DNA of 64,000 bases from Lachnospiraceae bacterium (GTDB lineage Bacteria; Bacillota; Clostridia; Lachnospirales; Lachnospiraceae): positions 62,001 through 126,000 of the forward strand of contig JAILQX010000018.1 in NCBI GenBank assembly GCA_024698705.1, written 5' to 3'. Numbering within the stretch: position 1 is the first letter of the stretch; the number at the start of each line of letters is the position of its first letter. The translations under genes were made by a program, and so were the position numbers. The notes beneath the pieces are model-generated. The model did no database searches. It saw nothing but the letters and a program-made list of their open reading frames with translations, and was not told where the DNA came from. This document shows, piece by piece, positions 1 through 64,000 of the stretch.

Positions 1-1
1 C

Positions 2-490
2 GGTGATATGAACTATAATTATATGGATACGGATTACGCTGACTATAAATCCTATAAAGATTCTCGCTTTAACGAAGTTGAAGATTTGAATACGTATCTG
101 ATGCTTCTTCAGGATTATGATTATGGTTTCATGATGAATATAGGGGATACATCCATATTCAACGATACTACAACACTGAATCTGTTAAAAAACAAAGGCG
201 TTAATATTGATGAATTAACCGATGACACCCATTACATAATTACATACAAAAACGAGGTTCAACTGATAAGAGAAAATATAAACAAAAACGGACAATATGG
301 AAAGTTTTCTATATTCTTTAACGCCCATAACGAATACAGTGTTTATGTCGATAATACCGAATTATTTACAACAGATTCTAATACACTTTCCCAACAACCA
401 AATGCAATAAGTATCTGTGTTTTTGATTTAGATAATGGCAGTGGTCTTGTAGATACCTCTTCGTTTAAGACCCAGGCATTCACCGAATAA
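2..490 (+). CDS. C-terminal part of an unrecognised protein, possibly with an ILEI-like domain (5' truncated)
   Basis: The frame is already open at the window's left edge (codons before the ATG at 8 are sense codons), so this is probably the tail of a longer plus-strand protein. About 160 residues are visible. There is no signal peptide or membrane segment in this part. The stretch YDYGFMMNIGDTSIF...LLKNKGVNIDEL...HYIITYK resembles, from memory, the interleukin-like EMT inducer (ILEI) domain, where a conserved V-D-D/E-S strand is followed by a 'L..LG' helix and a 'Y.I' strand. ILEI-like domains occur in some bacterial surface-glycan proteins. That family call is weak. Its stop codon overlaps the 3' end of the convergent glycosyltransferase gene by 11 nt, so the two transcripts collide. 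Confidence 0.5.
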   Translation, partial: GDMNYNYMDTDYADYKSYKDSRFNEVEDLNTYLMLLQDYDYGFMMNIGDTSIFNDTTTLNLLKNKGVNIDELTDDTHYIITYKNEVQLIRENINKNGQYGKFSIFFNAHNEYSVYVDNTELFTTDSNTLSQQPNAISICVFDLDNGSGLVDTSSFKTQAFTE

Positions 491-1511
491 TTTTTCTCAT
501 CATTTTCAAGCCTAACAATCTACTTGCGTTATAAGCAAAATATGTTTTTATCAGTTCTCGATTTGGTATATAAAAAAAATCTTTTATTCCATCAGAAAAC
601 AATTTTTCTTCATCATGAGACACTTCTACAATCTCTCTCATCGATAAATTATAATCAAGTTCCTGACAATCAAAATTATAATTTCTGTGAGTTATGGGTT
701 TGGTATTATCATAATCCATAACATCACAATTCACTCCGGAACCATCATATCCCCAATTTCTAACCTTCGATATAGTCGGGAATATCATCTTCAGATCATG
801 AGAAAACATATACAGCCCATATGTAAGATCCATTTTCCAAACCTCATCGTTTCTAACTATTTGTGCTGTATATCCCACCATTGATTTCACAAAATTACAG
901 TACTGGTTAGGTGCTGCCTTCATCAACTTTTTCATGGTATCGGAATCATTATAAACCCCGTTCAACCAGGAAACCGTCATTTCATCCAGCATATTTCCGA
1001 ACTTTTTTGACCAAGTTCCAAAGCCAAAAGCTGAAAAATATGTGTTACTATAATAGACATTTGCATTGGTCGTTTTTACACTCATAGGATAATTATATCC
1101 GGAAACAGCAACCACGTTTTCATTGTTATTATATTTCCACAGTGTCTTATTCATGAATTCAAGATAGTTGGCAGAAAACTCATTATCATCTTCAGAAAAG
1201 ATGAATGTATCATGCCTTTTCATTACCATTTTGATCAAATAAGACATATTTCGTACTGCGCCAAGGTTATGGTCCTGCTTTATAATAAATACATTAGCAA
1301 ACCCATCTATCCCTAAATCGAGATACTGTTCTATCTTCTTATACCCATCTAAATACTTATCTTCAGGCGGATAATCCAACCCTATATATAACTCTGAATA
1401 CCTTGCATATGAATTATTCTGAAGAGACTCAACACATCTCTTCAAATGATCATAACGACACAAGGTCGGAATTATAATCGCTGCGTACTTGCCTGACATA
1501 TTATCCATCAT
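480..1511 (-). CDS. Glycosyltransferase, GT-A fold (GNT-I/GT2-like)
   Basis: A 343-residue putative glycosyltransferase. The N-terminus (IIIPTLCRYDHLKRCVESL, about residues 12-30) is the nucleotide-binding strand and helix of a GT-A fold. EDDN at about 107-110 is the likely metal-binding acidic motif, and HNLGAVRN at about 81-88 is the usual segment before it. The C-terminal half (FGFGTWSKKF and following) resembles N-acetylglucosaminyltransferase-I-like bacterial proteins. There is no membrane segment, so it probably acts at the inner face of the membrane on a lipid-linked glycan. It is the last gene of the minus-strand series. Three ATGs lie at the start (1511, 1508, 1499); the GGGG ribosome site best fits the second. 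Donor and linkage cannot be read from sequence. Confidence 0.8.
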   Translation of the reverse strand: MMDNMSGKYAAIIIPTLCRYDHLKRCVESLQNNSYARYSELYIGLDYPPEDKYLDGYKKIEQYLDLGIDGFANVFIIKQDHNLGAVRNMSYLIKMVMKRHDTFIFSEDDNEFSANYLEFMNKTLWKYNNNENVVAVSGYNYPMSVKTTNANVYYSNTYFSAFGFGTWSKKFGNMLDEMTVSWLNGVYNDSDTMKKLMKAAPNQYCNFVKSMVGYTAQIVRNDEVWKMDLTYGLYMFSHDLKMIFPTISKVRNWGYDGSGVNCDVMDYDNTKPITHRNYNFDCQELDYNLSMREIVEVSHDEEKLFSDGIKDFFYIPNRELIKTYFAYNASRLLGLKMMRKIIR

Positions 1512-1588
1512 AGCCCCAACACTTATACAATAAAAAAGAGCAAAATACTTCGATATATTTTACCCTTTTATCCACTATGAGTCAAATC

Positions 1589-2731
1589 TTATAGAACCTG
1601 CTGCACAAGAATCTCTTGATATATGTCCATATATTGTTTTGTTATCGTTTCTATAGAAAATCTCTTAAGAGCATATTCGCTTAACTCATCCGAATCATAC
1701 CCTATATATTTCCTGACCATTGACTTCATAGCCTCATAAAGTCCCTTCTCATCCTTTGAGTCCACCAGTAATCCCGTCGTGTCATTAATAATAGACTCCA
1801 GCCCGCCACACCTTGTTCCGACTGCAGGTTTTCCAAGCATCACGCCTTCTGCGACTGAACAGCCAAAGGATTCAATCATGCTTGCCGATACTATAAAGTC
1901 CGCATCAGAAACTATATTATATACTTTACTTCTCTCACAGGCTCCATAGAATATTATACTATCGGCGACACCCAAATCAGCTGCCATACCTTTATATTCC
2001 TCAAGATATGCCCCGCCACCGATGATATGCAGATATACCTTTTCACCGTCTTCAATCAGACGCTTATAAGCCGGCAGGAGATATTGCATTCCTTTTATGT
2101 ATCTGTCATAAAATCCTGCCACACAGGCTATATTTACTAATCCTTCTTTTCTGTAATTCTGTCTCTCACCAGTCAGGACTCTGTCAACCGGCATAATCCC
2201 GTCATACACTGTATGAAACTCATATTTGGGGAATATTTCCTTTAGTTTCTCAGTCAGATGATCTGAGACACATGTATTGTATTTGCTGAGTCTGTATACC
2301 CTGTTAGCATACATATGATGCGGAAATGATGTCACTCCCGAATACTCTGCTGCAGAGTGTTCTGATATTATTACCGGTATATGAAAAAGCTGTCCCATAG
2401 TGACAGCATATCTTCCTGCTTCGGTTGCAACATTGCCATGAATGATGTCCGGTTTAAACTCTTTGACAATCTTTTTCATAGCTTTATACATGTTAATCCG
2501 GTTTCTGATCTTGTTTTCCAGTTTATACTTTGATCTATAAGTAGCTATGCCCCAATCATCTCCGACAACAACATCTTCGTTTATCGTTCGATCATAAGGA
2601 TAGTATATGGCACAATTACAATATTTATTCAGTTCAATGGCCTGCTCATAATGAAATATTCCGCCGGTCGGTTTTTCCCCACGAGGGCCGTACCAGCTGA
2701 CCATCAGCAGTACGTTAATTCTTTTTTTCAT
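1589..2731 (-). CDS. Glycosyltransferase family 4 (GT-B)
   Basis: A 380-residue retaining GT4 enzyme with two Rossmann halves. The N-terminal glycine loop GGIFHYEQA (about 23-31) and HGNVATEAG (about 98-106) belong to the acceptor domain. The C-terminal donor-sugar motif is E287 and E295 within MIESFGCSVAEG, followed by GKPAVGTRCGG. This EX7E pattern is diagnostic for GT4. It starts 17 nt inside the end of the upstream GT2 gene, so the two are translationally coupled. The sugar specificity is unknown. Confidence 0.88.
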   Translation of the reverse strand: MKKRINVLLMVSWYGPRGEKPTGGIFHYEQAIELNKYCNCAIYYPYDRTINEDVVVGDDWGIATYRSKYKLENKIRNRINMYKAMKKIVKEFKPDIIHGNVATEAGRYAVTMGQLFHIPVIISEHSAAEYSGVTSFPHHMYANRVYRLSKYNTCVSDHLTEKLKEIFPKYEFHTVYDGIMPVDRVLTGERQNYRKEGLVNIACVAGFYDRYIKGMQYLLPAYKRLIEDGEKVYLHIIGGGAYLEEYKGMAADLGVADSIIFYGACERSKVYNIVSDADFIVSASMIESFGCSVAEGVMLGKPAVGTRCGGLESIINDTTGLLVDSKDEKGLYEAMKSMVRKYIGYDSDELSEYALKRFSIETITKQYMDIYQEILVQQVL

Positions 2732-3452
2732 GAAATAGTCTGTATACTCTGTCTTTAAACATAAACTTATTATACTGCCACGTGCTGATAAGGTTATAGC
2801 GTTTCTGCATTCTTAGCAACTCAAGCCACGCTTCTCCCGTACTGCTCATTCCACCCGTGGTAAAGTTAGCGATAATCTCATCGATTGATTTAAAGATAAC
2901 CCTATCGTCATGATGCATTCTAAGCATAAAGTCATAATCAGCCACGCTTCTGTAAACAGTATCATACATGCCGATATCGTCATATACGGCTTTGCTTACA
3001 AAACATGTAGGATGCGCTATCATCCCTTCCTCGAGTGTTTCATGAGATTTCCAGAACACCCCCTTTTCTGTATTTCCGGACCATGTACGCATCTTTCCAT
3101 ACAGAATCTGGTATTTTTCTCCACCATATGCCTTAACAACCTTAGCGATAGCATCCGGCTCGTACCAGTCATCGCTGTTTATTATGCCGACAAGTTCACC
3201 TGTAGCCATGCGTATTCCTTTATTCATGGCATAATATATTCCCTCATCAGATTCAGAAACCCACTTTAACTTTGCGTTAAAAACCGCCTCATAACTCTTG
3301 ACTATATCTACCGTTCCATCCGTTGATGCTCCATCAACTATGATGTATTCAATATTATCATATGTCTGATGCAATACGCTTTCGATTGTCCTTTTTATAG
3401 TTTTCGAACTGTTATATGAAACAGTTATGACTGATACCTTGATCTCATTCAT
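2715..3452 (-). CDS. Glycosyltransferase family 2 (WcaA-like)
   Basis: A 245-residue inverting GT2 enzyme. It begins KVSVITVSYNSSKTIKRTI, carries IIVDGASTDGT at about 37-47, and has the metal-binding NSDDW at about 92-96. FRSVADYDFMLRM-type residues near 165-180 are typical of small GT2 enzymes in capsule loci. There are no membrane helices, so it is a soluble or peripheral cytoplasmic enzyme. It lies 20 nt downstream of the aminotransferase gene and overlaps the next GT4 gene by 17 nt. One possibility is that it adds the 4-amino-4,6-dideoxysugar made by its neighbours; that is inference from position only. Confidence 0.88.
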   Translation of the reverse strand: MNEIKVSVITVSYNSSKTIKRTIESVLHQTYDNIEYIIVDGASTDGTVDIVKSYEAVFNAKLKWVSESDEGIYYAMNKGIRMATGELVGIINSDDWYEPDAIAKVVKAYGGEKYQILYGKMRTWSGNTEKGVFWKSHETLEEGMIAHPTCFVSKAVYDDIGMYDTVYRSVADYDFMLRMHHDDRVIFKSIDEIIANFTTGGMSSTGEAWLELLRMQKRYNLISTWQYNKFMFKDRVYRLFHEKKN

Positions 3453-3472
3453 ATTAATAGATAATTCTTTTC

Positions 3473-4588
3473 CTATAAGTTATGGGCTGCATTACCTGCT
3501 ATAATATCACATATGTGATCTACAATCTCTGTCTGCAGATCCGGATACAAAGGTAATGTCATAACCTGATTCGACAATCTGAACGCAACCGGCGTCCTAT
3601 TGGCATCAAACATTCCCTTATACGCATCAAACTCGCTTGTTAGCGGATAAAAGTATTTCCTTGCTCCTATTCCATTCCTATCAAGAACATCAAACAATGA
3701 ATTTCTATCCATTCCGTATTCTTTTTCATCAACAAATATCGGAAAATACGAATAATTGTGTTTTACGTTTGATTGTTCTTTCCAGATTCTGATTCCTTTA
3801 ACATCACTCAGGCGTTCCTGATATCTGCGAACAATCGCCTTTCGCAATTGTATATTCTCATCAAGATGTTTTAAGTTACAAATGCCCATGGCTGCCTGGA
3901 ATTCATTCATCTTGGCATTGGCACCAACAGATTCAACCACTTCCGGACCTCTGATCCCAAAGTTCTTAAGATTATATAACTTGTCTTTGTATCTATCTTC
4001 ACTAAAGCATACACAACCGCCTTCTATGGAATTGAATACTTTGGTTGCATGAAAACTGAACATGGATGCATCGCCGAAGGTTCCCACTCCGATACCATCA
4101 TGTTCTTCTCCAAATGCATGAGCTGCATCATAAATAACTTTAAGATCATGCCTTTGTGCAATATCACGTATGGCTTCAGCATCACATAAATTACCATAAA
4201 CATGAACCGGAAGAATGGCACACGTTTTATCCGTTATAAGACTTTCAACCTCTTCCGGATCCAAAGTGCAATCATCTTCTTTTATATCCGCAAAAACAGG
4301 TCTTAGACCATTGCGGACTATAGCATGAGTCGTAGACGCAAATGTAAAAGGTGAAGTTATAACCTCTCCTTTCAGTTCAAAAGCCTGTATTACCAATTCA
4401 AGAGCCATATGTCCGTTAACCATAAGTTCTGCATGCGGCACCTTTAAATACTCTTCCAGTTGTTTCTGAAATGCAATATGCTTATCACCCATATTGGTAA
4501 GCCAATGACTGTCCCATATGCTTTTTATCTCTTCAATATATTCTTCAATTGGAGGCAAAGTTGCCTTAGTCACAAGAATCCTATCCAT
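3473..4588 (-). CDS. vioA: PLP-dependent sugar aminotransferase, DegT/DnrJ/EryC1/StrS family (VioA-like)
   Basis: A 371-residue sugar aminotransferase. PLP-binding features are visible: SPFTFASTTHA near 79-89, YDAAHAFG near 153-160 (Asp154 pairs with the pyridine nitrogen) and SFHATKVFN with the Schiff-base lysine at 183. The opening 'VTKATLPPIEEY...WLTNMG' and 'ITSPFTFASTTHAI' are close to VioA, the dTDP-4-amino-4,6-dideoxy-D-glucose transaminase, so the likely reaction is glutamate-dependent amination of dTDP-4-keto-6-deoxyglucose to dTDP-viosamine. It overlaps the 3' end of the acyltransferase gene by 8 nt, and the pair probably makes an N-acylated viosamine. The dTDP-glucose synthetase and dehydratase (RmlA/RmlB) it would need are not in the window. 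Confidence 0.85.
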   Translation of the reverse strand: MDRILVTKATLPPIEEYIEEIKSIWDSHWLTNMGDKHIAFQKQLEEYLKVPHAELMVNGHMALELVIQAFELKGEVITSPFTFASTTHAIVRNGLRPVFADIKEDDCTLDPEEVESLITDKTCAILPVHVYGNLCDAEAIRDIAQRHDLKVIYDAAHAFGEEHDGIGVGTFGDASMFSFHATKVFNSIEGGCVCFSEDRYKDKLYNLKNFGIRGPEVVESVGANAKMNEFQAAMGICNLKHLDENIQLRKAIVRRYQERLSDVKGIRIWKEQSNVKHNYSYFPIFVDEKEYGMDRNSLFDVLDRNGIGARKYFYPLTSEFDAYKGMFDANRTPVAFRLSNQVMTLPLYPDLQTEIVDHICDIIAGNAAHNL

Positions 4589-5156
4589 CTATCTTTTCTT
4601 TCTCTCTGAGCATTTTTTCATATTTCAACAACTCTTTGCTTCTGTCTTTTATATACCTGCAAGGAATCCCGGCATACATTTTCCATGCATCCAGTGATCT
4701 GTTGACAAGAGACATTGCTCCTACCGCAACCCCTTCTCCACATTCAACTCCCGGAAGTATTGTGGAACCGGTACCTATTATAGTACACATTCCGATTTTA
4801 ACCTTTTCATCTGTAACACTGGTATACTGCTCCGGAACCATAGGATTTGTCATGAACTCCCCCGAATAGTCATCTGATATAGCATAGATGGCACATCTTG
4901 AGGAAATCGTCGCATAGTCCTCCATAATAATACCTTCATTTCCGCCAAACATTCCGGTATATGCAGATATATGTATATGGTCTCCTAATGTAATCTTTCC
5001 GGAAAGTATGCAAAAATCATCAATCCTCACATGATTTCCCAAAGATATCCTATCCGAACTATATATACTGGCCTTTCGACTTATGAGGACATCTTGTCCA
5101 TAGGAAGCAAAGCCAATATTTTTCAATTCATCTGCAGTGTAGAAGCTTGTACTCAT
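4581..5156 (-). CDS. Left-handed beta-helix (hexapeptide) acyltransferase
   Basis: A hexapeptide-repeat acyltransferase of about 191 residues. Repeats of the I-G-x-x-x-x type run through the middle (ISLGNHVRIDD, ITLGDHIHISAY, VKIGMCTIIGTGSTILPGV, GVAVGAMSLV) and end in the usual 'YAGIPCRYIKDR' cap. Such enzymes transfer acetyl or another acyl group from CoA (or ACP) to a sugar hydroxyl or amine. The frame is open upstream to a TTG at 5195, but the ATG at 5156 has an AGGGG 11 nt upstream and matches the usual start of this family (MSTSFYT...), so I chose it. Overlap with the aminotransferase gene suggests N-acylation of a 4-amino sugar; O-acetylation is the alternative. Confidence 0.82.
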   Translation of the reverse strand: MSTSFYTADELKNIGFASYGQDVLISRKASIYSSDRISLGNHVRIDDFCILSGKITLGDHIHISAYTGMFGGNEGIIMEDYATISSRCAIYAISDDYSGEFMTNPMVPEQYTSVTDEKVKIGMCTIIGTGSTILPGVECGEGVAVGAMSLVNRSLDAWKMYAGIPCRYIKDRSKELLKYEKMLREKEKIDG

Positions 5157-5185
5157 ATATGAAATATCCCCTTCAAACCACTTTA

Positions 5186-5977
5186 TTATTTCCAACCAGC
5201 ATCATACAAGTGTATAAGGCTTAAGTTTTTCATATGTTTATATTCGAAAAGCAAAAAGACCCCAAAATACCTTTCAGCCATAGCCCCTTGAAATCTATTA
5301 GCTTGATCCGTATTATATCCATCCAGTTTATGGCTATTATACAACCAATCAAAGAAACTCATCATTCGATTGAACCCTTCGGTATCAATTAAAAAACAGG
5401 AGCAAAGATTAAATTTCCTATATTTTTTGAATTCCTCAACTGTATGTTTTGTTCCAAAATATGCATTATAGTCTTCTATTATTGAGTAATAACAATTTCT
5501 CCCATCTCCCACCACTATATTAGGATATAACGGATCCATCATCACCCTCATGTCATAATCAACCTTAGGATAAAATGTAGCAAAACTAATATGGCCTCTT
5601 TTTCTGTGTTTTATATATCTCTCAATTCTTTTTGTTATATTGTTTTTCCCCAAAATAGTAAAGACTTTTTCTTTGTCTAACTGTAATTGTACATCATAAT
5701 GTATACATCCAACATAATCTAATTCTTTATAAATACCGCTTCTCCATACATTATAAAGGCCTTCACTTTCAGCCCATATTTTACCTATCGAAATACTATT
5801 TTCTAATTCGCTTTGATTTATAACATTATAGTTGTCTGCATTTTCGATTTTCTTAAGATTTCCAACATTTAAAAAAACATAATTATCGTTATTAAATCCT
5901 TTATCGCATTTTATTGTTTCATCATGTATTTTCTTATGACATACTATATATATTTTCCATTTTTTTGTTTGCTTCAT
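5186..5977 (-). CDS. Putative capsular glycosyltransferase (DUF4422-like)
   Basis: A 263-residue protein with no membrane segments. The start KIYIVCHKK and the central 'AESEGLYNVWRSGIYKELD' plus 'YVGCIHYDV' look like DUF4422, a capsular-glycan glycosyltransferase-like family whose hallmark is '(Y/S)E(L)TGLYWAWKN...DYVGLCHYRRYF'. Here the final arginines of that motif are replaced (HYDVQL), so it is a divergent member. The coding sequence is strongly AT-rich, like the two genes downstream. It lies 20 nt downstream of the methyltransferase gene. It may add a hexose or uronic acid, but specificity cannot be read. Confidence 0.6.
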   Translation of the reverse strand: MKQTKKWKIYIVCHKKIHDETIKCDKGFNNDNYVFLNVGNLKKIENADNYNVINQSELENSISIGKIWAESEGLYNVWRSGIYKELDYVGCIHYDVQLQLDKEKVFTILGKNNITKRIERYIKHRKRGHISFATFYPKVDYDMRVMMDPLYPNIVVGDGRNCYYSIIEDYNAYFGTKHTVEEFKKYRKFNLCSCFLIDTEGFNRMMSFFDWLYNSHKLDGYNTDQANRFQGAMAERYFGVFLLFEYKHMKNLSLIHLYDAGWK

Positions 5978-5997
5978 AAAACTATATCTCCACCATT

Positions 5998-6969
5998 TTA
6001 GTTCATATTTTTTCTAAAGATCATTGTAATATGATATGGTATTGTAATTTCCTTAACTTCTTCTCCTATTGAATTGGTGCATCCGATTTTTTCTCTATTA
6101 AGGTTGCGTTCTAACTCTTTTTTATATTCAGCACTCTTTATGATTCTTAACTTGAAATCAATTAATCTATTAGATGGCTGTTTATATACTGGATAATACT
6201 TTAGTTTTAGCATTCCCATTGTTTCGTTGTACGGATTAAAATTATCATTTGCCAATATTTCAATTCTACAATCAGTTTGTCTTCCTAATTCTTCTATGGC
6301 ACTTTTATTCCATCTGGTCATATGATGTGGCGGACTGTTAAGCACATCCCACCATGGAGTTTTTGTATCAACTGTATATGGGATTGCATTTATACAAAGT
6401 CCATCATCTTTACATATCGATAGCATTTCCAGAACAAATTGTTTAGGGTTGTAGACATGCTCAAGTGTATGAAATGACATAACATAATCCGCTTTTTGCG
6501 ATGGATTCTTTGCTATATAATCTTCCAAGGTTCCACAAAATGCCTCATGTCCCTTTCGCCTGCACTCTTCAACCGATGTTTTTGTCATATCTATCCCAAC
6601 AGCAGATATTTCAGGACACTTATCCATAATATAATCCAGAAAAAATCCAACGCCACACCCGACTTCTATTAATTTTATATCACTCTTTTTAACGCTATTA
6701 ATATATTCAGCAATCTTCATCCACTCCCATCTAAATGAGGTATAATAGCCTTTCTGTTTTGTAACCCACTCGTAATACTTATTGCTTCCACCTTTAATTG
6801 GGTCAGCAAAAACAAGACCGCATTTTTTACATTTTCTCATAGAACAGGCTTCATCAAAGATATCGTTTGGCACTTTACCATAATGATGCTCATATCCCTT
6901 GACTAAATCATCCACAGAATACTCTTCATATAACTCACTATCAGAGCCACATAAAATGCATTTACTCAT
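5998..6969 (-). CDS. Class I SAM-dependent methyltransferase with N-terminal zinc-ribbon
   Basis: A 323-residue sugar or lipid-carrier methyltransferase. The N-terminus carries a four-cysteine cluster (C4-x2-C7 and C47-x2-C50 in CKKCGLVFADP), typical of the zinc-ribbon methyltransferases found in antibiotic-sugar and O-antigen loci. The SAM-binding motif I is LIEVGCGVGFFLDY (about 100-113). The acidic motif 'VGIDMT' follows near 126, and 'SFHTLEHVYNP' near 165 is the family's post-motif segment. It probably methylates a sugar carbon, hydroxyl or chain end in the cytoplasm. Its start overlaps the preceding gene by 8 nt, so translation is coupled. Confidence 0.82.
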   Translation of the reverse strand: MSKCILCGSDSELYEEYSVDDLVKGYEHHYGKVPNDIFDEACSMRKCKKCGLVFADPIKGGSNKYYEWVTKQKGYYTSFRWEWMKIAEYINSVKKSDIKLIEVGCGVGFFLDYIMDKCPEISAVGIDMTKTSVEECRRKGHEAFCGTLEDYIAKNPSQKADYVMSFHTLEHVYNPKQFVLEMLSICKDDGLCINAIPYTVDTKTPWWDVLNSPPHHMTRWNKSAIEELGRQTDCRIEILANDNFNPYNETMGMLKLKYYPVYKQPSNRLIDFKLRIIKSAEYKKELERNLNREKIGCTNSIGEEVKEITIPYHITMIFRKNMN

Positions 6970-7795
6970 CTACATTTTTCCTTTCTTTCATCAAGTATAA
7001 TTTATAATCCACTTTTCTCATAAATTCAGTCTGCCTAAATTTAACATATGACACACAAAATGCGTTCCTCATACGATGATGATTCAATATTTGTGGATAA
7101 TTACTTTTTTCTTTTAACTGTAAATCATAGTTATCTTCCTTATCCCATTGAGATGGATCTCTGTAGAAGGCCACACCCTCACATTTTAGAACCACACTCA
7201 ATATTGATTGATCATGTCTATGTGTTATGAATTCTTGATCTTCAGGTGCAAGAACACTTTTTTCATCTGTAATTAAATGTTCATCACAACAATAATGTAG
7301 CCACTTATCAATCAGTTCGCAATTTCTTTCATTTTTCATTATTAAAAAGCAAGATGCATCAACTTGCGGATTATCCTTATTAATATGATCCGCGTTCATT
7401 TCTATAAATACATCCCTTTTTGTATACTTTCTTTCTGCTCTATCATTTCTCAAAGAAAAGAAGAGTTTATCTATACCTTCCGCTATCATAAAGCTTTCAA
7501 GCAAATGAACATCATTCATGTAATAACTTGCTGCATCAGCATAAATCAGAAGGTCGCCATCGTTCAACCTGTCAAGTGACTTTTTTATGAAATATGGTTT
7601 CCACAACCAATATCCATTTCCCTTTACGCAATCTAATATGTTTCTATTATCCGTGTAAAAAGCATTATCAATATCTTTTGGTGTGTATCTAATAGTCTCA
7701 TCCACCTTGCCACGCATTTTTGCTGTTCTGACGTTTAAACGTGCGGCTTTTTCAAATATCTTATTTGAATAAGTTACTGCCACTATTTTACTCAT
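6962..7795 (-). CDS. Putative glycosyltransferase, GYWLWKP-type capsular protein
   Basis: A 277-residue soluble protein that I recognise only by pattern. NGYWLWKPYFI (about 60-70) followed by LLIYADAAS (about 82-90) recalls a family of capsular proteins that look like small GT-A enzymes, in which a 'G.G.W.WKP' helix precedes an acidic metal motif. FRNDRAERKYTKRDVF and VDASCFLIMKN would be acceptor-side segments. The gene starts only a few bases after a terminator-like hairpin (7809-7831) and has no clear ribosome site, so it may be regulated or weakly expressed. It overlaps the methyltransferase gene by 8 nt. Confidence 0.55.
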   Translation of the reverse strand: MSKIVAVTYSNKIFEKAARLNVRTAKMRGKVDETIRYTPKDIDNAFYTDNRNILDCVKGNGYWLWKPYFIKKSLDRLNDGDLLIYADAASYYMNDVHLLESFMIAEGIDKLFFSLRNDRAERKYTKRDVFIEMNADHINKDNPQVDASCFLIMKNERNCELIDKWLHYCCDEHLITDEKSVLAPEDQEFITHRHDQSILSVVLKCEGVAFYRDPSQWDKEDNYDLQLKEKSNYPQILNHHRMRNAFCVSYVKFRQTEFMRKVDYKLYLMKERKNVDE

Positions 7796-7802
7796 AACTT
7801 TA

Positions 7803-7831
7803 AAAAATGGGGCGTAAACTCTTTATACCCC
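7803..7831 (-). terminator. Terminator/attenuator-like hairpin immediately before a start codon
   Basis: On the minus strand, GGGGTATAAA pairs with TTTACGCCCC across a short loop (one mismatch and one G-T pair), and the stem is followed at once by A-T6. This is the form of an intrinsic terminator. It ends about 8 nt before the ATG of the 6962-7795 gene, so it either ends the transcript from the broken epimerase gene or acts as an attenuator for the next gene. A good AAAGGAG ribosome motif lies upstream of the stem at 7836-7843 without a start codon after it. Confidence 0.45.
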
Positions 7832-7881
7832 TAACTCCTTTCTGTACTACAGAGCGTTAAGCCCCCAAGGATTTGTCACTT

Positions 7882-7887
7882 ATTATA
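7882..7887 (-). promoter_or_regulatory. Possible -10 box (TATAAT)
   Basis: A perfect TATAAT on the minus strand, just downstream of the broken epimerase gene and about 90 nt upstream of the next gene. No convincing -35 box is visible 16-18 bp upstream, so this is only a candidate internal promoter. Confidence 0.25.
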
Positions 7888-7899
7888 AAACTTCCTTTT

Positions 7900-8814
7900 T
7901 CAAAACAAATCCCCCGTTGAATTAATTATCTGTTTAATACCCGTTTTTAATTCAATGGTTGCATTCCATGAAACTTCTGATTTGATTCTGGTGCAATCCA
8001 AGACATTCGCAGAAACGTCCTGAATTCTGCCTTCTTTATGAACAATCTCTATTTTTCGTCCTAATTCTTTTTGAATCATTTGGACAATTTCTTCTATGGT
8101 ATATCCTCGTTCTTCTCCTACATTGAACACCCTTGTTTCTCCGTTATAGAAAATCATTTTTTTGCAGGCTTCTATCACATCATCTATAAATATGTAATCA
8201 CGAATTGTTTTTCCATCTCCCCATACTTCTATTGGTAAGCCATTTGAAATATTCCTGATAAAAACTGATATAACCCCCTGATTCTTTTCAACGGCTTGTC
8301 CTGCACCATACGGATTTGATACTCTTAAAATGATATAATCCAGATTATATGTATAACCATAATATTCCAGTATTTTTTCTACTGTCAGCTTATGTATCCC
8401 ATATGCGGATTTTGGATTTGTTGGATGGTCTTCATCTATAGGTAAATAATGTGGTTCACCACATACAGTTCCCCCTGAAGAAAAAAATATTATACGTACT
8501 TTGCGCTTAACACATACATCCAGAAGTTTTATTGTAGATATTACATTCTCATTAAACTACTTAAGCATATTTTGATTGGATACTTCCGTTGTACTGATCA
8601 AGTGGAATACAACATCCATGTCATTTAACAGTTCATCAAAGTTTTCTTCATTAGCAAAGTCACCCTTTATCCAGGATATACCTTTTCTAATTTTTCCTTC
8701 AAATGAAATATGTCCTCTGCTATAAACATAAACATTCATCCCTTCGCTTAGTAGCCTATGGCACAAATGTCTTCCAATAAATCCCGTTCCTCCAAATATT
8801 AATACATTTTTCAC
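7900..8814 (-). pseudogene. NAD-dependent sugar epimerase/dehydratase interrupted by a single in-frame TAG
   Basis: This reads as one 304-codon SDR-type nucleotide-sugar epimerase with a TAG at 8557-8559 in an otherwise uninterrupted frame. Before the stop: GTG start at 8814 with GAGG 8 nt upstream, then the NAD-binding loop GGTGFIGRHLC (about 8-18) and MDVVFHLIS. After the stop the frame continues with FNENVISTIKLLDVC, FFSSGGTVCG, the catalytic SAYGIHK (Y-x3-K), LRVSNPYGAGQ, WGDGKTIRDYIFIDDV and VFNVG, all in the right order for a UDP-glucose-4-epimerase-like enzyme. No deletion or frameshift is needed, so a single base change would restore it. It is either a recent nonsense mutation, a sequencing error, or a gene needing amber read-through. 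Confidence 0.88.
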
Positions 8815-8824
8815 GCGTTAATCC

Positions 8825-9859
8825 TCACCAATAACAAGCGTTCTCAACCTTTTTACCATTTACAATAGTTTCCGTTTTATCCGGTCTTACCCAGTATTCA
8901 TTTATTACTTTTTCTCTGAACGTTTTATAAACATGTTCAGTTTCCCATCTTTTACCGGTTATTCCAAATAACAGCTGAGTTGCTCCTGCTAAATGCACAG
9001 CTATCTTTCCTATTTTTTTTACTTCATCCGCAAGAAGATATCCATATGCTCCGCATCCAATGATAGCTACATCAAAATCAGTTTTTCTTATTTCTTCTTT
9101 CATCCATTCCAGTGCTTCAAACCATGTATCAAAACGTGGATCATGTTCACCGGCTAGTGTTTGAACAGCTTTGATGGTCTGCAATTCGAATTCCGGAAGG
9201 ATATCATCAGCATCATATATCCTGCTAAAAATCCTTTCTCTGTTCATCTCATACTGTTTTGCTATGGATGCAGAGAACGGATGTACCAGCAAGACTTTTT
9301 TCCCTTTTAGTTTACTCGTCCATGGTATATCCTTACTGCCTTTAAGGTACAGATTCCACGGTTCTATATTATCAAGCCGTGTAAGCATTGCCTGTGGCTG
9401 ATATATATGATATATATAATCAGCCATATATCTTCCCCACATCGCCTGAAGATCGATATTCTGACAGCTTTCCAATATCATTCTTACAAATTGTTCACCC
9501 ATATTAATATCATTTGGGAAAAAACCCGATAATTCGCACAGTCTGTTTGTAGCGTCTACCCTGTTATCATATTCGGGAATCCTATCATGACGAAGAAACT
9601 CATATACCATGTTCATTTCGGTCCCGCCCCATCTTCCAACCCAGAACGGTTCTTTTTTCTCTAGGGCTTCAGATATAATCCTGTTTGTATCATCTATGGA
9701 AAGTAATCTGTGCCCTGCTTCAAAAGATGGAAGTGGCCAATACTCGTGTCCAAGTATTTTTTCTGATAACTGATTCCTTCTGTATCTCAGATATCTTATT
9801 ATATAATTACGTCTTTCAAAGCGTCTCCACTTTTTGATATCTTTTTTATCTGTGTTCAT
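8825..9859 (-). CDS. Putative GT-D-fold-like glycosyltransferase
   Basis: A 344-residue soluble protein. PFWVGRWGGTEMN (about 71-83) resembles the N-terminal 'f.l.RlGdGE' motif of GT-D-fold glycosyltransferases (the DUF1792-like group), with Arg76 and Glu81 at the expected places. The second half has LKGKKVLLVHPFSASI and DVAIIGCGAYGYLLADEVKK, two Rossmann-like strands with a glycine-rich turn, then AVHLAGATQLLFGI. These also occur in that group. No membrane helix is present. It overlaps the next upstream gene by 14 nt and precedes the broken epimerase by 10 nt. The family assignment is from pattern memory; donor and acceptor are unknown. Confidence 0.6.
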   Translation of the reverse strand: MNTDKKDIKKWRRFERRNYIIRYLRYRRNQLSEKILGHEYWPLPSFEAGHRLLSIDDTNRIISEALEKKEPFWVGRWGGTEMNMVYEFLRHDRIPEYDNRVDATNRLCELSGFFPNDINMGEQFVRMILESCQNIDLQAMWGRYMADYIYHIYQPQAMLTRLDNIEPWNLYLKGSKDIPWTSKLKGKKVLLVHPFSASIAKQYEMNRERIFSRIYDADDILPEFELQTIKAVQTLAGEHDPRFDTWFEALEWMKEEIRKTDFDVAIIGCGAYGYLLADEVKKIGKIAVHLAGATQLLFGITGKRWETEHVYKTFREKVINEYWVRPDKTETIVNGKKVENACYW

Positions 9860-10808
9860 CCATATAAACCATTAGATCATCTGCAAGGATTTCACTTCTA
9901 TGTTGTGCGCCTTCCAATGTCAGATGAAAAACCGAATCATAGAAGTAATCCTGATCCATTATATAATCACCAAAATCAGAAATAATCAGGCAGTCGGTTT
10001 TTTTTGATATGTCTTCTCCATACTCAGAAAACATCTCTTCCGAATCCATGATCTTTGTTTTAACTATCGGGTATCCTGCAATTACCAAACTTGCTCCTCT
10101 GTCATCACAGTATTGTTTCCACTTTCTTATATCAGTTATAGTCTTATCGCTTATTATACCACATCTGCTTTCAACATTCGTAAAATCAAAAAAATCATTT
10201 TCAGGTATCCGTATCTCATTATCACCGTATTTATTAAAACCTTTATAAGAATAGTCCGCATGGCACTCTTCTATCGGTTCATTGCCTCTTCCGCTTATAT
10301 AATAAGATATAGAATTGAACATATAGTCCGGCATTCCTGATATGAGTCTCCATTTTTGTTCTAAACTCAGTTCCTGCCACATTTCTTTATGTCTTGATAA
10401 CATGATAAGTGTCAGATCTTTTTGTGAAACAACATCTTCCTGCCCATAATCAGTATAGCATATTACATATATATCTCCGGGATTCACATTAGCCATTGCA
10501 AGTCTTGTCTGTACATCGTTACCCAAGCCTCCGTGTAATCCCATATTTACAACAGGTTCATTCAATATCTGTTCCAGATATTCACTGTTTATTCCAAAGG
10601 CCAGATTCGAATCACCTATAAGTACGATTTTAGGCTCATTTATAGAACACAATCTATTATATTTGTCCCACATTGATTCGACATAGTTTGTAGTATACTG
10701 ATCAGGTATATATTTGTAAAATAGCCCTATACCGATAACCGCCAGAATTATCGGTATAAGTACGATCAATAATATATCTCTGTATAGTCTTTTCATATAC
10801 CGTTCCAA
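9846..10808 (-). CDS. Membrane-anchored SGNH-like acyltransferase partner of the MBOAT protein
   Basis: A 320-residue protein with one N-terminal membrane anchor (about 12-31) and an extracytoplasmic SGNH/GDSL-like domain. IVLIGDSNLAFGINSEYL (about 61-78) holds the nucleophile Ser67, NMGLHGGLGND is the following glycine block, and YDSVFHLTLEG near the C-terminus supplies the Asp/His pair. The start codon is immediately next to the stop of the MBOAT gene with no gap. The MBOAT + SGNH pairing is the known layout of AlgI/AlgJ/AlgX- and Dlt-type O-acylation systems, in which the membrane protein brings the acyl group across and the SGNH protein places it on the glycan. Confidence 0.75.
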   Translation of the reverse strand: MERYMKRLYRDILLIVLIPIILAVIGIGLFYKYIPDQYTTNYVESMWDKYNRLCSINEPKIVLIGDSNLAFGINSEYLEQILNEPVVNMGLHGGLGNDVQTRLAMANVNPGDIYVICYTDYGQEDVVSQKDLTLIMLSRHKEMWQELSLEQKWRLISGMPDYMFNSISYYISGRGNEPIEECHADYSYKGFNKYGDNEIRIPENDFFDFTNVESRCGIISDKTITDIRKWKQYCDDRGASLVIAGYPIVKTKIMDSEEMFSEYGEDISKKTDCLIISDFGDYIMDQDYFYDSVFHLTLEGAQHRSEILADDLMVYMDEHR

Positions 10809-12191
10809 TTAAAAATCAAAATATATATATTCTGTAGCCGCCTCTATTGGACAGAGCAAGAATATGGTAAACAATAATAACCCCATACTTATAATTCTGA
10901 ATGTTCCTGATTTTTTGATTATCCGTTCTGATATTGCATTTTTGTTGTCAAAATAATCATATATGAATATCGCCCCTATTATGATTACAAGTCTTATAAA
11001 TGTCATAGCATCAATATGCAATAATTGCTGTGTTTCCATTACATATTGTATTGGATTATTTATCCCGTTCAGAAAATGTGTAAAGAAGTATACTATCTCG
11101 CGTAATGTGGGAAGCCTAAATATTACCCACGAAAAATTAATAAACCCGAAGGTAAATACCCATTTTACTATCTCTATGAGGTTATTATCTGTTTCTCTTT
11201 TTGCAGCCCTCTTTTCAATCACCTGAACTATGCCATGCGCGAGTCCCCATATTATAAAGTTTAGTGTGGCTCCATGCCACATACCACTAACAAGGAATGT
11301 AATAATCAGATTAACGTTCTGTCTGATCTTCCCTTTTCTATTTCCGCCTAAAGGTATATATACGTAGTCTCTCAGCCACGTTGATAAGGAAACATGCCAT
11401 CTTTTCCAAAACTCTCCAACCGATCCGGATATGTAAGGACTCTTAAAATTCTCATTAAGATCAATACCCAACAATTTGGCAGCTCCTATTGCCATGTCCG
11501 AATAACCGGAAAAATCGCAATAAATTTGCATAGTATATAGCAAACTTACAAATAAGAGCGTAAAACCTTTATACCGTTCAACAGAGCCATAAATCCATGA
11601 TGTGTAAAAATTCAAATGTCCTGATACTATTATCTTTTTAAACAATCCCCATATGAACAACCATAATCCCTTAGACGCCTTTTCATAGTCAAACGCCTGT
11701 CTCCGAATCAATTGAGGATGTAAATCACCATATCTGTCAATCGGCCCGGATGAAAAAGACGGAAAAAACAAGATATAACAGATATGATCTGCAAAAGAAG
11801 AAACAGTTATCTTCTTTTTATACAAATCCACCAAATAACTTATACATCTGAAGATATAAAAAGACATTCCAATAGGTATTACTAAATTGAGGTTATCAGA
11901 AAAAAGAGAATTGTATTTAACGAATCCCAACAACACCACCATAATTATAATGGTTGCGCCCAACCGTATTTTCTTTTTTGAGACTATTTCACTCTTAACT
12001 ATACCTTTTGCACCCAAATAAGATATCAATGAAATCATCAATGCATATATCAGGCATCTGATCCCAAAAGAACTTGCAAAAAGAATATTTGAAAATATTA
12101 AAATGTATTTTGAATATTTACTTGGACAATTCCAATATATCAAAAGCAAAAGTAGAAAAGCCCCAACAAAAACAAATGAATTAAAATACAT
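10809..12191 (-). CDS. MBOAT-family O-acyltransferase (AlgI/DltB-like)
   Basis: A 460-residue polytopic protein with about 10-11 hydrophobic segments. Family motifs are clear: QIYCDFSGYSDMAIG (about 222-236), FWKRWHVSLSTWLRDYVYIP (about 261-280) and SGMWHGATLNFIIWG (about 302-316) with the essential His306. These enzymes take an acyl group from a cytoplasmic thioester and pass it through the membrane to a glycan or SGNH partner. The gene follows the FkbM methyltransferase by 11 nt and abuts the SGNH gene. The most likely role is O-acetylation of the polysaccharide made by this locus. It differs from the second MBOAT at 42-43.7 kb, which has a carrier protein beside it. Confidence 0.92.
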   Translation of the reverse strand: MYFNSFVFVGAFLLLLLIYWNCPSKYSKYILIFSNILFASSFGIRCLIYALMISLISYLGAKGIVKSEIVSKKKIRLGATIIIMVVLLGFVKYNSLFSDNLNLVIPIGMSFYIFRCISYLVDLYKKKITVSSFADHICYILFFPSFSSGPIDRYGDLHPQLIRRQAFDYEKASKGLWLFIWGLFKKIIVSGHLNFYTSWIYGSVERYKGFTLLFVSLLYTMQIYCDFSGYSDMAIGAAKLLGIDLNENFKSPYISGSVGEFWKRWHVSLSTWLRDYVYIPLGGNRKGKIRQNVNLIITFLVSGMWHGATLNFIIWGLAHGIVQVIEKRAAKRETDNNLIEIVKWVFTFGFINFSWVIFRLPTLREIVYFFTHFLNGINNPIQYVMETQQLLHIDAMTFIRLVIIIGAIFIYDYFDNKNAISERIIKKSGTFRIISMGLLLFTIFLLCPIEAATEYIYFDF

Positions 12192-12202
12192 ACCGTATCA
12201 TT

Positions 12203-13126
12203 TCACCTTATACGTTTTTTTGCTCTGATCACACCATGTCTAAGATATGGCGGTTCCGCTTCTTCCCATTGATGCATCAGATATCCTTCTGTGACTGAAA
12301 CATCATAATCCTTCAAGTACTCCCTTACAACTTTTTCATCATTTTTGTTATGATACACTGTAATTGCTAAAGATATATTATCTCTTGTTCTGAGTAATTC
12401 TTTTGCGCCTTCCAATACTTTGTATTCAAATCCTTCAAGGTCCATTTTAATAAAAGAAACATCTTTTTCATTAAAATATGTATCCAAAGATACTTTGTCC
12501 TCTTCATCATGGTCATCTAAAAAAATCTTCTCAATTACTGCCTTACCTTTATATGGCTCGAATGTTGCCTTTAATGCCTCTATCCAATCCTCATCATATT
12601 CGAACAGATATACTTTATCTGCATTTTCTATATTATCCAGAGCAAAAACACCTTCAGCCGCCCCACAATCCGCTATTATCTCTCCTTTTTTTACTTCAAA
12701 CCCGTTTCCTAGATATTTGTGAGGAGATTCTTCCGTCTGCTCATACGCGAGGTACGAATAATAATCAAGAACCTTATCAACCGAGTTTAGTTTTTTCTCC
12801 ATATAGAGTTTTTTGTTATTCCTGATGATAAAAAACATATTCTTTTCATTATCGTATTCTACATGCGTTTCAACTCGTATTCTATCAACAATTCTTTTGA
12901 CTTTTTCTGTGTCAATTGACATAAGGTACGGTAATTGTTTTTTTAGATACGAGATTTCTTTATCATAGCCTTCTTCTTGTTCTAAATAGCGGATTATCTT
13001 ATTTTTTCTGTAAATTAAATAATTTTTATACAAAAGCTCATTAACATCCTTATCCTGTTTTCCATTCCTTTTATAAAACAAATAATTACTGATAAGCATT
13101 AATATATTTCGTATTAGTTCTCTCAT
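12203..13126 (-). CDS. FkbM-family methyltransferase
   Basis: A 307-residue SAM-dependent methyltransferase. The SAM motif is IIADCGAAEGVFAL (about 150-163), followed by KVYLFEYDEDW, and the FkbM hallmark FIKMDLEGFEYKVLEGA appears near 229-245, ending with ITVYHNKND. FkbM enzymes commonly O-methylate sugars in glycan loci. The N-terminal 80 residues are extra and rich in K, Y and E, as in other capsule-locus members. It overlaps the ABC exporter gene by 4 nt and leads into the MBOAT gene. Its acceptor is unknown. Confidence 0.88.
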   Translation of the reverse strand: MRELIRNILMLISNYLFYKRNGKQDKDVNELLYKNYLIYRKNKIIRYLEQEEGYDKEISYLKKQLPYLMSIDTEKVKRIVDRIRVETHVEYDNEKNMFFIIRNNKKLYMEKKLNSVDKVLDYYSYLAYEQTEESPHKYLGNGFEVKKGEIIADCGAAEGVFALDNIENADKVYLFEYDEDWIEALKATFEPYKGKAVIEKIFLDDHDEEDKVSLDTYFNEKDVSFIKMDLEGFEYKVLEGAKELLRTRDNISLAITVYHNKNDEKVVREYLKDYDVSVTEGYLMHQWEEAEPPYLRHGVIRAKKRIR

Positions 13127-14904
13127 CGTATATCTCCTGTAATGGTTACCTTATCCACTGCCACCACATTTCCGTTTTCCACTTTGTATACTTTATTGCA
13201 GTTCTCAATGGTTGTTAGTCTGTGGGCAACTATTATAATTGTTTTTTCTCCTTTAAGCACATTAAGAGAATCTATTATTTCACTTTCGGTTTCGTTGTCC
13301 AGTGCAGCTGTTGCTTCATCCAGGATTATTATATCCGGGTTTTCGTAAAGTACTCTTGCGATAGCAATTCTCTGCTTTTGACCTCCTGATAATCTCGTTC
13401 CATTCTCTCCCAAAATAGTGTTAATTCCGTTAGGAAGATTACTTACAAACTTTGATACTCTCGATTTATCTAATGCACGTTGCAGTTTTTCTTCATCTGC
13501 TTCACTTTCCGGAATCCCAAATAAAACGTTATTCTTGACAGTATCATCCATTATAAATACATTTTGAGGAACATACCCCACATACTTTTCCCAATGGGTA
13601 TTTTTATCATAAATATCTTTTCCATCAATAGTAACCATTCCGATCTGGGGTTTATATAATCCGAGTATAATATCAACAAGTGTGGTTTTTCCGGCTCCTG
13701 ACTCTCCTACAATTCCGACAGTATCTCCTTTTTCTATTTTCAAAGACACATTATCCAATACATTTGGTTGGCCTTCCTCATACTTCCAACTCACATTACT
13801 TAATTCTATGCTATCATCAATGTGGTATTCTAATTCCTTTTGATCATCTTCACCGAAATCTATCTCTTTCAATTCGCCATTCGTGATGATTTCATAGGCA
13901 TTTTCAAGATAAGGTCTGTGAAATATAAGCGAATTAACTGAATTAGATATTGACGAAGTTGACGGTAGAATTCTTAATGCTGCAACTGCCAATGCGCTGA
14001 ATTGTGCCATGATCATACCGGGATCATCAACTGAAAAATATAAAACAACAACCAGTATTACCATTCCCGTAATAAAAGATAATTCTGTCAATCTGCTAGG
14101 ATACAATAATAATGAAAGGAACCTTGTGTTCCAATTAACCGCTTCATCCACCTGTTTTGCAAACTTATTAAAAAACATTTTTTGTCTTTTCAAAACAAGG
14201 ATTTCTTTTATTCCTCCCATCATTTCTATAACGACATTGGTCTTACCTATATAATATTTTCTGGTTTTTGACCCACATACACTTATTTTTTTTCTGAGGG
14301 TTTGTATCATAGTTAGAGTAATGACCGCCGCCATGATCAATATCCAAATCGCCATTATCGGATTTATGATCAACAACGCTACACCAATCATCCCGCATGT
14401 CAAAAACTCATTGATCAATGAACAAAAACTTCCTACACAAGTGGACACTGCAGACGTATCTGACGAGACTCCTTTTTCTATTTCAGCAGTATTGCTATGT
14501 AAAAAGAACTTATAGTTTTTATTGATATACATATAAAACATCTTATGAGAAAGATTTCTTTCCAGTCCACTCTGAAATTTATATTTATATACACCAAATG
14601 CTATGATAAAAATGTTTTTTACTGCAAATACAATTACCACTCCAATAGCAACTGCTATTACCATGTTTTTTTCAGTGGTTATACCAAGGAAATCCAGGAT
14701 ATTCTTGACAATCTTATACTCCATTACCTTACTTGGTTGTAAGAGCGTAATAATAAAAGGTAACATCGCACTTACACCTAGTGTCTCCAAAAATGCAGCA
14801 ACAAAAGATAAAGCTATTATTGTAGCAAGTATCAGTTTATCTTTTAACACCAACATTGTATTTAGTTGTTTAAACATCCTAAAAAAAGTTTTTATATTTT
14901 CCAT
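13123..14904 (-). CDS. ABC exporter, fused permease-ATPase half-transporter (MsbA/PglK type)
   Basis: A 593-residue type IV ABC half-transporter that probably works as a homodimer. About six transmembrane helices fill residues 1-320. The ATPase follows, with Walker A GESGAGKTT (about 400-408), the signature LSGGQKQRIAIARVL, Walker B DIIILDEATAALD and the H-loop IIVAHRL. In glycan loci such proteins flip polyprenyl-linked oligosaccharides (PglK) or lipids. It is the first of three paralogues in the window; no Wzx flippase is seen, so one or more of these may do that job. It follows the FkbM gene with a 4-nt overlap. Confidence 0.9.
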   Translation of the reverse strand: MENIKTFFRMFKQLNTMLVLKDKLILATIIALSFVAAFLETLGVSAMLPFIITLLQPSKVMEYKIVKNILDFLGITTEKNMVIAVAIGVVIVFAVKNIFIIAFGVYKYKFQSGLERNLSHKMFYMYINKNYKFFLHSNTAEIEKGVSSDTSAVSTCVGSFCSLINEFLTCGMIGVALLIINPIMAIWILIMAAVITLTMIQTLRKKISVCGSKTRKYYIGKTNVVIEMMGGIKEILVLKRQKMFFNKFAKQVDEAVNWNTRFLSLLLYPSRLTELSFITGMVILVVVLYFSVDDPGMIMAQFSALAVAALRILPSTSSISNSVNSLIFHRPYLENAYEIITNGELKEIDFGEDDQKELEYHIDDSIELSNVSWKYEEGQPNVLDNVSLKIEKGDTVGIVGESGAGKTTLVDIILGLYKPQIGMVTIDGKDIYDKNTHWEKYVGYVPQNVFIMDDTVKNNVLFGIPESEADEEKLQRALDKSRVSKFVSNLPNGINTILGENGTRLSGGQKQRIAIARVLYENPDIIILDEATAALDNETESEIIDSLNVLKGEKTIIIVAHRLTTIENCNKVYKVENGNVVAVDKVTITGDIR

Positions 14905-15033
14905 TTATTCCGCTCTGGCTGATTGTCTCAGGCCATAAGTATTAAACAGACGTCCAATAGAGACCAACAATTCATAACTTCTACAGAAACTCTCCGCCAA
15001 TTCTCCACTATCCACAATTACCAAATCCTTCAT
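14905..15033 (-). CDS. Small ORF, 42 residues, in frame after the epimerase stop
   Basis: ATG at 15033, three codons past the TGA of the 304-residue epimerase and in the same frame; it ends one base before the ABC exporter start. The sequence (MKDLVIVDSGELAESF...) has no family I recognise and no good ribosome site. It could be the lost tail of a longer epimerase-like protein, a coupled small protein, or noise. I list it because it fills an otherwise unexplained 138-bp gap. Confidence 0.2.
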   Translation of the reverse strand: MKDLVIVDSGELAESFCRSYELLVSIGRLFNTYGLRQSARAE

Positions 15034-15042
15034 TTCAGATTC

Positions 15043-15957
15043 TCATACGATCAACGCATAAATCCCTGTATCAAAAGCAGTCATCTTGTTTCCCGTCTTT
15101 ACAACGCTCTCCTTATCCACGCACAAACACATCACCTGCTTATCCCCATAAGGAATATCGCCCAGTCCGAGCCTTGCTGTACAGCCGGTGGCTTCATACA
15201 TGTCTTTTATGTATTCTTTGAGAGGTCTGGCTTCTCCACTGCCCAGACAATATATTTTACCATTTTCACCCTGTTCTGCCAAATACAGCATCATATCTGC
15301 AGCATCCTCGCTGTAAAGGTAGTCCCAAAGCTGGTCGCCAGCTGTAAAATGCGTCTCTTCATTGGCCAGCATCTTCTTAAGTGTGGACATGACCATTGTA
15401 TACTCACCGTCATACGGTCCGTATACGCTGAGTATTCTGGTCCAGATATGCTTCAACCCCAGCTGTTCGCATCGGATCCTTGTCATCTGTCCTGCTGCCA
15501 GTTTAGCTATTCCATAGCCGTTTTCGGGAAATGCCGGTGTATCGGGTCTGAGCGGCTTATCCACTCTTCCGTATTCAGCCTGTGAACCTGCCCCAATAAA
15601 TATCTTACAACCCAGTCTGTTCGCCAACTCCACTGCATCCAGGGCATATCTGATATTGTCTGACTGCAGATCCATGTCGTTTCTGGTATCACCAAATGTC
15701 CCGTTCCACGCCAAATGTATAAAAAGGTCATATTTGTTGCCGGATTCAGATAACTCCTTGCACGCCTCTTCCTCAAACGAAGCATAATCCGCCAGATCCA
15801 GTTCAAGTACCTTCACGTACTCATTTGCCGGGATCTGTGCTATGCGCTTGGAGCCCTTGTGGCAGATAGCAAGCACATTCACTTTCTGTTCTATGCACTT
15901 TTTTATAAGTGCCATACCTATGGCACCGGTCGGACCGGTTATGACTGCACCTTTCAA
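15043..15957 (-). CDS. NAD-dependent epimerase/dehydratase
   Basis: A 304-residue extended SDR that acts on a nucleotide sugar. The cofactor loop is VITGPTGAIGMALI (about 5-18), HLAWNGTFGDTRND is the substrate segment, and GSQAEYG...NGYGIAKLAAGQ carries the Y-x3-K pair. RILSVYGPYDGEYTMV and DYLYSEDAADMMLYLAE are further family segments. The start is TTG at 15957 with AGGG 8 nt upstream; no ATG fits. The C-terminus (FDTGIYALIV) is short and differs from the usual '...IEW' end. The first 16-17 codons are repeated at 21680-21732, marking the edge of a duplicative insertion. The enzyme could reduce or epimerise the sugar made by the neighbouring ThDP enzymes. Confidence 0.82.
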   Translation of the reverse strand: MKGAVITGPTGAIGMALIKKCIEQKVNVLAICHKGSKRIAQIPANEYVKVLELDLADYASFEEEACKELSESGNKYDLFIHLAWNGTFGDTRNDMDLQSDNIRYALDAVELANRLGCKIFIGAGSQAEYGRVDKPLRPDTPAFPENGYGIAKLAAGQMTRIRCEQLGLKHIWTRILSVYGPYDGEYTMVMSTLKKMLANEETHFTAGDQLWDYLYSEDAADMMLYLAEQGENGKIYCLGSGEARPLKEYIKDMYEATGCTARLGLGDIPYGDKQVMCLCVDKESVVKTGNKMTAFDTGIYALIV

Positions 15958-16462
15958 ACTAAACCCTCACATTCATTGATAATGCGTCCGCATTAGTTTC
16001 AATCTCTGATCTTGTTGCTCTCGTATTCTTCCCTGCTTAGGAAAGGACACATATCATCCGGCTCAGGCGATACTATTCTTCCGTCCGGAAGGACTTTAGA
16101 AGACAACTTCGGTTCAAAGTTCTGCTTTTCATCGACAAACACTTCGCACATGCAAGGTCCTTCCGAATCAAGCAGTTCAGTTATAACCTTCCCGATATCT
16201 TCCTCTTTGTCTATCTTTACATACGGTATGTCAAATGCATAAGCAACTTTACCAAAATCCGGGATGCTCACACCATTGCCGTCGCATACACCCAAAGCTG
16301 CCGGGAATCCGTAACCCATGGCTGCACAGCCCGAATTGGTAAATAATCTCTGTCCCTGCTTTATTTCGGAAGCCTGGAACGTGATAACACACGTTCTTCC
16401 ATTGCCACAGATAACAGCGTCATCACTGTCAAGCATTTTCGAATACTCTTTTATAAACACAT
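15905..16462. repeat. Direct repeat, left copy (558 bp, with a 189-bp internal deletion)
   Basis: Nearly identical to 21680-22426 in the same orientation, apart from scattered substitutions and one 189-bp deletion that arose between short repeats of the form CGCAT(A/G)CACC. It covers the first codons of the epimerase gene and the 3' end of a ThDP enzyme gene. Together with the right copy it brackets a 5.2-kb, five-gene cassette. Confidence 0.92.
15999..16460 (-). pseudogene. Remnant of a ThDP-dependent enzyme gene (3' end only, internally deleted)
   Basis: The frame gives 153 residues that match the last 216 residues of the intact 632-residue enzyme (21774-23672) except for a clean in-frame loss of 63 codons. 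The lost segment contains GDGSFMMNIQE and MNNNGYHS, the Mg-ThDP-binding GDG...NN motif, so this piece cannot bind cofactor and is very unlikely to be an enzyme. The apparent start is a GTG without a ribosome site. The frame is continuous with the SDR gene upstream through a TAG at 16479-16481. A few residues have drifted (for instance GGACV to GRTCV), as expected for a relic. Confidence 0.9.
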
Positions 16463-16478
16463 TTGACTTTGCTATTTT

Positions 16479-17219
16479 CTAATTAAGGCTCACACCACCA
16501 TCAACCGGGATTACCGCCCCTGTGATGTAGCTTGCTTCTGATGAAGCCAGAAAATACACCACCTTAGCAATATCAGAAGGTGCACCAATATAACCTATAG
16601 GAACCCTTTTTGCATATTCATCCCTGTTCCGATTTCCCAAAATATCTGTATCTATTATACCCGGACACACACAATTTACTCTAACACCTTCAGAAGCATA
16701 GTTTAAAGCCATTTGTCTGCTGAATTGTATCAATGCAGCTTTTGATGCGCTGTATGCATAGGATCTTCCTGCCACATAACTATGCATTCCGGCAACAGAA
16801 CCTATATTTATAATCGTTCCTTTAACATTAAAAACCAGTTCTTTTAAATGGCTGATAACCATATATGCTGCTTTTATATTGACATCAAAAGTTTTTTCCC
16901 ACTCTTCTTTCGGAAGTCTTTCCAATTCCTTTGACTCAAGCATAATTCCGGCATTGTTCACCAAAACATCAATTTTCCCATATCGATCAGCCAATATATC
17001 ATACACGTTTGTCAATTGCTCTTCTGAAGTGACATCTGTCTTTATAAATTCTGCCTGCGGCCCCAACCCCAGAATCTTTTCTTTAACACAGTTTCCTTTA
17101 TGTTCATTTCTTCCAAGCAAAACAACCACAGAATTCTTATCTGCAAATTCCAGTGAAATTGCCTCACCTATTCCTGCTGTTGCACCTGTAACAACTATTA
17201 CTCTTTTGTCTGTATACAT
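16479..17219 (-). CDS. Short-chain dehydrogenase/reductase (FabG-like)
   Basis: A 246-residue classical SDR, the usual length. It has VVTGATAGIGEAISLEF (about 9-25) for NAD(P) binding, NNAGIM near 90, the serine of NIGSVAG and the catalytic SYAYSASKAALIQ (Y-x3-K) near 155. The C-terminus YITGAVIPVDGGVSLN is typical. It reduces a keto or oxidises a hydroxy group on a small substrate. It lies 6 nt downstream of the AHAS-like gene and is the last gene of the inserted cassette, so it may reduce the ketone created by ThDP-enzyme chemistry. That role is inferred from position. Confidence 0.87.
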   Translation of the reverse strand: MYTDKRVIVVTGATAGIGEAISLEFADKNSVVVLLGRNEHKGNCVKEKILGLGPQAEFIKTDVTSEEQLTNVYDILADRYGKIDVLVNNAGIMLESKELERLPKEEWEKTFDVNIKAAYMVISHLKELVFNVKGTIINIGSVAGMHSYVAGRSYAYSASKAALIQFSRQMALNYASEGVRVNCVCPGIIDTDILGNRNRDEYAKRVPIGYIGAPSDIAKVVYFLASSEASYITGAVIPVDGGVSLN

Positions 17220-17225
17220 ATATTC

Positions 17226-18938
17226 TTATAACCCCATTAGTTTATCATATAAGTCTCTGTCCATATATGGTCTTTGATCCTGTATATATTCAGTGGTACC
17301 AAAATTCGGAACCAGATGTGTAACATTATCTATCGCTATCTCTACTATTTCCGGTTTATTATCCCACTCAATATCGGAGATCATTTCATTGTCCTCTATC
17401 AATCTGTATCTCAGATCATACGCATAAGCAATCTTTTGGAAATCAGGAGCAAGATATCCTTTTCCTTCTATTGTCTGACTATAGTTCCCGTTAAAATTGG
17501 CCTCCTGAAATCCCCTTATCATCCCCAACGATCTGTTATTAATAACGACAATCTTAACCGGTATCTGTTCTCTGGCTATGAACTGTAATTCCTGAATATT
17601 CATCTGAATGCCACCATCACCACTGAATGAGAAAACCATTCTATTGTCAGCATAATAACTTCCAATGGCAGCCGGCAAAGAATACCCCATTGCTCCATGC
17701 CCTCCGGACATGTGCACATGCTGACCGCGCTTGATCTCCAGGTACTGAGCTAACCAAACCTCACTTTGTCCAACATCAAATGTCATAGTTACATTTTTAG
17801 GTATTGACTTACCAAAACATTTCAGACGCGATGTATAATCCACCATGTCATACCCGTCTAATTCTTTTTTTAGTTCCACACAGGAAAGAAGCCACTCTTT
17901 TCTTTCGTCAGTTGCTTCTTCCAAATGCTCCGACATCTTTGGAATTAACTCTTTGATATCACATATGATCTGCTGTTCATCATCCCTGACCTTATATTTC
18001 TGGTTATCTCTATCAATATCTATCCTTATAAGTTTGGCATTATTAGCAAAATTTTCTCTCTTATTTCCGACTTGTTTCAAATCCATCCTGGATCCAAGCG
18101 ATATAATCAAATCAGCTTTTCCCAATACAAAATTAGCATATCTGTGTCCGTTTGCCCCAACAAATCCCATATTATAAGGATTTTCATATTCGAGGATATC
18201 GAAAGCAGGCATGCTTGTAACAACCGGTATTTTTATCTTTTCAATGAGTTCTACAACAGATTCCCGCATTCCTGTCTGTTTTACCCCATTTCCCAATAGA
18301 AAACATGGTTTCTTGCTTGCCTTTAACTCGCAATTAATTAAATCGACTATTATCTCATAATCTATATGATTATTTTCAACTCTGTAATCTTTCAGAGAAT
18401 CTCTTTCCACTTCCGCTCTTTGCACATCTGCAGGAAGATCTATGACAACCGGTCCCGGATTGCCTGAAACTGCCAGATGATATGCTTTTTCCAATTCATA
18501 CCTTATATCCTCCGGCGAATCAACTCTGACTGCATATTTCGTAATACTGCTTACCATAGAAGCAACATCCATCTCCTGAAAACCTCTTTGCCTGATCGGT
18601 AATTCTCCCTTCAAGGCATATGTATCCACCTGTCCCGTGAAAAATATAACCGGTGTGGAATCGAAATACGCATTTGCAATACCAGTAACCAGATTTGTTG
18701 CTCCCGGCCCCGAGGTCGAATAGGCAACCCCTATGATATTCTTCTCCTGTGCATAACCACATGCAGCAAAGGACGCTGCTTGTTCATGGTACATGGTATG
18801 ATTATTAATCTTGTCAGAATATTTTGATAAAGAATCTATAAAATGGCAAATAACACCCCCGGGATATCCGAAAACATCCGTAACACCTTTTTGTATTAAA
18901 TATTCAACTATATAATCAGTTACTTTTATGTTCCCCAT
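17226..18938 (-). CDS. ThDP-dependent acetolactate-synthase-like enzyme
   Basis: A 570-residue enzyme with the three domains of the AHAS/pyruvate oxidase family. The N-terminal Pyr domain has the catalytic glutamate Glu52 in MYHEQAASFAA. A central domain follows (LLGNGV...), and the C-terminal PP domain carries the ThDP motif SFSGDGGIQMNIQELQ ... VINNRSLGMIRGF. These enzymes decarboxylate a 2-oxo acid and pass the acyl group to a carbonyl; YerE, which puts a two-carbon branch on a keto-sugar, is a known sugar-pathway relative. The gene overlaps the transketolase C-half by 23 nt. Since it sits with an aldolase and an SDR in a glycan locus, branched-sugar or acyl-substituent synthesis is more likely than valine synthesis. 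Confidence 0.87.
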   Translation of the reverse strand: MGNIKVTDYIVEYLIQKGVTDVFGYPGGVICHFIDSLSKYSDKINNHTMYHEQAASFAACGYAQEKNIIGVAYSTSGPGATNLVTGIANAYFDSTPVIFFTGQVDTYALKGELPIRQRGFQEMDVASMVSSITKYAVRVDSPEDIRYELEKAYHLAVSGNPGPVVIDLPADVQRAEVERDSLKDYRVENNHIDYEIIVDLINCELKASKKPCFLLGNGVKQTGMRESVVELIEKIKIPVVTSMPAFDILEYENPYNMGFVGANGHRYANFVLGKADLIISLGSRMDLKQVGNKRENFANNAKLIRIDIDRDNQKYKVRDDEQQIICDIKELIPKMSEHLEEATDERKEWLLSCVELKKELDGYDMVDYTSRLKCFGKSIPKNVTMTFDVGQSEVWLAQYLEIKRGQHVHMSGGHGAMGYSLPAAIGSYYADNRMVFSFSGDGGIQMNIQELQFIAREQIPVKIVVINNRSLGMIRGFQEANFNGNYSQTIEGKGYLAPDFQKIAYAYDLRYRLIEDNEMISDIEWDNKPEIVEIAIDNVTHLVPNFGTTEYIQDQRPYMDRDLYDKLMGL

Positions 18939-19812
18939 ATATCAACAGATCCAACTCTCTTTTTATTCTTTCACTATTCAACTCGTAATAGTCTATTTTG
19001 TCCTGATATATTCCGTAGTTCCTGTAAATCTCCCTTGGAAGTCCTACGTGTCTTACAACGATACTCTCTCCTTCAAATGTATCCAGTATATCCTCATCTA
19101 AACTTCCTTTGAAATGCGGCTCACAAACAAGTATTTTTCTACTTGGACATTCCTTAAGCGTTTCCTTGTCAAATGGGGCTAAAGTTGTATAATACAGCAC
19201 TGTTACATTCTTACCTTCACATACCTCCATGACATCGTCTAACATATTGGAAACGGCTATAACTGTTGCATCACATCCGCTTTGAATCACGGTAGCTTTT
19301 CCGAATTTCACATTTATGTCATTTTTTTTATTGGGATGATCACTGATTCTGAAAAAAGTAGAATTCCCATTTCTGTAAGTTTGTTCAAACAGGCTATTAA
19401 ATTCATCAGCTGTTCCCGGTGCTATAAACTCTACGTTGGGTATTTGCTTAATCACTCCAACATCCTCTGCACAATAATGAGAATATCCATATTTGGAATA
19501 ATCAATTGCTGCACCTGTTCCAACAACATTAACACCGCATTTTTGATACGCCAGATCCATTTTTATCTGCTCAAGAGCTCGTTCTATCAAATATGGCTGA
19601 ATACCAAAAACTGTCGGTACCAACCCCCCTTTAGCCATTCCGGCAGCTATACTCATCATCGCATCTTCGCATATTCCAAAATTCATACATCTGTCCGAAT
19701 AGTCTCTCAATACGTCACGTATAGCCCACATACCTATATCAACAGTCATAAAAACCGTATCCGGTTCTTCAATTATCATATTTCTTACTTTTGATAAAAA
19801 GGTTCTTCTCAA
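18916..19812 (-). CDS. Transketolase-like protein, C-terminal half (Pyr and C-terminal domains)
   Basis: A 298-residue protein equal to the second half of transketolase or the E1-beta-type subunit. DIGMWAIRDVLRDYSDRCMNFGICEDAMM (about 25-53) includes the glutamate that activates ThDP in the partner subunit, and CAEDVGVIKQIPNVEFIAPGTADE is the typical loop. It overlaps the N-half gene by 4 nt and the AHAS-like gene by 23 nt. Split transketolases of this type occur in secondary-metabolite and glycan clusters. It would pair with 19809-20594 to transfer a two-carbon unit. Confidence 0.86.
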   Translation of the reverse strand: MRRTFLSKVRNMIIEEPDTVFMTVDIGMWAIRDVLRDYSDRCMNFGICEDAMMSIAAGMAKGGLVPTVFGIQPYLIERALEQIKMDLAYQKCGVNVVGTGAAIDYSKYGYSHYCAEDVGVIKQIPNVEFIAPGTADEFNSLFEQTYRNGNSTFFRISDHPNKKNDINVKFGKATVIQSGCDATVIAVSNMLDDVMEVCEGKNVTVLYYTTLAPFDKETLKECPSRKILVCEPHFKGSLDEDILDTFEGESIVVRHVGLPREIYRNYGIYQDKIDYYELNSERIKRELDLLIYGEHKSN

Positions 19813-20594
19813 AACTCATCTATCTCCTTTTGTAATAAAAGCAATTCTTCATCATTCGGTGCTTTATGAAACCAAATGTCTTCTTTTATCATGGTTTCCG
19901 ATCCATATCCTCTGATAGTATGAGCAATAATGGCAACAGGTTTTTCACAGCATTTATAATCAAATGCGTTTCTAATGGAGTCAAAATCATGTCCATTACA
20001 CTCATATACTTCGAATCCAAATGTTTTCAATCTGTCATACATATTATCCATGTTGACCATAGCACCTACTGATGCGTTATCATCTATAATAACACAGAGA
20101 TTATCCAATTTATGTGTTGATGCCAATATGCAACTCTCCCACATTGTTCCTTCATTAAATTCACCATCACCGCAAAGAACATATACTTTAGAATCGATAT
20201 TTTTTATTTTATTGGCCATAGCAATTCCTGTAGCAAAAGGTAACCCATGCCCCAATGATCCCGCATTATTCTCGATACCACCTTCAAATTTTGTCACATC
20301 CGTTTGTATACAGTATCTGGAATCAAACTGTCCTATCTCACCTGCAATTTCATCTAATCTAAACATGCCTAGTCTGCATAGTATTGGATACAACGCAAGC
20401 GTCGCTTGGCCTTTACTGATTATAAAACAATCTCTGGTTTCATCAGTAGCTATCTGCGGTTTCCAGTTCATTATTTCAGAATATAGTACCCACAAGACAT
20501 CTATACAGGAAAATGCGCTTTGTAGATTACCATCATTGCATCTGTGAGACAAATATAACATCTCTTTTCTTAATTCCGCCATAATCCCTTTCAT
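19809..20594 (-). CDS. Transketolase-like protein, N-terminal half (ThDP-binding domain)
   Basis: A 261-residue protein equal to the first half of transketolase. The cofactor motif is VLCGDGEFNEGTMWESCI ... CVIIDDN (GDG...N form). SHRCNDGNLQSAFS near the start and NAGSLGHGLPFATGIA are family segments with ThDP-contact histidines. Its ATG shares one base with the stop of the aldolase gene, and it overlaps the C-half gene by 4 nt, so the three are translated together. A role in pentose metabolism is unlikely given the setting; a dedicated ketol transfer to a sugar or aldehyde is more plausible. Confidence 0.86.
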   Translation of the reverse strand: MKGIMAELRKEMLYLSHRCNDGNLQSAFSCIDVLWVLYSEIMNWKPQIATDETRDCFIISKGQATLALYPILCRLGMFRLDEIAGEIGQFDSRYCIQTDVTKFEGGIENNAGSLGHGLPFATGIAMANKIKNIDSKVYVLCGDGEFNEGTMWESCILASTHKLDNLCVIIDDNASVGAMVNMDNMYDRLKTFGFEVYECNGHDFDSIRNAFDYKCCEKPVAIIAHTIRGYGSETMIKEDIWFHKAPNDEELLLLQKEIDEF

Positions 20595-21622
20595 TACTTC
20601 TCCGATCTCCTGTTAGGCATTCCTAATGGATATAAAACTCTTTCTTCTTCAGACAACCTGTTTAGATAATCCTTTAATTCTTCTGCCGTCAACGTATCCA
20701 TTAACGCACCAGCATAATTAGGGTTAGAATTAATATCAGCAGTAATAAGATACGGTATATTACATCCCCATATATATTTCTGTTGATATTCCTTTATATA
20801 TTTGTCATAAATACGATATATAGCATCCATGTTATAATTACTGCCATGTACCACATTCATATATCTAGCTATAAGCTCCAGATTCAGGTTACCGGCTCCT
20901 CTCCCCATTCCGCAAATACTTGCATCTAATATGATTTCTCTGTCAAATCTCTCCTCAACTATCTTTTCTGCTGTGGAAAAAGCCTGCATCATATTGTTAT
21001 GACCATGAAAACCCAATGATATTCTTTTAGGCATAACTTCATCGGCTAACTTCATATATTTCAACACCTGTCCTGAATACATAGTTCCCCAGCTATCCAC
21101 TACATAAATTGCTTTAGGTGATAGCTGAGAAAATTTTTTAATCATTGATATGAATTCCTGTTCATTATACTGATCAGTTCTGTTTGGTTGGACACATAGC
21201 TCATATCCTTTTCCGACAATAGCTTTGCAGTATTCAAAGCTTTCTTCCAGGGCATCTCTTACTATTCCATTTTCGTCTCTCTTACTCTTCCATACGATTA
21301 CACGAATTATGTCTACATCGCTATTATTGGCATCACATATTTTCTCAATTGGCATAGGATGAGCTATTTCGGCCATAACAGCAATCTTCTGATTTTCATT
21401 TTTCTTTCTTGTATCAATGATATCCTTTACCTGTTGTAAATCACTAAAAACAGCTTTATCCGCATCATATTCTACATCTCTAATAAATCCTAGCTCAAGA
21501 ATATCTACATTGGTATCACACAACATTTCCGCTATACCTTTAATTGCATTTTGTCCAAAATTCCAATTATTTATATATCCTCCATCTCGAAGTGTACAAT
21601 CTAAAAGTTTTGTGTTATTCAT
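20594..21622 (-). CDS. DRE-TIM aldolase (HMGL-like / hydroxy-oxo-acid aldolase)
   Basis: A 342-residue TIM-barrel enzyme of the HMG-CoA lyase/4-hydroxy-2-oxovalerate aldolase superfamily. LLDCTLRDGGYINNW (about 6-20) gives the Arg-Asp pair, and SLGFHGHNNMMQAFSTAEK carries the two metal-binding histidines. DASICGMGRGAGNLNLEL is the family's loop. It catalyses aldol cleavage or condensation at a 2-oxo acid. It is the first gene of the cassette, 23 nt after the epimerase relic. It resembles the N-terminal domain of the 530-residue protein at 23669-25261 but lacks the extra C-terminal domain. Confidence 0.86.
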   Translation of the reverse strand: MNNTKLLDCTLRDGGYINNWNFGQNAIKGIAEMLCDTNVDILELGFIRDVEYDADKAVFSDLQQVKDIIDTRKKNENQKIAVMAEIAHPMPIEKICDANNSDVDIIRVIVWKSKRDENGIVRDALEESFEYCKAIVGKGYELCVQPNRTDQYNEQEFISMIKKFSQLSPKAIYVVDSWGTMYSGQVLKYMKLADEVMPKRISLGFHGHNNMMQAFSTAEKIVEERFDREIILDASICGMGRGAGNLNLELIARYMNVVHGSNYNMDAIYRIYDKYIKEYQQKYIWGCNIPYLITADINSNPNYAGALMDTLTAEELKDYLNRLSEEERVLYPLGMPNRRSEK

Positions 21623-21645
21623 ATTATTCTCTCTTTAATACTTAA

Positions 21646-21732
21646 TCAAATCTTTCTTTTATGAGCAGGATTTCCCGCCATAAGCGCCATGCCTATGGCA
21701 CCGGTCGGACCGGTTATGACTGCACCTTTCAA
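21646..21732 (-). pseudogene. 5' fragment of the epimerase gene (duplicated by insertion)
   Basis: TTG at 21732 starts a frame matching the first 17 residues of the 15043-15957 epimerase (KGAVITGPTGAIGMAL). It then departs into unrelated sequence and stops after 28 codons. It is the truncated end left when the cassette entered between the ThDP gene and the epimerase gene. Confidence 0.85.
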
Positions 21733-22426
21733 ACCAAAACCTCACATTCATTGATAATGCGTCCGCATTAGTTTCAATCTCTGATCTTATTGCTCTCATA
21801 TTCTTCCCTGCTTAGGAAAGGATACATATCATCCGGCTCAGGTGATACTATCCTTCCGTCCGGAAGTACTTTAGAAGACAACTTCGGTTCAAAGTTCTGC
21901 TTTTCATCAACAAACACCTCACACATGCAGGGTCCTTCCGAATCAAGCAGTTCTGTTATAACCTTCTCGATATCTTCCTCTTTGTCTATCTTTACATATG
22001 GTATGTCAAATGCATAAGCAACTTTACCAAAATCCGGGAAGCTCACACCATTGCCGTCGCATACACCTACAAGCGGTGGCTTGAACAGGTTTTTCTGTGT
22101 CTGTCTGATCGAATGATAGCCGTTGTTGTTCATGATGATGATCTTCAGGTTCAGATTGTTGTATCTGACTGTCTGGAGTTCCTGAATGTTCATCATAAAT
22201 GAGCCATCACCGTCGATACAGATCGTTCTCTTGCCGTTTCTTGCAACGCATGCACCCAAAGCCGCCGGGAATCCGTAACCCATTGCCGCACAGCCCGAAT
22301 TGGTAAATAATCTCTGTCCCTGCTTTATCTCGGAAGCCTGGAATGTGATAACGCACGCTCCGCCATTGCCGCAGATGACTGCGTCATCACTGTCAAGCAT
22401 TTTCGAATACTCTTTTATAAATACAT
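21680..22426. repeat. Direct repeat, right copy (747 bp, full length)
   Basis: The intact version of the repeat at 15905-16462. The lengths agree exactly once the 189-bp deletion in the left copy is allowed for (558 + 189 = 747). It contains the last 216 or so codons of the 632-residue ThDP enzyme and the first codons of the epimerase. The copies match from ATAAG at the low-coordinate edge to AA(C/T)ACA at the high edge. Confidence 0.92.
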
Positions 22427-23672
22427 AAGGATTAAGTCTCTCACTTTCATAATATGAAGGCAGTGCTGCCGGATATCTGTCGTTAACAGATTTGCACCAC
22501 TTAAGCCATTCATCATGATCTCCCGGATCACTTTGGCTGTCCGCAATGGATGTCAGCACATCCTTAACATCCGCATTTACCGGCATATCAGGCTTTATTG
22601 TAGGTTTGTCCAGTTCTGCCGGATCTATATCAACGATTATCTTGTAAGCATTCTTTGCAAATTCCTTATAATTGTAGGTGATCATCCTTATATTGAGCCT
22701 GCAGCCGAGTACCAAAAGAAGATCACTGTTTCCGACAACAAAGTTACCGCCTCTGGTTCCCACGCTTCCGGGTCTTCCGCAATAATAAGGGTTATCATCC
22801 GCCATAAGATCATGCGCATTCCATGCCGTTACGACCGGAACGGCGAGTTTATCCGCTGCTTTAAGCAGAAGTTCATCAGCGCCGGCAAGTCTCACTCCTG
22901 TTCCCGCAAGTATGACCGGTCTCTTAGCCTCTTTTATCTTACCTATGATCTCATCGGTGACCGCGTCATCATAAACCGGTACTTCACTTACAGGCTTGTC
23001 ATCATACTTTATCCCTGCTATGAACATCGGTCCATTGGAATTCGACTGCGTCGAAGGACCGATGCTGCATGTCAGGTTTTCATTGAAAACCTGACACAAT
23101 TTCTCAAAGTCGTCTCCATAGTGCTTCAATTCATCCGTATCCACTATGGCTGCCTGAACGTCTAGCGGTATATCTATCCACACAGGTCCTTTGCGTCCGT
23201 TATTGCACAAAAACCAGGCCTTTTCAAGGTGATATGCTATGGTTGACGGCTCTGTGATCATAACGGCGTATTTGGTCATATTTCGCACGCTGTCCGTTAT
23301 CTGAAATTCCTGATCTCCCAACTGTCTTACAGGTGAGCCTGTACATGCTGTTGTCGTCTCCCTTTTAACCTGTCCGGATACCACAAACATCGGGATGGAA
23401 TCCTGCCATCCGCCGACAACACCGGTTATGGCATTGGTTCCTCCGGGGCCTGATGTCACGCAGACAAGCGCTACATTTCCGGTCAGTCTGGCATAGCCTT
23501 CGGCTGCTATGGAACAGGCCTGCTCATGATGGTTGTATATGCACGATAAGCCTTCTTTATGGCCAAATGAATCATTGAGGTGCATAGCACCTCCGCCCGT
23601 GATCGTAAATACATGCTTTACGCCCTTTTCCACCATAAATTCAGCTATATAATCCGATACTTTTATTTTCAT
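21774..23672 (-). CDS. ThDP-dependent acetolactate-synthase-like enzyme with an internal insertion
   Basis: A 632-residue AHAS-family enzyme. Glu50 in NHHEQACSIAAEGYA is the cofactor-activating glutamate, RPVILAGTGVRLAG begins the middle domain, and CIDGDGSFMMNIQELQ ... MNNNGYHSIRQ is the Mg-ThDP motif. Compared with the 570-residue cassette paralogue it has about 40-45 extra residues between LKHYGDDFE (to 190) and DDAVTDEIIG (from 235). Residues 193-216 of that insert are encoded exactly by a two-hairpin palindromic element (23026-23096). The gene overlaps the 530-residue aldolase gene by 4 nt, so aldolase and ThDP enzyme probably act in sequence on a sugar or oxo acid. Confidence 0.87.
   Translation of the reverse strand: MKIKVSDYIAEFMVEKGVKHVFTITGGGAMHLNDSFGHKEGLSCIYNHHEQACSIAAEGYARLTGNVALVCVTSGPGGTNAITGVVGGWQDSIPMFVVSGQVKRETTTACTGSPVRQLGDQEFQITDSVRNMTKYAVMITEPSTIAYHLEKAWFLCNNGRKGPVWIDIPLDVQAAIVDTDELKHYGDDFEKLCQVFNENLTCSIGPSTQSNSNGPMFIAGIKYDDKPVSEVPVYDDAVTDEIIGKIKEAKRPVILAGTGVRLAGADELLLKAADKLAVPVVTAWNAHDLMADDNPYYCGRPGSVGTRGGNFVVGNSDLLLVLGCRLNIRMITYNYKEFAKNAYKIIVDIDPAELDKPTIKPDMPVNADVKDVLTSIADSQSDPGDHDEWLKWCKSVNDRYPAALPSYYESERLNPYVFIKEYSKMLDSDDAVICGNGGACVITFQASEIKQGQRLFTNSGCAAMGYGFPAALGACVARNGKRTICIDGDGSFMMNIQELQTVRYNNLNLKIIIMNNNGYHSIRQTQKNLFKPPLVGVCDGNGVSFPDFGKVAYAFDIPYVKIDKEEDIEKVITELLDSEGPCMCEVFVDEKQNFEPKLSSKVLPDGRIVSPEPDDMYPFLSREEYESNKIRD
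23026..23096. repeat. Two-hairpin palindromic element, copy A, inside coding sequence
   Basis: Outer stem ATCGGTCC/GGACCGAT (23026-23033, 23056-23063) encloses a 7-nt bulge and an inner stem TTCGAC/GTCGAA (23041-23046, 23050-23055). After GCTGCA comes a 12-bp hairpin TGTCAGGTTTTC/GAAAACCTGACA (23070-23081, 23085-23096). The same architecture occurs at 61457-61529 with compensatory changes. Here it is translated in frame as part of the ThDP enzyme (residues 193-216). Confidence 0.88.
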
Positions 23673-25261
23673 TGATACAATGACTCCGTTACGTAGATTA
23701 CGGGCATGTTAAGTTTTATCTTGGACATGCTCTTCTTAACATCCGCATTTATTTCCATAGCAAGTTCTTTGCTGAAGGTATGCTCCATATTGGCATTGAT
23801 GTAGTTGGGAAGTGCCGTCTTCTCATAGCCGTCGAAGCCCGCGAGAGCAACCTGCTTTACATCCATATCATTCAAAAGCTTTATGAGCATTATCATCGGG
23901 TTATCAACTATCAATGCTTCTTCATCAAGAAGTTTGCTGTAAGAGAATATATAATCAAACGCCCCTTCGGCCTTGGTCACATTGCTCGTTGCGATAAGCT
24001 TTACATCTTTTTTGCTTATCTTTGTTGCCTGCGCGACATATCTCTTCGCATTACTCAAAAAAGCATATTTTACATCATACTCTTCAGGTATAAAGTTAAT
24101 GGATATTATGATCGGTTTGTGCTCTCCGATATATGTATCCACACGATCCTTCTGCGAATATATCCTTTTGCCGGGTCCGAGAAGCAGTATGTCATTACCG
24201 GCCAGTACTTTTTTAAGCTCTGCAAAATCAACCGTATCATCGCATTCCCTGTTCTGATACTGTACATACAGACTCTCTATATAATCCTGATCGTACAGAA
24301 GCTTTTTCTCGCCTTCTAGCTTCGCCAGGATATGATTTATGGAACTCATGGACAGTTTCTTCTTATCCATGAGATATGTGACATAGTTAGGATGACAGTC
24401 ATTTGATGCCGATACAAAGAACTTAAGGTTATATCCCCATGGTATCTTATGATATATATCCATAATGGTCACATCTATGGCTTCAAGCATCTGATTGACA
24501 TGATAACGCTTATCAAGATGGGTATTCATGTAGTTAGCGAGCAGTTCTATCGGTGCATTACCGGCGCTTTTTCCCATGCCATACAATGTTCCGTCCACAA
24601 GAAGATTCCTGTCTCCCACGGCCGATTCGATGAGTTCCACACAATTGGCAAATGCAAGCTGGAAATTATTGTGAGCATGATACCCGAGTCTTATATCGAT
24701 ATTCAGGTGCTCATTGGCAAAATTGTAATAATGCATCAACTGCTCTTTATGCAGCAAGCCATATGTATCCACAAGCGAAAATGCATACGGATCCAAATCA
24801 TTTACCAAATCGATGAGTTCCGCAAGTTCCCCATCGTTGTAGCTGGTGATCGATACTGCCTGTGTAAATACTTTATATCCGAGTGCCTTTATCTGCTTCA
24901 TGTAAGCAACAGCTTCATGCATCTTAGCCTTCTTAAAAATGACTCTTATGCCATCCATAACCGTCTCGCTCTGTGGTTGTATCAGGCTGATATCGCACGT
25001 ACCGTAATCTATCATACCGACAACCTGCGACTTTCCTTTATCCAGATGTCCATAGAGTCTATTCATCCCCTCTGTTCCCGGGGTGATACTTCTGTTTACA
25101 TCAAATTCGCGCCTGTCATCCATGAAGCCTATTTCTATGAAATCAACTTCCGAACTGACCAGACGCTCAAAGAGTGTCACTATGTTGTCCTGACCGAATT
25201 CCCAATCGTTAACATATCCGCCGTCTCGCAGCGTACAGTCAAGCAATTCTATGTTTCTCAT
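23669..25261 (-). CDS. DRE-TIM aldolase fused to an unknown C-terminal domain
   Basis: A 530-residue protein. Residues 1-330 are an HMGL-like DRE-TIM aldolase: LLDCTLRDGGYVNDW (about 5-19) has the Arg-Asp pair, LGYHAHNNFQLAFAN the metal histidines, and DGTLYGMGKSAGNAPIEL the loop. Residues 340-530 form a second, Rossmann-like domain beginning NDILLLGPGKRI and continuing with strands IIISINFI, VKLIATSNV and QVALAGFDGYEK; this recalls DUF115/MptE-like domains, but I cannot name it. It overlaps the ThDP enzyme gene by 4 nt. The paired enzymes probably build or remodel an oxo-acid or branched sugar, and the extra domain may bind a nucleotide or sugar substrate. Confidence 0.82.
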   Translation of the reverse strand: MRNIELLDCTLRDGGYVNDWEFGQDNIVTLFERLVSSEVDFIEIGFMDDRREFDVNRSITPGTEGMNRLYGHLDKGKSQVVGMIDYGTCDISLIQPQSETVMDGIRVIFKKAKMHEAVAYMKQIKALGYKVFTQAVSITSYNDGELAELIDLVNDLDPYAFSLVDTYGLLHKEQLMHYYNFANEHLNIDIRLGYHAHNNFQLAFANCVELIESAVGDRNLLVDGTLYGMGKSAGNAPIELLANYMNTHLDKRYHVNQMLEAIDVTIMDIYHKIPWGYNLKFFVSASNDCHPNYVTYLMDKKKLSMSSINHILAKLEGEKKLLYDQDYIESLYVQYQNRECDDTVDFAELKKVLAGNDILLLGPGKRIYSQKDRVDTYIGEHKPIIISINFIPEEYDVKYAFLSNAKRYVAQATKISKKDVKLIATSNVTKAEGAFDYIFSYSKLLDEEALIVDNPMIMLIKLLNDMDVKQVALAGFDGYEKTALPNYINANMEHTFSKELAMEINADVKKSMSKIKLNMPVIYVTESLYQ

Positions 25262-25262
25262 A

Positions 25263-26804
25263 TTACCACCTTGTCACGGCATACACGCTGAATGCATACC
25301 AAAGCCACAGAAATGCGATCTGGAAGATCACAAATCCGTGCATAAGTTTTCTCTCTTCTTCCGGAGAGAGTTCCTCATCTATCTTAACCTTACGGTAATT
25401 GACCACCACAAGACCGACAGCGGCTGCAAGGCAGGCTGCGGTTATTACATTCATAAACTTATCTATATGCAGATTATTCAGATATCTGGCTACATAAGGG
25501 CCTTCTTCCGCTGTTGATATATGTCCGGGAGGCAGGATTCCCTTCAGTAAGAGATAATCCAGATTGGCTGGTCCGCCATACACCCAATGTGTATTTACTA
25601 CATATACAAGAAACATCAACAATGTATATGCATTGTACAGGATCAGGTTAAACCTTATGCATTCGGGTTTCATAAAGATCAGTATCGCCAAAAAAGGATA
25701 AAGTATCACTATCCAATATGGTGAAGGAGACGCATATGAAAAGAAGATCAGCCATAACATTGCCATAGCATAAACATATTTATGTTTATCGTCATCTTTT
25801 TTCTGACCGTAGCACCATATGCACAACAAAACCAGCAGAAACACCATGGCTGATGCCATATATCCTTTTCTGATCGCCGGAAATTCAAAGTATAATGCTT
25901 TATTGTAAAAATGGTTTATAAAATCCGCCATTCCACGCTCGTTCTGTGGTTCTTCTGCGACTGCAGTCTGCACTGCTTCAACTGTTTGCGCCACAGCCTT
26001 ATTGCCCCAAATGGCATTTTCCAGAAGAGATACCAATCTGTACCAGATATTTTCCAAGGGATATATTGCTGCTACCAGAATACCGTCGACTGCCACTTTG
26101 ATGATATCTTTTTCCATCAAAAGCAATAATGGTATAAATGCGATCAAGGCCATAAGTTTGCATGAAACCGCCAATGCTGAAAAAAGTAAAAACCGTTTTT
26201 TATTTTTGTTCAATGCATGTCTGAGTGCTATTAACAGCATATATGCACACAGTATATCTGTCTGACTGATATGAAATACAGGTAATACAACCAAAACCGA
26301 TGACAGGAATATTATAGTAAGCCACTTTATCCTCTCAGCCTCGATTCCTAGGATCTTGGCTATCTTTATGATTTCGGATACACTGAATCCCAATATCAGC
26401 ACCATACCCGATTTATACCATAATATCGTGATCGTATTGGCAATCATAAATTCATGTATCGTAAAAGCGATGTTGACAGGCAACGACCAAATATGACAAA
26501 AGGTCTGTTGTACCATGCCATATGCGAGTCGATTATTACCAAGCCACTGAAGTCCCGACAAGGAGAAAATCTGCTGAACATCCCAAAAATACACAAGATT
26601 AATAGCTATATTATCCATATAAAATAATGTCAAAAAGATCAATGTACTGATAACAGTAAGCGCGATCCACTCTGCTTTGTTCAACTTATCAACTATCAAT
26701 TCATTATTGATCGTTACCCCTATACCTTTTATACGCTCTTTAAAACTACGCTTATTTTTTTCTTTTTTCACCGAATTTTTCTCCATATATGTATCGCTAT
26801 TCAT
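25263..26804 (-). CDS. Polytopic membrane protein, possibly a GT-C glycosyltransferase
   Basis: A protein of about 513 residues with roughly 10-11 hydrophobic helices and a basic cytoplasmic N-terminus (KKEKNKRSFKERIKG). The layout resembles GT-C glycosyltransferases such as those using polyprenyl-phosphate sugars, but I see no clear catalytic acidic motif in the first outside loop beyond YFWDVQQIFSL (near 80-90). The longest frame starts at 26819, but the ATG at 26804 has GGGG 4 nt upstream and is preferred. It overlaps the preceding fucosyltransferase-like gene slightly. Function is not known; a polymerase role is an alternative. Confidence 0.6.
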   Translation of the reverse strand: MNSDTYMEKNSVKKEKNKRSFKERIKGIGVTINNELIVDKLNKAEWIALTVISTLIFLTLFYMDNIAINLVYFWDVQQIFSLSGLQWLGNNRLAYGMVQQTFCHIWSLPVNIAFTIHEFMIANTITILWYKSGMVLILGFSVSEIIKIAKILGIEAERIKWLTIIFLSSVLVVLPVFHISQTDILCAYMLLIALRHALNKNKKRFLLFSALAVSCKLMALIAFIPLLLLMEKDIIKVAVDGILVAAIYPLENIWYRLVSLLENAIWGNKAVAQTVEAVQTAVAEEPQNERGMADFINHFYNKALYFEFPAIRKGYMASAMVFLLVLLCIWCYGQKKDDDKHKYVYAMAMLWLIFFSYASPSPYWIVILYPFLAILIFMKPECIRFNLILYNAYTLLMFLVYVVNTHWVYGGPANLDYLLLKGILPPGHISTAEEGPYVARYLNNLHIDKFMNVITAACLAAAVGLVVVNYRKVKIDEELSPEEERKLMHGFVIFQIAFLWLWYAFSVYAVTRW

Positions 26805-27732
26805 ACACCCCAAGGTCAAAGTAGTATTCGTATTCCCAGCCTTCGGTCAGTAATGCCGCTCCAACCGTTCCGCTTGTTCTTCCCGCAACTATTGCATCAC
26901 ATCCTGAAAGTATGAATATATTAGTCAGATAGTCCAGATTTATCTGCTTTTTTGTCTTATTCTGTGTGTTTTGTGCTTCTGAGAGGAATCCGTCTTTGTA
27001 TTCCAGACATCCGTCCTCAGCCGCTACAAGCTTCTCTCCCAATTCTTCACGGAACAACTTTAATATTTCCGAGTCCTCGGTCGCAAGGAATACCCTGTCG
27101 TATCCCCTTTCTTCCAATACTTCTTTGGTCTTCAGAAGAATCTCTTCTCCCGAAGGCTGTATAGGATGTTTTGACGGTTTCAAATTTGCATAATCGGTTC
27201 CCCTTGCAAGCACTCCAAGAACTTTGCCTTTTCCTTCAATAAGTGTTTTGTACCTTGAATCCACATATCTTTGGGTATCCTGATTAAATCTTATATACTG
27301 CTTGGCTACAGTCCGCCACTTTTCCAAAGTACCGGTGCCGCCTGTCAGGAAATCCATTGAATCGCCAGGTCTGTCCTCAGGTACCCCCGAATCGGATAAA
27401 ATAATGTCCTTTACTTTATAAGCCTCTTCAAGTGACAATCCACATGGCTGTTCAAAATAAGTGTCCCAGGGATTTTCACTCTCGCTTTCCTTCAGTCTGT
27501 TATCAAAGTGTCGCATATCTATAACCGGGATCATGTCATGTTCTATGGCATATACGATCCTCGCAAGATTAGTTTCCACATATGAAAACAGCCCCAGGCT
27601 TCTTCCGGATCTTCTTATGATGTATACAGGTTTATCAATTTTTTGCCTTCCACCGGGGAATGATCGTTCCAGCCCGGCATCAGCTCTCCTGTTCATCATC
27701 TTGAGATAAAACTTTTGTCGTACATTCAACAT
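26797..27732 (-). CDS. O-fucosyltransferase/GT11/GT23-superfamily-like glycosyltransferase
   Basis: A 311-residue soluble protein. GKVLGVLARGTDYANLKPSKHP (about 168-189) holds the 'H/xxRGTDY' peptide used by alpha-1,2-, alpha-1,6- and protein O-fucosyltransferases to bind GDP-fucose. RVFLATEDSEIL and ILSGCDAIVAGRTSGTVGAALL follow, as in that superfamily. Actinase-like or plant-type fusions are absent. The donor may be GDP-fucose, but no GDP-fucose genes are in the window. It lies 16 nt downstream of an ABC exporter gene. Confidence 0.68.
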   Translation of the reverse strand: MLNVRQKFYLKMMNRRADAGLERSFPGGRQKIDKPVYIIRRSGRSLGLFSYVETNLARIVYAIEHDMIPVIDMRHFDNRLKESESENPWDTYFEQPCGLSLEEAYKVKDIILSDSGVPEDRPGDSMDFLTGGTGTLEKWRTVAKQYIRFNQDTQRYVDSRYKTLIEGKGKVLGVLARGTDYANLKPSKHPIQPSGEEILLKTKEVLEERGYDRVFLATEDSEILKLFREELGEKLVAAEDGCLEYKDGFLSEAQNTQNKTKKQINLDYLTNIFILSGCDAIVAGRTSGTVGAALLTEGWEYEYYFDLGVYE

Positions 27733-27748
27733 GGATCCAAACCTTTTA

Positions 27749-29500
27749 TCATGCTTTGTCCTTACGGATTACCTTTCCGTCCCTTACTTCATAGATTATA
27801 TCACAATTCTCTATGGTACTGAGTCTGTGAGCTATGATTATAAGAGTTTTTGAACCATTCAGGCTGTCTATGGCCTCCATGACCGCTTCTTCCGTCTCGG
27901 TGTCCAGTGCTGATGTAGCCTCATCAAGCACCAGGATCTCGGGATTAGTATATAATGCCCTGGCTATTCCGATACGCTGACGCTGTCCGCCCGAAAGTCT
28001 TACACCTCTTTCACCTATGCTGGTCTCCACCCCGTCCGGCAGAGAGTTAATAAATTCTTCCAGCTGTGCTTCCTTTATGACTTCGTGTATCCTGTCATCA
28101 TCTATATCCTTCTCATCAATACCATAAGCGATATTATTGCGTATCGTATCATCCATCAGAAAAATAGCCTGCGGTATATATCCGAGTTTTTTCTTCCATT
28201 CTCCTGAGTTTACATCTATATCCACACCGTCAACTCTGATACTGCCCTTCTTTGGAAATAATATTCCAAGAATAATGTCAGCCAGCGTCGTCTTTCCGGC
28301 CCCCGAAGGGCCTATAAAGGCTACGGATTTATTCTTAGGTATAACAAGATCAGCATCCTCCAATACATTGGTTTCGGTATTGGGATAACTGAAATCAAGA
28401 CCCGCTATCTCTATTTTGTCTTTATAATCGATCTGCGAACCGCTTTCCTTTTCATCGGCCTCTTTCTCAAGCTCCTCAACTGCTTTCAGATCATCAAATA
28501 TGGCATCTACACTGACTTTATTAAATACGATCCTTGAAAGATAGCCGCTTATCCTGTTAAATGCAGGCAGGAGTCTGTAAGCAGCTACTGCAAAAACTGA
28601 CAACGTACCAACAAAATATGTCGAATCGACGCCTCTTAAAAGTTTAAATATAACAACAACCAGCAAAGCTGAGATTACAACCGTTTCCATAGCAGGCTTC
28701 GGAAGATACGATAATGTCTGATATACACAGTGATTGGCTGCAAAATTCCTATATTCCCTGTCATATTTTCCAAGAAAGAAATCCTCTTTCTGAGCTATCT
28801 TGGTCTCCTTTATGCCGCCAAAAGACTGTAAAAGCCACCTGCTCTGTCCCAATCTGGACTGTCTTACCAGCTCGCCTTTTTTCTTTATATTTTTCTTTAG
28901 CACTTTGAAGAACAGCAGGAAAAACAAAGCAAGGATCACTATAACACCTATCGTTATGCTCTTATCCTTATAAATCAGATATGCTGCAAGAAAAGCACAC
29001 ACAATGGTCTCAACCACCAGCTGCATAAGGCACAATACTATATCAAAGAATTGTATGACATCCGTGCTTACATTTTGAACAAGATCAGCACTGTTATGAT
29101 CAAGGAAAAAAGTGTATGGCTGGTTCAGATAACAACTTAGCAATCTGTATGCCAGTTTTCTCTGATTGTTATATGTGAATTTATAGATTGAATAATTCAT
29201 GAAAAGAAGATACAAATTCTTTACAATATAAATTATGATCAATGCAAATGCCAAAACGATCAGAAATGATTTTTCATCATGTAATCCCAGAATATTATAT
29301 ACACGGGCGAGTAATTCATTCTTATATATGGTTTCCGGTTCAAGCGCCACCGTAACAAATGGCAGAATTGCCGTAACACCAAGCAACTCAAATACAGCCC
29401 CCACTATAATAGCCAGAAGCAACAGTCCCATTACACGTTTCTGAGCTTTGGTAAACACATACATCACCTTATCCAAAGCTGCTTTATATCTTTTTATCAT
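27749..29500 (-). CDS. ABC exporter, fused permease-ATPase (MsbA/PglK type), second copy
   Basis: About 583 residues with six membrane helices, then an ATPase domain: Walker A GPSGAGKTTLAD, signature LSGGQRQRIGIARAL, Walker B ILVLDEATSALD and H-loop IIAHRLSTI. The frame opens at 29539, but the ATG at 29500 has AGAGGA upstream and gives the same length as the third paralogue at 38472, so I use it. It probably flips a polyprenyl-linked glycan or exports a precursor. It sits between a GT2 gene and the fucosyltransferase-like gene. Confidence 0.9.
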   Translation of the reverse strand: MIKRYKAALDKVMYVFTKAQKRVMGLLLLAIIVGAVFELLGVTAILPFVTVALEPETIYKNELLARVYNILGLHDEKSFLIVLAFALIIIYIVKNLYLLFMNYSIYKFTYNNQRKLAYRLLSCYLNQPYTFFLDHNSADLVQNVSTDVIQFFDIVLCLMQLVVETIVCAFLAAYLIYKDKSITIGVIVILALFFLLFFKVLKKNIKKKGELVRQSRLGQSRWLLQSFGGIKETKIAQKEDFFLGKYDREYRNFAANHCVYQTLSYLPKPAMETVVISALLVVVIFKLLRGVDSTYFVGTLSVFAVAAYRLLPAFNRISGYLSRIVFNKVSVDAIFDDLKAVEELEKEADEKESGSQIDYKDKIEIAGLDFSYPNTETNVLEDADLVIPKNKSVAFIGPSGAGKTTLADIILGILFPKKGSIRVDGVDIDVNSGEWKKKLGYIPQAIFLMDDTIRNNIAYGIDEKDIDDDRIHEVIKEAQLEEFINSLPDGVETSIGERGVRLSGGQRQRIGIARALYTNPEILVLDEATSALDTETEEAVMEAIDSLNGSKTLIIIAHRLSTIENCDIIYEVRDGKVIRKDKA

Positions 29501-29547
29501 GTCATTCCTCTCATTATGCCCCCAAAGACACATGATCATCAGTCAAA

Positions 29548-30510
29548 TTATCGTTTATATCTAAGCATGTAAAGTCTGGGGAACAATCCGCAAACCAACA
29601 TTCCTGTTTTTCTTTTTACACTCCAGTTAAAATGCAGGGCTTCCCTGTATTTTCTCCAGTACCTGCCTTTGATATCTCTTATAACGGCACGTTTATCCTC
29701 TATATCAGTGCTTTTCTTTATATCCGTTATATTCAGCAATATCTTATACATATACTTAAAGCTGTCATTCTCATAGTATTCCTTTAATTCCTTCTCTTTA
29801 AAGAAATCCATACGCATCTCAAGCGCTCCCAGCATATCCAGATGCTTAAGTGAATACTTTTCACCCATTATGCTTGAGGTATTATCAACTCTGTAATTAT
29901 ACAGCTTATCGGGCAGGATACCAACCTTCTTCGCTTTATACAGCAGCATGGCGCAAATAGCTTCGTCTTCATGTATCATGCCTTCCGTATATAGCAGATC
30001 ATCAAACAGTGAGCGCTTATAAAGCTTATTCCATGCCACAACGGTTCTGACATAGTTTTCAGTATACAGACCGCTTATAACATCCCTGCCTTCAAGTATC
30101 TGTAACCCGTCTCTGCCATCAGTTGTTCCCGATATATCTTTTCCGTCACAACGCCTGAAATAACCGCATATTGCGATATCAAGGTCATTCTGAACACAAC
30201 TGTTATACAGTTTCTCAAGATAATCCTTTTCCACCCAGTCGTCTGAATCTATAAAGCAGATATAATCTCCTTCGGCCATCCTGATCCCGGCGTTTCTTGC
30301 TGATGCCAGCCCTCCGTTCTCTTTATGTATGACTGAGACTTTTGGGTTCTTTGCAGCATATTCATCTGCTATCTTTCCCGAATCATCTTTTGTACCGTCA
30401 TCAACTATTATCAGCTCAATGTCTGTAAAGGTCTGTTCGAGGATGCTGTCAATACACTGCTTTATATATTTTTCAACATTGTACACCGGTACTATAATCG
30501 AAACCTTCAC
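29548..30510 (-). CDS. Glycosyltransferase family 2
   Basis: A 320-residue GT2 enzyme beginning VSIIVPVYNVEKYIKQCIDS. LIIVDDGTKDDSG near 34-46 and the metal motif CFIDSDDWVEKDYL near 90-103 are standard, and GYFRRCDG and WNKLYKRSLF are typical of the EpsJ/WcaA type. There is a basic C-terminal amphipathic end (SVKRKTGMLVCGLFPRLYMLRYKR) that may bind the membrane. It follows the GT10 gene by 28 nt. Sugar specificity unknown. Confidence 0.9.
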   Translation of the reverse strand: MKVSIIVPVYNVEKYIKQCIDSILEQTFTDIELIIVDDGTKDDSGKIADEYAAKNPKVSVIHKENGGLASARNAGIRMAEGDYICFIDSDDWVEKDYLEKLYNSCVQNDLDIAICGYFRRCDGKDISGTTDGRDGLQILEGRDVISGLYTENYVRTVVAWNKLYKRSLFDDLLYTEGMIHEDEAICAMLLYKAKKVGILPDKLYNYRVDNTSSIMGEKYSLKHLDMLGALEMRMDFFKEKELKEYYENDSFKYMYKILLNITDIKKSTDIEDKRAVIRDIKGRYWRKYREALHFNWSVKRKTGMLVCGLFPRLYMLRYKR

Positions 30511-30538
30511 CGTATGTTTTTCTCCCCTATCGGATCAC

Positions 30539-31540
30539 TTATTTCCTGAATAAAAGATATTTTATCTTGTCCTTGCGTCCCAAACCATCAAATGACATTC
30601 TTCTCACGAAGCCTCTGGGATCTTTTTCATAGGGCACATTACCCTTCCTGAAAATATCTGTCAGAAATCCCTCTAGCTTATCCATCTCATGTGGATCGTA
30701 TGCTTTTCCCCTTGGATCTGTGTGTAGCATCTTAAGGTATGCCTCATCATCATTATCCAATTCAATAACCTTTCGGATCAGTTCATCAAGTCTGTCTTCG
30801 TAACGGTTTGCGCAGATAAATGCTTCCGAATTAAAATCCTCCGTAATTCGCGGATCACCCATATAGATCGGGACTGAATGAGCCACGAACGGGTCTAACA
30901 GTTTTTCCGTAACATACCCGTCAAAACAGCAATTCTCAAAGGCTATGGTAAATTTATAATCCTTTAGAAATGCCAACTTACCGCTCTGCCAGTCTCCTTC
31001 CCTCGGATTCAGTGCTTCACTGCTCATATTATTCAAAACATTGCCTGGACAATCAACCTGCTTATATTCCATCAGTTTACGTGCAAATTCGATCCTGAGT
31101 TTTGCATTTGCGCCATCTTTGGCATTGGAATATATAAAATTACAAAATTTCCTGTTCAAGGCCCGCTCATCCGTCAGATCACAAGATACAGGCCCCTTTG
31201 TGTTATACAACCAAACAGGGCGCCTTATATATCTGTCTCCAAATGTAAGCCTGTCAAAGGCTATGGCATAATCACATTCACAAAAATTGGGCGTTATGGC
31301 CTCTCCGGTATAAAAGATCTTTACGCAATTCCTGTTCATGTATCGGTGATGATCGGTACCAAAACACGAGTATATAAGAAAATCCGGCTCATCAGTGATC
31401 TGATAACCCTTAAACTTCCTTTTTATGACATCGGTAAATATGTTATTGTTTTCATCAAAATTCCTGTACATGTCACAGAATTTGATCTTTATTAAGTCTT
31501 CATTCTCTTTTATATTTGTCATAACGTTACTTTTATCCAT
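30539..31540 (-). CDS. GT10-family fucosyltransferase-like protein
   Basis: A 333-residue GT-B enzyme of family GT10 (alpha-1,3/1,4-fucosyltransferases). The strongest evidence is the family signature FTIAFENCCFDGYVTEKLLD with PFVAHSVPIYMGDPRI (about 219-255), followed by EAFICANRYEDRLDEL. The N-terminal part has CFGTDHHRYMNRNCVKIFYTGE and DFDRL-like segments that match the acceptor domain. It transfers fucose, or a related 6-deoxysugar, from a GDP-linked donor. No GDP-mannose dehydratase or fucose synthase is in this window, so the donor must be made elsewhere. Confidence 0.85.
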   Translation of the reverse strand: MDKSNVMTNIKENEDLIKIKFCDMYRNFDENNNIFTDVIKRKFKGYQITDEPDFLIYSCFGTDHHRYMNRNCVKIFYTGEAITPNFCECDYAIAFDRLTFGDRYIRRPVWLYNTKGPVSCDLTDERALNRKFCNFIYSNAKDGANAKLRIEFARKLMEYKQVDCPGNVLNNMSSEALNPREGDWQSGKLAFLKDYKFTIAFENCCFDGYVTEKLLDPFVAHSVPIYMGDPRITEDFNSEAFICANRYEDRLDELIRKVIELDNDDEAYLKMLHTDPRGKAYDPHEMDKLEGFLTDIFRKGNVPYEKDPRGFVRRMSFDGLGRKDKIKYLLFRK

Positions 31541-31590
31541 ATATATGTATTCAAATAAATTATTCCTCTGACAATCGTCTGAATTATTTA

Positions 31591-32613
31591 TTATCTATCA
31601 GGTTGAAGTTTTCTGATCCTCGACATAACATACAACCTTCTGCTCATCAAAAACAGCCACAGCCGTTTTCCCGAAAACACGGTCGGCTTATATTTCATAT
31701 GCTTTTTGGCTGCTTCTATCTTCTTCTCTATATCGGGAAATTCGGTTTTATAGGCTTCAAGGAATTCCTTCGCGTCTTTTTTATCTTTAAGCCCTTTGCA
31801 GTAGCTGTCGAAACTGTACATACAATGTGTGATGTACATGCCATACCTCAGACTGTCCAGGATATATTCATCATCAATATCGGTCTCTTCCACCGCATAT
31901 CTGTATACACGTTCTATGGCATAGGGTGCCTCAAACCTTCTGAGATCGAAGGTGTTGATAGCAGAACCTTCACGCTTCACGTAAGTATACCAGGCATCAT
32001 TGCAGGTTTTTACCCTCTCTGCACAAAGTACTGCTTTATACATGAATTCAACGTCTTCGCATATGGCGCAGCCTTCGGTAAACCTGAGTTCATGTTCTTC
32101 CACCATCTGCCTTCTTACGGCAAATGAACCGATCCTTATACGGTTTTCGGCCCTCAACAATGACTTCATGAACTCTGAGCCGCTGTAGGAACTTTGTTCA
32201 AACTCCGGCTGGGATATCTTCTTTTCTCCGTTATCATCCGTATAAAAGCGCCATATTATCATATCCGAGCCGTCTGCTCCCGCGTTCAGCCTGTCAAACA
32301 TCGAACCGTCGCACAGATCATCCCCGTCAAAAAATATGACATACTCACCTTTAGCGCTTTCCAGCCCGACATTTCTTGCAGCACTCACACCGCTGTTTTC
32401 CTGCTTGAGCAACTGTATGGCTGCTATGTCGGCATGCTCCTTATCCGCAACAAATTTACGAAGTATGGGCCATGATCCATCATTGGAACCGTCATTTATC
32501 AGGATGATTTCGGTCTGAGTCAGATCATTATCACAGATCGATCCGAGTGTCCGCTCTATGTAATTGGCGAGATTGTATACCGGTATAACCAATGAATACT
32601 TGATATTTGCCAT
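31591..32613 (-). CDS. Glycosyltransferase family 2
   Basis: About 340 residues. YSLVIPVYNLANYIERTLGS starts the fold, IILINDGSNDGSW is near 38-50, and VIFFDGDDLCDGSMF is the metal motif with the DGDD form. CEDVEFMYKAVL is a typical acceptor-loop segment. The frame extends to 32646, but the ATG at 32613 has AGAGGA just upstream and begins the conserved domain, so it is the likely start. It lies 23 nt after the sulfatase-like gene. Confidence 0.88.
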   Translation of the reverse strand: MANIKYSLVIPVYNLANYIERTLGSICDNDLTQTEIILINDGSNDGSWPILRKFVADKEHADIAAIQLLKQENSGVSAARNVGLESAKGEYVIFFDGDDLCDGSMFDRLNAGADGSDMIIWRFYTDDNGEKKISQPEFEQSSYSGSEFMKSLLRAENRIRIGSFAVRRQMVEEHELRFTEGCAICEDVEFMYKAVLCAERVKTCNDAWYTYVKREGSAINTFDLRRFEAPYAIERVYRYAVEETDIDDEYILDSLRYGMYITHCMYSFDSYCKGLKDKKDAKEFLEAYKTEFPDIEKKIEAAKKHMKYKPTVFSGKRLWLFLMSRRLYVMSRIRKLQPDR

Positions 32614-32636
32614 ATTTCCTCTTGATTTCGGTCTGC

Positions 32637-34607
32637 TTATTCCCACACAGCCTTTCCGTACTTATCATCGCTTTCATCATAAGACTTTATGACAGTGGCG
32701 CAGAATACATCATGACTGGTATCTTTGTGATCCACCGAATATGTATCATTCTGTTCTCCCGGACGCTTTATAAAGAAAATGGGGCGTAACTCATCAGTAA
32801 AACTTATTCCCAGCCTTTCAAGCCCCGCTCTCTGTTTAACGTTCGGTCCGTGGTCAGCCATGATGATGATCGTCGCATCATCATAGGTACCGCTTTGCTT
32901 CATGTGATCCAGATAGCTGTATACAATATCCATGGATGCTCTCCACTGGGCTATCGGATCCTCGCTGCCGTAATCATATGTCATGTCTTCCCTAAGATAA
33001 TAAGGGCTGTGCGCACCGTATATATGATAAAGCCTGAATGTATCTGTCAGGCTGTCATCCACCTTAACCTTTTCTTCTTTCAACGTACGATAAAACAGAT
33101 CATCCGTCCCGAAAACATATGCATCCGTATCATCTATCAATACTCCGAGATCGGTCTGCGAATAACCATACAGATTCTTTAATGCAAACGGCAGTCCTCT
33201 GTATCTTCCGCAATCGATCATCCGGTCCACTGTTTTACCGAAATTCATCTTCACGTCATAGTCATCTGTCCTGTTTGCAATGAGGCCGTCATCTGTATAT
33301 TCAGCATATTGTCCTTCGGTTATAAGCTTTATGTCCGGCGCCAGCTCATGCAGGTCGTGAAGAAAGTCACTCTGCTCATATTGCTCCGGTCCATAGCTTT
33401 CCGCCAGTATTCCGGTCAAAAGATAGGGTAATGTCCCGTCGGTATATCCGAATCTGCTGACCATATTGTCGTAGAGTGTGAAGTCTTTAAGTTCCGAAAA
33501 AAAATCCGGATCTGATGCTTCAACGGCCCCGATCATCTGCACATCATATGTATCAAGTATAAATACAACCGTATTTCTAGAACGTCCGAGTTCAAACATC
33601 CCTTCTTTGGTGAGCTGCATCTTCTTCTCATTTATCACATTTCCGGTAAATAATATGCTTGCCAGTCCAAGAAGCTGCAACGCCGTAAGTATCCCTGCTG
33701 TGATAACGCAAAGTTTTCCCCTTTGCCCAATCTTAGCCCATGCTATCGTAAAACCGATCAATATGATCAGCCATACGGCAATATTTATTGCTGTCTGCGC
33801 AGTCGTCCAAACCTGCTCGGTTCCTTCCATGACCGTCATTTCGCCGTTGAGCAGCATAGTCTGGATATAGACTGCAGTGGCATAGAACAGGGTGATAAAA
33901 CCAAACGCATTTCTCATCGATGGTTTCCACAGATACCTTGCTGCCAGGTATGTTACAAGCAAGAACAATACCGCAAACAGCAGTAACATCGGGAAGAAGT
34001 CCCCGAATCTGAACATGAAGCCGTTTTTGTTGTAAGCATAGATCTCAGCAGGTGCCAGCAGCACAAGAGTAACTGTCCATAACAGCGCTATGATCACTAC
34101 TGTTTTGGGATCCAACGCTTTATTGTCATTTTGATCATGCCGGGTATTTTGTTCAGACTTACCGGGATCATTTCCTTTTTTACATCTTATGATCTCGTAT
34201 ATGCCTGCTGCCACTGTAGCGATACAGCCCTCTGCCACTGTTATTTCCAGTTTGGGGAGCCCAAAGCAAACGATCGTCAGCAATATCGCAAATGCATATA
34301 TCTCCGAATATTTCTTAACAAATGACCCGACGTATCTCCAAAGACAGATCACTACTGCTCCGACAACTGTCAACAGGATAACTACCTTGAGATATCCCAT
34401 GACACCTTTGCCTGCAAATGCCAGGCCGAGGAATTCTCCTCTGTGTCCCTGAAACAGTCTGGCTGCAGCAATGACAAAGTGAAACAAACAGGCAAACTGC
34501 AATGCGGATGTCTTTTTATTGTTTATATTTTCCGGGCCCTTCATGACAAATGCGGCAACAATTGCCATCAGGCCGATGATCGGATAAATCTGTATATAAC
34601 CGTCCAA
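32637..34607 (-). CDS. LtaS/sulfatase-like membrane phosphotransferase
   Basis: A 656-residue protein: eight or nine membrane helices in residues 1-320 and an extracytoplasmic alkaline-phosphatase-superfamily domain after. NTVVFILDTYDVQMI (about 343-357) gives the first metal Asp, DGTLPYLLTG the probable nucleophile Thr region, and IIIMADHGPNVKQRAG the DHG metal motif. HKDTSHDVF near the end completes the site. Such enzymes move phosphoglycerol or phosphoethanolamine from a lipid to a glycan, or act as sulfatases; a phospho-substituent transferase fits this locus. It lies 9 nt downstream of the GT4 gene. Confidence 0.75.
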   Translation of the reverse strand: MDGYIQIYPIIGLMAIVAAFVMKGPENINNKKTSALQFACLFHFVIAAARLFQGHRGEFLGLAFAGKGVMGYLKVVILLTVVGAVVICLWRYVGSFVKKYSEIYAFAILLTIVCFGLPKLEITVAEGCIATVAAGIYEIIRCKKGNDPGKSEQNTRHDQNDNKALDPKTVVIIALLWTVTLVLLAPAEIYAYNKNGFMFRFGDFFPMLLLFAVLFLLVTYLAARYLWKPSMRNAFGFITLFYATAVYIQTMLLNGEMTVMEGTEQVWTTAQTAINIAVWLIILIGFTIAWAKIGQRGKLCVITAGILTALQLLGLASILFTGNVINEKKMQLTKEGMFELGRSRNTVVFILDTYDVQMIGAVEASDPDFFSELKDFTLYDNMVSRFGYTDGTLPYLLTGILAESYGPEQYEQSDFLHDLHELAPDIKLITEGQYAEYTDDGLIANRTDDYDVKMNFGKTVDRMIDCGRYRGLPFALKNLYGYSQTDLGVLIDDTDAYVFGTDDLFYRTLKEEKVKVDDSLTDTFRLYHIYGAHSPYYLREDMTYDYGSEDPIAQWRASMDIVYSYLDHMKQSGTYDDATIIIMADHGPNVKQRAGLERLGISFTDELRPIFFIKRPGEQNDTYSVDHKDTSHDVFCATVIKSYDESDDKYGKAVWE

Positions 34608-34616
34608 CTTACTGCC

Positions 34617-35897
34617 CTATTCCGTCTCCTGATCTTGTGCTTCTCTGTCCCCCGCAGACGCCTTGGCAGCACTCGCGGCTTTCCATTTTGAAGCCTCTCT
34701 TTCCTCAGCTGCACCGGCATTCTTTACTTTTGCGGTCTTATAGACCTTGAGCGTCTTTTTTACCACGCTGTCCCAGTTGTACTTATCAAGGACAAATGAG
34801 CTTATGGTTTCGGGACTGTATGCGGGATCTTCACGTATTTCCTTAAGGTGGCCTATTATATCCCTCATGGAATCCCTGAGGCTGTCCACATCCTTATTGG
34901 TAAAGCAATAGCCATGCTGTTCCACAACGGCCGTATTCTCGGGAATATCGCTTACAAGGCATATATTGCCGTAACTCATGGCCTCCAGCAGAGAAAGAGG
35001 CATTCCCTCGATCTCACTGGGAAGTATATAAAGTGCCGCATTTGTGTAGAGTTCCTCCAGTTCACGTCCCTGAACAAAACCGGTCATGACTATCCTTGCT
35101 TTTCTGCGTGCTCTTGAAGTCATATCGTTGAATTTATCCGCAAATGCCTTTATTGTCTTATAATACTCTTCCGAATGGCTGCTGCCTCCGGCGATCACGA
35201 GCGGAACCTCGATGCCGCTCTTTGAATAAGCTTCGACCAGAGTATGTACACCCTTTTCAGGCACGATCCTTGCCACAAACAACATATAATCATTGCCGTT
35301 CAATGCATGCTTCAGTTTGATCACCTTGGGATCGTTACGAACCGGTTCATCAATCCCGTTCGGGATCAAAGTGGTCTTTCTGTTATAAGTCTTTTTGAAA
35401 TATTTTCTGTCGGAATCCGAGAGCACTATTATCTCGTCGGCATATTCGGCTGCCATTCTCTCACCGTATTTGATATAACGGCTTGCGATGCCGCCCCATT
35501 TGCTGCGTTTCCAGTCGAGTCCGTGTATGGTCGCAACACATGTCTTTCCCCTCTTCTTGGCCATGGGGATCATTGCACACGGGCCTTCGGCATGAAAATG
35601 AATAACGTCGCATTTGCTCCTGATCGCCTTCTTCGTGGCAAAATAACTGTATACAAGAGCATTCAGACTTTTCATCTTGAATGTAAATGCGCTCTTTACA
35701 TGCACACCCTTATACTCGTATTCATCGCCTTTGGGAACATCAACATTGTTGTATCCGGCTACATGGTTTCCTTTACGGTTGTACACCGTTACATCATGTC
35801 CCGCGGCAGCCATCCTTGTGGATAGCTCCTCCACAACTATTTCCACTCCGCCTTCTCTGGAGGGCATCCGTTTGTGCCCTATCATCGCAATCTTCAT
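34617..35897 (-). CDS. Glycosyltransferase family 4 with DUF1972-type N-terminus
   Basis: A 426-residue GT4 enzyme. MIGHKRMPSREGGVEIVVEELS (about 5-26) is the DUF1972-like start of rhamnosyl-/galactosyltransferases that add the second sugar. HFHAEGPCAMI and FVARIVPEKGVHTL follow, and LPSEIEGMPLSLLEAMSYG carries the EX7E pair. A 50-residue tail rich in Ala, Glu and Lys (KNAGAAEEREASKWKAAS...) is not part of the fold. It sits next to the WbaP-type initiating enzyme, so it probably adds the second residue to the undecaprenyl-linked primer. Confidence 0.87.
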   Translation of the reverse strand: MKIAMIGHKRMPSREGGVEIVVEELSTRMAAAGHDVTVYNRKGNHVAGYNNVDVPKGDEYEYKGVHVKSAFTFKMKSLNALVYSYFATKKAIRSKCDVIHFHAEGPCAMIPMAKKRGKTCVATIHGLDWKRSKWGGIASRYIKYGERMAAEYADEIIVLSDSDRKYFKKTYNRKTTLIPNGIDEPVRNDPKVIKLKHALNGNDYMLFVARIVPEKGVHTLVEAYSKSGIEVPLVIAGGSSHSEEYYKTIKAFADKFNDMTSRARRKARIVMTGFVQGRELEELYTNAALYILPSEIEGMPLSLLEAMSYGNICLVSDIPENTAVVEQHGYCFTNKDVDSLRDSMRDIIGHLKEIREDPAYSPETISSFVLDKYNWDSVVKKTLKVYKTAKVKNAGAAEEREASKWKAASAAKASAGDREAQDQETE

Positions 35898-35912
35898 GCT
35901 CGGTAAATCTCC

Positions 35913-37337
35913 TTATTTGGCCCCTTTTCTTCCAAGGACCGCTCCTATGGTCTTTAAAAGTATCTTCATATCCATGCTCATCGACCAGTTATCTATGTAT
36001 TCAAGATCAAGCTTTACTACTTCATCAAAATTCTGTATATCGCTTCTGCCACTGACCTGCCACATTCCGGTAAGTCCGGGTTTCATGCTTAATCTCCTCT
36101 TATAGTGAGGATCGTATTGCTCATACTCATCGACTGTTGGCGGTCTTGTTCCCACAAGGCTCATGTCACCCTTCAGTATATTGAAAAACTGCGGAAATTC
36201 ATCCAGGCTGGTCTTTCTTAAGAACTTTCCGACACCTGTTACTCTCGGATCGTTATCCATCTTGAACATCGGCCCTTCCATGTTGTTGTCATCCATAAGT
36301 TCATTTTTTCTTGCTTCCGCGTCTTTGAACATGGAACGGAACTTGTACATGTTAAATATCCTGCCGTTTTTCCCGACTCTCTTTTGCTTAAAGAAGATCG
36401 GTCCGGGATCGTTTACGATTATCGCTATTGATATAAACGGTATCAGTACAATGGTTATCACGATACCTATAAGTGATCCCATTATATCAAACAGCCTTTT
36501 TATCATGCGCTTGTTATAATTGACTTCATTGATACTGTAACTTATGACCGTGTAGCCTGCCAGTGTGTCGACATATGCCGATGATTTGTACATATCCGCA
36601 ACATCTATCGCATAATCACATACAACTCCCATAGCCTCGAAGAAGCTTATCAGATCAGAGATCTGTGCACGCTCAATACCGGGAAGGTATATGAACACCT
36701 CATCGATCGCAAGCAGTTTTACTTTTTCTTTGTATGTGTCCTTATTGCCAAGATTTCCGGCTGTTTCATCATCCGCATCCTTACCGTCCCACACAACATA
36801 TCCCGCAACGCCTCTCATGATATCCAGCCGGCCATTTATCATGGTGCGGACCTCTTCCAGATTCTTTGAATCTGTCACGACCACCAGCTTGGTCTGATTC
36901 TTTTCCGCCTTATAATATGTTCTTAAGTATCTCTTGAGCAATACATGTGCAGCATATGTCAGTATTTCCAGAAGTACGCAGAAGTACCCGAACATAAGTC
37001 TTGAATAATCCTCGGCATACTTTAGCATAACGAGCAATGCCGACATTGCTACAAACACCGTGATAACATACTTTGTTACGCTGGCAAATTCAACCAGATA
37101 TCCTCTTGAAGAGAAGTCTCTTCCGGGATCGATAATGATCGTATACAGCACGCTTATCAGCATGATGACGAGCAGAAATGTCGTATACATTTCAGGCATA
37201 TAGCTGAATCTGAACTCTCCAAACTTAAAGAAATGCGCAAGAAAATACGAGATCAGTGCAATGCAAAGATCCGTAAGGAGCACACTGTATATTTCAATTG
37301 TTCTAAGCCTTGTGTTCTTCTGTCTCATTTTTTGCAT
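35913..37337 (-). CDS. Undecaprenyl-phosphate sugar phosphotransferase (WbaP/EpsL type)
   Basis: A 474-residue polyisoprenyl-phosphate hexose-1-phosphate transferase, the chain initiator. Four or five membrane helices (to about 125) precede a CoA-binding-like domain, a re-entrant helix near 285-305 and the catalytic domain. Key motifs: NDPGPIFFKQKRVGKNGRIF, MYKFRSMFKDAE, KTSLDEFPQFFNILKGDMSL, VGTRPPTVDEY and MKPGLTGMWQVSGRSD. It moves sugar-1-phosphate from a UDP-sugar to undecaprenyl phosphate at the inner membrane face. It overlaps the Wzy-like gene by 35 nt. Confidence 0.93.
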   Translation of the reverse strand: MQKMRQKNTRLRTIEIYSVLLTDLCIALISYFLAHFFKFGEFRFSYMPEMYTTFLLVIMLISVLYTIIIDPGRDFSSRGYLVEFASVTKYVITVFVAMSALLVMLKYAEDYSRLMFGYFCVLLEILTYAAHVLLKRYLRTYYKAEKNQTKLVVVTDSKNLEEVRTMINGRLDIMRGVAGYVVWDGKDADDETAGNLGNKDTYKEKVKLLAIDEVFIYLPGIERAQISDLISFFEAMGVVCDYAIDVADMYKSSAYVDTLAGYTVISYSINEVNYNKRMIKRLFDIMGSLIGIVITIVLIPFISIAIIVNDPGPIFFKQKRVGKNGRIFNMYKFRSMFKDAEARKNELMDDNNMEGPMFKMDNDPRVTGVGKFLRKTSLDEFPQFFNILKGDMSLVGTRPPTVDEYEQYDPHYKRRLSMKPGLTGMWQVSGRSDIQNFDEVVKLDLEYIDNWSMSMDMKILLKTIGAVLGRKGAK

Positions 37338-38442
37338 TTCCTAAAAGGATCATCGCAACCACATACATCAGATTGCTGAGCATGTAAGCGTCATTTATAA
37401 CATACGTCTTCTCCATAAAGGTATAAAGAACCGTCGTAAGCACGATAATATACAGGATTCCTTCTCTTTTGATCGTTACACGGATCATGAGCCATATTAT
37501 AAATGCTATGAATACTATGGCCACTATATATCCGTAATCCGCCGGAACGCCCGCAAATCCGTTATCGACCGCGTACGCATGGCTTCCTCCCGGACTCAGG
37601 GGCTTCCATTCGCCTATGTATGCGCTCTGATAAGCCAGGCTCAGCCTTCCGGTAGTCAGTGAATCAAGTTTTTTGAGCACAGGTCCGTAGCTGTTAAAGC
37701 AGTCGACCGAAACCGATATAAAAGTAAGCACAATGACAACAAGAAATGCAGCCATTCCCGCTATATAGACCCATATCCTGTCAAATACGGCTTCCTTACA
37801 ATATCTGTATGCAAGACCCGCAAGTATGATGATACCCGCAACTATAAATCCCGCTCTTGAACGTGTCAGATAAAACAAGCCTGCATTTATGACAGCCATA
37901 ACCGCATAATGTCTCCAGTCAAATCTGTCCTTAAAAATATATGTAAGCATTGCAAACAGATACCACAGAGTCCCGTGAAGGTTGTTGGCATGGCTGAAGC
38001 CCAGCGGATATCTGCTCTCCACGATGCCTCTTCCGTAATCCCTTGTATCAACGACCACTCCACCGACTCCGATAAGAGCAAGTACAGGTATTATGATGAT
38101 CGCCAAAAAGACCTCCCATGTGATGTAATCCAGGATCTGTCCCATGTCGACGGACTTTGCAGCAAATATCATGACCGCAACATATGCGATATATTTTTCC
38201 GCGCTTGCCAGATAAGCCGCTATGGAAAGTGCTCCTACAAGTCCCATCAGTATCCATTCATATCGTTCATAATAGGTTGTGACGATCTTAACGGCGCAGA
38301 GAACAAATGCCAGCTGAAGGAGTCTTCCTCTTAACGGCATGTCCCACATGCTGAATTCCTCGCACATTATGAAAAGATGGATCAAAATGGCGATGTAAAA
38401 ACAGTATATTCCTACCTTTTCGCCTTTCTTCAATATCTGCAT
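37303..38442 (-). CDS. Wzy-like O-antigen polymerase/ligase family membrane protein
   Basis: A 379-residue protein with about 10-11 membrane helices and one large outside loop (about residues 240-290, with YGPVLKKLDSLTTGRLSLAYQSA and PLSPGGSHAYAVDNGFAG). The TTGR-L segment in that loop and the flanking LTRSRAGFI motif are typical of the Wzy/WaaL superfamily. It would join repeat units on the outer membrane-leaflet side or ligate the chain. The 35-nt overlap with the initiating transferase gene implies joint expression. Confidence 0.78.
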   Translation of the reverse strand: MQILKKGEKVGIYCFYIAILIHLFIMCEEFSMWDMPLRGRLLQLAFVLCAVKIVTTYYERYEWILMGLVGALSIAAYLASAEKYIAYVAVMIFAAKSVDMGQILDYITWEVFLAIIIIPVLALIGVGGVVVDTRDYGRGIVESRYPLGFSHANNLHGTLWYLFAMLTYIFKDRFDWRHYAVMAVINAGLFYLTRSRAGFIVAGIIILAGLAYRYCKEAVFDRIWVYIAGMAAFLVVIVLTFISVSVDCFNSYGPVLKKLDSLTTGRLSLAYQSAYIGEWKPLSPGGSHAYAVDNGFAGVPADYGYIVAIVFIAFIIWLMIRVTIKREGILYIIVLTTVLYTFMEKTYVINDAYMLSNLMYVVAMILLGNAKNETEEHKA

Positions 38443-38471
38443 TTTCGTCTTATTTCCTTTTGAGATCTGAC

Positions 38472-40223
38472 TTATTTCTTCAGTCTGATCTTTTCATCCT
38501 TCACTTCATATATCAGATCACAGTTTTCTATGGTCCTCAACCTGTGGGCAATTATCACCAGTGTTTTCTGTCCGTGCAAGGCATCTATTGCCTCCATGAT
38601 CGCGGTTTCGGTATCATTGTCAAGCGCAGATGTGGCTTCATCAAATATAAGCAGCTCGGGATCATGATACAGCGCCCTTGCGATCCCAAGTCTCTGTCTC
38701 TGTCCGCCCGATATCCTGACTCCTCTTTCACCGATCATGCTGTCAAGGCCGTCAGGCTGTTCTTCGACAAACGTTTTCATCTGAGCCTGTTCAAGAACCT
38801 TCCAGACTCTTTCGTCATCTATCTTGTCCGGTTCGACACCGAATGCGATATTTTCCCTTATCGACGCATCGAGCATATATATGCTCTGCGGGATATATCC
38901 CACATGAGAGAGCCACATCGCATAATTGCTCATTATATCCCTGCCGTCGCTGGTCACGGTTCCCGCCTGTATCTTAAGCAGTCCCAGCAATATGTCTATG
39001 ATCGTCGTTTTACCCGACCCGGAAGGTCCGACAACACCGACAGACTTTCCTACCGGTATGACCATCTCCGCATCTGTAAATATATTCTTACTCGTATTGG
39101 GATAAGCAAATGTGATCCCCTTAAGTCTGATCTCTTTCTTAAGTGTCAGCTCAGTCGTATTTGGATTCTCACGTCTGTTCCTGTCGATCTCCTCCTGTTC
39201 CCTCATGGCCGCAGTATCGATATTTGCGTAAATATAATCGAGCGCAGGCTCGTAATACGCAATATTTGCCATATATGTGTTAACACGGTTAACACTTGGC
39301 AAAAGCCTCATAGCCGCAAGTCCGAAAGCGGAAATAAGAGGTATCATCCTGCTCGTGCTGACACCTGCTGCCATGCTTATACCTACATATCCGAGTATCC
39401 CGACGATAGCCACCGTTTCGAGCAGCTGTCTCGGAAGATTGCTCAGTACATTGTTTACGACCTGATAATCTGCGTATTTCTTCGCTTTTTCCCTGTATCT
39501 GTCCGTACAGTAATCTTCTTTTGCCAGAACCTTGACATCTTTTATCCCGGTGACCGGCTGAAGTATCCACTTATAAAGCCCTGCCTGTTCCTCCCTCGAA
39601 CGGTCTCCTACGTGGCTCAGTCTCGGCTTTATGACCTTCATGATTATCAATGTGGTGATGCCAAGAAGACCGACAACAACGATCATCATCTTAAAATCTA
39701 TGATCAGTAAGAATACTCCCAGACATACACTTACGACGAGTTCAGCTGCCAGATTCATGCATTGGAGCAGCAGATTGAACACATTGTCCATGTCACCGTA
39801 AATGGTTCTGATGATCACCGAGGTTTCGGCATATAAGTAGTATTCATAAGGTCTGTGCAGAAACTGTGACAGAAGATTTGTGGTGCATCTGCTCCTGTTT
39901 TTGTTGACAAACCTCGACTGAAGATATGTCAAAAGCACAAGGTACGCATTTTTAATGATGAACATCAGGATAAGCGCTGCGATCAGCAGATATATCAATG
40001 TCCTGATATTGTCTATATGTAACAGTTCCCTGCAATATACCACATACTCATTTGCCGCAAAGCTTTCCTCATCCATGATCGCCGAGATCAACGGCACTAC
40101 AAGAGATACTCCCGCAGTTTCGAGAAGACCGCCTATAAGTATCATGACCATAAGTCCCGCTATCTTAAGCTTCTGGCCTTTATCCAATATGGAATTCAGC
40201 TGTTTTATCACTTTAGGACTCAT
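38472..40223 (-). CDS. ABC exporter, fused permease-ATPase (MsbA/PglK type), third copy
   Basis: A 583-residue half-transporter. Six helices are followed by the ATPase: Walker A GPSGSGKTTIID, signature ISGGQRQRLGIARAL, Walker B LLIFDEATSALD and H-loop IIAHRLRTI. It differs from the usual LSGGQ by Ile in the first position. It overlaps the SDR gene by 4 nt and is transcribed toward the polymerase and WbaP genes, so it is the best placed of the three exporters to flip the undecaprenyl-linked repeat unit. Confidence 0.9.
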   Translation of the reverse strand: MSPKVIKQLNSILDKGQKLKIAGLMVMILIGGLLETAGVSLVVPLISAIMDEESFAANEYVVYCRELLHIDNIRTLIYLLIAALILMFIIKNAYLVLLTYLQSRFVNKNRSRCTTNLLSQFLHRPYEYYLYAETSVIIRTIYGDMDNVFNLLLQCMNLAAELVVSVCLGVFLLIIDFKMMIVVVGLLGITTLIIMKVIKPRLSHVGDRSREEQAGLYKWILQPVTGIKDVKVLAKEDYCTDRYREKAKKYADYQVVNNVLSNLPRQLLETVAIVGILGYVGISMAAGVSTSRMIPLISAFGLAAMRLLPSVNRVNTYMANIAYYEPALDYIYANIDTAAMREQEEIDRNRRENPNTTELTLKKEIRLKGITFAYPNTSKNIFTDAEMVIPVGKSVGVVGPSGSGKTTIIDILLGLLKIQAGTVTSDGRDIMSNYAMWLSHVGYIPQSIYMLDASIRENIAFGVEPDKIDDERVWKVLEQAQMKTFVEEQPDGLDSMIGERGVRISGGQRQRLGIARALYHDPELLIFDEATSALDNDTETAIMEAIDALHGQKTLVIIAHRLRTIENCDLIYEVKDEKIRLKK

Positions 40224-41068
40224 GGCATGTATTCTCCGCCCGATAAGTTAAGATTGGCACCGTTCATGTATGAAGCTGCATCCGACATCAGAAATTCAAT
40301 GGCAGCTACCGTTTCCCCGACCTCACAAAGGCGCTGCATATGCGAGTTCTCCTTCGTCATTTCGAGGATCCTTTCATCCACAGCGCTTAAGAATTTTGTA
40401 TCCATCATTCCGGGAGATATCCCGTTGATATTGATCCCTTTTCCGGCGTACTCCGCCGCAGCACCTTTAAGATATCCTAAAAGCGCATATTTGCATGCTG
40501 TATAATGGCTCATGAATTTGGGCGGCACACCGAGTGTGACCGAACTGAGTACGGCAACAACCTTGCCGTATCCGGCCTTTGACATGAGCGGTAAAAAGGC
40601 ACTGCATATCTCCGCAAATGAAAAGTACGTCACTTCCATGTCTTTTCGTGCTTTCGTGCCATCCCATTTCTTTATCTTCATAAAATCATAGTTTGATGCC
40701 GCAAGATGAAGAATATGCGTGGGGCATACACCTTCTGCTACAAGTCCTTCTGCCATAGCCTTTACTGAGACCGGATTGGCAAGGTCAACCTGTTTTTTAA
40801 TGATCTTGGTATTGCCTGTCTGCCCGGTGGCCGTATCTTGTCCGTTTTCATCAAACTTCCCGCAGTTTTGTTCCTGCATGTTTTCACCAATCTGCCCGCA
40901 GGTCTGTTCCTGCTTATTGCCAAATGACCCGCACACCGCCTTAAAAGCATCACTTTCGGTACGATAGCATGCTATTATCGTTTTGGGATCTGTATTATTT
41001 TTTAATTTTTCAATGTAAGCCATGCCCACTTCAGAGCTTGCTCCAAGGATCAGATAAGTATTGCCCAT
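40220..41068 (-). CDS. SDR-family oxidoreductase with a repeat-containing insertion
   Basis: A 282-residue SDR. GNTYLILGASSEVGMAYI is the cofactor loop, LHLAASNY the strand-4 motif, and SSVTLGV...MSHYTACKYALLGYLKG has the serine and Y-x3-K. SGGEYMP ends it. Between the beta-2 region and the next core strand lies an insert made of imperfect 12-residue units (QEQTCGQIGENM, QEQNCGKFDENG). The frame extends to 41110, but ATG 41068 has GGGAAGA upstream and begins the fold. An extended -10 promoter lies about 75 nt upstream. Next to a MaoC hydratase and an acyl carrier protein, it may be the ketoacyl reductase of an acyl-building module; an NDP-sugar role is the alternative. Confidence 0.8.
   Translation of the reverse strand: MGNTYLILGASSEVGMAYIEKLKNNTDPKTIIACYRTESDAFKAVCGSFGNKQEQTCGQIGENMQEQNCGKFDENGQDTATGQTGNTKIIKKQVDLANPVSVKAMAEGLVAEGVCPTHILHLAASNYDFMKIKKWDGTKARKDMEVTYFSFAEICSAFLPLMSKAGYGKVVAVLSSVTLGVPPKFMSHYTACKYALLGYLKGAAAEYAGKGININGISPGMMDTKFLSAVDERILEMTKENSHMQRLCEVGETVAAIEFLMSDAASYMNGANLNLSGGEYMP
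40838..40937. repeat. Imperfect tandem repeat within the SDR gene (about 36-bp units)
   Basis: Two to three units of about 36 bp, each holding GCAGTTTTGTTCCTGC-like sequence, encode repeats with a central Cys-Gly (VCGSFGNK, TCGQIGENM, NCGKFDENG). The insertion is in frame and outside the catalytic motifs. Confidence 0.75.
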
Positions 41069-41140
41069 TCTTCCCTTTCTCCGGATTTTGGTAGACAAAT
41101 CGAAAACCATGATCTGTCATCCTAAATGCCCATTCTATCT

Positions 41141-41149
41141 ATTATACCA
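41141..41149 (-). promoter_or_regulatory. Extended -10 promoter upstream of the SDR gene
   Basis: TGGTATAAT on the minus strand is a perfect TGnTATAAT box. It lies about 75 bp before the SDR start and inside a 145-bp gap after the MaoC gene. There is no strong -35 box, which extended -10 promoters do not need. Confidence 0.45.
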
Positions 41150-41213
41150 TTGTTCCCTGTTTTACTCCAGTATGCCCACTCGGACGGATTCACTATCCGC
41201 CTGTATGAATTCT

Positions 41214-41633
41214 TCAGGCGTCCAGCACACCCATCTGCATGGTTCCGCGAAGCACTTTATCACCGGAAGCGTTTACAACGGTCACCTTCATGTCAAATAT
41301 CTTGAATTCCTCATTTACATCGCTGACCTCACCCGTGACAGTCAGCTCATCTCCGGGAAACACCGGCTTCTTGAATTTCACTTCAACTTGCCTGATCAGG
41401 CTGTTCTCTCCGGGCAGATACACGCCTGCAAGCGCACTTAGAAACGAGGCTGTAAGCATGCCGTAAGCAACTTTTCCTTCAAAGCCTTTTTTCACTGCGA
41501 AATCATCGTCAGTATGCAGCGGATTGATGTCACCGGTAATATTTCTGAAACTGTTCATCATTTCTTCGGTGATCTTGACCGTGAAGCTTGCCTTCAATCC
41601 CACCTTTATATCTTCAAATCTGTATCTGTTCAT
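41214..41633 (-). CDS. MaoC-like (R)-specific enoyl hydratase, hotdog fold
   Basis: A 139-residue single hotdog-domain protein. NITGDINPLHTDDDFA (about 31-46) fits the hydratase-2 signature, with the catalytic Asp35 and His40 spaced D-x4-H. AYGMLTASFLSAL and VFPGDELTVTGEV are the helix and strand that follow. It would add water to a trans-2-enoyl thioester to give an (R)-3-hydroxyacyl thioester, or the reverse. It is unusual in a capsule locus. With the adjacent SDR and nearby acyl carrier protein and MBOAT, it may supply a hydroxyacyl decoration. Confidence 0.85.
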   Translation of the reverse strand: MNRYRFEDIKVGLKASFTVKITEEMMNSFRNITGDINPLHTDDDFAVKKGFEGKVAYGMLTASFLSALAGVYLPGENSLIRQVEVKFKKPVFPGDELTVTGEVSDVNEEFKIFDMKVTVVNASGDKVLRGTMQMGVLDA

Positions 41634-41974
41634 TGTTTTTACATCCTCTGTGTTGCAGTTTTAAGATTCTTATTCTCTTTCCGGCACTTGTATCTTAATT
41701 TCTACCGCCAAATCCCCGGGATTTGACTCTTAAACCCACTGTTTTAAGATTATTTATGTGTATTTTTCTTTTCTATCTTAATTTCTTCCGGAAATTGCTT
41801 TCTTGTTTTACTTTTTTAAGATTTTCCGTCCTTTTTCGACGTCTGTATCTTACCCTCATCCATTTAAGCTCATGTTTTTAGGTCTTTTCGCTGAAAATTT
41901 AAGATTTCAATCGTGATATAAGCACTTGTATCTTAACTCAAGTCACCCTCATCCCATAAACATGAGAAATATGA
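41634..41974. promoter_or_regulatory. 341-bp intergenic region with four evenly built inverted-repeat units
   Basis: No gene is visible. It holds four units of TTAAGAT-N24-ATCTTAA at 41661-41698, 41744-41781, 41816-41853 (last base C) and 41899-41936. In all four, the half-sites start exactly 31 bp apart. Unit starts are 83, 72 and 83 bp apart; 31, 72 and 83 are near 3, 7 and 8 helical turns, so all half-sites face the same side of the DNA. Between the units lie palindromes AAATCCCCGGGATTT (near 41717) and TTCCGGAA (near 41789). It separates the MBOAT and MaoC genes. Confidence 0.85.
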
Positions 41975-43699
41975 TCAGAATCCCTGGTATATAAACTCAG
42001 CCGCATCATATCCCGGACCGTAGTTTCCGAGCAGTATTACGACAAATATAAAAGCAAGTATGATGATCCATCTCACTGCTATATTCTGCCTTGCGATCAC
42101 ATCTCTCACATCCTGTTTTACTGCACCGGCTTTAGCACCCTGTTTTGTTACGGTAACTTCAGCACCATGCTTCAACACGCCTTCTTTACTACCCTGCTTT
42201 TCATTTATCAATGACATGATCCACAGCAATAGCATTGAAAGCGCAAGGATGACCCAATCTTTCAAGGCCAGCAGAGCGAAGATGTTACCGCCGGGTACTC
42301 CGGGATCTCCGAACGCATGAGCTTTTGCCGTCCATCCCGTAAGGATCCTTCCAAGCATACGCCATCCGTCTGTCAGGCTCCCTGCGTTGAAAAACATAAA
42401 TCCAAATGATATCAGCAGAAATGTCCTTATCTGTTTCAAAAGCTTTACAACCGCTGATCCGATGTCGAAAGACGGGGCTGCGGTTTTATGCACTTCTTCT
42501 TTCTTTGAAGAGGCCAGTCTGTCTTCGGCCTGTTCTTCTTTCTTTGAAGAAGTCGATCTGTCTTCTGACTGTTTTTTCCTACGTTCTTTTCCGTGCTTTT
42601 CCAGTTGTTCTCCAACGATTATGTAGATGCATTGCAATATGCCTGTACCCCAGATATATTTCCATGCACCGCCATGCCACAAGCCCGAACAGCACCATAA
42701 TATAATAAGCGCAAGATACGTGGTCCGCTGCTTTGCTTTCTTCCTGCCGTATTTTGCAGTGAGTTTTTCCTGCATATTCATGAATCTGTCGGTTCTCAGC
42801 AAGGGATAAAGGATGTAATCCCTTAACCACGCACCAAGTGTTATATGCCATCTCTGCCAGAATTCCCGGATCGTACATGAAAAGAAAGGCTGTCTGAAGT
42901 TTTCAGGCAGATTTATGCCCATCGCTTCTGATATGCCCATTATGATATCCATGGATCCGGAGAAATTTGTATATAGCCTGAACGTAAAGAGCAGCGCCGC
43001 CACAAATACATGTGAACCCGGATAATCACTGTAGTTCTCGAATACCGGACGCACTGCCGTTTCCAACCTCTCGGAAATAACAAGGACCTTAAAGAAACCT
43101 ATGATGATCCTGCCAAGTCCGTATGTGAATTTTCTGTAATCAAAGCCGTGCCCTTCAATAAGCTTTCCGTTCATTTCCTTATATCGCATGATCGGACCGC
43201 TTACAAGTACAGGGAAATACATACCGAACAAAAGCAGTTTAAAATAATTTTTCTCCGGTTTGCCTACCTCATAATACACGTCAAAAATATACGAGAGTAT
43301 CGACATTGTATAGAATGATATTCCCAGTGGTGCCGGAAAATGCAATACTGCCGGAGTTTCCGCTCCGGGTACACATCTGCCGATAACGGCATTGTATGTG
43401 TAAACGCCGAGATTAAGATACCTTAAGACCACCAGAACTCCGAGGTTTGCCAGAAGCGAAAGCCACAGAAGGCATTTTCGTCTTTTCTTATCCATACCGG
43501 CAGTCATCCTGTTGGTACATATCCATGCGATAAGGATACCGAATACAGGATACAGAATAAGTATCATTTCCCCCGCAAGTGCCGCGTATACAAGGCTGCA
43601 CAGCAAAAGATATGGCCATTTGGCTTTTTTAGGCAGACAGTAATAAAGCAGTATCACCGCTGCAAAGAATCCCATATAAGACAGGGATGTTATACCCAT
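41975..43699 (-). CDS. MBOAT-family acyltransferase (DltB/AlgI-like), with repeat-bearing loops
   Basis: About 574 residues with 10-12 helices. Family motifs: YTNFSGSMDIIMGI, FWQRWHITLGAWLRDYILYP and WCCSGLWHGGAWKYIWG with the essential histidine. Two charged loops are expanded. One has a 13-residue tandem repeat (QSEDRSTSSKKEE, QAEDRLASSKKEE); the other has KQGSKEGVLKHGAEV-type repeats. A GTG lies at 43711, but ATG 43699 has GAGG 7 nt upstream and is preferred. It follows the acyl carrier gene by 8 nt, so the carrier probably hands its acyl group to this protein for transfer to the outside, as DltC does to DltB. Confidence 0.9.
   Translation of the reverse strand: MGITSLSYMGFFAAVILLYYCLPKKAKWPYLLLCSLVYAALAGEMILILYPVFGILIAWICTNRMTAGMDKKRRKCLLWLSLLANLGVLVVLRYLNLGVYTYNAVIGRCVPGAETPAVLHFPAPLGISFYTMSILSYIFDVYYEVGKPEKNYFKLLLFGMYFPVLVSGPIMRYKEMNGKLIEGHGFDYRKFTYGLGRIIIGFFKVLVISERLETAVRPVFENYSDYPGSHVFVAALLFTFRLYTNFSGSMDIIMGISEAMGINLPENFRQPFFSCTIREFWQRWHITLGAWLRDYILYPLLRTDRFMNMQEKLTAKYGRKKAKQRTTYLALIILWCCSGLWHGGAWKYIWGTGILQCIYIIVGEQLEKHGKERRKKQSEDRSTSSKKEEQAEDRLASSKKEEVHKTAAPSFDIGSAVVKLLKQIRTFLLISFGFMFFNAGSLTDGWRMLGRILTGWTAKAHAFGDPGVPGGNIFALLALKDWVILALSMLLLWIMSLINEKQGSKEGVLKHGAEVTVTKQGAKAGAVKQDVRDVIARQNIAVRWIIILAFIFVVILLGNYGPGYDAAEFIYQGF
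42494..42571. repeat. 39-bp tandem repeat in the MBOAT gene
   Basis: Two 39-bp units, each starting TTCTTCTTTCTTTG (42494 and 42533), encode 13-residue repeats in a loop of the MBOAT protein. The unit is a multiple of three, so copy-number change would keep the frame. Confidence 0.8.
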
Positions 43700-43707
43700 G
43701 ATAATCC

Positions 43708-43944
43708 TCACTGTTCCAGTATGCAGTCAACCATCTCACCGACGTTTTCAAAACCCATGATCTGAGCCATTGTGAATTTGACATCAAATTCCTTCTCAAT
43801 GGCAGCTACAAGATTGATGTGCTCAAGTGAATCCCAATCCTCGATGTCATCCGAAGTTGTCTCATCATTCACTTCCAGTTCTTCGTCGTCAAAGACTTCC
43901 CTGAATACATCATTGAGCCTTACATATACTTCTTCTCTTGTCAT
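43708..43944 (-). CDS. Acyl carrier protein (DltC-sized)
   Basis: A 78-residue acidic four-helix carrier. DIEDWDSLEHINLV (about 33-46) contains the DSL motif whose Ser39 takes 4'-phosphopantetheine. The length matches DltC (about 79) as well as fatty-acid ACP. GGAGG stands 7 nt before the ATG. It sits between the GT2-SGNH fusion and the MBOAT gene, the same arrangement as dltC beside dltB and dltD. No DltA-type adenylating ligase is in the window, so the acyl group must be loaded by another enzyme. Confidence 0.92.
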   Translation of the reverse strand: MTREEVYVRLNDVFREVFDDEELEVNDETTSDDIEDWDSLEHINLVAAIEKEFDVKFTMAQIMGFENVGEMVDCILEQ

Positions 43945-44003
43945 AAAAACCTCCGGTTTTATATAAAAAAGTCTTATTAGCTTTCAAAGCCATTGTCAGC
44001 CGA

Positions 44004-45953
44004 TCATTTTTCGATCGGTACTGCCGAGTTATATTGCTCCGTAAAATGCCTGTAAGCCGTGTCCCAGTCGTCAGTAACCGCTTCGGATTTTGGGGAAATG
44101 ACATCATAATTACCCACCACAAACTGCCCGAGAACATCGGAGCACTTTACTGCTCCCCATACATTTGTGTGGGCTCCGTCATCTATGTCGGTCCTGTAGT
44201 CAAAACCCATTTCATCGTACAGAAAATTAAGATCAATAAACTCAAAACCTGCTTCTTTTACTATATCCGAGCAATAATTCATCATCGGTTCGTAATCATC
44301 GGACTCATCTCTGGGCGTCACCACAAATAATGCGTCCAGATCATTTTCCTTCAAAAAAGCAATCAGATCTCTCAGGACCGCTTCTTCACTTGAAGGTATC
44401 GGTTTTCTGTCTTTGGTATAGAGATCGGGCGTTTCTTTTCTGTACCCTTCAACATCGTATTTGAATTCAAATCCCTTATCTGCATTTTTAACGGAATAAT
44501 TGAATTTCTTCCACTCATTCGGTTCAAGCAGCATTCCCAGGTTTGAATGATATTTTATGATATCAAGCTGATATGCATATTCCTTATCGAGCATATCCGT
44601 CATGGCTTTGACGGTTTTTATCCTATGAAGGGAATAACGCATATTATCCACGGTCTCCCTTATATGCCCCTCATCTTCGGCCAGTTCTTCATCTTCCGCT
44701 ATAAATGTCCTCATCTCGATGACTATAAGTTTAGGCTCCTGATATCTCAATCCTTCTTCTATCAGGTATTTGATGGCCTTGGGGCGCTGAGAATTGGATG
44801 AGAGCGGATAAGATGTAAAGCCGTATTTTCCCCACATGTATCCCGGAGAAAAACTGGTAGCTACCGTACTTGACCCCATCATCAGAACATCTATGCTGTC
44901 TTTTTTTTCAGCGTAAAATCCGGCAAATCTGTCCTTTGTATCGCCATTGGTCCTGATTATATATGACACACTCCTGAGTAAGAATAAGAACAGGACCATA
45001 AACAGGATCGCTTTTATGATCCATACCCTGCCTACGGCTTCGGCAAATTCTTTTCTGACCTTACGTTTTGTCTTCCTGTCAGCGGCCTTATACATGTGCA
45101 GGAAACGCTTGATCTTAAATCCTCTTTTCCCGGTGAGTGCACGTTTTCCATAGTCCCAGATCATGTCTGACCACTGTCCGGAATAATCTATTCTTCCGCC
45201 AAAATACTCATTCAGCATCTCAACATGATGCGCCTTGGTGAAGAGATCGAGTTCCATATCGGCATTGGTCGCATTACGTCCGCTTACGGTGTCTCCGTCA
45301 AAGTAACGCCTGTAGGCACTCATATCATCGGGAAGGATATAGAAATCTCCCCTGTCAAGCAGTATGGAAAGAACAGTCTTATCCCTGATGAGCCTGTCTG
45401 CTTTGTAAATGATACTGTAATCGCCGCCGTCCTTATAAATATTTCTGTAAAAATGTGTTCCTGTCTGAAATACAAACCCTTTATCAAGAAAATCCTGCAA
45501 AGTAAATCTCTTGCCCAGATAATCCTTTATGGCTTTATTGTCATCATTTTCAACGACATTGCCATCCTTATCAATGATATCAAAGTCATGTGCTACGCCT
45601 ATGTATTCACTGTGTGCTTCCAGGAAATCATACTGTTTCTGAAGCTTATTATCGTCAGTCCAGATATCATCCAATTCGAGGGCTGCAATATAATCGCCCT
45701 TCGCATCCATCATGAGTTCCCACTCATTACGCGTGGCGCCGAGATTCTCATCCCTGTAATACATCCTGAACTTATCCGGATAGCGCTTTTCATATTCCCG
45801 AAGGATATCTCGCGTACCGTCTTTGGAGCAGTCCTCACCGACAAGGATCTCAAAGTCAAAATCCGTCTTCTGGGACAGGATGGAATCCAAAGCCTGTCTT
45901 ATATATAATTCATGATTGTAGGTCACGCATATGACCGAAACCTTCGGTTGCAT
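44004..45953 (-). CDS. Fusion: GT2 glycosyltransferase + membrane helix + SGNH (DltD-like) domain
   Basis: A 649-residue two-domain protein. Residues 1-270 are a GT2 enzyme (VSVICVTYNHELYIRQALDS, EILVGEDCSKDGTRD, ALELDDIWTD). A basic linker and one membrane helix (about 310-333) lead to an outside SGNH-type domain: SIDVLMMGSSTVATSF holds the nucleophile serine, and DDGAHTNVWGAVKC supplies Asp/His. The C-terminal part resembles DltD-like membrane SGNH proteins. So one chain puts a sugar transferase inside and an acyl transferase outside. It lies 59 nt upstream of the acyl carrier gene, and all three genes are co-directional. I know of no standard family with this fusion, though each half is familiar. 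Confidence 0.85.
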   Translation of the reverse strand: MQPKVSVICVTYNHELYIRQALDSILSQKTDFDFEILVGEDCSKDGTRDILREYEKRYPDKFRMYYRDENLGATRNEWELMMDAKGDYIAALELDDIWTDDNKLQKQYDFLEAHSEYIGVAHDFDIIDKDGNVVENDDNKAIKDYLGKRFTLQDFLDKGFVFQTGTHFYRNIYKDGGDYSIIYKADRLIRDKTVLSILLDRGDFYILPDDMSAYRRYFDGDTVSGRNATNADMELDLFTKAHHVEMLNEYFGGRIDYSGQWSDMIWDYGKRALTGKRGFKIKRFLHMYKAADRKTKRKVRKEFAEAVGRVWIIKAILFMVLFLFLLRSVSYIIRTNGDTKDRFAGFYAEKKDSIDVLMMGSSTVATSFSPGYMWGKYGFTSYPLSSNSQRPKAIKYLIEEGLRYQEPKLIVIEMRTFIAEDEELAEDEGHIRETVDNMRYSLHRIKTVKAMTDMLDKEYAYQLDIIKYHSNLGMLLEPNEWKKFNYSVKNADKGFEFKYDVEGYRKETPDLYTKDRKPIPSSEEAVLRDLIAFLKENDLDALFVVTPRDESDDYEPMMNYCSDIVKEAGFEFIDLNFLYDEMGFDYRTDIDDGAHTNVWGAVKCSDVLGQFVVGNYDVISPKSEAVTDDWDTAYRHFTEQYNSAVPIEK

Positions 45954-46000
45954 CTTCTGTTATGTTTCCCCGACGGTGACACGATTCACCGTCTTCTTTC

Positions 46001-46843
46001 TTATTTTTTTCCAAGGAGCATCGGCAGATAAAATACGCGCTTGATAAGCTTTATTGCTTTATTGTCCGAATAGCTCTTTCTCATGTATCGCTGCATTACT
46101 TCACTTTCAGCAGACCTGCGTTTCATATCTCTGATCCGGATATATCTTTTCTCTTCTTTTGCAGTCTTTTTGCCATAATCCGATGCGCCATTATTCACAA
46201 CACCGGTCCATGTGCCGCACACATTCGGATCATCTTTAAGGAAATCTTCAAGTCTCTCAAAGTCTTCATCCTTCCAGTTGTTCAGATGGATACATACCGT
46301 GTCGGTACCCTTAGGTGTCTGCGCTTCCCCCAGCGTACATGGAATAAATAACAGGTCCTCTCTCCTGTAGGGCTCGGCTGTATATCCGTCAGTAACATAC
46401 GTAAAACCGGTTTCATGCAATGCCTTAAGAGTATTCTCATCAAATGTATGTCCGGGAGCCATGAAATACACCGGCTTGATATCATGTTTTTCAAGCGCAT
46501 TCCTGCCCTTGACAAGTTTCTCTTTCTGCGCTTCAAATGATAAGCCTGCAAATTCGCTGAAGGGATTCGCCCTGAGCAATCCGCTGTCTTCGGTGCAATA
46601 CACATGCTCAGAACCGTGCATGGCTATGGGCCAGCCTTCCTCTTCAAGCTTCTTTATATTCTTCCAGAAGTTTTCCTCGTCCTTTTCATCCTTTACAAGT
46701 CCGGGATCCTTATTGTCGGGAACCACACCCAGAAGAGGTTTGATATCATATTTGTCAAAAATCGTCTTCAGTCTGTCAAGATTTGTCCGTACCATTCCGG
46801 GGGCTATATCATCCAGTCTGAAAAGCAATCTTTTCTCACTCAT
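46001..46843 (-). CDS. Polysaccharide-deacetylase-like protein (DUF2334 type)
   Basis: A 280-residue NodB-like (beta/alpha)7 barrel. FRLDDIAPGM (about 8-17) carries the Asp-Asp pair, IAMHGSEHVYC the first metal histidine region, and FMAPGHTFDENTLKAL the second. This is the DUF2334/polysaccharide deacetylase pattern. There is no signal peptide, so it may act in the cytoplasm, for example on a lipid-linked or nucleotide sugar. A close relative lies at 61534-62304. It is 3 nt after the AsnB gene's stop. Confidence 0.8.
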   Translation of the reverse strand: MSEKRLLFRLDDIAPGMVRTNLDRLKTIFDKYDIKPLLGVVPDNKDPGLVKDEKDEENFWKNIKKLEEEGWPIAMHGSEHVYCTEDSGLLRANPFSEFAGLSFEAQKEKLVKGRNALEKHDIKPVYFMAPGHTFDENTLKALHETGFTYVTDGYTAEPYRREDLLFIPCTLGEAQTPKGTDTVCIHLNNWKDEDFERLEDFLKDDPNVCGTWTGVVNNGASDYGKKTAKEEKRYIRIRDMKRRSAESEVMQRYMRKSYSDNKAIKLIKRVFYLPMLLGKK

Positions 46844-46846
46844 TTC

Positions 46847-48736
46847 CTATCTGACCTTTCGTACTTCAAACCATCTTGCCAGCATGAGGATCTTCCATAT
46901 TTCCCTGTCTCCCTCACCTGTGGTGATCAGCTTGTTCCACATCTTATCAACAATCTTTTTGTCGATATATTCCCCCATAAGATCGGGGATCTCATCTATC
47001 AGCGTTCTTGCCCATTCTCCCAGTTCATCTCCGGTAAGCCAGGTTTTTAACGGTACCGAAAAGCCCTTCTTGGGTCTGTCCATCATTTCCTGCGGAACAT
47101 ATCTGTACAATATGTCTTTTAATATCCTTTTGGTGGTCTTTCCGTCGTATTTATATTCCTGCGGAAGTGTCCATGCAAATTCCATAACATCCCTGTCGAG
47201 CAATGGTATCCTGCTTTCAAGCGAATACATCATACCGGATCTGTCCACTTTTACCAGAATGTCATCCGGGAGATATTGAAGCATGTCCATGAGCATCAGA
47301 TTTGACTCTGCACCCTCCAAAAATCCGTCATCGTAGGTATTTATCTTATCATCGTAAGCGTCTGCATGCCTTATCAGTTCATCAAGCAGCAGATTGTCCT
47401 CTCTGATGTTGCGGTACCATTTCTCCGGGGTATTTACTCTGAGTACAACCGAAAGCTTATGCATGAATGCATTGTTCCCGCCCGCTTTATAAATGACATT
47501 TCCCAGTGTTTCTCTGGTCTTGCCTTTCAGAACCGGCAATTTCTGCGACAGGATCTCCAGTCCGCGTCTTACGTCCCTGTAAGAATTGTAGCCGCAGAAA
47601 AACTCGTCTCCGGCATCTCCGCTGAGTGAAACCGTCACATGTTCCTTTGTCATGCGGCTCACAAGCATTGTAGGTATCTGGGAGCTGTCCGCAAAAGGCT
47701 CACTGAAGGCAGTCGGTATCTCATCGATTGTATCGAGTATGTCTATTTTTGAAACATACATCTGTGTGTGCTCACATCCGAGATGTTCTGCCGTTTTTGC
47801 CGCGTATACAGCCTCGTTGTAGGTTTCATCCTCAAATCCTATGGTGAATGTCCTCACCGGCTTATCGCTCATGCTCTGCATTAGCGCAACTGTCAGTGAA
47901 GAATCTATCCCCCCGGAAAGAAACGCGCCAAGCGGAACATCTGATATCATCTGTCCTTTTATCGAATTTTTGATGAGTCCTTCAAGGCTTTCGCTCGCTT
48001 CCTCGAAGCTTCCTTTAAACAGATTCCCTGTTCCTTCTTTTGCTACTTTCCTGATATCCCAGTATATGTCATCTTTCCATGCATCGAACGGTTCCTTAAC
48101 GGTCAGAAAATGCCCGGGTTCAAGCTTGTAAATGCCCTGATAGATACTGAACGGAGCCGGTATGTAACCGCCTTTGAAATATGTCCCCAGCACTTTGGTA
48201 TCTATTTTCCGTTCGAATTGCGGCAGACTTTCTATGGACGCAAGGTCTGATGCAAAAACAAATGCTCCTCCTACCATTCCGTAATACAGCGGTTTTTCAC
48301 CCATACGGTCTCTTGCGATATAACAGTATTTTTCTTTTCTGTCATATATCGCAAATGCAAACATTCCCTTTATGCGTTTAAGAGTCTCGGTCATGCCCAA
48401 TCGTTCGACGGCTTCAAGTAACAGTTCCGTATCGGAAGTTCCTCTGAATCTCAGACTCAGGTCTGTTTTTGTCAGTTCATCTGCTATCTCAATGTAGTTA
48501 TATATTTCCCCGTTGAATGTAATGACATATCTTTCGCTTGCACTGACCATCGGCTGGGCACCGTTCTCGCTAAGGTCTATGATAGAAAGCCTTCTGTGTC
48601 CGAAAGCGACCGGCGCTTCAGGGCACAGCCATATCCCTTCCGCATCAGGGCCTCTGTGCAAAACTCTGTCATTCATCTGATGTATTCGGTCGGACACATT
48701 ATCAATATGTCCCAATATACCGTTAATTCCGCACAT
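46847..48736 (-). CDS. asnB: Asparagine-synthetase-like glutamine amidotransferase
   Basis: A 629-residue AsnB-family enzyme. After Met removal Cys2 of MCGINGILGHI is the glutaminase nucleophile; RGPDAEG, FNGEIYNY and GTSDTELL follow. The synthetase half has the PPi loop FLSGGIDSSLTVAL. The frame opens 12 nt earlier, but the ATG at 48736 has AGGGG upstream and places Cys at position 2. AsnB homologues in O-antigen and capsule loci amidate uronic acids rather than aspartate. With a UDP-sugar 6-dehydrogenase at 62-63.7 kb, uronamide formation is a reasonable inference. Confidence 0.9.
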   Translation of the reverse strand: MCGINGILGHIDNVSDRIHQMNDRVLHRGPDAEGIWLCPEAPVAFGHRRLSIIDLSENGAQPMVSASERYVITFNGEIYNYIEIADELTKTDLSLRFRGTSDTELLLEAVERLGMTETLKRIKGMFAFAIYDRKEKYCYIARDRMGEKPLYYGMVGGAFVFASDLASIESLPQFERKIDTKVLGTYFKGGYIPAPFSIYQGIYKLEPGHFLTVKEPFDAWKDDIYWDIRKVAKEGTGNLFKGSFEEASESLEGLIKNSIKGQMISDVPLGAFLSGGIDSSLTVALMQSMSDKPVRTFTIGFEDETYNEAVYAAKTAEHLGCEHTQMYVSKIDILDTIDEIPTAFSEPFADSSQIPTMLVSRMTKEHVTVSLSGDAGDEFFCGYNSYRDVRRGLEILSQKLPVLKGKTRETLGNVIYKAGGNNAFMHKLSVVLRVNTPEKWYRNIREDNLLLDELIRHADAYDDKINTYDDGFLEGAESNLMLMDMLQYLPDDILVKVDRSGMMYSLESRIPLLDRDVMEFAWTLPQEYKYDGKTTKRILKDILYRYVPQEMMDRPKKGFSVPLKTWLTGDELGEWARTLIDEIPDLMGEYIDKKIVDKMWNKLITTGEGDREIWKILMLARWFEVRKVR

Positions 48737-48744
48737 ATTTCCCC

Positions 48745-49509
48745 TCAATGCAGCAGACGCTGCTTTAATGATGACAGATCGGACACAAGTTTCGCTTTTG
48801 TTCCCTTTATCTGTTCACAATCATAATATGTCACCGGTGTGCCACCGAAAAATTCCTTAAACTTTGTAATGTTGGCTACTTCTTCTTCCTTGCCGGCTCC
48901 GCCCCAGTCATATACGGAGAGCCCCTTTGCTTTAAAGTATTTCATTTCCTCAAAATGCAGGGCTCTGTTTGCCATGCCGATCACATTTTTATTTGTATCA
49001 TCAGTGTCATTTTTCAGCCTGAACAGCGACGCCGAATGAAGCAATCTTGTTATATCATCATCATGGATATATGTGTGGTATACGGCGATCTCACCGTTAA
49101 CAACGGCATATCCGACAGAAAATGCACGACTGTCCCTGTACTTCTTAAGTTCTTCCGCAAGTGATTCCCTGTCGCCTATCGATGAATCTTTACTTTCCCA
49201 GAATTCTTCGAAAAAATCCAGAAAATCCTCCAGCGTCTTATCATCTATCTCATCACTATCAAGAATGTGAAACTCCACATTTTCCCTGTATGCCCTGTTT
49301 ACCTCATATCTGCATCCTTTTGAAAAATGAGCTTTTATATCATCTTCACTCTCTTTAAGATCACTTATAAGTGTAATGAATGGTATTGACTGCCCTATCG
49401 GTGCCCTTGCTTCTTTATAATTGATGATCCCGTCGTCATCGATCTCCCTGTCTGCAAACCAAACCGTAATGATCGGAACGGAATGTACCTGTTTCTCAAT
49501 TTTGATCAT
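48745..49509 (-). CDS. FemAB/GNAT-like acyltransferase
   Basis: A 254-residue GNAT-fold protein of the FemAB-like type. DIKAHFSKGCRYEVNRAYRE (about 54-73) matches the 'l..s.R..i.rA' helix of these enzymes, and VNGEIAVYHTYIHDDDI plus YDWGGAGKEEEVANITKFKEFFGG are the strand and phosphate-loop segments. FemAB enzymes use aminoacyl-tRNA or acyl-CoA to build amides. In this setting it could add an amino acid to an amino sugar or uronic acid. It lies 8 nt upstream of the AsnB gene. Confidence 0.7.
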   Translation of the reverse strand: MIKIEKQVHSVPIITVWFADREIDDDGIINYKEARAPIGQSIPFITLISDLKESEDDIKAHFSKGCRYEVNRAYRENVEFHILDSDEIDDKTLEDFLDFFEEFWESKDSSIGDRESLAEELKKYRDSRAFSVGYAVVNGEIAVYHTYIHDDDITRLLHSASLFRLKNDTDDTNKNVIGMANRALHFEEMKYFKAKGLSVYDWGGAGKEEEVANITKFKEFFGGTPVTYYDCEQIKGTKAKLVSDLSSLKQRLLH

Positions 49510-49580
49510 TGTTTATGCCTCATTTATACATACTAAATCAACTTAAAATTTTACCACAAATACCCCTGATATACAAGAAA

Positions 49581-49604
49581 ACGGAACAGCCTGTGCTGTT
49601 CCGT
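49581..49604 (-). terminator. Intrinsic terminator after the SGNH gene
   Basis: A perfect 10-bp stem (ACGGAACAGC/GCTGTTCCGT) with loop CTGT is followed on the minus strand by TTTTCTTG. It lies 35 bp past the stop of the 49640-50788 gene. The opposite side is also T-rich, so it may work in both directions. Confidence 0.85.
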
Positions 49605-49639
49605 GATCCTGTTTTATTTCTTATGTTCTTTTTTGTTGA

Positions 49640-50788
49640 TCACTGGTCTATACGTTGAATGATCTGGCTCGCTATATGCTCCGCAAGTATCGTATAACCT
49701 TCTTTATTGCAATGGATACCATCCGGTACATATTGAGCATTGATGTCCGGATCGTGTGAGTTCAAAATGTTGTTATTGTACAAGTCTATCACTTCAAAGC
49801 CATATGAAGGCGCTATCACATTTATGGCATTTGCAAATTCCTCCTGCCTTACCATATTTTCGGGGTCCTCTTCATATACTCCGTCGTTTAATATCGTTGA
49901 CGGCGGGTTGATATATATCAACTTGCAATAATTCTCTTCATTGTGGTCTCTGTAGTACCACTGCATTCGTCCGAGCATATCATCCAGATCGCCGCAAAAT
50001 GTCTGCGGATTCAAACGCTGTTCGTAATCAAGTTCTCCGAACAGTTCCCTGTCTTCAAACAGACAGTCATTGCTTCCGCCCATTACTATGATGATATCGC
50101 TGTCCTTGGGTATCTCAGACCAACGGCCGCACATTGCAAAATTATCAACACAGCAGCTTATGGTCGATCCGCCGATACCGAGATTTACCATCTCCTTACA
50201 TCCGAGGATCTTCTTCATCTGGGCCGGCCAGTTGTACATTTCTTTCTCATCTGCAGGAAGTGTACTGCCTTCGGTTATACTGTCACCTATAACTGTTATC
50301 TTCACATTTGAGAAATCTATCGTGCTGTTTTCTATGACCATCTTGTCAAATGCGTTGACAGCCATCGTCTCATCATAAGATGAACGGTTCTTAGCTTTCT
50401 CCTCTAACGTGGTATCGGAATTGATCATGGGATAATCCGGGGTCCATTTTACAGGTGCCGCCTCAACACTGTTGGGCGGATAAACAGGTTTTTCTTCTGT
50501 TGCTTCCTGTTTGGCTTTTTCTATTTCTTCCGCCGCTTCGGCCTTGGCTTTCTTGTTGTCGATCAGTTCCTGCAATTTGAGTTCGGCTTCCAGTGTATAT
50601 TCCTGAACAGTCATTTTTTCATCACTGTCATTTTCTTTGATCTCAGGTGTCTGTTCTTCCACTGACGCTTCTTTATCAAAAAGATCCGTTTCATTTTTTA
50701 TCATATCTGTCAGTTTAGTTGTTCCGAGTGTTATAAATACACCAAGAAAAACGCAGCCTATTCTTATCAGCCATTCCTTCACTTTCAT
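49640..50788 (-). CDS. Membrane-anchored SGNH/GDSL hydrolase
   Basis: A 382-residue protein. A membrane anchor at 7-24 is followed by a coiled, Glu/Lys-rich stalk (about 35-100) and then a full SGNH domain: KITVIGDSITEGS (block I, nucleophile serine), NLGIGGSTISC (block II, glycine), IVMGGSNDC (block III, asparagine) and VPDGIHCNKEGY (block V, Asp-x2-His). It is probably an extracytoplasmic esterase or acyltransferase on the glycan. It is followed by a strong terminator, so it closes an operon that probably starts at 52320. Confidence 0.85.
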   Translation of the reverse strand: MKVKEWLIRIGCVFLGVFITLGTTKLTDMIKNETDLFDKEASVEEQTPEIKENDSDEKMTVQEYTLEAELKLQELIDNKKAKAEAAEEIEKAKQEATEEKPVYPPNSVEAAPVKWTPDYPMINSDTTLEEKAKNRSSYDETMAVNAFDKMVIENSTIDFSNVKITVIGDSITEGSTLPADEKEMYNWPAQMKKILGCKEMVNLGIGGSTISCCVDNFAMCGRWSEIPKDSDIIIVMGGSNDCLFEDRELFGELDYEQRLNPQTFCGDLDDMLGRMQWYYRDHNEENYCKLIYINPPSTILNDGVYEEDPENMVRQEEFANAINVIAPSYGFEVIDLYNNNILNSHDPDINAQYVPDGIHCNKEGYTILAEHIASQIIQRIDQ

Positions 50789-50837
50789 TTTTCCTCCGTA
50801 ATCTGTTGATTGATACTCAACTTATCATGATTCCATT

Positions 50838-50877
50838 TTAAGATCATTTAGTGAGAAAAGGCGAAAGCAATCTTTAA
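50838..50877. promoter_or_regulatory. Possible fifth TTAAGAT/ATCTT(T)AA unit
   Basis: In the 113-bp gap before the SGNH gene, TTAAGAT (50838-50844) and ATCTTTAA (50870-50877) face each other 32 bp apart. This is close to the 31-bp units at 41.6-41.9 kb but has one inserted T. It could be the same kind of site; chance in AT-rich DNA is possible. Confidence 0.35.
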
Positions 50878-50901
50878 GAATTTCTTAATCTTGAAATCCT
50901 G

Positions 50902-52320
50902 TCAGGGTCTCTTCATAAGACTCTGTGTTTCTTTTAACATGACCATAAATGCGATATAAAAGAACGGAAAACCATATATCATATATCTGGCTATACACTG
51001 TATAACAAGTGAAGTCCCGAATACTGTCCCACAGATCGTGAGCAGAACAACAAGCATTACTGATGCACTGTCTGTTCTTTTTCTCAACGTAAGCCATACT
51101 GCCATGATCAGCGCTGATATATACATCACAAGGGAATATAACGGCAGGATGGATCTTTCCACGGCAATGGTCCTTACAAAACCAAGTGACGCTATCACAA
51201 AATAGTTTTTTAGATATTTGCCGAATACATGCGGCAGAAGATCCTTTGCCATCTCTCCGCACAATTCGTCCTCACGTATCATAAGTTCATTGTATCTGGC
51301 CTCAGTTATCCCGTATTTTGACATTATGACAGGTCTCAATGCAGGATCGATATGTTCAAAATTTATGATCTCATGGTTTGATTCATGGAATTTTGCTTTG
51401 TCTATAATACCGCCTTTTGCGGAATCAAATCCGATATTTGAAAACTTGATACCGCGCATGATCTCGGTAAAAGCTTCTCTGAGTTTCGGATCCTTTATAT
51501 ACCGGGCATCACCCTCATCACAGACATATGCGATATTGGCTAACAGCATAGGCTTTGATGACACTGTGTTGACATAGCATCCCGACTCGGCCAGATTATA
51601 CCATTTGGTAAGCTGAGTCTTGATACCGATGATCAGGAAAAATGTAAGAATATAAAAACTTGTCCTTATCAACCCGGTTTTTACCGATATACCGGCTCTG
51701 TCTGTCTTGATCTCTTCCGTCTGTGTGCTCCATGTCTTAAAACACATTACTATGAGCAGAACAACAAGACATACCAGCATCTGTCCTCTCGTCATCGCAA
51801 GTATCAATGCCAGTATGAGATCGGCAACTACGGCTTTTGTATAGGTTTTTCTGTCTTTATGGAAATCCCTCAGAATACATAACAGCAAAGTAAACCATAC
51901 ATAGTATATACTTATGGTTATCCCTTCAGTCATAACATTGTTTGTTATGATGATATGTGTCTTTGAAAACAAAGGTGTTATGATATGCGGTACCAGCAGT
52001 AAAAGTGCGGTAGCGATCCTGAAAAGAACCTTAAATCCAAACAGTTCATACAGACGCCTGTATGAAAAATATACACAGATCATCGCAAGTATATTTTGCA
52101 AAGGTCCAAGCAGGATCGTGTATTCCTCGCCCTTGATCAGTTGCAGAAATTGCAAAAGGAGTGAATACACCGGTTCTCTCATCGGCATCTGATGTTCATA
52201 CTGAAAACTGTCACCGCATACGACAACTTCAAACCCGAACATAAAGAAGCCAAACAGAGCAATGATGATAACGGCAATGACTATATCCAATTTGTCTTTA
52301 AAAGAATTTTTTAATCTCAT
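50902..52320 (-). CDS. Polytopic membrane protein of unknown function
   Basis: A 472-residue protein with about 10-11 hydrophobic helices. The outside loop after helix 1 holds VVVCGDSFQYEHQMPMREPVY; an acidic residue there followed by 'PVY' recalls GT-C or phosphoglycosyl membrane enzymes, but I do not recognise a family. A second large loop (about 255-360) is acidic and hydrophilic. It has its own promoter (TTGATA-16-TATAAT at 52351-52378) and is divergent from rfbF. It could be a glycosyltransferase that uses polyprenyl-phosphate sugars. Confidence 0.6.
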   Translation of the reverse strand: MRLKNSFKDKLDIVIAVIIIALFGFFMFGFEVVVCGDSFQYEHQMPMREPVYSLLLQFLQLIKGEEYTILLGPLQNILAMICVYFSYRRLYELFGFKVLFRIATALLLLVPHIITPLFSKTHIIITNNVMTEGITISIYYVWFTLLLCILRDFHKDRKTYTKAVVADLILALILAMTRGQMLVCLVVLLIVMCFKTWSTQTEEIKTDRAGISVKTGLIRTSFYILTFFLIIGIKTQLTKWYNLAESGCYVNTVSSKPMLLANIAYVCDEGDARYIKDPKLREAFTEIMRGIKFSNIGFDSAKGGIIDKAKFHESNHEIINFEHIDPALRPVIMSKYGITEARYNELMIREDELCGEMAKDLLPHVFGKYLKNYFVIASLGFVRTIAVERSILPLYSLVMYISALIMAVWLTLRKRTDSASVMLVVLLTICGTVFGTSLVIQCIARYMIYGFPFFYIAFMVMLKETQSLMKRP

Positions 52321-52350
52321 AACTTATCCGTTTATATTTTCACTAGATAC

Positions 52351-52378
52351 ATTATACATTTTTACGGGCTTTTATCAA
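52351..52378 (-). promoter_or_regulatory. Promoter for the 50902-52320 gene
   Basis: TTGATA (52373-52378) and TATAAT (52351-52356), 16 bp apart, on the minus strand, about 31 bp upstream of the start codon. This is a near-consensus housekeeping promoter. Confidence 0.65.
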
Positions 52379-52388
52379 ATTCAATTTG

Positions 52389-52417
52389 TTGAGTAAATAT
52401 ATAAAACATGATAAAAT
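52389..52417 (+). promoter_or_regulatory. Promoter for rfbF
   Basis: TTGAGT (52389-52394), 17 bp, then TAAAAT (52412-52417) on the plus strand, 60 bp before the rfbF start. A GGATC-N7-GATCC inverted repeat follows at about 52427-52443, between the promoter and the ribosome site, and may be an operator or a leader hairpin. Confidence 0.6.
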
Positions 52418-52477
52418 CAACTGGTGGGATCCATAAAAGATCCGTATTGATATTTGATGTATCTGAAAGGACATATT

Positions 52478-53251
52478 ATGAAGGTAGTTATACTCGCAGG
52501 CGGATACGGAACACGTATCAGTGAAGAAAGCCATTTAAAACCAAAACCGATGGTTGAAATAGGTGAAAAGCCTATCCTCTGGCATATCATGAAAGAGTAT
52601 TCGTACTATGGTTTCAATGAATTTATCATCTGCTGCGGATATAAACAGCACGTGATCAAGGAATGGTTTGCTGATTATTATCTGTATAACAGCGATATCA
52701 CCTTCGATTTTTCCAACAACAATGAGATGACGGTTCATCAGAATGTCGCAGAACCCTGGAAGGTTACACTTGTTGATACCGGACTTAATACCATGACCGG
52801 AGGTCGTATCAAGAGGATACAGAAATATGTCGGCGACGAAACCTTCATGCTTACATACGGCGATGCAGTCAGCGATATAGATATCAATAAGCTTTTTGAA
52901 TATCATAAAAACCATGGAAAAAAAGCAACACTTACGGCTGTTCCTGTAGATCAGCGTTTTGGCGTGCTTGATATCAATGACAATAACGAGGTCAGCGCCT
53001 TCAGAGAAAAAAGCGATCTCGACAGCAGCTATATAAACGGCGGTTATATGGTCCTCGAGCCTTCGGTATTTGATTATATAGAAGGTGATTCAACTATATT
53101 TGAACGTACTCCGCTTTCCACACTTTCTTCTGAAGGTGAACTCAGAGCATACCACCACAACGGTTTCTGGCAATGCATGGATACCAAGCGTGAAAAGGAC
53201 AAGCTGGATGAGATGTGGACTTCAGGCAATGCTCCGTGGAAGGTATGGTAG
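52478..53251 (+). CDS. rfbF: Glucose-1-phosphate cytidylyltransferase
   Basis: A 257-residue nucleotidyltransferase that makes CDP-glucose from CTP and glucose-1-phosphate. The N-terminus VVILAGGYGTRISEESHLKP and KPMVEIGEKPILWHI are the RfbF form of the nucleotide-binding loop; FMLTYGDAVSDIDI has the metal Asp, and RFGVLDIN and YINGGYMVLEPSVFDYIEGDS are further signatures. The frame is open from 52454, but ATG 52478 has AAAGGA 8 nt upstream. It is the only complete plus-strand gene inside the locus. The CDP-glucose 4,6-dehydratase (rfbG) that normally follows is not here. Confidence 0.93.
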   Translation: MKVVILAGGYGTRISEESHLKPKPMVEIGEKPILWHIMKEYSYYGFNEFIICCGYKQHVIKEWFADYYLYNSDITFDFSNNNEMTVHQNVAEPWKVTLVDTGLNTMTGGRIKRIQKYVGDETFMLTYGDAVSDIDINKLFEYHKNHGKKATLTAVPVDQRFGVLDINDNNEVSAFREKSDLDSSYINGGYMVLEPSVFDYIEGDSTIFERTPLSTLSSEGELRAYHHNGFWQCMDTKREKDKLDEMWTSGNAPWKVW

Positions 53252-53268
53252 ATCATCAATAAACCCCC

Positions 53269-53300
53269 AAAAAAAGAAGCTCATTTTGAGCTTCTTTTTT
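53269..53300. terminator. Bidirectional terminator between rfbF and the converging GT4 gene
   Basis: AAAAAAGAAGCTCA pairs with TGAGCTTCTTTTTT across a short loop. The A-run on one side and T-run on the other make it a terminator in both directions. It overlaps the stop codon of the minus-strand GT4 gene. Confidence 0.9.
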
Positions 53301-54381
53301 GCATAATGTTTTCTATATATTCCTGCCACATTTTATTGACTACGGCTGGTTTAAGCCTTGTCTGTATTTCCATGGCTTTCTGTCCCATGGACCTTCTTAA
53401 GGCTTCATCATCCATCAGTTTTCGCAAAGCTGTTTTTAACGCTTCCTTGTCATCCACAGGGATAAGTATTCCGTTTTTTGCATCTTCTATGAGGTCGGCA
53501 GGACCTCCGCAAGGGCAATCGGTAGATATAGCGGCAAGTCCGAGTGCCATGGCTTCTATCAATGCGTTTGGCATTCCCTCCTGTTTTGAAGGCAGGACAA
53601 ATATCGATGCATTTCTTATCCTGTCACGAACATCCGTTACGGGCCCGTGAAATACTATACTTGAACTGTCAAACCTGTTCCTTAAACCAGCCGCCATCTC
53701 TCCGTCACCGTAAAGATGAAGAGACCAGTCCGGATAGTCGACCATTATATCTTCAAATGCTTCAAGGAGCATGCGCTGGTTCTTATTCTGATCTATCCTT
53801 CCGACCGTTACTACATGCGGCAATCTGTTTTCTTCATATTCCTGCCCCACAAACTCTTCACTGAGCGAATTCGGCATGACGACAGTCTTTTTCCTCAGGC
53901 CGCTTGGAAAAAACTCTTTACCGCGATTTGTCTGAACAACAATACCGTCCGCGTATCTGAACATGAAAAAGCTTAAACGCTTAAAAAATCTGCCCTGAAG
54001 TTCTCTCGACGGATTGCTTCTTATGCCGACGATAACAGGTATATCAAGTCCTTTTGCCGATGCTATGGCCATGAGATTGTTCTTACGGATAAATGAAATG
54101 ATAATATCCGGTCTGATATCTTCCCATATCCCCTTTAGCTTCTTTATCCTGTTTCTCAGGTTCTTTATCCTGGAATCCGTTTCCTCTTCGGCAGTAATAT
54201 CCGCGATGATCCTGGTAATGCCCTGAGGAACGTCATATTCCGGTTCATCCGTGGTTTTGGTCACAAGATACACGGTATAACCGACTGTGTGAAAATGCGT
54301 GACCAGATTGATCATAACCCGTTCGGCTCCGCCTCTTGCAAGACTCCCGATATAAAATGCAATTGTACCTTTTTTATTCAT
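53281..54381 (-). CDS. Glycosyltransferase family 4
   Basis: About 366 residues. FYIGSLARGGAERVMINL (about 7-24) is the glycine-rich start, VTVGRIDQNKNQRML marks the second domain, and LPSKQEGMPNALIEAMALG with STDCPCGGPADLIEDAKNGIL is the donor-binding EX7E region. It closely resembles the GT4 at 57054-58169 and is probably a tandem-type paralogue; this subgroup often adds N-acetylhexosamines or galactose. The frame opens at 54393, but ATG 54381 has GAGG 7 nt upstream. It is the last gene of the 53.3-63.7 kb operon. Confidence 0.9.
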   Translation of the reverse strand: MNKKGTIAFYIGSLARGGAERVMINLVTHFHTVGYTVYLVTKTTDEPEYDVPQGITRIIADITAEEETDSRIKNLRNRIKKLKGIWEDIRPDIIISFIRKNNLMAIASAKGLDIPVIVGIRSNPSRELQGRFFKRLSFFMFRYADGIVVQTNRGKEFFPSGLRKKTVVMPNSLSEEFVGQEYEENRLPHVVTVGRIDQNKNQRMLLEAFEDIMVDYPDWSLHLYGDGEMAAGLRNRFDSSSIVFHGPVTDVRDRIRNASIFVLPSKQEGMPNALIEAMALGLAAISTDCPCGGPADLIEDAKNGILIPVDDKEALKTALRKLMDDEALRRSMGQKAMEIQTRLKPAVVNKMWQEYIENIMQKRSSK

Positions 54382-54395
54382 AAGGCACCTCAAAA

Positions 54396-56297
54396 CTATT
54401 TAAAATAGTGCTCGTACCACTGTTCAAATACAAAGAATGACCAGCATACCTTTGAGAAATTCTGTCCGGTTGCCGGACCTGCATCTCCGTTTTTAAGATA
54501 ATTTCCTACCATATCTGCGGTAAAAACCGGATCAAACAATCCCTGCCCGACAAGAAAATCCCTGTCGGTATAATCGATCAGTCTTTCCTTTAACGGCCCT
54601 CTCATCCACTTGTCAAGCGGAACACCAAAACCTTTCTTGGGCCTGTCCAAAAGGGTCTTCGGAATATAATCGTGTGCAATATCCTTGAGTATATGTTTTC
54701 TTATCCTGTCATGATATTTGAAATCATGCGGCAGTCTGTAAGAATACTCCATAACATCTTTATCAAGGATCGGGCATCTGCTTTCCAGACTGTATTTCAT
54801 GGAAGCACGATCTACCTTGCACAATATGTCATCCGGAAGATATGTATCCATATCGACAAGCATCCTTCTTTTGAGCCAGTTTTTCTCATCATATCTGTCT
54901 TCGATCTCATATTTGCACGGTACACTGTCCTTGCTAAGCACCATGGCATTTGCCGTTCTGACATATCCCATCGAGCTTATCTGTGATTTAGCAAGTTTGT
55001 TTCTGTTTTCGGATACAACGCGTACCCTGAAAGGGATTTTGTTGTATATGCTTTTATCCTTTAGTCTCAGGAGATTACATGTTCCGTCGACCATTGCCCC
55101 AAGTGCATCAAGTTTCTGTGCCTGGGCAACATTATCATATACATTGTATCCGCAGTAAAACTCATCTCCGCCGTCTCCTGACAGGGCAACGGTCACCTTT
55201 TCCTTGGCCAGTGCCGATACGAGCATGGTCGGGATCTGAGACGAATCCGCCATGGGCTCGTCAAAATACTGCGGTATGCTGTCAACCAGCTTATACATCT
55301 CATCTTCTTCAATATATCTCTCGGTATGCTCCGTTCCGAGATGCGCCGACACCTCAGCAGCATATACGGCTTCGTTATAATCCTTTTCACCAAAGCCTAT
55401 CGTAAATGTTTTGACCTTGGAATCACACACATCTGCTGCTATGGCTGTTATGAGCGAAGAATCATAACCCCCGCTCAAAAAGGTACCTACGGGCACATCC
55501 GATATCATACGCAGACGGACTGATTCCTTGAGCAGACGCTTAAGTTCCTGCTTTGCTTCATTGTAATCCGTAACAGGATCGGCTTTCATTGCAGAGTATG
55601 TCGCATTGACATCCCAGTATTTTTCCTTGCTTACCGTTCCTGCCTTGAATGTCAGTACCGTTCCGGGTTCAAGTTTATATACATCCTCAAATATCGTATC
55701 CGGCGAGAGGATATACTGCTGGTAAATAAATCTCGCCAGCACCCTGTCATTGATATTTTTAACAAACTCGGGGTGCGCCATGATAGGTTTCAGTTCGGAA
55801 GCAAATACAAGGTTTCCCTGTGATCTCCAATAATACAGCGGTTTCTTGCCGATACGGTCTCTTACAAGTATTATCTCCCCCGTTTCCCTGTCATAAAGAG
55901 CGATCGCAAACATCCCGTTGAAACGGTTGAAACAGCTTTTACCCCATTTGAGATATGCCGCTATGATAAGTTCCGTATCACAGGTTGATCTGAACGGATA
56001 ATCGGGAATTTCTTTCTTAAGTTCCAGGTAATTATATATTTCGCCGTTAAAAACAACACTTATCCTCGGTACACTTGTCCCTGCCTCACACGGTGAATGC
56101 ATAGGTTGATGACCGAGCGGCGAAAGGTCGAGTATTGACAGTCTTCTCTGTGCAAATCCCACGGTATATCCGTCACGGCTTTCATATATCTCTTCACCGC
56201 TGTCGTCGGGACCTCTGTGGATCATAAGATCGTTCATGGTCTTCAGTTCTTCGATTGTTATAGGTTTTTTTGATACAAACCCGCAAATTCCGCACAT
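54396..56297 (-). CDS. asnB: Asparagine-synthetase-like glutamine amidotransferase, second copy
   Basis: A 633-residue AsnB-family enzyme. Cys2 in MCGICGFVSKK is the glutaminase nucleophile, with RGPDDSGEE, FNGEIYNY and STCDTELI after it. The ATP-pyrophosphatase half has the PPi loop FLSGGYDSSLITAI, and DRPKKGFGVPLDKW near the C-terminus is typical. It is clearly related to the 46847-48736 enzyme but not a recent duplicate. Two copies in one locus argue against a housekeeping role and for amidation of two different uronic acids, or of the same one in two glycans. Confidence 0.9.
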   Translation of the reverse strand: MCGICGFVSKKPITIEELKTMNDLMIHRGPDDSGEEIYESRDGYTVGFAQRRLSILDLSPLGHQPMHSPCEAGTSVPRISVVFNGEIYNYLELKKEIPDYPFRSTCDTELIIAAYLKWGKSCFNRFNGMFAIALYDRETGEIILVRDRIGKKPLYYWRSQGNLVFASELKPIMAHPEFVKNINDRVLARFIYQQYILSPDTIFEDVYKLEPGTVLTFKAGTVSKEKYWDVNATYSAMKADPVTDYNEAKQELKRLLKESVRLRMISDVPVGTFLSGGYDSSLITAIAADVCDSKVKTFTIGFGEKDYNEAVYAAEVSAHLGTEHTERYIEEDEMYKLVDSIPQYFDEPMADSSQIPTMLVSALAKEKVTVALSGDGGDEFYCGYNVYDNVAQAQKLDALGAMVDGTCNLLRLKDKSIYNKIPFRVRVVSENRNKLAKSQISSMGYVRTANAMVLSKDSVPCKYEIEDRYDEKNWLKRRMLVDMDTYLPDDILCKVDRASMKYSLESRCPILDKDVMEYSYRLPHDFKYHDRIRKHILKDIAHDYIPKTLLDRPKKGFGVPLDKWMRGPLKERLIDYTDRDFLVGQGLFDPVFTADMVGNYLKNGDAGPATGQNFSKVCWSFFVFEQWYEHYFK

Positions 56298-56302
56298 ATA
56301 CT

Positions 56303-57067
56303 TTACCCGGGCAGTTTGGTCCTGTCTAAGAACCAGTCTTTATATTCCACAAAATCCTTACATTCGGCATCTATGCTCTCTATCATCTGAGCGTATTTTT
56401 CTTCGACAAGCGATACATAATTATTGAAGTTGTCATATCCCACTTTATGCCATGCAAAGGGATGTACCAGGATCTGGACCTTCTTATTGTTTAAAATATT
56501 GTTCTCATCGGGATAACCGTATCTCCATATGTGGTTTGCATCGGAAAGATATTTGACATTGACCGGTGTATTCTCATCGACATTTTCAGCGAATGTAAAG
56601 AAATCATCCTGATATGCATTGATAATTCCCGGAAGCTTTATATTTTCCCTAAGTATATCCTTTGAAGGTCGGTGTACGGAAAATGAATCGATCTCAAATC
56701 CGAACATTTCCGAAAGGATATTGATCTCCTTGACGATCTGCTTTCTGACAAGTTCCATATCCGTCATGCCGTTAAGTGCATAATGAAGACCGATCCTCTG
56801 TCCTCTCTCATGCATATCCTTTATCATGTCCATATTTCTCTTTGACAGGATATTGTATGAGTTGTTTGTCCATTGGAAGAAGAAAGTTGATGTAAAGTCC
56901 ATGCTTTCCTCTACCTTTGACAGTTGATATGCTCTCTCGACGCTGTATTCGACATCATGTCTCATGATCACAAAACTGTCGCTTGTCATAGCTTTTTTGT
57001 AATCCATATAGCGTCCGCTGCTTTTGCATATCCTTATGATCTCTTTGTAATCATCATAACTGAACAT
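56303..57067 (-). CDS. Polysaccharide-deacetylase-like protein
   Basis: A 254-residue protein resembling the NodB-like fold. FVIMRHDVEYSVERAYQL (about 32-49) holds the first Asp/His pair (RHDVE form), RIGLHYALNG the next, and IDSFSVHRPSKD and VQILVHPFAWH the later histidine segments. The 'RHDVD' type is common in capsule loci next to asparagine-synthetase-like and GT4 genes. No signal peptide is visible. It overlaps the GT4 gene by 14 nt and lies 5 nt before the AsnB gene. Substrate unknown. Confidence 0.7.
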   Translation of the reverse strand: MFSYDDYKEIIRICKSSGRYMDYKKAMTSDSFVIMRHDVEYSVERAYQLSKVEESMDFTSTFFFQWTNNSYNILSKRNMDMIKDMHERGQRIGLHYALNGMTDMELVRKQIVKEINILSEMFGFEIDSFSVHRPSKDILRENIKLPGIINAYQDDFFTFAENVDENTPVNVKYLSDANHIWRYGYPDENNILNNKKVQILVHPFAWHKVGYDNFNNYVSLVEEKYAQMIESIDAECKDFVEYKDWFLDRTKLPG

Positions 57068-58169
57068 TTTTTTCTATTATCCTCTCTATATACTCCCGCC
57101 ATTGTTTTGTAATGGCAGGTCCGTTTACGATCTGTGTGATCTCTTTGGCTTTACGTCCCAATTCGGAAGCAAATTCCTTATCCTCGATAAGCCGACATAT
57201 AGCTTCGGCCATTTTTGTCTCATCTCCGACCGGAACAAGCAATCCGTTCACTCCGTCTTCTATAAGTGTGGCCGGTCCTCCGCACGGGCAGTCCGTCGCA
57301 ACTACGGGAAGCCCCAAACTCATGGCTTCAATAAGGGCATTTGGCAACCCTTCCCAATCCGATGAAAATGCATATATCTCACCCTTTGGCAATTCATTTT
57401 CAAGATCATCCGAACCGCCCATGAGCTTTACAAAATCCTCGGCTTTATTTGTCTTTATGATATCCTCGAGTATCTCTTTTGTTCCGTCAAATGAATCCGG
57501 TCCGTAAATAAGCAACGAATAATCCGGATGTTTTTCATGAACCTTTAAAAATGTCCTTATCAGCATTGGCTGGTTTTTGAAATCAACGAGTCTGCCGGAA
57601 TGGACTATCGTCTTGTGCTTTACCTCGACTTCCTTTGCATCAAGATATTTGTCGCTGACGGGATTCAGTATTATCGTTGATCTTTCCCGTATATATGTCG
57701 GAAAGAAATCACGCTGTCCGCTCGTCTGAAAAACCGCTCCATCCGCTCGTGGCATGAGCAATGGTATACCTATCCTGTCCGTCAATGTATCATAATGACC
57801 TTTGGGATCTGTCCTGACTGCTATGATGACCGGTGTCTTCAGCCCTTTAGCCGCCATCAGAAGCCTGTAAAGCGGCTTCCTTGTAAAACCTATCGCCACA
57901 TCGGGGTTTTCTTCCTTAAGCAGTTTCTTCAGGTTGGCAAGTCTGTAATATATCTTAGCCGGTCGGCTCTTATTCTCCTGTTCCGCGCTCAATCCCACAT
58001 GGATACGTCTGACTCCGGGTTCCAGTGCAAACTCGTCTTCGCCCTGCCATTCAGTCGCAACTATGACATCATCACCGTTTCGGCAAAATTCATTGGCAAG
58101 ATTGGAAACAACCCTCTCTGCTCCGCCCTGCTCCAGGCAATTATGGTGAAATAAAATCTTTCGACTCAT
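57054..58169 (-). CDS. Glycosyltransferase family 4
   Basis: A 371-residue GT4 enzyme. FHHNCLEQGGAERVVSNLA (about 7-25), VHSGRLVDFKNQPML and FSSDWEGLPNALIEAMSLG with ATDCPCGGPATLIEDGVNGLL are diagnostic. It is paralogous to the GT4 at 53281. It starts immediately after the formyltransferase stop (no gap) and overlaps the deacetylase-like gene by 14 nt, so it may transfer the formylated sugar. Confidence 0.9.
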   Translation of the reverse strand: MSRKILFHHNCLEQGGAERVVSNLANEFCRNGDDVIVATEWQGEDEFALEPGVRRIHVGLSAEQENKSRPAKIYYRLANLKKLLKEENPDVAIGFTRKPLYRLLMAAKGLKTPVIIAVRTDPKGHYDTLTDRIGIPLLMPRADGAVFQTSGQRDFFPTYIRERSTIILNPVSDKYLDAKEVEVKHKTIVHSGRLVDFKNQPMLIRTFLKVHEKHPDYSLLIYGPDSFDGTKEILEDIIKTNKAEDFVKLMGGSDDLENELPKGEIYAFSSDWEGLPNALIEAMSLGLPVVATDCPCGGPATLIEDGVNGLLVPVGDETKMAEAICRLIEDKEFASELGRKAKEITQIVNGPAITKQWREYIERIIEKNVQL

Positions 58170-59117
58170 CTATACCAAAATATCTCCAACATTTATAACC
58201 GTATCGCTCTCGTATCTGTCGATCAGCAAAGAACCGTCGACTGTCCTTACGATAGGCTTACCGTCAAATATATCTATGATCTCTCCGGGTGCATAATCCG
58301 AAAAATCGATCATTTCGTCAAACGGATGTGCCTGCCAGATGGTAACTTTCATGCCTGCATCTTCAGCATTATCGCCGTTACCCTTCACAAATGCAAATGC
58401 TCCGGGAAACGGTGCCGCCACACCTCTTATCAGGTTGTATATATCTCTGGTCCTTGCCTTAAAGTCAACCTTTCCGTCAGCCTCAGTCCTCTTGTTGTAC
58501 CACGAATCAAAATCCTTTGATCCGCACTTAATGCTGATATTACCGTCCTGATATGCCTTAAGAAGCTTTCTTATGAGATTCTTTGAACAGATCATGTTCT
58601 TGTACTGTGCTGTCCTTATGTCATCATGAGGCGTTATGGAAAACATTTCCGTTGCAAAGACATTAGGGCTGTCAGCCTTCTCATCATATCTGAAAAGATT
58701 GAGATTAAATCTGGTATCACCGAGTATGATGGACCAGTTGAGCGGCGACCTTCCTCTTCCGAATGGCAGATACCCGCTGTTCCCGTGAAATCCGTATATT
58801 CCGTACTTGAATGCATCCAGCACTTCTTTTGGGATAAGTCTCTGCCATCCCATGGAAATACCTATATCAAAGGTATTGTTTTTCATGAATTCCACAGTCT
58901 TTTCATCTGTCAGAAAATAACTGTCAGCCTCATGTACCGGGATACCGTATCTTTCGGTAAGTATTCCAAGTCCCTTGTACCCGGATACCTGATTTTTCTT
59001 TGTTACTTCAGGTGAAATGGTTATGACCAGATCCACCTTACAGATATTATCCTGAATGAATTCAACTATATTTTCCGATGTATCTTTTACACCGAACACA
59101 ACTACTTTGTAATGCAT
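58170..59117 (-). CDS. Sugar N-formyltransferase-like protein
   Basis: A 315-residue member of the methionyl-tRNA/sugar formyltransferase family, which uses N10-formyl-tetrahydrofolate. FHGNSGYLPFGRGRSPLNWS (about 110-129) is the catalytic loop with His111 and the LPxxRG motif; DSPNV near 149 holds the catalytic Asp. The usual catalytic Asn (N-x-H) is Gly109 here, as I believe happens in some glycan-locus members, so activity should be checked. The C-terminal domain (PGEIIDIFDGKPIVRTVDGSLLI) is complete. The VioA-type aminotransferase at 3.5-4.6 kb could provide a 4-amino sugar substrate. It overlaps the upstream GT4 by 16 nt. Confidence 0.82.
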   Translation of the reverse strand: MHYKVVVFGVKDTSENIVEFIQDNICKVDLVITISPEVTKKNQVSGYKGLGILTERYGIPVHEADSYFLTDEKTVEFMKNNTFDIGISMGWQRLIPKEVLDAFKYGIYGFHGNSGYLPFGRGRSPLNWSIILGDTRFNLNLFRYDEKADSPNVFATEMFSITPHDDIRTAQYKNMICSKNLIRKLLKAYQDGNISIKCGSKDFDSWYNKRTEADGKVDFKARTRDIYNLIRGVAAPFPGAFAFVKGNGDNAEDAGMKVTIWQAHPFDEMIDFSDYAPGEIIDIFDGKPIVRTVDGSLLIDRYESDTVINVGDILV

Positions 59118-60238
59118 GCTCTGAATATCTCCTCATAGCTGTCAGCTATATTTTTCACATCAAACTTTTTACAGGTTGCTTTGATGATATCGCTGTCCCA
59201 GCTTGTCTTTAGCGCCAGAACGGTCTTTTTTGCAAGTTCATCGATATCGTTGAGGCTCACAAGAAATCCGTTGACACCGTCCTCAACTATTTCCGCAGGT
59301 CCTATCGGACAATCATATGAAACCACCGGTATTCCGCAGCCGATCGCCTCTATCAGCGAATTCGGCATTCCTTCATAAGCAGAACTTAAGATCACAACAT
59401 CTGTATCAGCGTAAACCCTGTCCATATCCTTCCTGATACCGTCAAATATAACTTTATCCGTCAGTTTCTTTTTATCGACGAGCTCTTTTGTCTGTTCCAT
59501 AAGGTTACCGTCACCGACTATCCTTAATCTCGCTTTCGGGCTTTGACCGACAACGATCTCAAAAGCCTCTATCAGCTGTAACGGCTGTTTCTGGGGATCC
59601 ACCCTTCCTATAAAAGTGATCCGGTTTTTTGCTTCACCGTCTGCCTGTGCTCCGTTGCCTGCGTTTTCACATGCGTCGCTTCTTAGTTTATCCACATCCT
59701 TAAGTAACGCTTCACTGACGGGATTATATATCACCTTAAGCTTGTCTCTTCCCACAAGTCCCTTTTTTACAAGCATCTCACCCATATCTTTGCATTGTGC
59801 GACAACATATTCCATATCTGCAAGCTGCTTCTGGGCCGCCTTGAGATACTGCTCCACAACAGGTGATACATTATCTTCTTTGTCCAGAGAAATATTGACG
59901 TTGTTCAGAACTCTTACTATAACTTTGACATCGATGAGCTTCAGTTTCTTAAGTTTATTGATGATGACCGCCATCTCATTGCCAAAAACAAGTATGAATT
60001 CAGGCTTATATTTCTTCAGGTATCTGAGCATAGGAAATGCGGCATATCTCAGCCTGCTCACTCCCAGCTCATGTATGCTCACCTTTTTATCCAGCAAATG
60101 AGTATTGACATCATTGTCCAGATTCAAAACGGATATATGAACTTCATGGTCTCTTTTGGCCCATTCATTGGCAAGGTTGACGCATACACGTTCACTTCCT
60201 CCCAATCCCATGTGGGCAATGAATATATGGATCTTCAA
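59102..60238 (-). CDS. Glycosyltransferase family 4
   Basis: A 378-residue GT4 enzyme. FIAHMGLGGSERVCVNLANEW (in part) is the glycine-rich start, ITFIGRVDPQKQPLQLI marks the donor domain, and LSSAYEGMPNSLIEAIGCG is the EX7E motif, followed by SYDCPIGPAEIVEDGVNGFL. No membrane helix. Its 3' end overlaps the formyltransferase gene by 16 nt. It belongs to the same subgroup as the other GT4 genes of this operon, but with different sequence. Confidence 0.9.
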   Translation of the reverse strand: MKIHIFIAHMGLGGSERVCVNLANEWAKRDHEVHISVLNLDNDVNTHLLDKKVSIHELGVSRLRYAAFPMLRYLKKYKPEFILVFGNEMAVIINKLKKLKLIDVKVIVRVLNNVNISLDKEDNVSPVVEQYLKAAQKQLADMEYVVAQCKDMGEMLVKKGLVGRDKLKVIYNPVSEALLKDVDKLRSDACENAGNGAQADGEAKNRITFIGRVDPQKQPLQLIEAFEIVVGQSPKARLRIVGDGNLMEQTKELVDKKKLTDKVIFDGIRKDMDRVYADTDVVILSSAYEGMPNSLIEAIGCGIPVVSYDCPIGPAEIVEDGVNGFLVSLNDIDELAKKTVLALKTSWDSDIIKATCKKFDVKNIADSYEEIFRACITK

Positions 60239-60264
60239 TCATTTCCTCCGGATCCTGTCCGTTT

Positions 60265-61434
60265 TCATACGGATGCTTTTTCATACAGATCGGTATAGAA
60301 ATTCACCTGGTTTCCGACATCATAATCAGACTCCGACATGGAAGTCTGTATCGCTGCATTATCGTGTACTCTTTCCTTCCAGATCGAATCCACAGGCAAG
60401 GCACCGTAAACGGAATAGAGCTTTGCGGCCCATTCCCCCGCATCCTTACTTAAGGTTTCGAATTCAACACTGTCCGTAACCTTAACGAGCCTGGTTATGG
60501 TATCGGCGATCAGGCTTCTTAAGCTTGCTGCCTGCGCTTCCACAACCGTTCCCGGCATTCCTTCGAATTTAGAGGGAAATAAAAATATATCAAATGCCTG
60601 ATAATACGGATCAACCGGGCTCTGTGACCCCGTGAGGATCACCTTGTCTCTTAACGCGGCCTTGTTTCCGCTTTTTCTTGCATTATCAAGTTCTTCTATC
60701 TTTGCTTCTATCTGAGGCCTGAGTGGACCGTCGCCCACTATCATGAGCACCGCATCCGGTCTCAGATCAAGGAATCTGTCAAATATTTCCAGCAGGAATC
60801 CATGATTCTTTGCTTCATGAAATCTGCCGACATGTCCTATTACAAATTTATCTTCTACTCCGTACTGACTGCGTATACATTTACGTTTTGTCTCATCTAC
60901 GGCAAAGTCTGTTGTTTCTATGGCATTTGGCATGACCTTCACCTTGCCGTCATGATAATTGTTCTCACCGAATACTGATTTTGCCGCAAGGTCGGAGCAT
61001 GCAAACATCCTGTCACATTTCTCGGGAAGATGCTTCCTGAGCATATTTGTCAGTTTTCCCTTGATACCGCTGTCAACACCCGCACTTCTTGCGTGTGCTA
61101 TCGTTAAAGGTACTCCCGCTTTTTTTGCTATGGGAAGGTAAATAGCTGCCGTACTGGTCATATGACCGTGAACCGCCGCATAATCCGTATGCTCTTCAAA
61201 AAAGCTTTTTACCGCATCCTTATATTGCTTATGATTTACTATCCTGTATCTTGGCAGGGTATATACATGACCGCCGAGGCTTTCTATCTCAGCATCAAAA
61301 TGACCCGTACAGCCTTCATTTACAAGAAAATCAAACTGTATCCTGTCTTTGTCAATATGTCTGTATATATCCATTACCCGGCTTTCCGCGCCGCCGAGTG
61401 TCGTACTGCCGAGTACCTGTAAAACACGGATCAT
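60265..61434 (-). CDS. Glycosyltransferase family 4 (CapH/EpsF-like)
   Basis: A 389-residue GT4 enzyme of a second subgroup. VLGSTTLGGAESRVMDIYRH (about 7-26) and FDFLVNEG, then AVHGHMTSTAAIYLPIAKKAG, are typical of capsule-locus EpsF/CapH-type enzymes. FVIGHVGRFHEAKNHGFLL starts the donor domain, and LFPSKFEGMPGTVVEAQAA is the EX7E segment. A 99-bp gap with a two-hairpin element lies before it. Donor unknown. Confidence 0.9.
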   Translation of the reverse strand: MIRVLQVLGSTTLGGAESRVMDIYRHIDKDRIQFDFLVNEGCTGHFDAEIESLGGHVYTLPRYRIVNHKQYKDAVKSFFEEHTDYAAVHGHMTSTAAIYLPIAKKAGVPLTIAHARSAGVDSGIKGKLTNMLRKHLPEKCDRMFACSDLAAKSVFGENNYHDGKVKVMPNAIETTDFAVDETKRKCIRSQYGVEDKFVIGHVGRFHEAKNHGFLLEIFDRFLDLRPDAVLMIVGDGPLRPQIEAKIEELDNARKSGNKAALRDKVILTGSQSPVDPYYQAFDIFLFPSKFEGMPGTVVEAQAASLRSLIADTITRLVKVTDSVEFETLSKDAGEWAAKLYSVYGALPVDSIWKERVHDNAAIQTSMSESDYDVGNQVNFYTDLYEKASV

Positions 61435-61456
61435 ATAAGTCCCTCTCGTACCGGAA

Positions 61457-61529
61457 CCCTCGCCGATTTATATTTTGGCTTCGCCAAACGGCTCGGGCTA
61501 CATGTCAGGTTTTCATAGAAAACCTGACA
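61457..61529. repeat. Two-hairpin palindromic element, copy B, intergenic
   Basis: Outer stem CCCTCGCCG/CGGCTCGGG (61457-61465, 61489-61497; two central mismatches), 8-nt bulge, inner stem TTTGGC/GCCAAA (61474-61479, 61483-61488), linker CTACA, then the 12-bp hairpin TGTCAGGTTTTC/GAAAACCTGACA (61503-61514, 61518-61529). It starts 4 nt after the stop of the DUF2334 gene. The architecture matches copy A at 23026-23096 with compensatory stem changes. There is no U-tract after the hairpin on the minus strand, so it is not an ordinary terminator. Confidence 0.88.
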
Positions 61530-61533
61530 CATC

Positions 61534-62304
61534 TTATTTACCGTCTTGATGTATTACCGTCCCTTTGCTGGCACGTTTGCTTACGAGCAGATGTTTTGCG
61601 TAAGCCATGAGATATTCTTTTATATTTTCAAACGTGCTCCTTTGAACCGCCGGAACGGACATATATTCATCATAAGAGATAAAATTGCTTCTGTGTTCCT
61701 TTATCATGCACTCAAAGTCTTCAATATCCCTGTCTGTCATGGTATTTGTATGCAACACATAGGTACTGAACCCCTCTTTATCACTTATACATTCACTTCT
61801 TTTTTTACTGATGGGATAAAATGTCATGCCATCTCTTATATAGGGCTTCTCCCCAAATCCATCCGTAAGTTTTGTGATGTGATTGGCTTTCAGGGCCTTC
61901 AATGTATTTTTGTCAAATGTATGTCCCGGTGCCATGAACATTATGGGATTAAGCCCCCACTCTCTTAGCTGTGACAATCCTTCATTGATCATGACATATT
62001 GTTTGTCATAATCAACACCGGCGAATTCCGAAAATTCATTTATCGGAAATATCCCCTTTTCCCGAGATGTGTACAGATGATGATATCCGTGAAGTGCAAC
62101 GATCCAGCCTGCTCTTTCCAGTTCTGATATCATCTTCGGAAATTCTTCATGCGGCTTCTCTATCCGGAGCGTCTCATCCCTGCTGTACGGCACAACACCA
62201 ATAAGCGGCTTTATTCCAGCCGCTTCAAGTATCGCTTTTACTCTGCCAAATTTTGCATGATTCATGTCGGGCGTGATATCGTCCATTCTGATCGCAGTCT
62301 TCAT
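61534..62304 (-). CDS. Polysaccharide-deacetylase-like protein (DUF2334 type), second copy
   Basis: A 256-residue relative of the 46001-46843 protein. IRMDDITPDM (about 5-14), VALHGYHHLYTS with the metal histidines, and IMFMAPGHTFDKNTLKAL correspond to the same motifs. The two share the FSEFAGV/LSF region (FAG) but differ elsewhere, so they are old paralogues. No signal peptide is visible. The ATG lies in a 39-bp tandem duplication that also creates an 11-codon mini-ORF directly upstream. Confidence 0.8.
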   Translation of the reverse strand: MKTAIRMDDITPDMNHAKFGRVKAILEAAGIKPLIGVVPYSRDETLRIEKPHEEFPKMISELERAGWIVALHGYHHLYTSREKGIFPINEFSEFAGVDYDKQYVMINEGLSQLREWGLNPIMFMAPGHTFDKNTLKALKANHITKLTDGFGEKPYIRDGMTFYPISKKRSECISDKEGFSTYVLHTNTMTDRDIEDFECMIKEHRSNFISYDEYMSVPAVQRSTFENIKEYLMAYAKHLLVSKRASKGTVIHQDGK

Positions 62305-62374
62305 CAGTCAGCTCCGCATATATTCAGGTCTTACGGTCTTCATCAGTCAGCTCCGCATATATTCAAATCTTACA
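62297..62374. repeat. 39-bp tandem duplication across a start codon
   Basis: Two 39-bp units (62297-62335 and 62336-62374), nearly identical, each starting GTCTTCATCAGTCAGC. The unit contains the start codon and ribosome site of the DUF2334 gene, so the upstream copy has a second start site. On the minus strand that copy encodes MKTVRPEYMRS and ends in a TGA 3 nt before the true ATG. Confidence 0.88.
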
Positions 62375-63683
62375 GTCTCCAATATGAATAACCGTCAGCA
62401 AAATCATCCTTGTTATATAAGCCCTTGATATCGGCAAGCACCTTGATCTTGTTGGATCCGTTGAAGAATGCATCTATGTCTGATCTGCCAAGTTTCTTGA
62501 ATTCATCATGAGCTACAGCCACAATGACCGCATCCATATCCTTCATATCATCCATGGTACCGAACTCGATACCATATAATCTCTTTGCTTCGGCTGCATC
62601 TGCCGTAGTATCCACTACAACCGGTGTGATACCGTATTCACCGAGTTCTCTGTATATGTCTATAACCTTTGTATTTCTTGTATCCGGACAGTTTTCCTTG
62701 AATGTAAAGCCAAGAATGGCAACCTTTGCATTACGTACCGCGAGGTCCGCTGCTATAAGCTTCTTTACAACGCTCTCAGCCACATATTTGCCCATGTCAT
62801 CATTGATACGACGGCCCGAAAGGATTATCTGTGAATGATATCCGAGCTGTTCCGCCTTGTATGTAAGGTAATAAGGATCCACACCAATACAATGTCCACC
62901 AACAAGACCCGGAGAAAATTTAAGGAAATTCCACTTTGTGCCTGCTGCCTCGAGTACGGATTTGGTATCTATACCCATCTTATTGAAAATGATGGAGAGC
63001 TCGTTCATAAAAGCTATGTTTATGTCTCTCTGGCTGTTCTCTATAACCTTTGCTGCTTCAGCAACCTTGATCGATTCCGCACGATGTACTCCGGCTTCTA
63101 CGACCAGTTCATAAACATTTGCCACTTCTTCGAGAGTTTCTGCATCCATACCGGAAACTATCTTAGTGATCGTCTCCAGCCTGTGAACCTTATCACCGGG
63201 ATTGATACGTTCCGGCGAATAACCGATCTTAAAGTCCACGCCGCACTTAAGTCCGGATTCCTTCTCGATGATCGGAACACATACTTCCTCGGTAACTCCC
63301 GGATATACGGTAGACTCAAATACGACTATCGATCCCTTCGTGAGATTCTGTCCGAGCAGTCTGCTTGCGCCCTCAACAGGTGTCAGATCCGGCGTGTGAT
63401 CGTCATTTACCGGAGTGGGAACCGCAACTATATGAAATTTGGCTTCCTTAAGCTTTGCGGGATCAGCGGTAAACTCCACTGAAGTACTCTTTATGACATC
63501 ATTTCCCACTTCGTTTGTAGGATCTATTCCGTTCTTATACAGATCTATCTTTGCCGAATTGAGATCAAAGCCGATTACCTTAACCTTCCTTGCAAATGCT
63601 ACCGCTATCGGCATTCCGACATAACCCAGACCCACAAGCGATATCTTCTCTTCTCCGGCAAGTATCTTTTCATATAAACTCAT
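62370..63683 (-). CDS. UDP-N-acetylhexosamine 6-dehydrogenase (TviB/WbpO type)
   Basis: A 437-residue nucleotide-sugar dehydrogenase that makes a UDP-amino-uronic acid (for example UDP-GalNAcA) in two NAD-dependent oxidations. VGLGYVGMPIAVAF (about 17-30) binds NAD, AVPTPVNDDHTPDL is near 87-100, and SPGLVGGHCIGVDPYYLTY holds the catalytic Cys265. The C-terminal UDP-binding domain (ILGFTFKENCPDTRNTKV) is complete. The closest pattern is TviB/WbpO rather than UDP-glucose dehydrogenase. GAGG stands 8 nt upstream of the ATG. It is the first gene of the operon running to 53281, and is divergent from a TviC/WbpP-like epimerase. Confidence 0.88.
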   Translation of the reverse strand: MSLYEKILAGEEKISLVGLGYVGMPIAVAFARKVKVIGFDLNSAKIDLYKNGIDPTNEVGNDVIKSTSVEFTADPAKLKEAKFHIVAVPTPVNDDHTPDLTPVEGASRLLGQNLTKGSIVVFESTVYPGVTEEVCVPIIEKESGLKCGVDFKIGYSPERINPGDKVHRLETITKIVSGMDAETLEEVANVYELVVEAGVHRAESIKVAEAAKVIENSQRDINIAFMNELSIIFNKMGIDTKSVLEAAGTKWNFLKFSPGLVGGHCIGVDPYYLTYKAEQLGYHSQIILSGRRINDDMGKYVAESVVKKLIAADLAVRNAKVAILGFTFKENCPDTRNTKVIDIYRELGEYGITPVVVDTTADAAEAKRLYGIEFGTMDDMKDMDAVIVAVAHDEFKKLGRSDIDAFFNGSNKIKVLADIKGLYNKDDFADGYSYWRL

Positions 63684-63743
63684 TTTTTTATCCTCTTTTC
63701 TGTTGCTTCATACGTGCAAGATAACACACACATAAACATAGGT

Positions 63744-63772
63744 ATTTTACCGCAAATCCTACAATAACACAA
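63744..63772 (-). promoter_or_regulatory. Promoter for the UDP-sugar dehydrogenase operon
   Basis: TTGTGT (63767-63772), 17 bp, then TAAAAT (63744-63749) on the minus strand, about 60 bp upstream of the dehydrogenase start. It probably drives the genes down to the terminator at 53269-53300. Confidence 0.55.
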
Positions 63773-63773
63773 G

Positions 63774-63820
63774 ATTCTGTGATATAATGCCAATATTTGA
63801 AATCTGTGTTATAATGCCAT
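63774..63820 (+). promoter_or_regulatory. Duplicated extended -10 boxes before the C4-epimerase gene
   Basis: Two copies of TCTGTG(A/T)TATAATGCCA, 27-29 bp apart. Each forms TGnTATAAT, with TATAAT at 63783-63788 and 63810-63815 on the plus strand. Both lie 80-115 bp upstream of the ATG at 63896. They look like a direct duplication of one promoter core. Confidence 0.55.
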
Positions 63821-63895
63821 TGTTTGTTTAATATGTTTGGGTTTGCGTTCCGCTGATAAAGATACGGCGCATTCGGGCAGAAACGGAGAATTACT

Positions 63896-64000
63896 ATGGG
63901 ATACAAAAATTTAAAATTTCCTGAGGGATCTAAATTTCTGGTTACAGGCGGTGCGGGATTTATAGGTTCAAATCTGTGTGAAGCCATACTGGATCTGGGA
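63896..64000 (+). CDS. NAD-dependent sugar C4-epimerase, N-terminal fragment (TviC/WbpP-like)
   Basis: Only the first 35 codons are in the window. SKFLVTGGAGFIGSNLCEAI (about 12-31) is the NAD-binding loop of an extended SDR. The 12-residue extension before it and the 'FIGSNLxEAxLxL' form match UDP-GlcNAc/GalNAc(A) 4-epimerases such as WbpP and TviC rather than GalE. GGAG lies 8 nt before the ATG. Divergent placement next to the TviB/WbpO-like dehydrogenase supports a joint role in UDP-GalNAcA-type sugar synthesis. Confidence 0.8.
   Translation, partial: MGYKNLKFPEGSKFLVTGGAGFIGSNLCEAILDLG

Follow-up and report, generated by a model that had tools for sequence, protein, structure and literature searches.

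D-alanylation by the Dlt system (DltA-DltB-DltC-DltD) depends on a ligase, DltA, which uses ATP to load a small carrier, and on a DltB-type MBOAT acyltransferase and DltD to pass the acyl group on. FkbH-based loading is found in bryostatin biosynthesis, where FkbH in the BryA loading module acts with DH and KR domains to give a D-lactyl starter. In the excerpts of the literature available, FkbH proteins charge a carrier from 1,3-bisphosphoglycerate without adenylation, and their product is described as glyceryl-ACP. Tetronate (for example tetromadurin, with Mad7/Mad8), methoxymalonyl and NRPS pathways all use such loading. The excerpted table of a pathway tool has FkbH turn 1,3-bpg and ACP into D-lactate-ACP (PMC7901079), and the reference behind this entry names glycerate starter units in its title. 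A dimethylglyceric acid group is carried by the pseudaminic acid of Campylobacter jejuni flagellin (PMC3068675), in a paper whose searchable text contains neither "acyl carrier" nor "glycerate". Within open-licence PMC, two papers were found for MBOAT together with FkbH, both on cyanobacterial peptides (PMC10143770, PMC13122637); no paper was found there for FkbH with O-antigen, for HAD-IIIC with acyl carrier protein and polysaccharide, or for MBOAT with DltB, acyl carrier protein and polysaccharide.

Here we analyse a window of 64,000 nucleotides from a Lachnospiraceae bacterium, lying on a 225-kb contig of a draft assembly of 54 contigs. From comparisons of sequence and gene neighbourhood, we consider it slightly better than an even bet that five genes in this window form a Dlt-like module for surface-polysaccharide decoration, in which the carrier would be charged by FkbH, MaoC and an SDR would perhaps give a lactoyl-carrier, and a DltB-type MBOAT would transfer the acyl group.

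Results

All five genes are open on the minus strand, and the co-directional set described in an earlier note on this DNA was confirmed in its coordinates, frames, motifs and Pfam matches, each of the latter above its cut-off. The set comprises a GT2-SGNH fusion (44004..45953; 649 aa; PF00535, 86.7 bits), an acyl carrier protein (43708..43944; 78 aa, EDWDSLEH with the DSL serine; PF00550, 34.8 bits), a DltB-type MBOAT acyltransferase (41975..43711; 578 aa, GTG start, WHG at residue 345; PF03062, 56.5 bits), a MaoC-type (R)-hydratase/dehydratase (41214..41633; TGDINPLH; PF01575, 84.1 bits) and an SDR ketoreductase (40220..41110; S..YxxxK; PF13561, 98.6 bits). The MBOAT and MaoC genes are set apart by a 341-bp gap (41634..41974) without a listed module gene, which holds eight phased TTAAGAT/ATCTTAA heptamers and is not known as part of the module.

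The carrier and the MBOAT both belong to an FkbH-partnered subgroup. The carrier is 54-74% identical to 13 carriers from the loci of relatives, 12 of which have FkbH in the retrieved stretch (L083 does not); against family models it is matched by general ACP models alone, below their cut-offs, and is not assigned to DltC. The MBOAT scores 144 bits against the DltB model TIGR04091, below the equivalog cut-off of 375, and a profile search of the PDB with it returned DltB sequences only (6bug, 8jem and their set); by sequence it is a homologue of DltB, not the equivalog. In a quick MBOAT tree (SH-aLRT, no bootstrap; best-scoring MBOAT per locus, L113 omitted as short, partner labels of L078 and L101 assigned by hand), it falls in a clade of 24 rows with an SH-aLRT of 100, 23 of which come from FkbH loci (the window counted and labelled as such) and none from DltA loci. 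This clade holds 23 of the 28 FkbH-locus MBOATs, the five outside being those of L147, L172, L178, L214 and the long-branched L101. The closest MBOAT among the 145 genomes searched is just 59% identical, so these genomes offer no second member of the species for comparison.

The fusion protein consists of a GT2 domain (residues 1-309), a hydrophobic segment that probably spans the membrane and an SGNH domain (residues 312-640). The earlier note had reported this fusion, which is indeed present in the window, but in two relatives (G007 and G009) GT2, FkbH and SGNH are separate neighbours, with FkbH between the other two. At the window locus this FkbH is missing (tblastn of three FkbH proteins against the window gave a best match of only E 0.41), and GT2 and SGNH are joined in frame at a cost of 2-4 GT2 residues and about ten SGNH residues in the G007 alignment, or of 24 SGNH residues in the alignment to G019, whose start differs. 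The GT2 half is 81% identical to the GT2 of G007 and the SGNH half 66% to its SGNH, and the longest exact match shared by the two halves is at most 11 bases. For the SGNH half, no Pfam match at E<=1 was found and no DltD family model matched; its Ser and His are invariant, and its Asp nearly so, across 11 aligned sequences (the window included). An AlphaFold2 model of this half (mean pLDDT 87.5) overlaps weakly (TM 0.39-0.46 by query length) with the five PDB chains that it matched at E<=0.001, which belong to 3bma, 6pfx and 7dxm. Its best fold match is DltD (E 1.3e-5, TM 0.43 by query length, again weak), which we take entry 3bma, titled D-alanyl-lipoteichoic acid synthetase, to represent, and on this modelled fold the SGNH half may be DltD-like.

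No PF00501 match lies on the contig, inside or outside the window, which agrees with the claimed absence of DltA and led us to reject such a ligase on the same contig. The AMP-binding (PF00501) matches of the genome are three on contig C21 and two pieces on C52. A ligase/carrier pair on C21 (ligase at C21:32888) was rejected as the loader, as its DltA-partnered carrier is 24% identical to that of the window and the 10 MBOAT matches of the genome include none on C21. The supposition that no loader is needed did not survive comparison with relatives, which carry FkbH beside the carrier. A close MBOAT homologue occurs in 11 of the 145 genomes searched, an FkbH-family gene at least 56% identical to the copy of the window genome is present in all 11 (its own counted in both figures), and in the ten other genomes FkbH lies near the carrier/MBOAT genes. 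Five of six candidates (G007, G019, G016, G137 and G023) scored 281.8-294.5 bits against TIGR01686 (cut-off 146.65), the sixth, from L081, being unrelated; the FkbH of G002 is the gene adjoining its carrier. The HAD motif and the SCRV..R motif are each found in 37 of 39 FkbH-set members. The one FkbH of the window genome lies outside the window, at C25:33292-35061, and was rejected as a relocated neighbour gene, as the tree groups it with an orphan copy from G001 and not with those of G007, G009 and G019; both these copies, and that of L246, are without a recognised carrier or MBOAT. Across 398 genomes of the phylum, FkbH gave ten further matches. Six were fetched: L224 has MaoC and SDR, in L217 and L218 a carrier is accompanied by a more distant MBOAT, L222 and L223 offer nothing but a weak carrier, an MBOAT being absent and their SDR matches further off, and L219 has only FkbH, on a 7.7-kb contig.

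We then counted loader genes at public MBOAT loci, using HMMs whose source loci came from these same groups and thresholds of our own choice (FkbH 100, DltA 80, MaoC 80 and SDR 60 bits), with absence meaning absence from the retrieved stretch. Among the best 80 of at least 590 stretches, 14 carry FkbH, 39 DltA (several by weak matches of 81-133 bits), none both and 27 neither; one of the 80, L102, is apparently the contig of G007, which helped build the HMMs. In the same 80, MaoC accompanies FkbH at 6 of 14 loci and DltA at 0 of 39 (Fisher p=1.3e-4), and the SDR is found at 3/14 and 0/39, respectively. The distance between FkbH and the MBOAT is about 8.8 kb in L147 and 4-6 kb in L103 and L106. 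The locus of Eisenbergiella tayi DSM 26961 (L105) has FkbH, carrier and MBOAT, and its retrieved 21.6 kb gave no match to MaoC. Four loci depart from this split: in L217, which is not among the 80, FkbH and a carrier of the FkbH type stand together with a weak match to DltA (92 bits); the DltA locus L220 contains an SDR match scoring 215 bits; and in the short flanks of L067 and L068, MaoC and a weak SDR are present but FkbH and carrier are absent. On the FkbH tree, which drew a warning of long branches meeting, MaoC presence is scattered (10 changes, shuffled mean 12), which fits optional tailoring after one loading step; a single origin of the association, seen in 0 of 200 bootstrap trees, was rejected.

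The MaoC protein is 42-66% identical to eight relatives, has a hot-dog domain with the GD.NP.H motif by both Pfam and motif search, and resembles the (R)-specific enoyl-CoA hydratases 5cpg and 1iq6, while the SDR resembles FabG-like reductases and its Tyr and Lys are invariant across eight aligned sequences. Both the SDR and the MBOAT carry extra repeated stretches, that of the SDR spanning about 45 residues and containing a duplicated 36-bp unit; the duplications, of 36 and 39 bp, preserve the reading frame. That MaoC and SDR belong with the carrier and MBOAT, as had been claimed, is upheld by relatives: both lie within about 6 kb in six of the 11 genomes with a close MBOAT homologue, and the association recurs, in some cases without the SDR, in G137, G023, G364, G218, G239, L110, L115, L164, L172 and L178. 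In the other five of the 11 (G003, G022, G032, G060 and G079), the whole genome gave no MaoC match at E<=1e-20. Gene runs of FkbH-ACP-MaoC-SDR-MBOAT occur in L212 and L214, and of FkbH-ACP-MaoC-MBOAT in L110 and L172; G218, like L212, unites all these genes in one module. In L110, L115 and L164, MaoC is present but an SDR is absent from the vicinity of the module, and the sole SDR match of L172 lies 4.8 kb from FkbH. MaoC scores are low in L172, L178 and L214 (89-91 bits), the MaoC motif regex missed L110, L172, L178, L213 and L214, and the SDR regexes were loose. The FkbH-carrier-MaoC set extends to at least two other phyla, where it is paired with more distant MBOATs (L172 and L178). MaoC-SDR-FkbH-ACP cassettes whose fetched stretch contains no MBOAT (L215, L216 and L224), with weak carrier matches of 36-42 bits, link MaoC and SDR to the carrier that FkbH loads.

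Discussion

The presence of FkbH in relatives, its lack of co-occurrence with DltA among the 80 loci and the MBOAT clade suggest a Dlt-like transferase with an FkbH-charged carrier, in which FkbH probably stands in for the usual ATP-using loader. Such loading points to a decoration chemically different from D-alanine. From the earlier picture we retain the Dlt-like trio of MBOAT, carrier and SGNH, lying in a polysaccharide locus that lacks DltA, and a probable acyl group other than D-alanine, but not the loader-free, fatty-type hydroxyacyl. From what is described for the family, FkbH would move the glyceryl group of 1,3-bisphosphoglycerate onto the phosphopantetheine of the carrier; MaoC might then dehydrate the glyceryl-carrier, through an enol, to a pyruvoyl-carrier, which the SDR could reduce to a lactoyl-carrier. 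By analogy with DltB and DltD, the MBOAT would carry the acyl group through the membrane, and the SGNH domain would assist in attaching it to the polysaccharide by an ester bond. Since FkbH is missing from the window locus, the C25 copy would need to charge the carrier in trans, and its tree position apart from the FkbH of G007, G009 and G019 speaks against this scheme. So do the loci with MaoC but no nearby SDR, the five genomes without MaoC, the four departing loci, the five MBOATs outside the clade and the FkbH genes without carrier or MBOAT. Our confidence was lowered slightly by the glycerate title behind the D-lactate entry and by the accessible passages of open-licence PMC papers on bryostatin and FkbH, which describe no lactyl module.

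The same FkbH-loaded module may transfer glyceryl, or another derivative, without MaoC and SDR making lactoyl, as we suppose for relatives that lack both. MaoC is missing from 8 and the SDR from 11 of the 14 FkbH loci among the best 80 of at least 590, glyceryl-ACP is the FkbH product named in the literature excerpts, and the title behind the D-lactate table entry likewise speaks of glycerate; the recurrence of MaoC and SDR beside FkbH and carrier in distant genomes suggests, however, that they probably act on the carrier-bound group, and we regard this reading, with glyceryl or another derivative transferred, as rather unlikely. The earlier note had tentatively suggested an (R)-3-hydroxyacyl, which we read as a fatty-derived group (3-hydroxybutyryl, for instance) made by SDR and MaoC and placed on the polysaccharide with no dedicated loader. 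The likeness of MaoC to (R)-specific enoyl-CoA hydratases and of the SDR to FabG would suit that chemistry, yet FkbH and not an acyl-CoA enzyme goes with the set, ketosynthase models had no match among the 40 window proteins scanned with Pfam (part of the genes of the window), and MaoC-SDR-FkbH-carrier cassettes exist without an MBOAT in the stretch fetched; we consider it improbable.

Two further explanations concern the window copy itself. The loss of FkbH, the fusion, the insertions in SDR and MBOAT, the operon gap and a C25 FkbH from another lineage could be signs of a module that is decaying and transfers nothing in this strain; open frames, in-frame duplications, preserved catalytic motifs and a fusion that loses few residues make this very doubtful. 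It is scarcely more probable that the fusion and the absence of FkbH are an assembly join, with the real locus keeping FkbH: the assembly is a draft and no second genome of the species was among the 145 compared, but the join is in frame, both domains are nearly whole and the halves share no exact match above 11 bases.

Returning to the FkbH-charged, Dlt-like module, we put forward tentatively, at somewhat less than even chances, that a separate DltB-type lineage in Bacillota adds to surface polysaccharides lactoyl (or glyceryl) esters made directly on the carrier from 1,3-bisphosphoglycerate by FkbH, MaoC and SDR. If true, this would be a glycolysis-coupled, adenylation-free counterpart of D-alanylation, with surface modification tied to glycolytic flux. 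It would join two enzyme systems from separate fields, FkbH loading of polyketides and tetronates and Dlt-type acyl export, offer a role within polysaccharide loci for the genes of FkbH, carrier, MaoC and SDR, and predict that polysaccharides of Lachnospiraceae and their relatives bear glyceryl or lactyl esters that are labile to base.

The module resembles Dlt in combining a DltB-type MBOAT, a small carrier and, by a weak fold match, a DltD-like SGNH domain in one gene group. Unlike Dlt, it lacks DltA in the window and has FkbH in relatives instead, its carrier belongs to another subgroup and its MBOAT to a clade of its own, and it sits in a polysaccharide locus with SGNH fused to GT2. It shares FkbH and a stand-alone carrier, at the loci of relatives, with tetronate, methoxymalonyl and NRPS systems, but the partner in those systems is a synthase of polyketides or peptides, and here it is a DltB-type MBOAT of a polysaccharide locus. 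A surface glycan bearing glyceric acid would recall C. jejuni flagellin, whose locus presumably holds carrier and FkbH-like genes. The three chemical steps proposed here are those of the BryA loading module, which differs in being one multidomain synthase with no glycan transfer.

Gene content and setting of the module

The window, bases 62001-126000 of a 225,506-bp contig (C17) in a 2.54-Mb draft genome, holds all five genes previously claimed for a Dlt-like module, all on the minus strand: a GT2-SGNH fusion (44004-45953), a carrier (43708-43944), an MBOAT protein (41975-43711), a MaoC protein (41214-41633) and an SDR (40220-41110). They are set in a large polysaccharide locus that also encodes glycosyltransferases, an initiating sugar transferase (PF02397), a PglK-like ABC transporter and a Wzy-like protein. 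The MBOAT, carrier, MaoC and SDR families exceed their Pfam cut-offs, and alignment reveals a GD.NP.H segment common to nine MaoC proteins and a Tyr and Lys common to eight SDRs. No Pfam family matched the SGNH half of the fusion; its AlphaFold2 model (pLDDT 87.5, pTM 0.90) returned DltD structures as first, weak matches (TM 0.39-0.46). In-frame duplications of 36 bp in the SDR gene (40844-40915) and 39 bp in the MBOAT gene (42494-42573) both sit in stretches absent from aligned relatives.

The gap between the MBOAT and MaoC genes (41634-41974) contains TTAAGAT-N24-ATCTTAA units, as do further gaps in this genome (contigs C20:11020-11212, C21:4521-4558, C21:126427-126619 and C42:13187-13224). 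Eight heptamers, one with a mismatch, occur in the window gap, against about 0.1 expected from their density elsewhere in the window; their layout (spacing 31, 52, 31, 41, 31, 52, 31) is mirror-symmetric and near multiples of the helical turn. Exact units number nine in this genome, all N24 with 22-27 permitted; of 144 other genomes, 3 have a single unit. Their inner 24 bases differ among units, and the whole looks like a putative strain- or species-specific binding array.

FkbH as the probable loading enzyme

Across 145 related genomes, the window's own counted, 46 had MBOAT matches at E<=1e-60 and 20 had MaoC matches at E<=1e-20. The MBOAT match reached at least 294 bits in 11, including the window's own, and the inspected neighbourhoods of the other ten all have a gene of the FkbH family close to those for the carrier and MBOAT. 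In eight of these ten, FkbH abuts the carrier or SGNH gene or is separated from it by at most about 0.1 kb; one of the eight, G079, has FkbH beside the carrier yet 4.1 kb from MBOAT. The distance is 2.6-2.8 kb in G060 and G005, FkbH running past the contig end in the latter. Five FkbH proteins tested, three of them from the 11 genomes, scored 281.8-294.5 bits with TIGR01686 (cut-off 146.65). Among the next eight MBOAT matches with inspected loci, six have a DltA-type ligase (G040, G089, G059, G056, G133 and G010), G137 has FkbH, and neither was seen in G027.

Public genomes, one for each of 84,980 species, were scanned with the MBOAT alignment and gave at least 80 loci. In the stretches examined for the 80 listed, which include related and hence non-independent loci and one (L102) that appears to be the G007 contig used in building the models, FkbH was found at 14, DltA at 39, both at none and neither at 27. 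Among the matches listed, all 14 FkbH loci have an FkbH-type carrier, and DltC-type carriers accompany 38 of the 39 loci with DltA as well as 5 of the 27 with neither; MaoC occurs at 6 of the 14 FkbH loci and at none of the 39 or 27 others (FkbH versus DltA, p=1.3e-4), SDR at 3 of the 14 and at none of the others. Two loci outside the 80 blur this split: L217 combines FkbH and a carrier with a weak DltA match (92 bits), and an SDR match of 215 bits occurs in the DltA locus L220. A quick tree of 102 MBOATs contains one group of 24 (SH-aLRT 100), with 23 members from FkbH loci, the window counted as such, none of the 47 DltA-locus MBOATs, and L104, from a 9.5-kb contig without FkbH or DltA. The other five of the 28 MBOATs from FkbH loci lie outside it, four in a distant group (L147, L172, L178, L214) and one on a long branch (L101).

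In G007 the gene order is GT2, FkbH, SGNH, carrier, MBOAT, MaoC, SDR, ABC, Wzy, which is the window order plus FkbH; G009 shows GT2, FkbH and, at a contig end, the beginning of SGNH. Residues 1-309 of the fused protein resemble GT2 (81%) and residues 312-640 SGNH (66%). In the whole window, tblastn gave no FkbH match below E 0.41, and exact matches between the two halves do not exceed 11 bases. The sole FkbH found in this genome lies on contig C25, is 62% identical to that of G007 and neighbours a GDSL gene and PMT-type genes; neither a carrier nor an MBOAT was recognised in its surroundings. In the FkbH tree it was not placed next to the G007, G009 and G019 proteins; it pairs with an orphan from G001 (support 100/99) within a clade of 29 rows, most of them FkbH associated with MBOAT. 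Its position thus marks it as belonging to a second FkbH lineage, one that might charge the window carrier in trans.

A profile search of the window's genome found no PF00501 match on C17, its matches being on C21 and C52. The DltA-like gene on C21 (32888-33985) has its own DltC-like carrier, 24% identical to the window carrier, and C21 has no MBOAT match. The earlier note's loader-free system requires correction: a displaced FkbH most likely serves as the loader in this genome.

MaoC, SDR and neighbouring genes

A MaoC profile gave 19 matches besides the window in 391 genomes of the class. FkbH flanks four (L183, L186, L190, L201) and appears in a wider stretch (L213) around that of L184; the other 14 have no FkbH, carrier or SDR match within 1.5-kb flanks. 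An earlier search found MaoC and a weak SDR match (70-71 bits) with neither FkbH nor carrier in L067 and L068. Runs of FkbH-ACP-MaoC-SDR-MBOAT occur in L212 and L214, FkbH-ACP-MaoC-MBOAT in L110 and L172 (Candidatus Doudnabacteria), FkbH-ACP-MaoC-SDR in L178 (Flavobacterium psychrotolerans), and MaoC-SDR-FkbH-ACP, with MBOAT absent from the stretch, in L215, L216 and L224. MaoC is scattered on the FkbH tree, with 10 changes versus a shuffled mean of about 12; 58-63 of 500 shuffles needed as few. This is most simply read as a single loading step, after which the group on the carrier may or may not be tailored.

Elsewhere in the window, two pairs of an asparagine-synthase-like gene and a conserved protein of 254 aa that has no Pfam match at E<=0.001 (46847-49509 and 54396-57067) have homologues beside the module in L077, L079, L213 and L247, and perhaps form amides on the polysaccharide. 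The window genes at 15999-25261 (for TPP enzymes, an HMGL-like protein, an SDR and transketolase-like proteins), which may build a branched sugar, have homologues near the module in L077 (TPP and HMGL, 66-67%) and L081 (HMGL, 69%), and transketolase-like halves (25-33%) lie between FkbH and carrier in L082. In L018 (6862-10010), a gene that we take to be DUF4910-like lies beside those for a DltA-like ligase and the carrier of that ligase; L083 has a 51% homologue of the DUF4910-like gene, followed by an FkbH-type carrier and MaoC.

Proposed chemistry and comparison with D-alanylation

FkbH makes glyceryl-carrier from 1,3-bisphosphoglycerate, according to PMC7489565 and PMC8949500. The lone beta-hydroxyl of a glyceryl thioester is at C3; its removal by a MaoC dehydratase would leave the enol of pyruvoyl, and an SDR ketoreductase would then yield lactoyl. 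Bryostatin synthesis reportedly uses an FkbH-DH-KR loading module, for which the accessible open-licence PMC literature gave no confirmation. We lean towards an FkbH-charged, Dlt-like module in which MaoC and SDR perhaps lead to lactoyl. Loci with MaoC and no nearby SDR are not accounted for by this route, and transfer of glyceryl or another derivative by the same FkbH-loaded module is a possible, though rather unlikely, alternative. A pathway table in PMC7901079 gives D-lactate-ACP as the outcome of the FkbH step in loading modules; the reference that it cites for D-lactate, however, is titled as concerning glycerate starter units, which slightly lowers our confidence in the favoured explanation and slightly raises that in the glyceryl alternative.

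The earlier note is probably correct in its central idea of a Dlt-like device that carries a different acyl group. Searches of open-licence PMC papers turned up no account of FkbH together with a DltB-type MBOAT at a polysaccharide locus. Since the MBOAT profile matched DltB alone in the PDB and the closest fold of the SGNH half is DltD of the Dlt system, the acyl group would most likely cross the membrane and be esterified to the polysaccharide, by analogy with D-alanylation.
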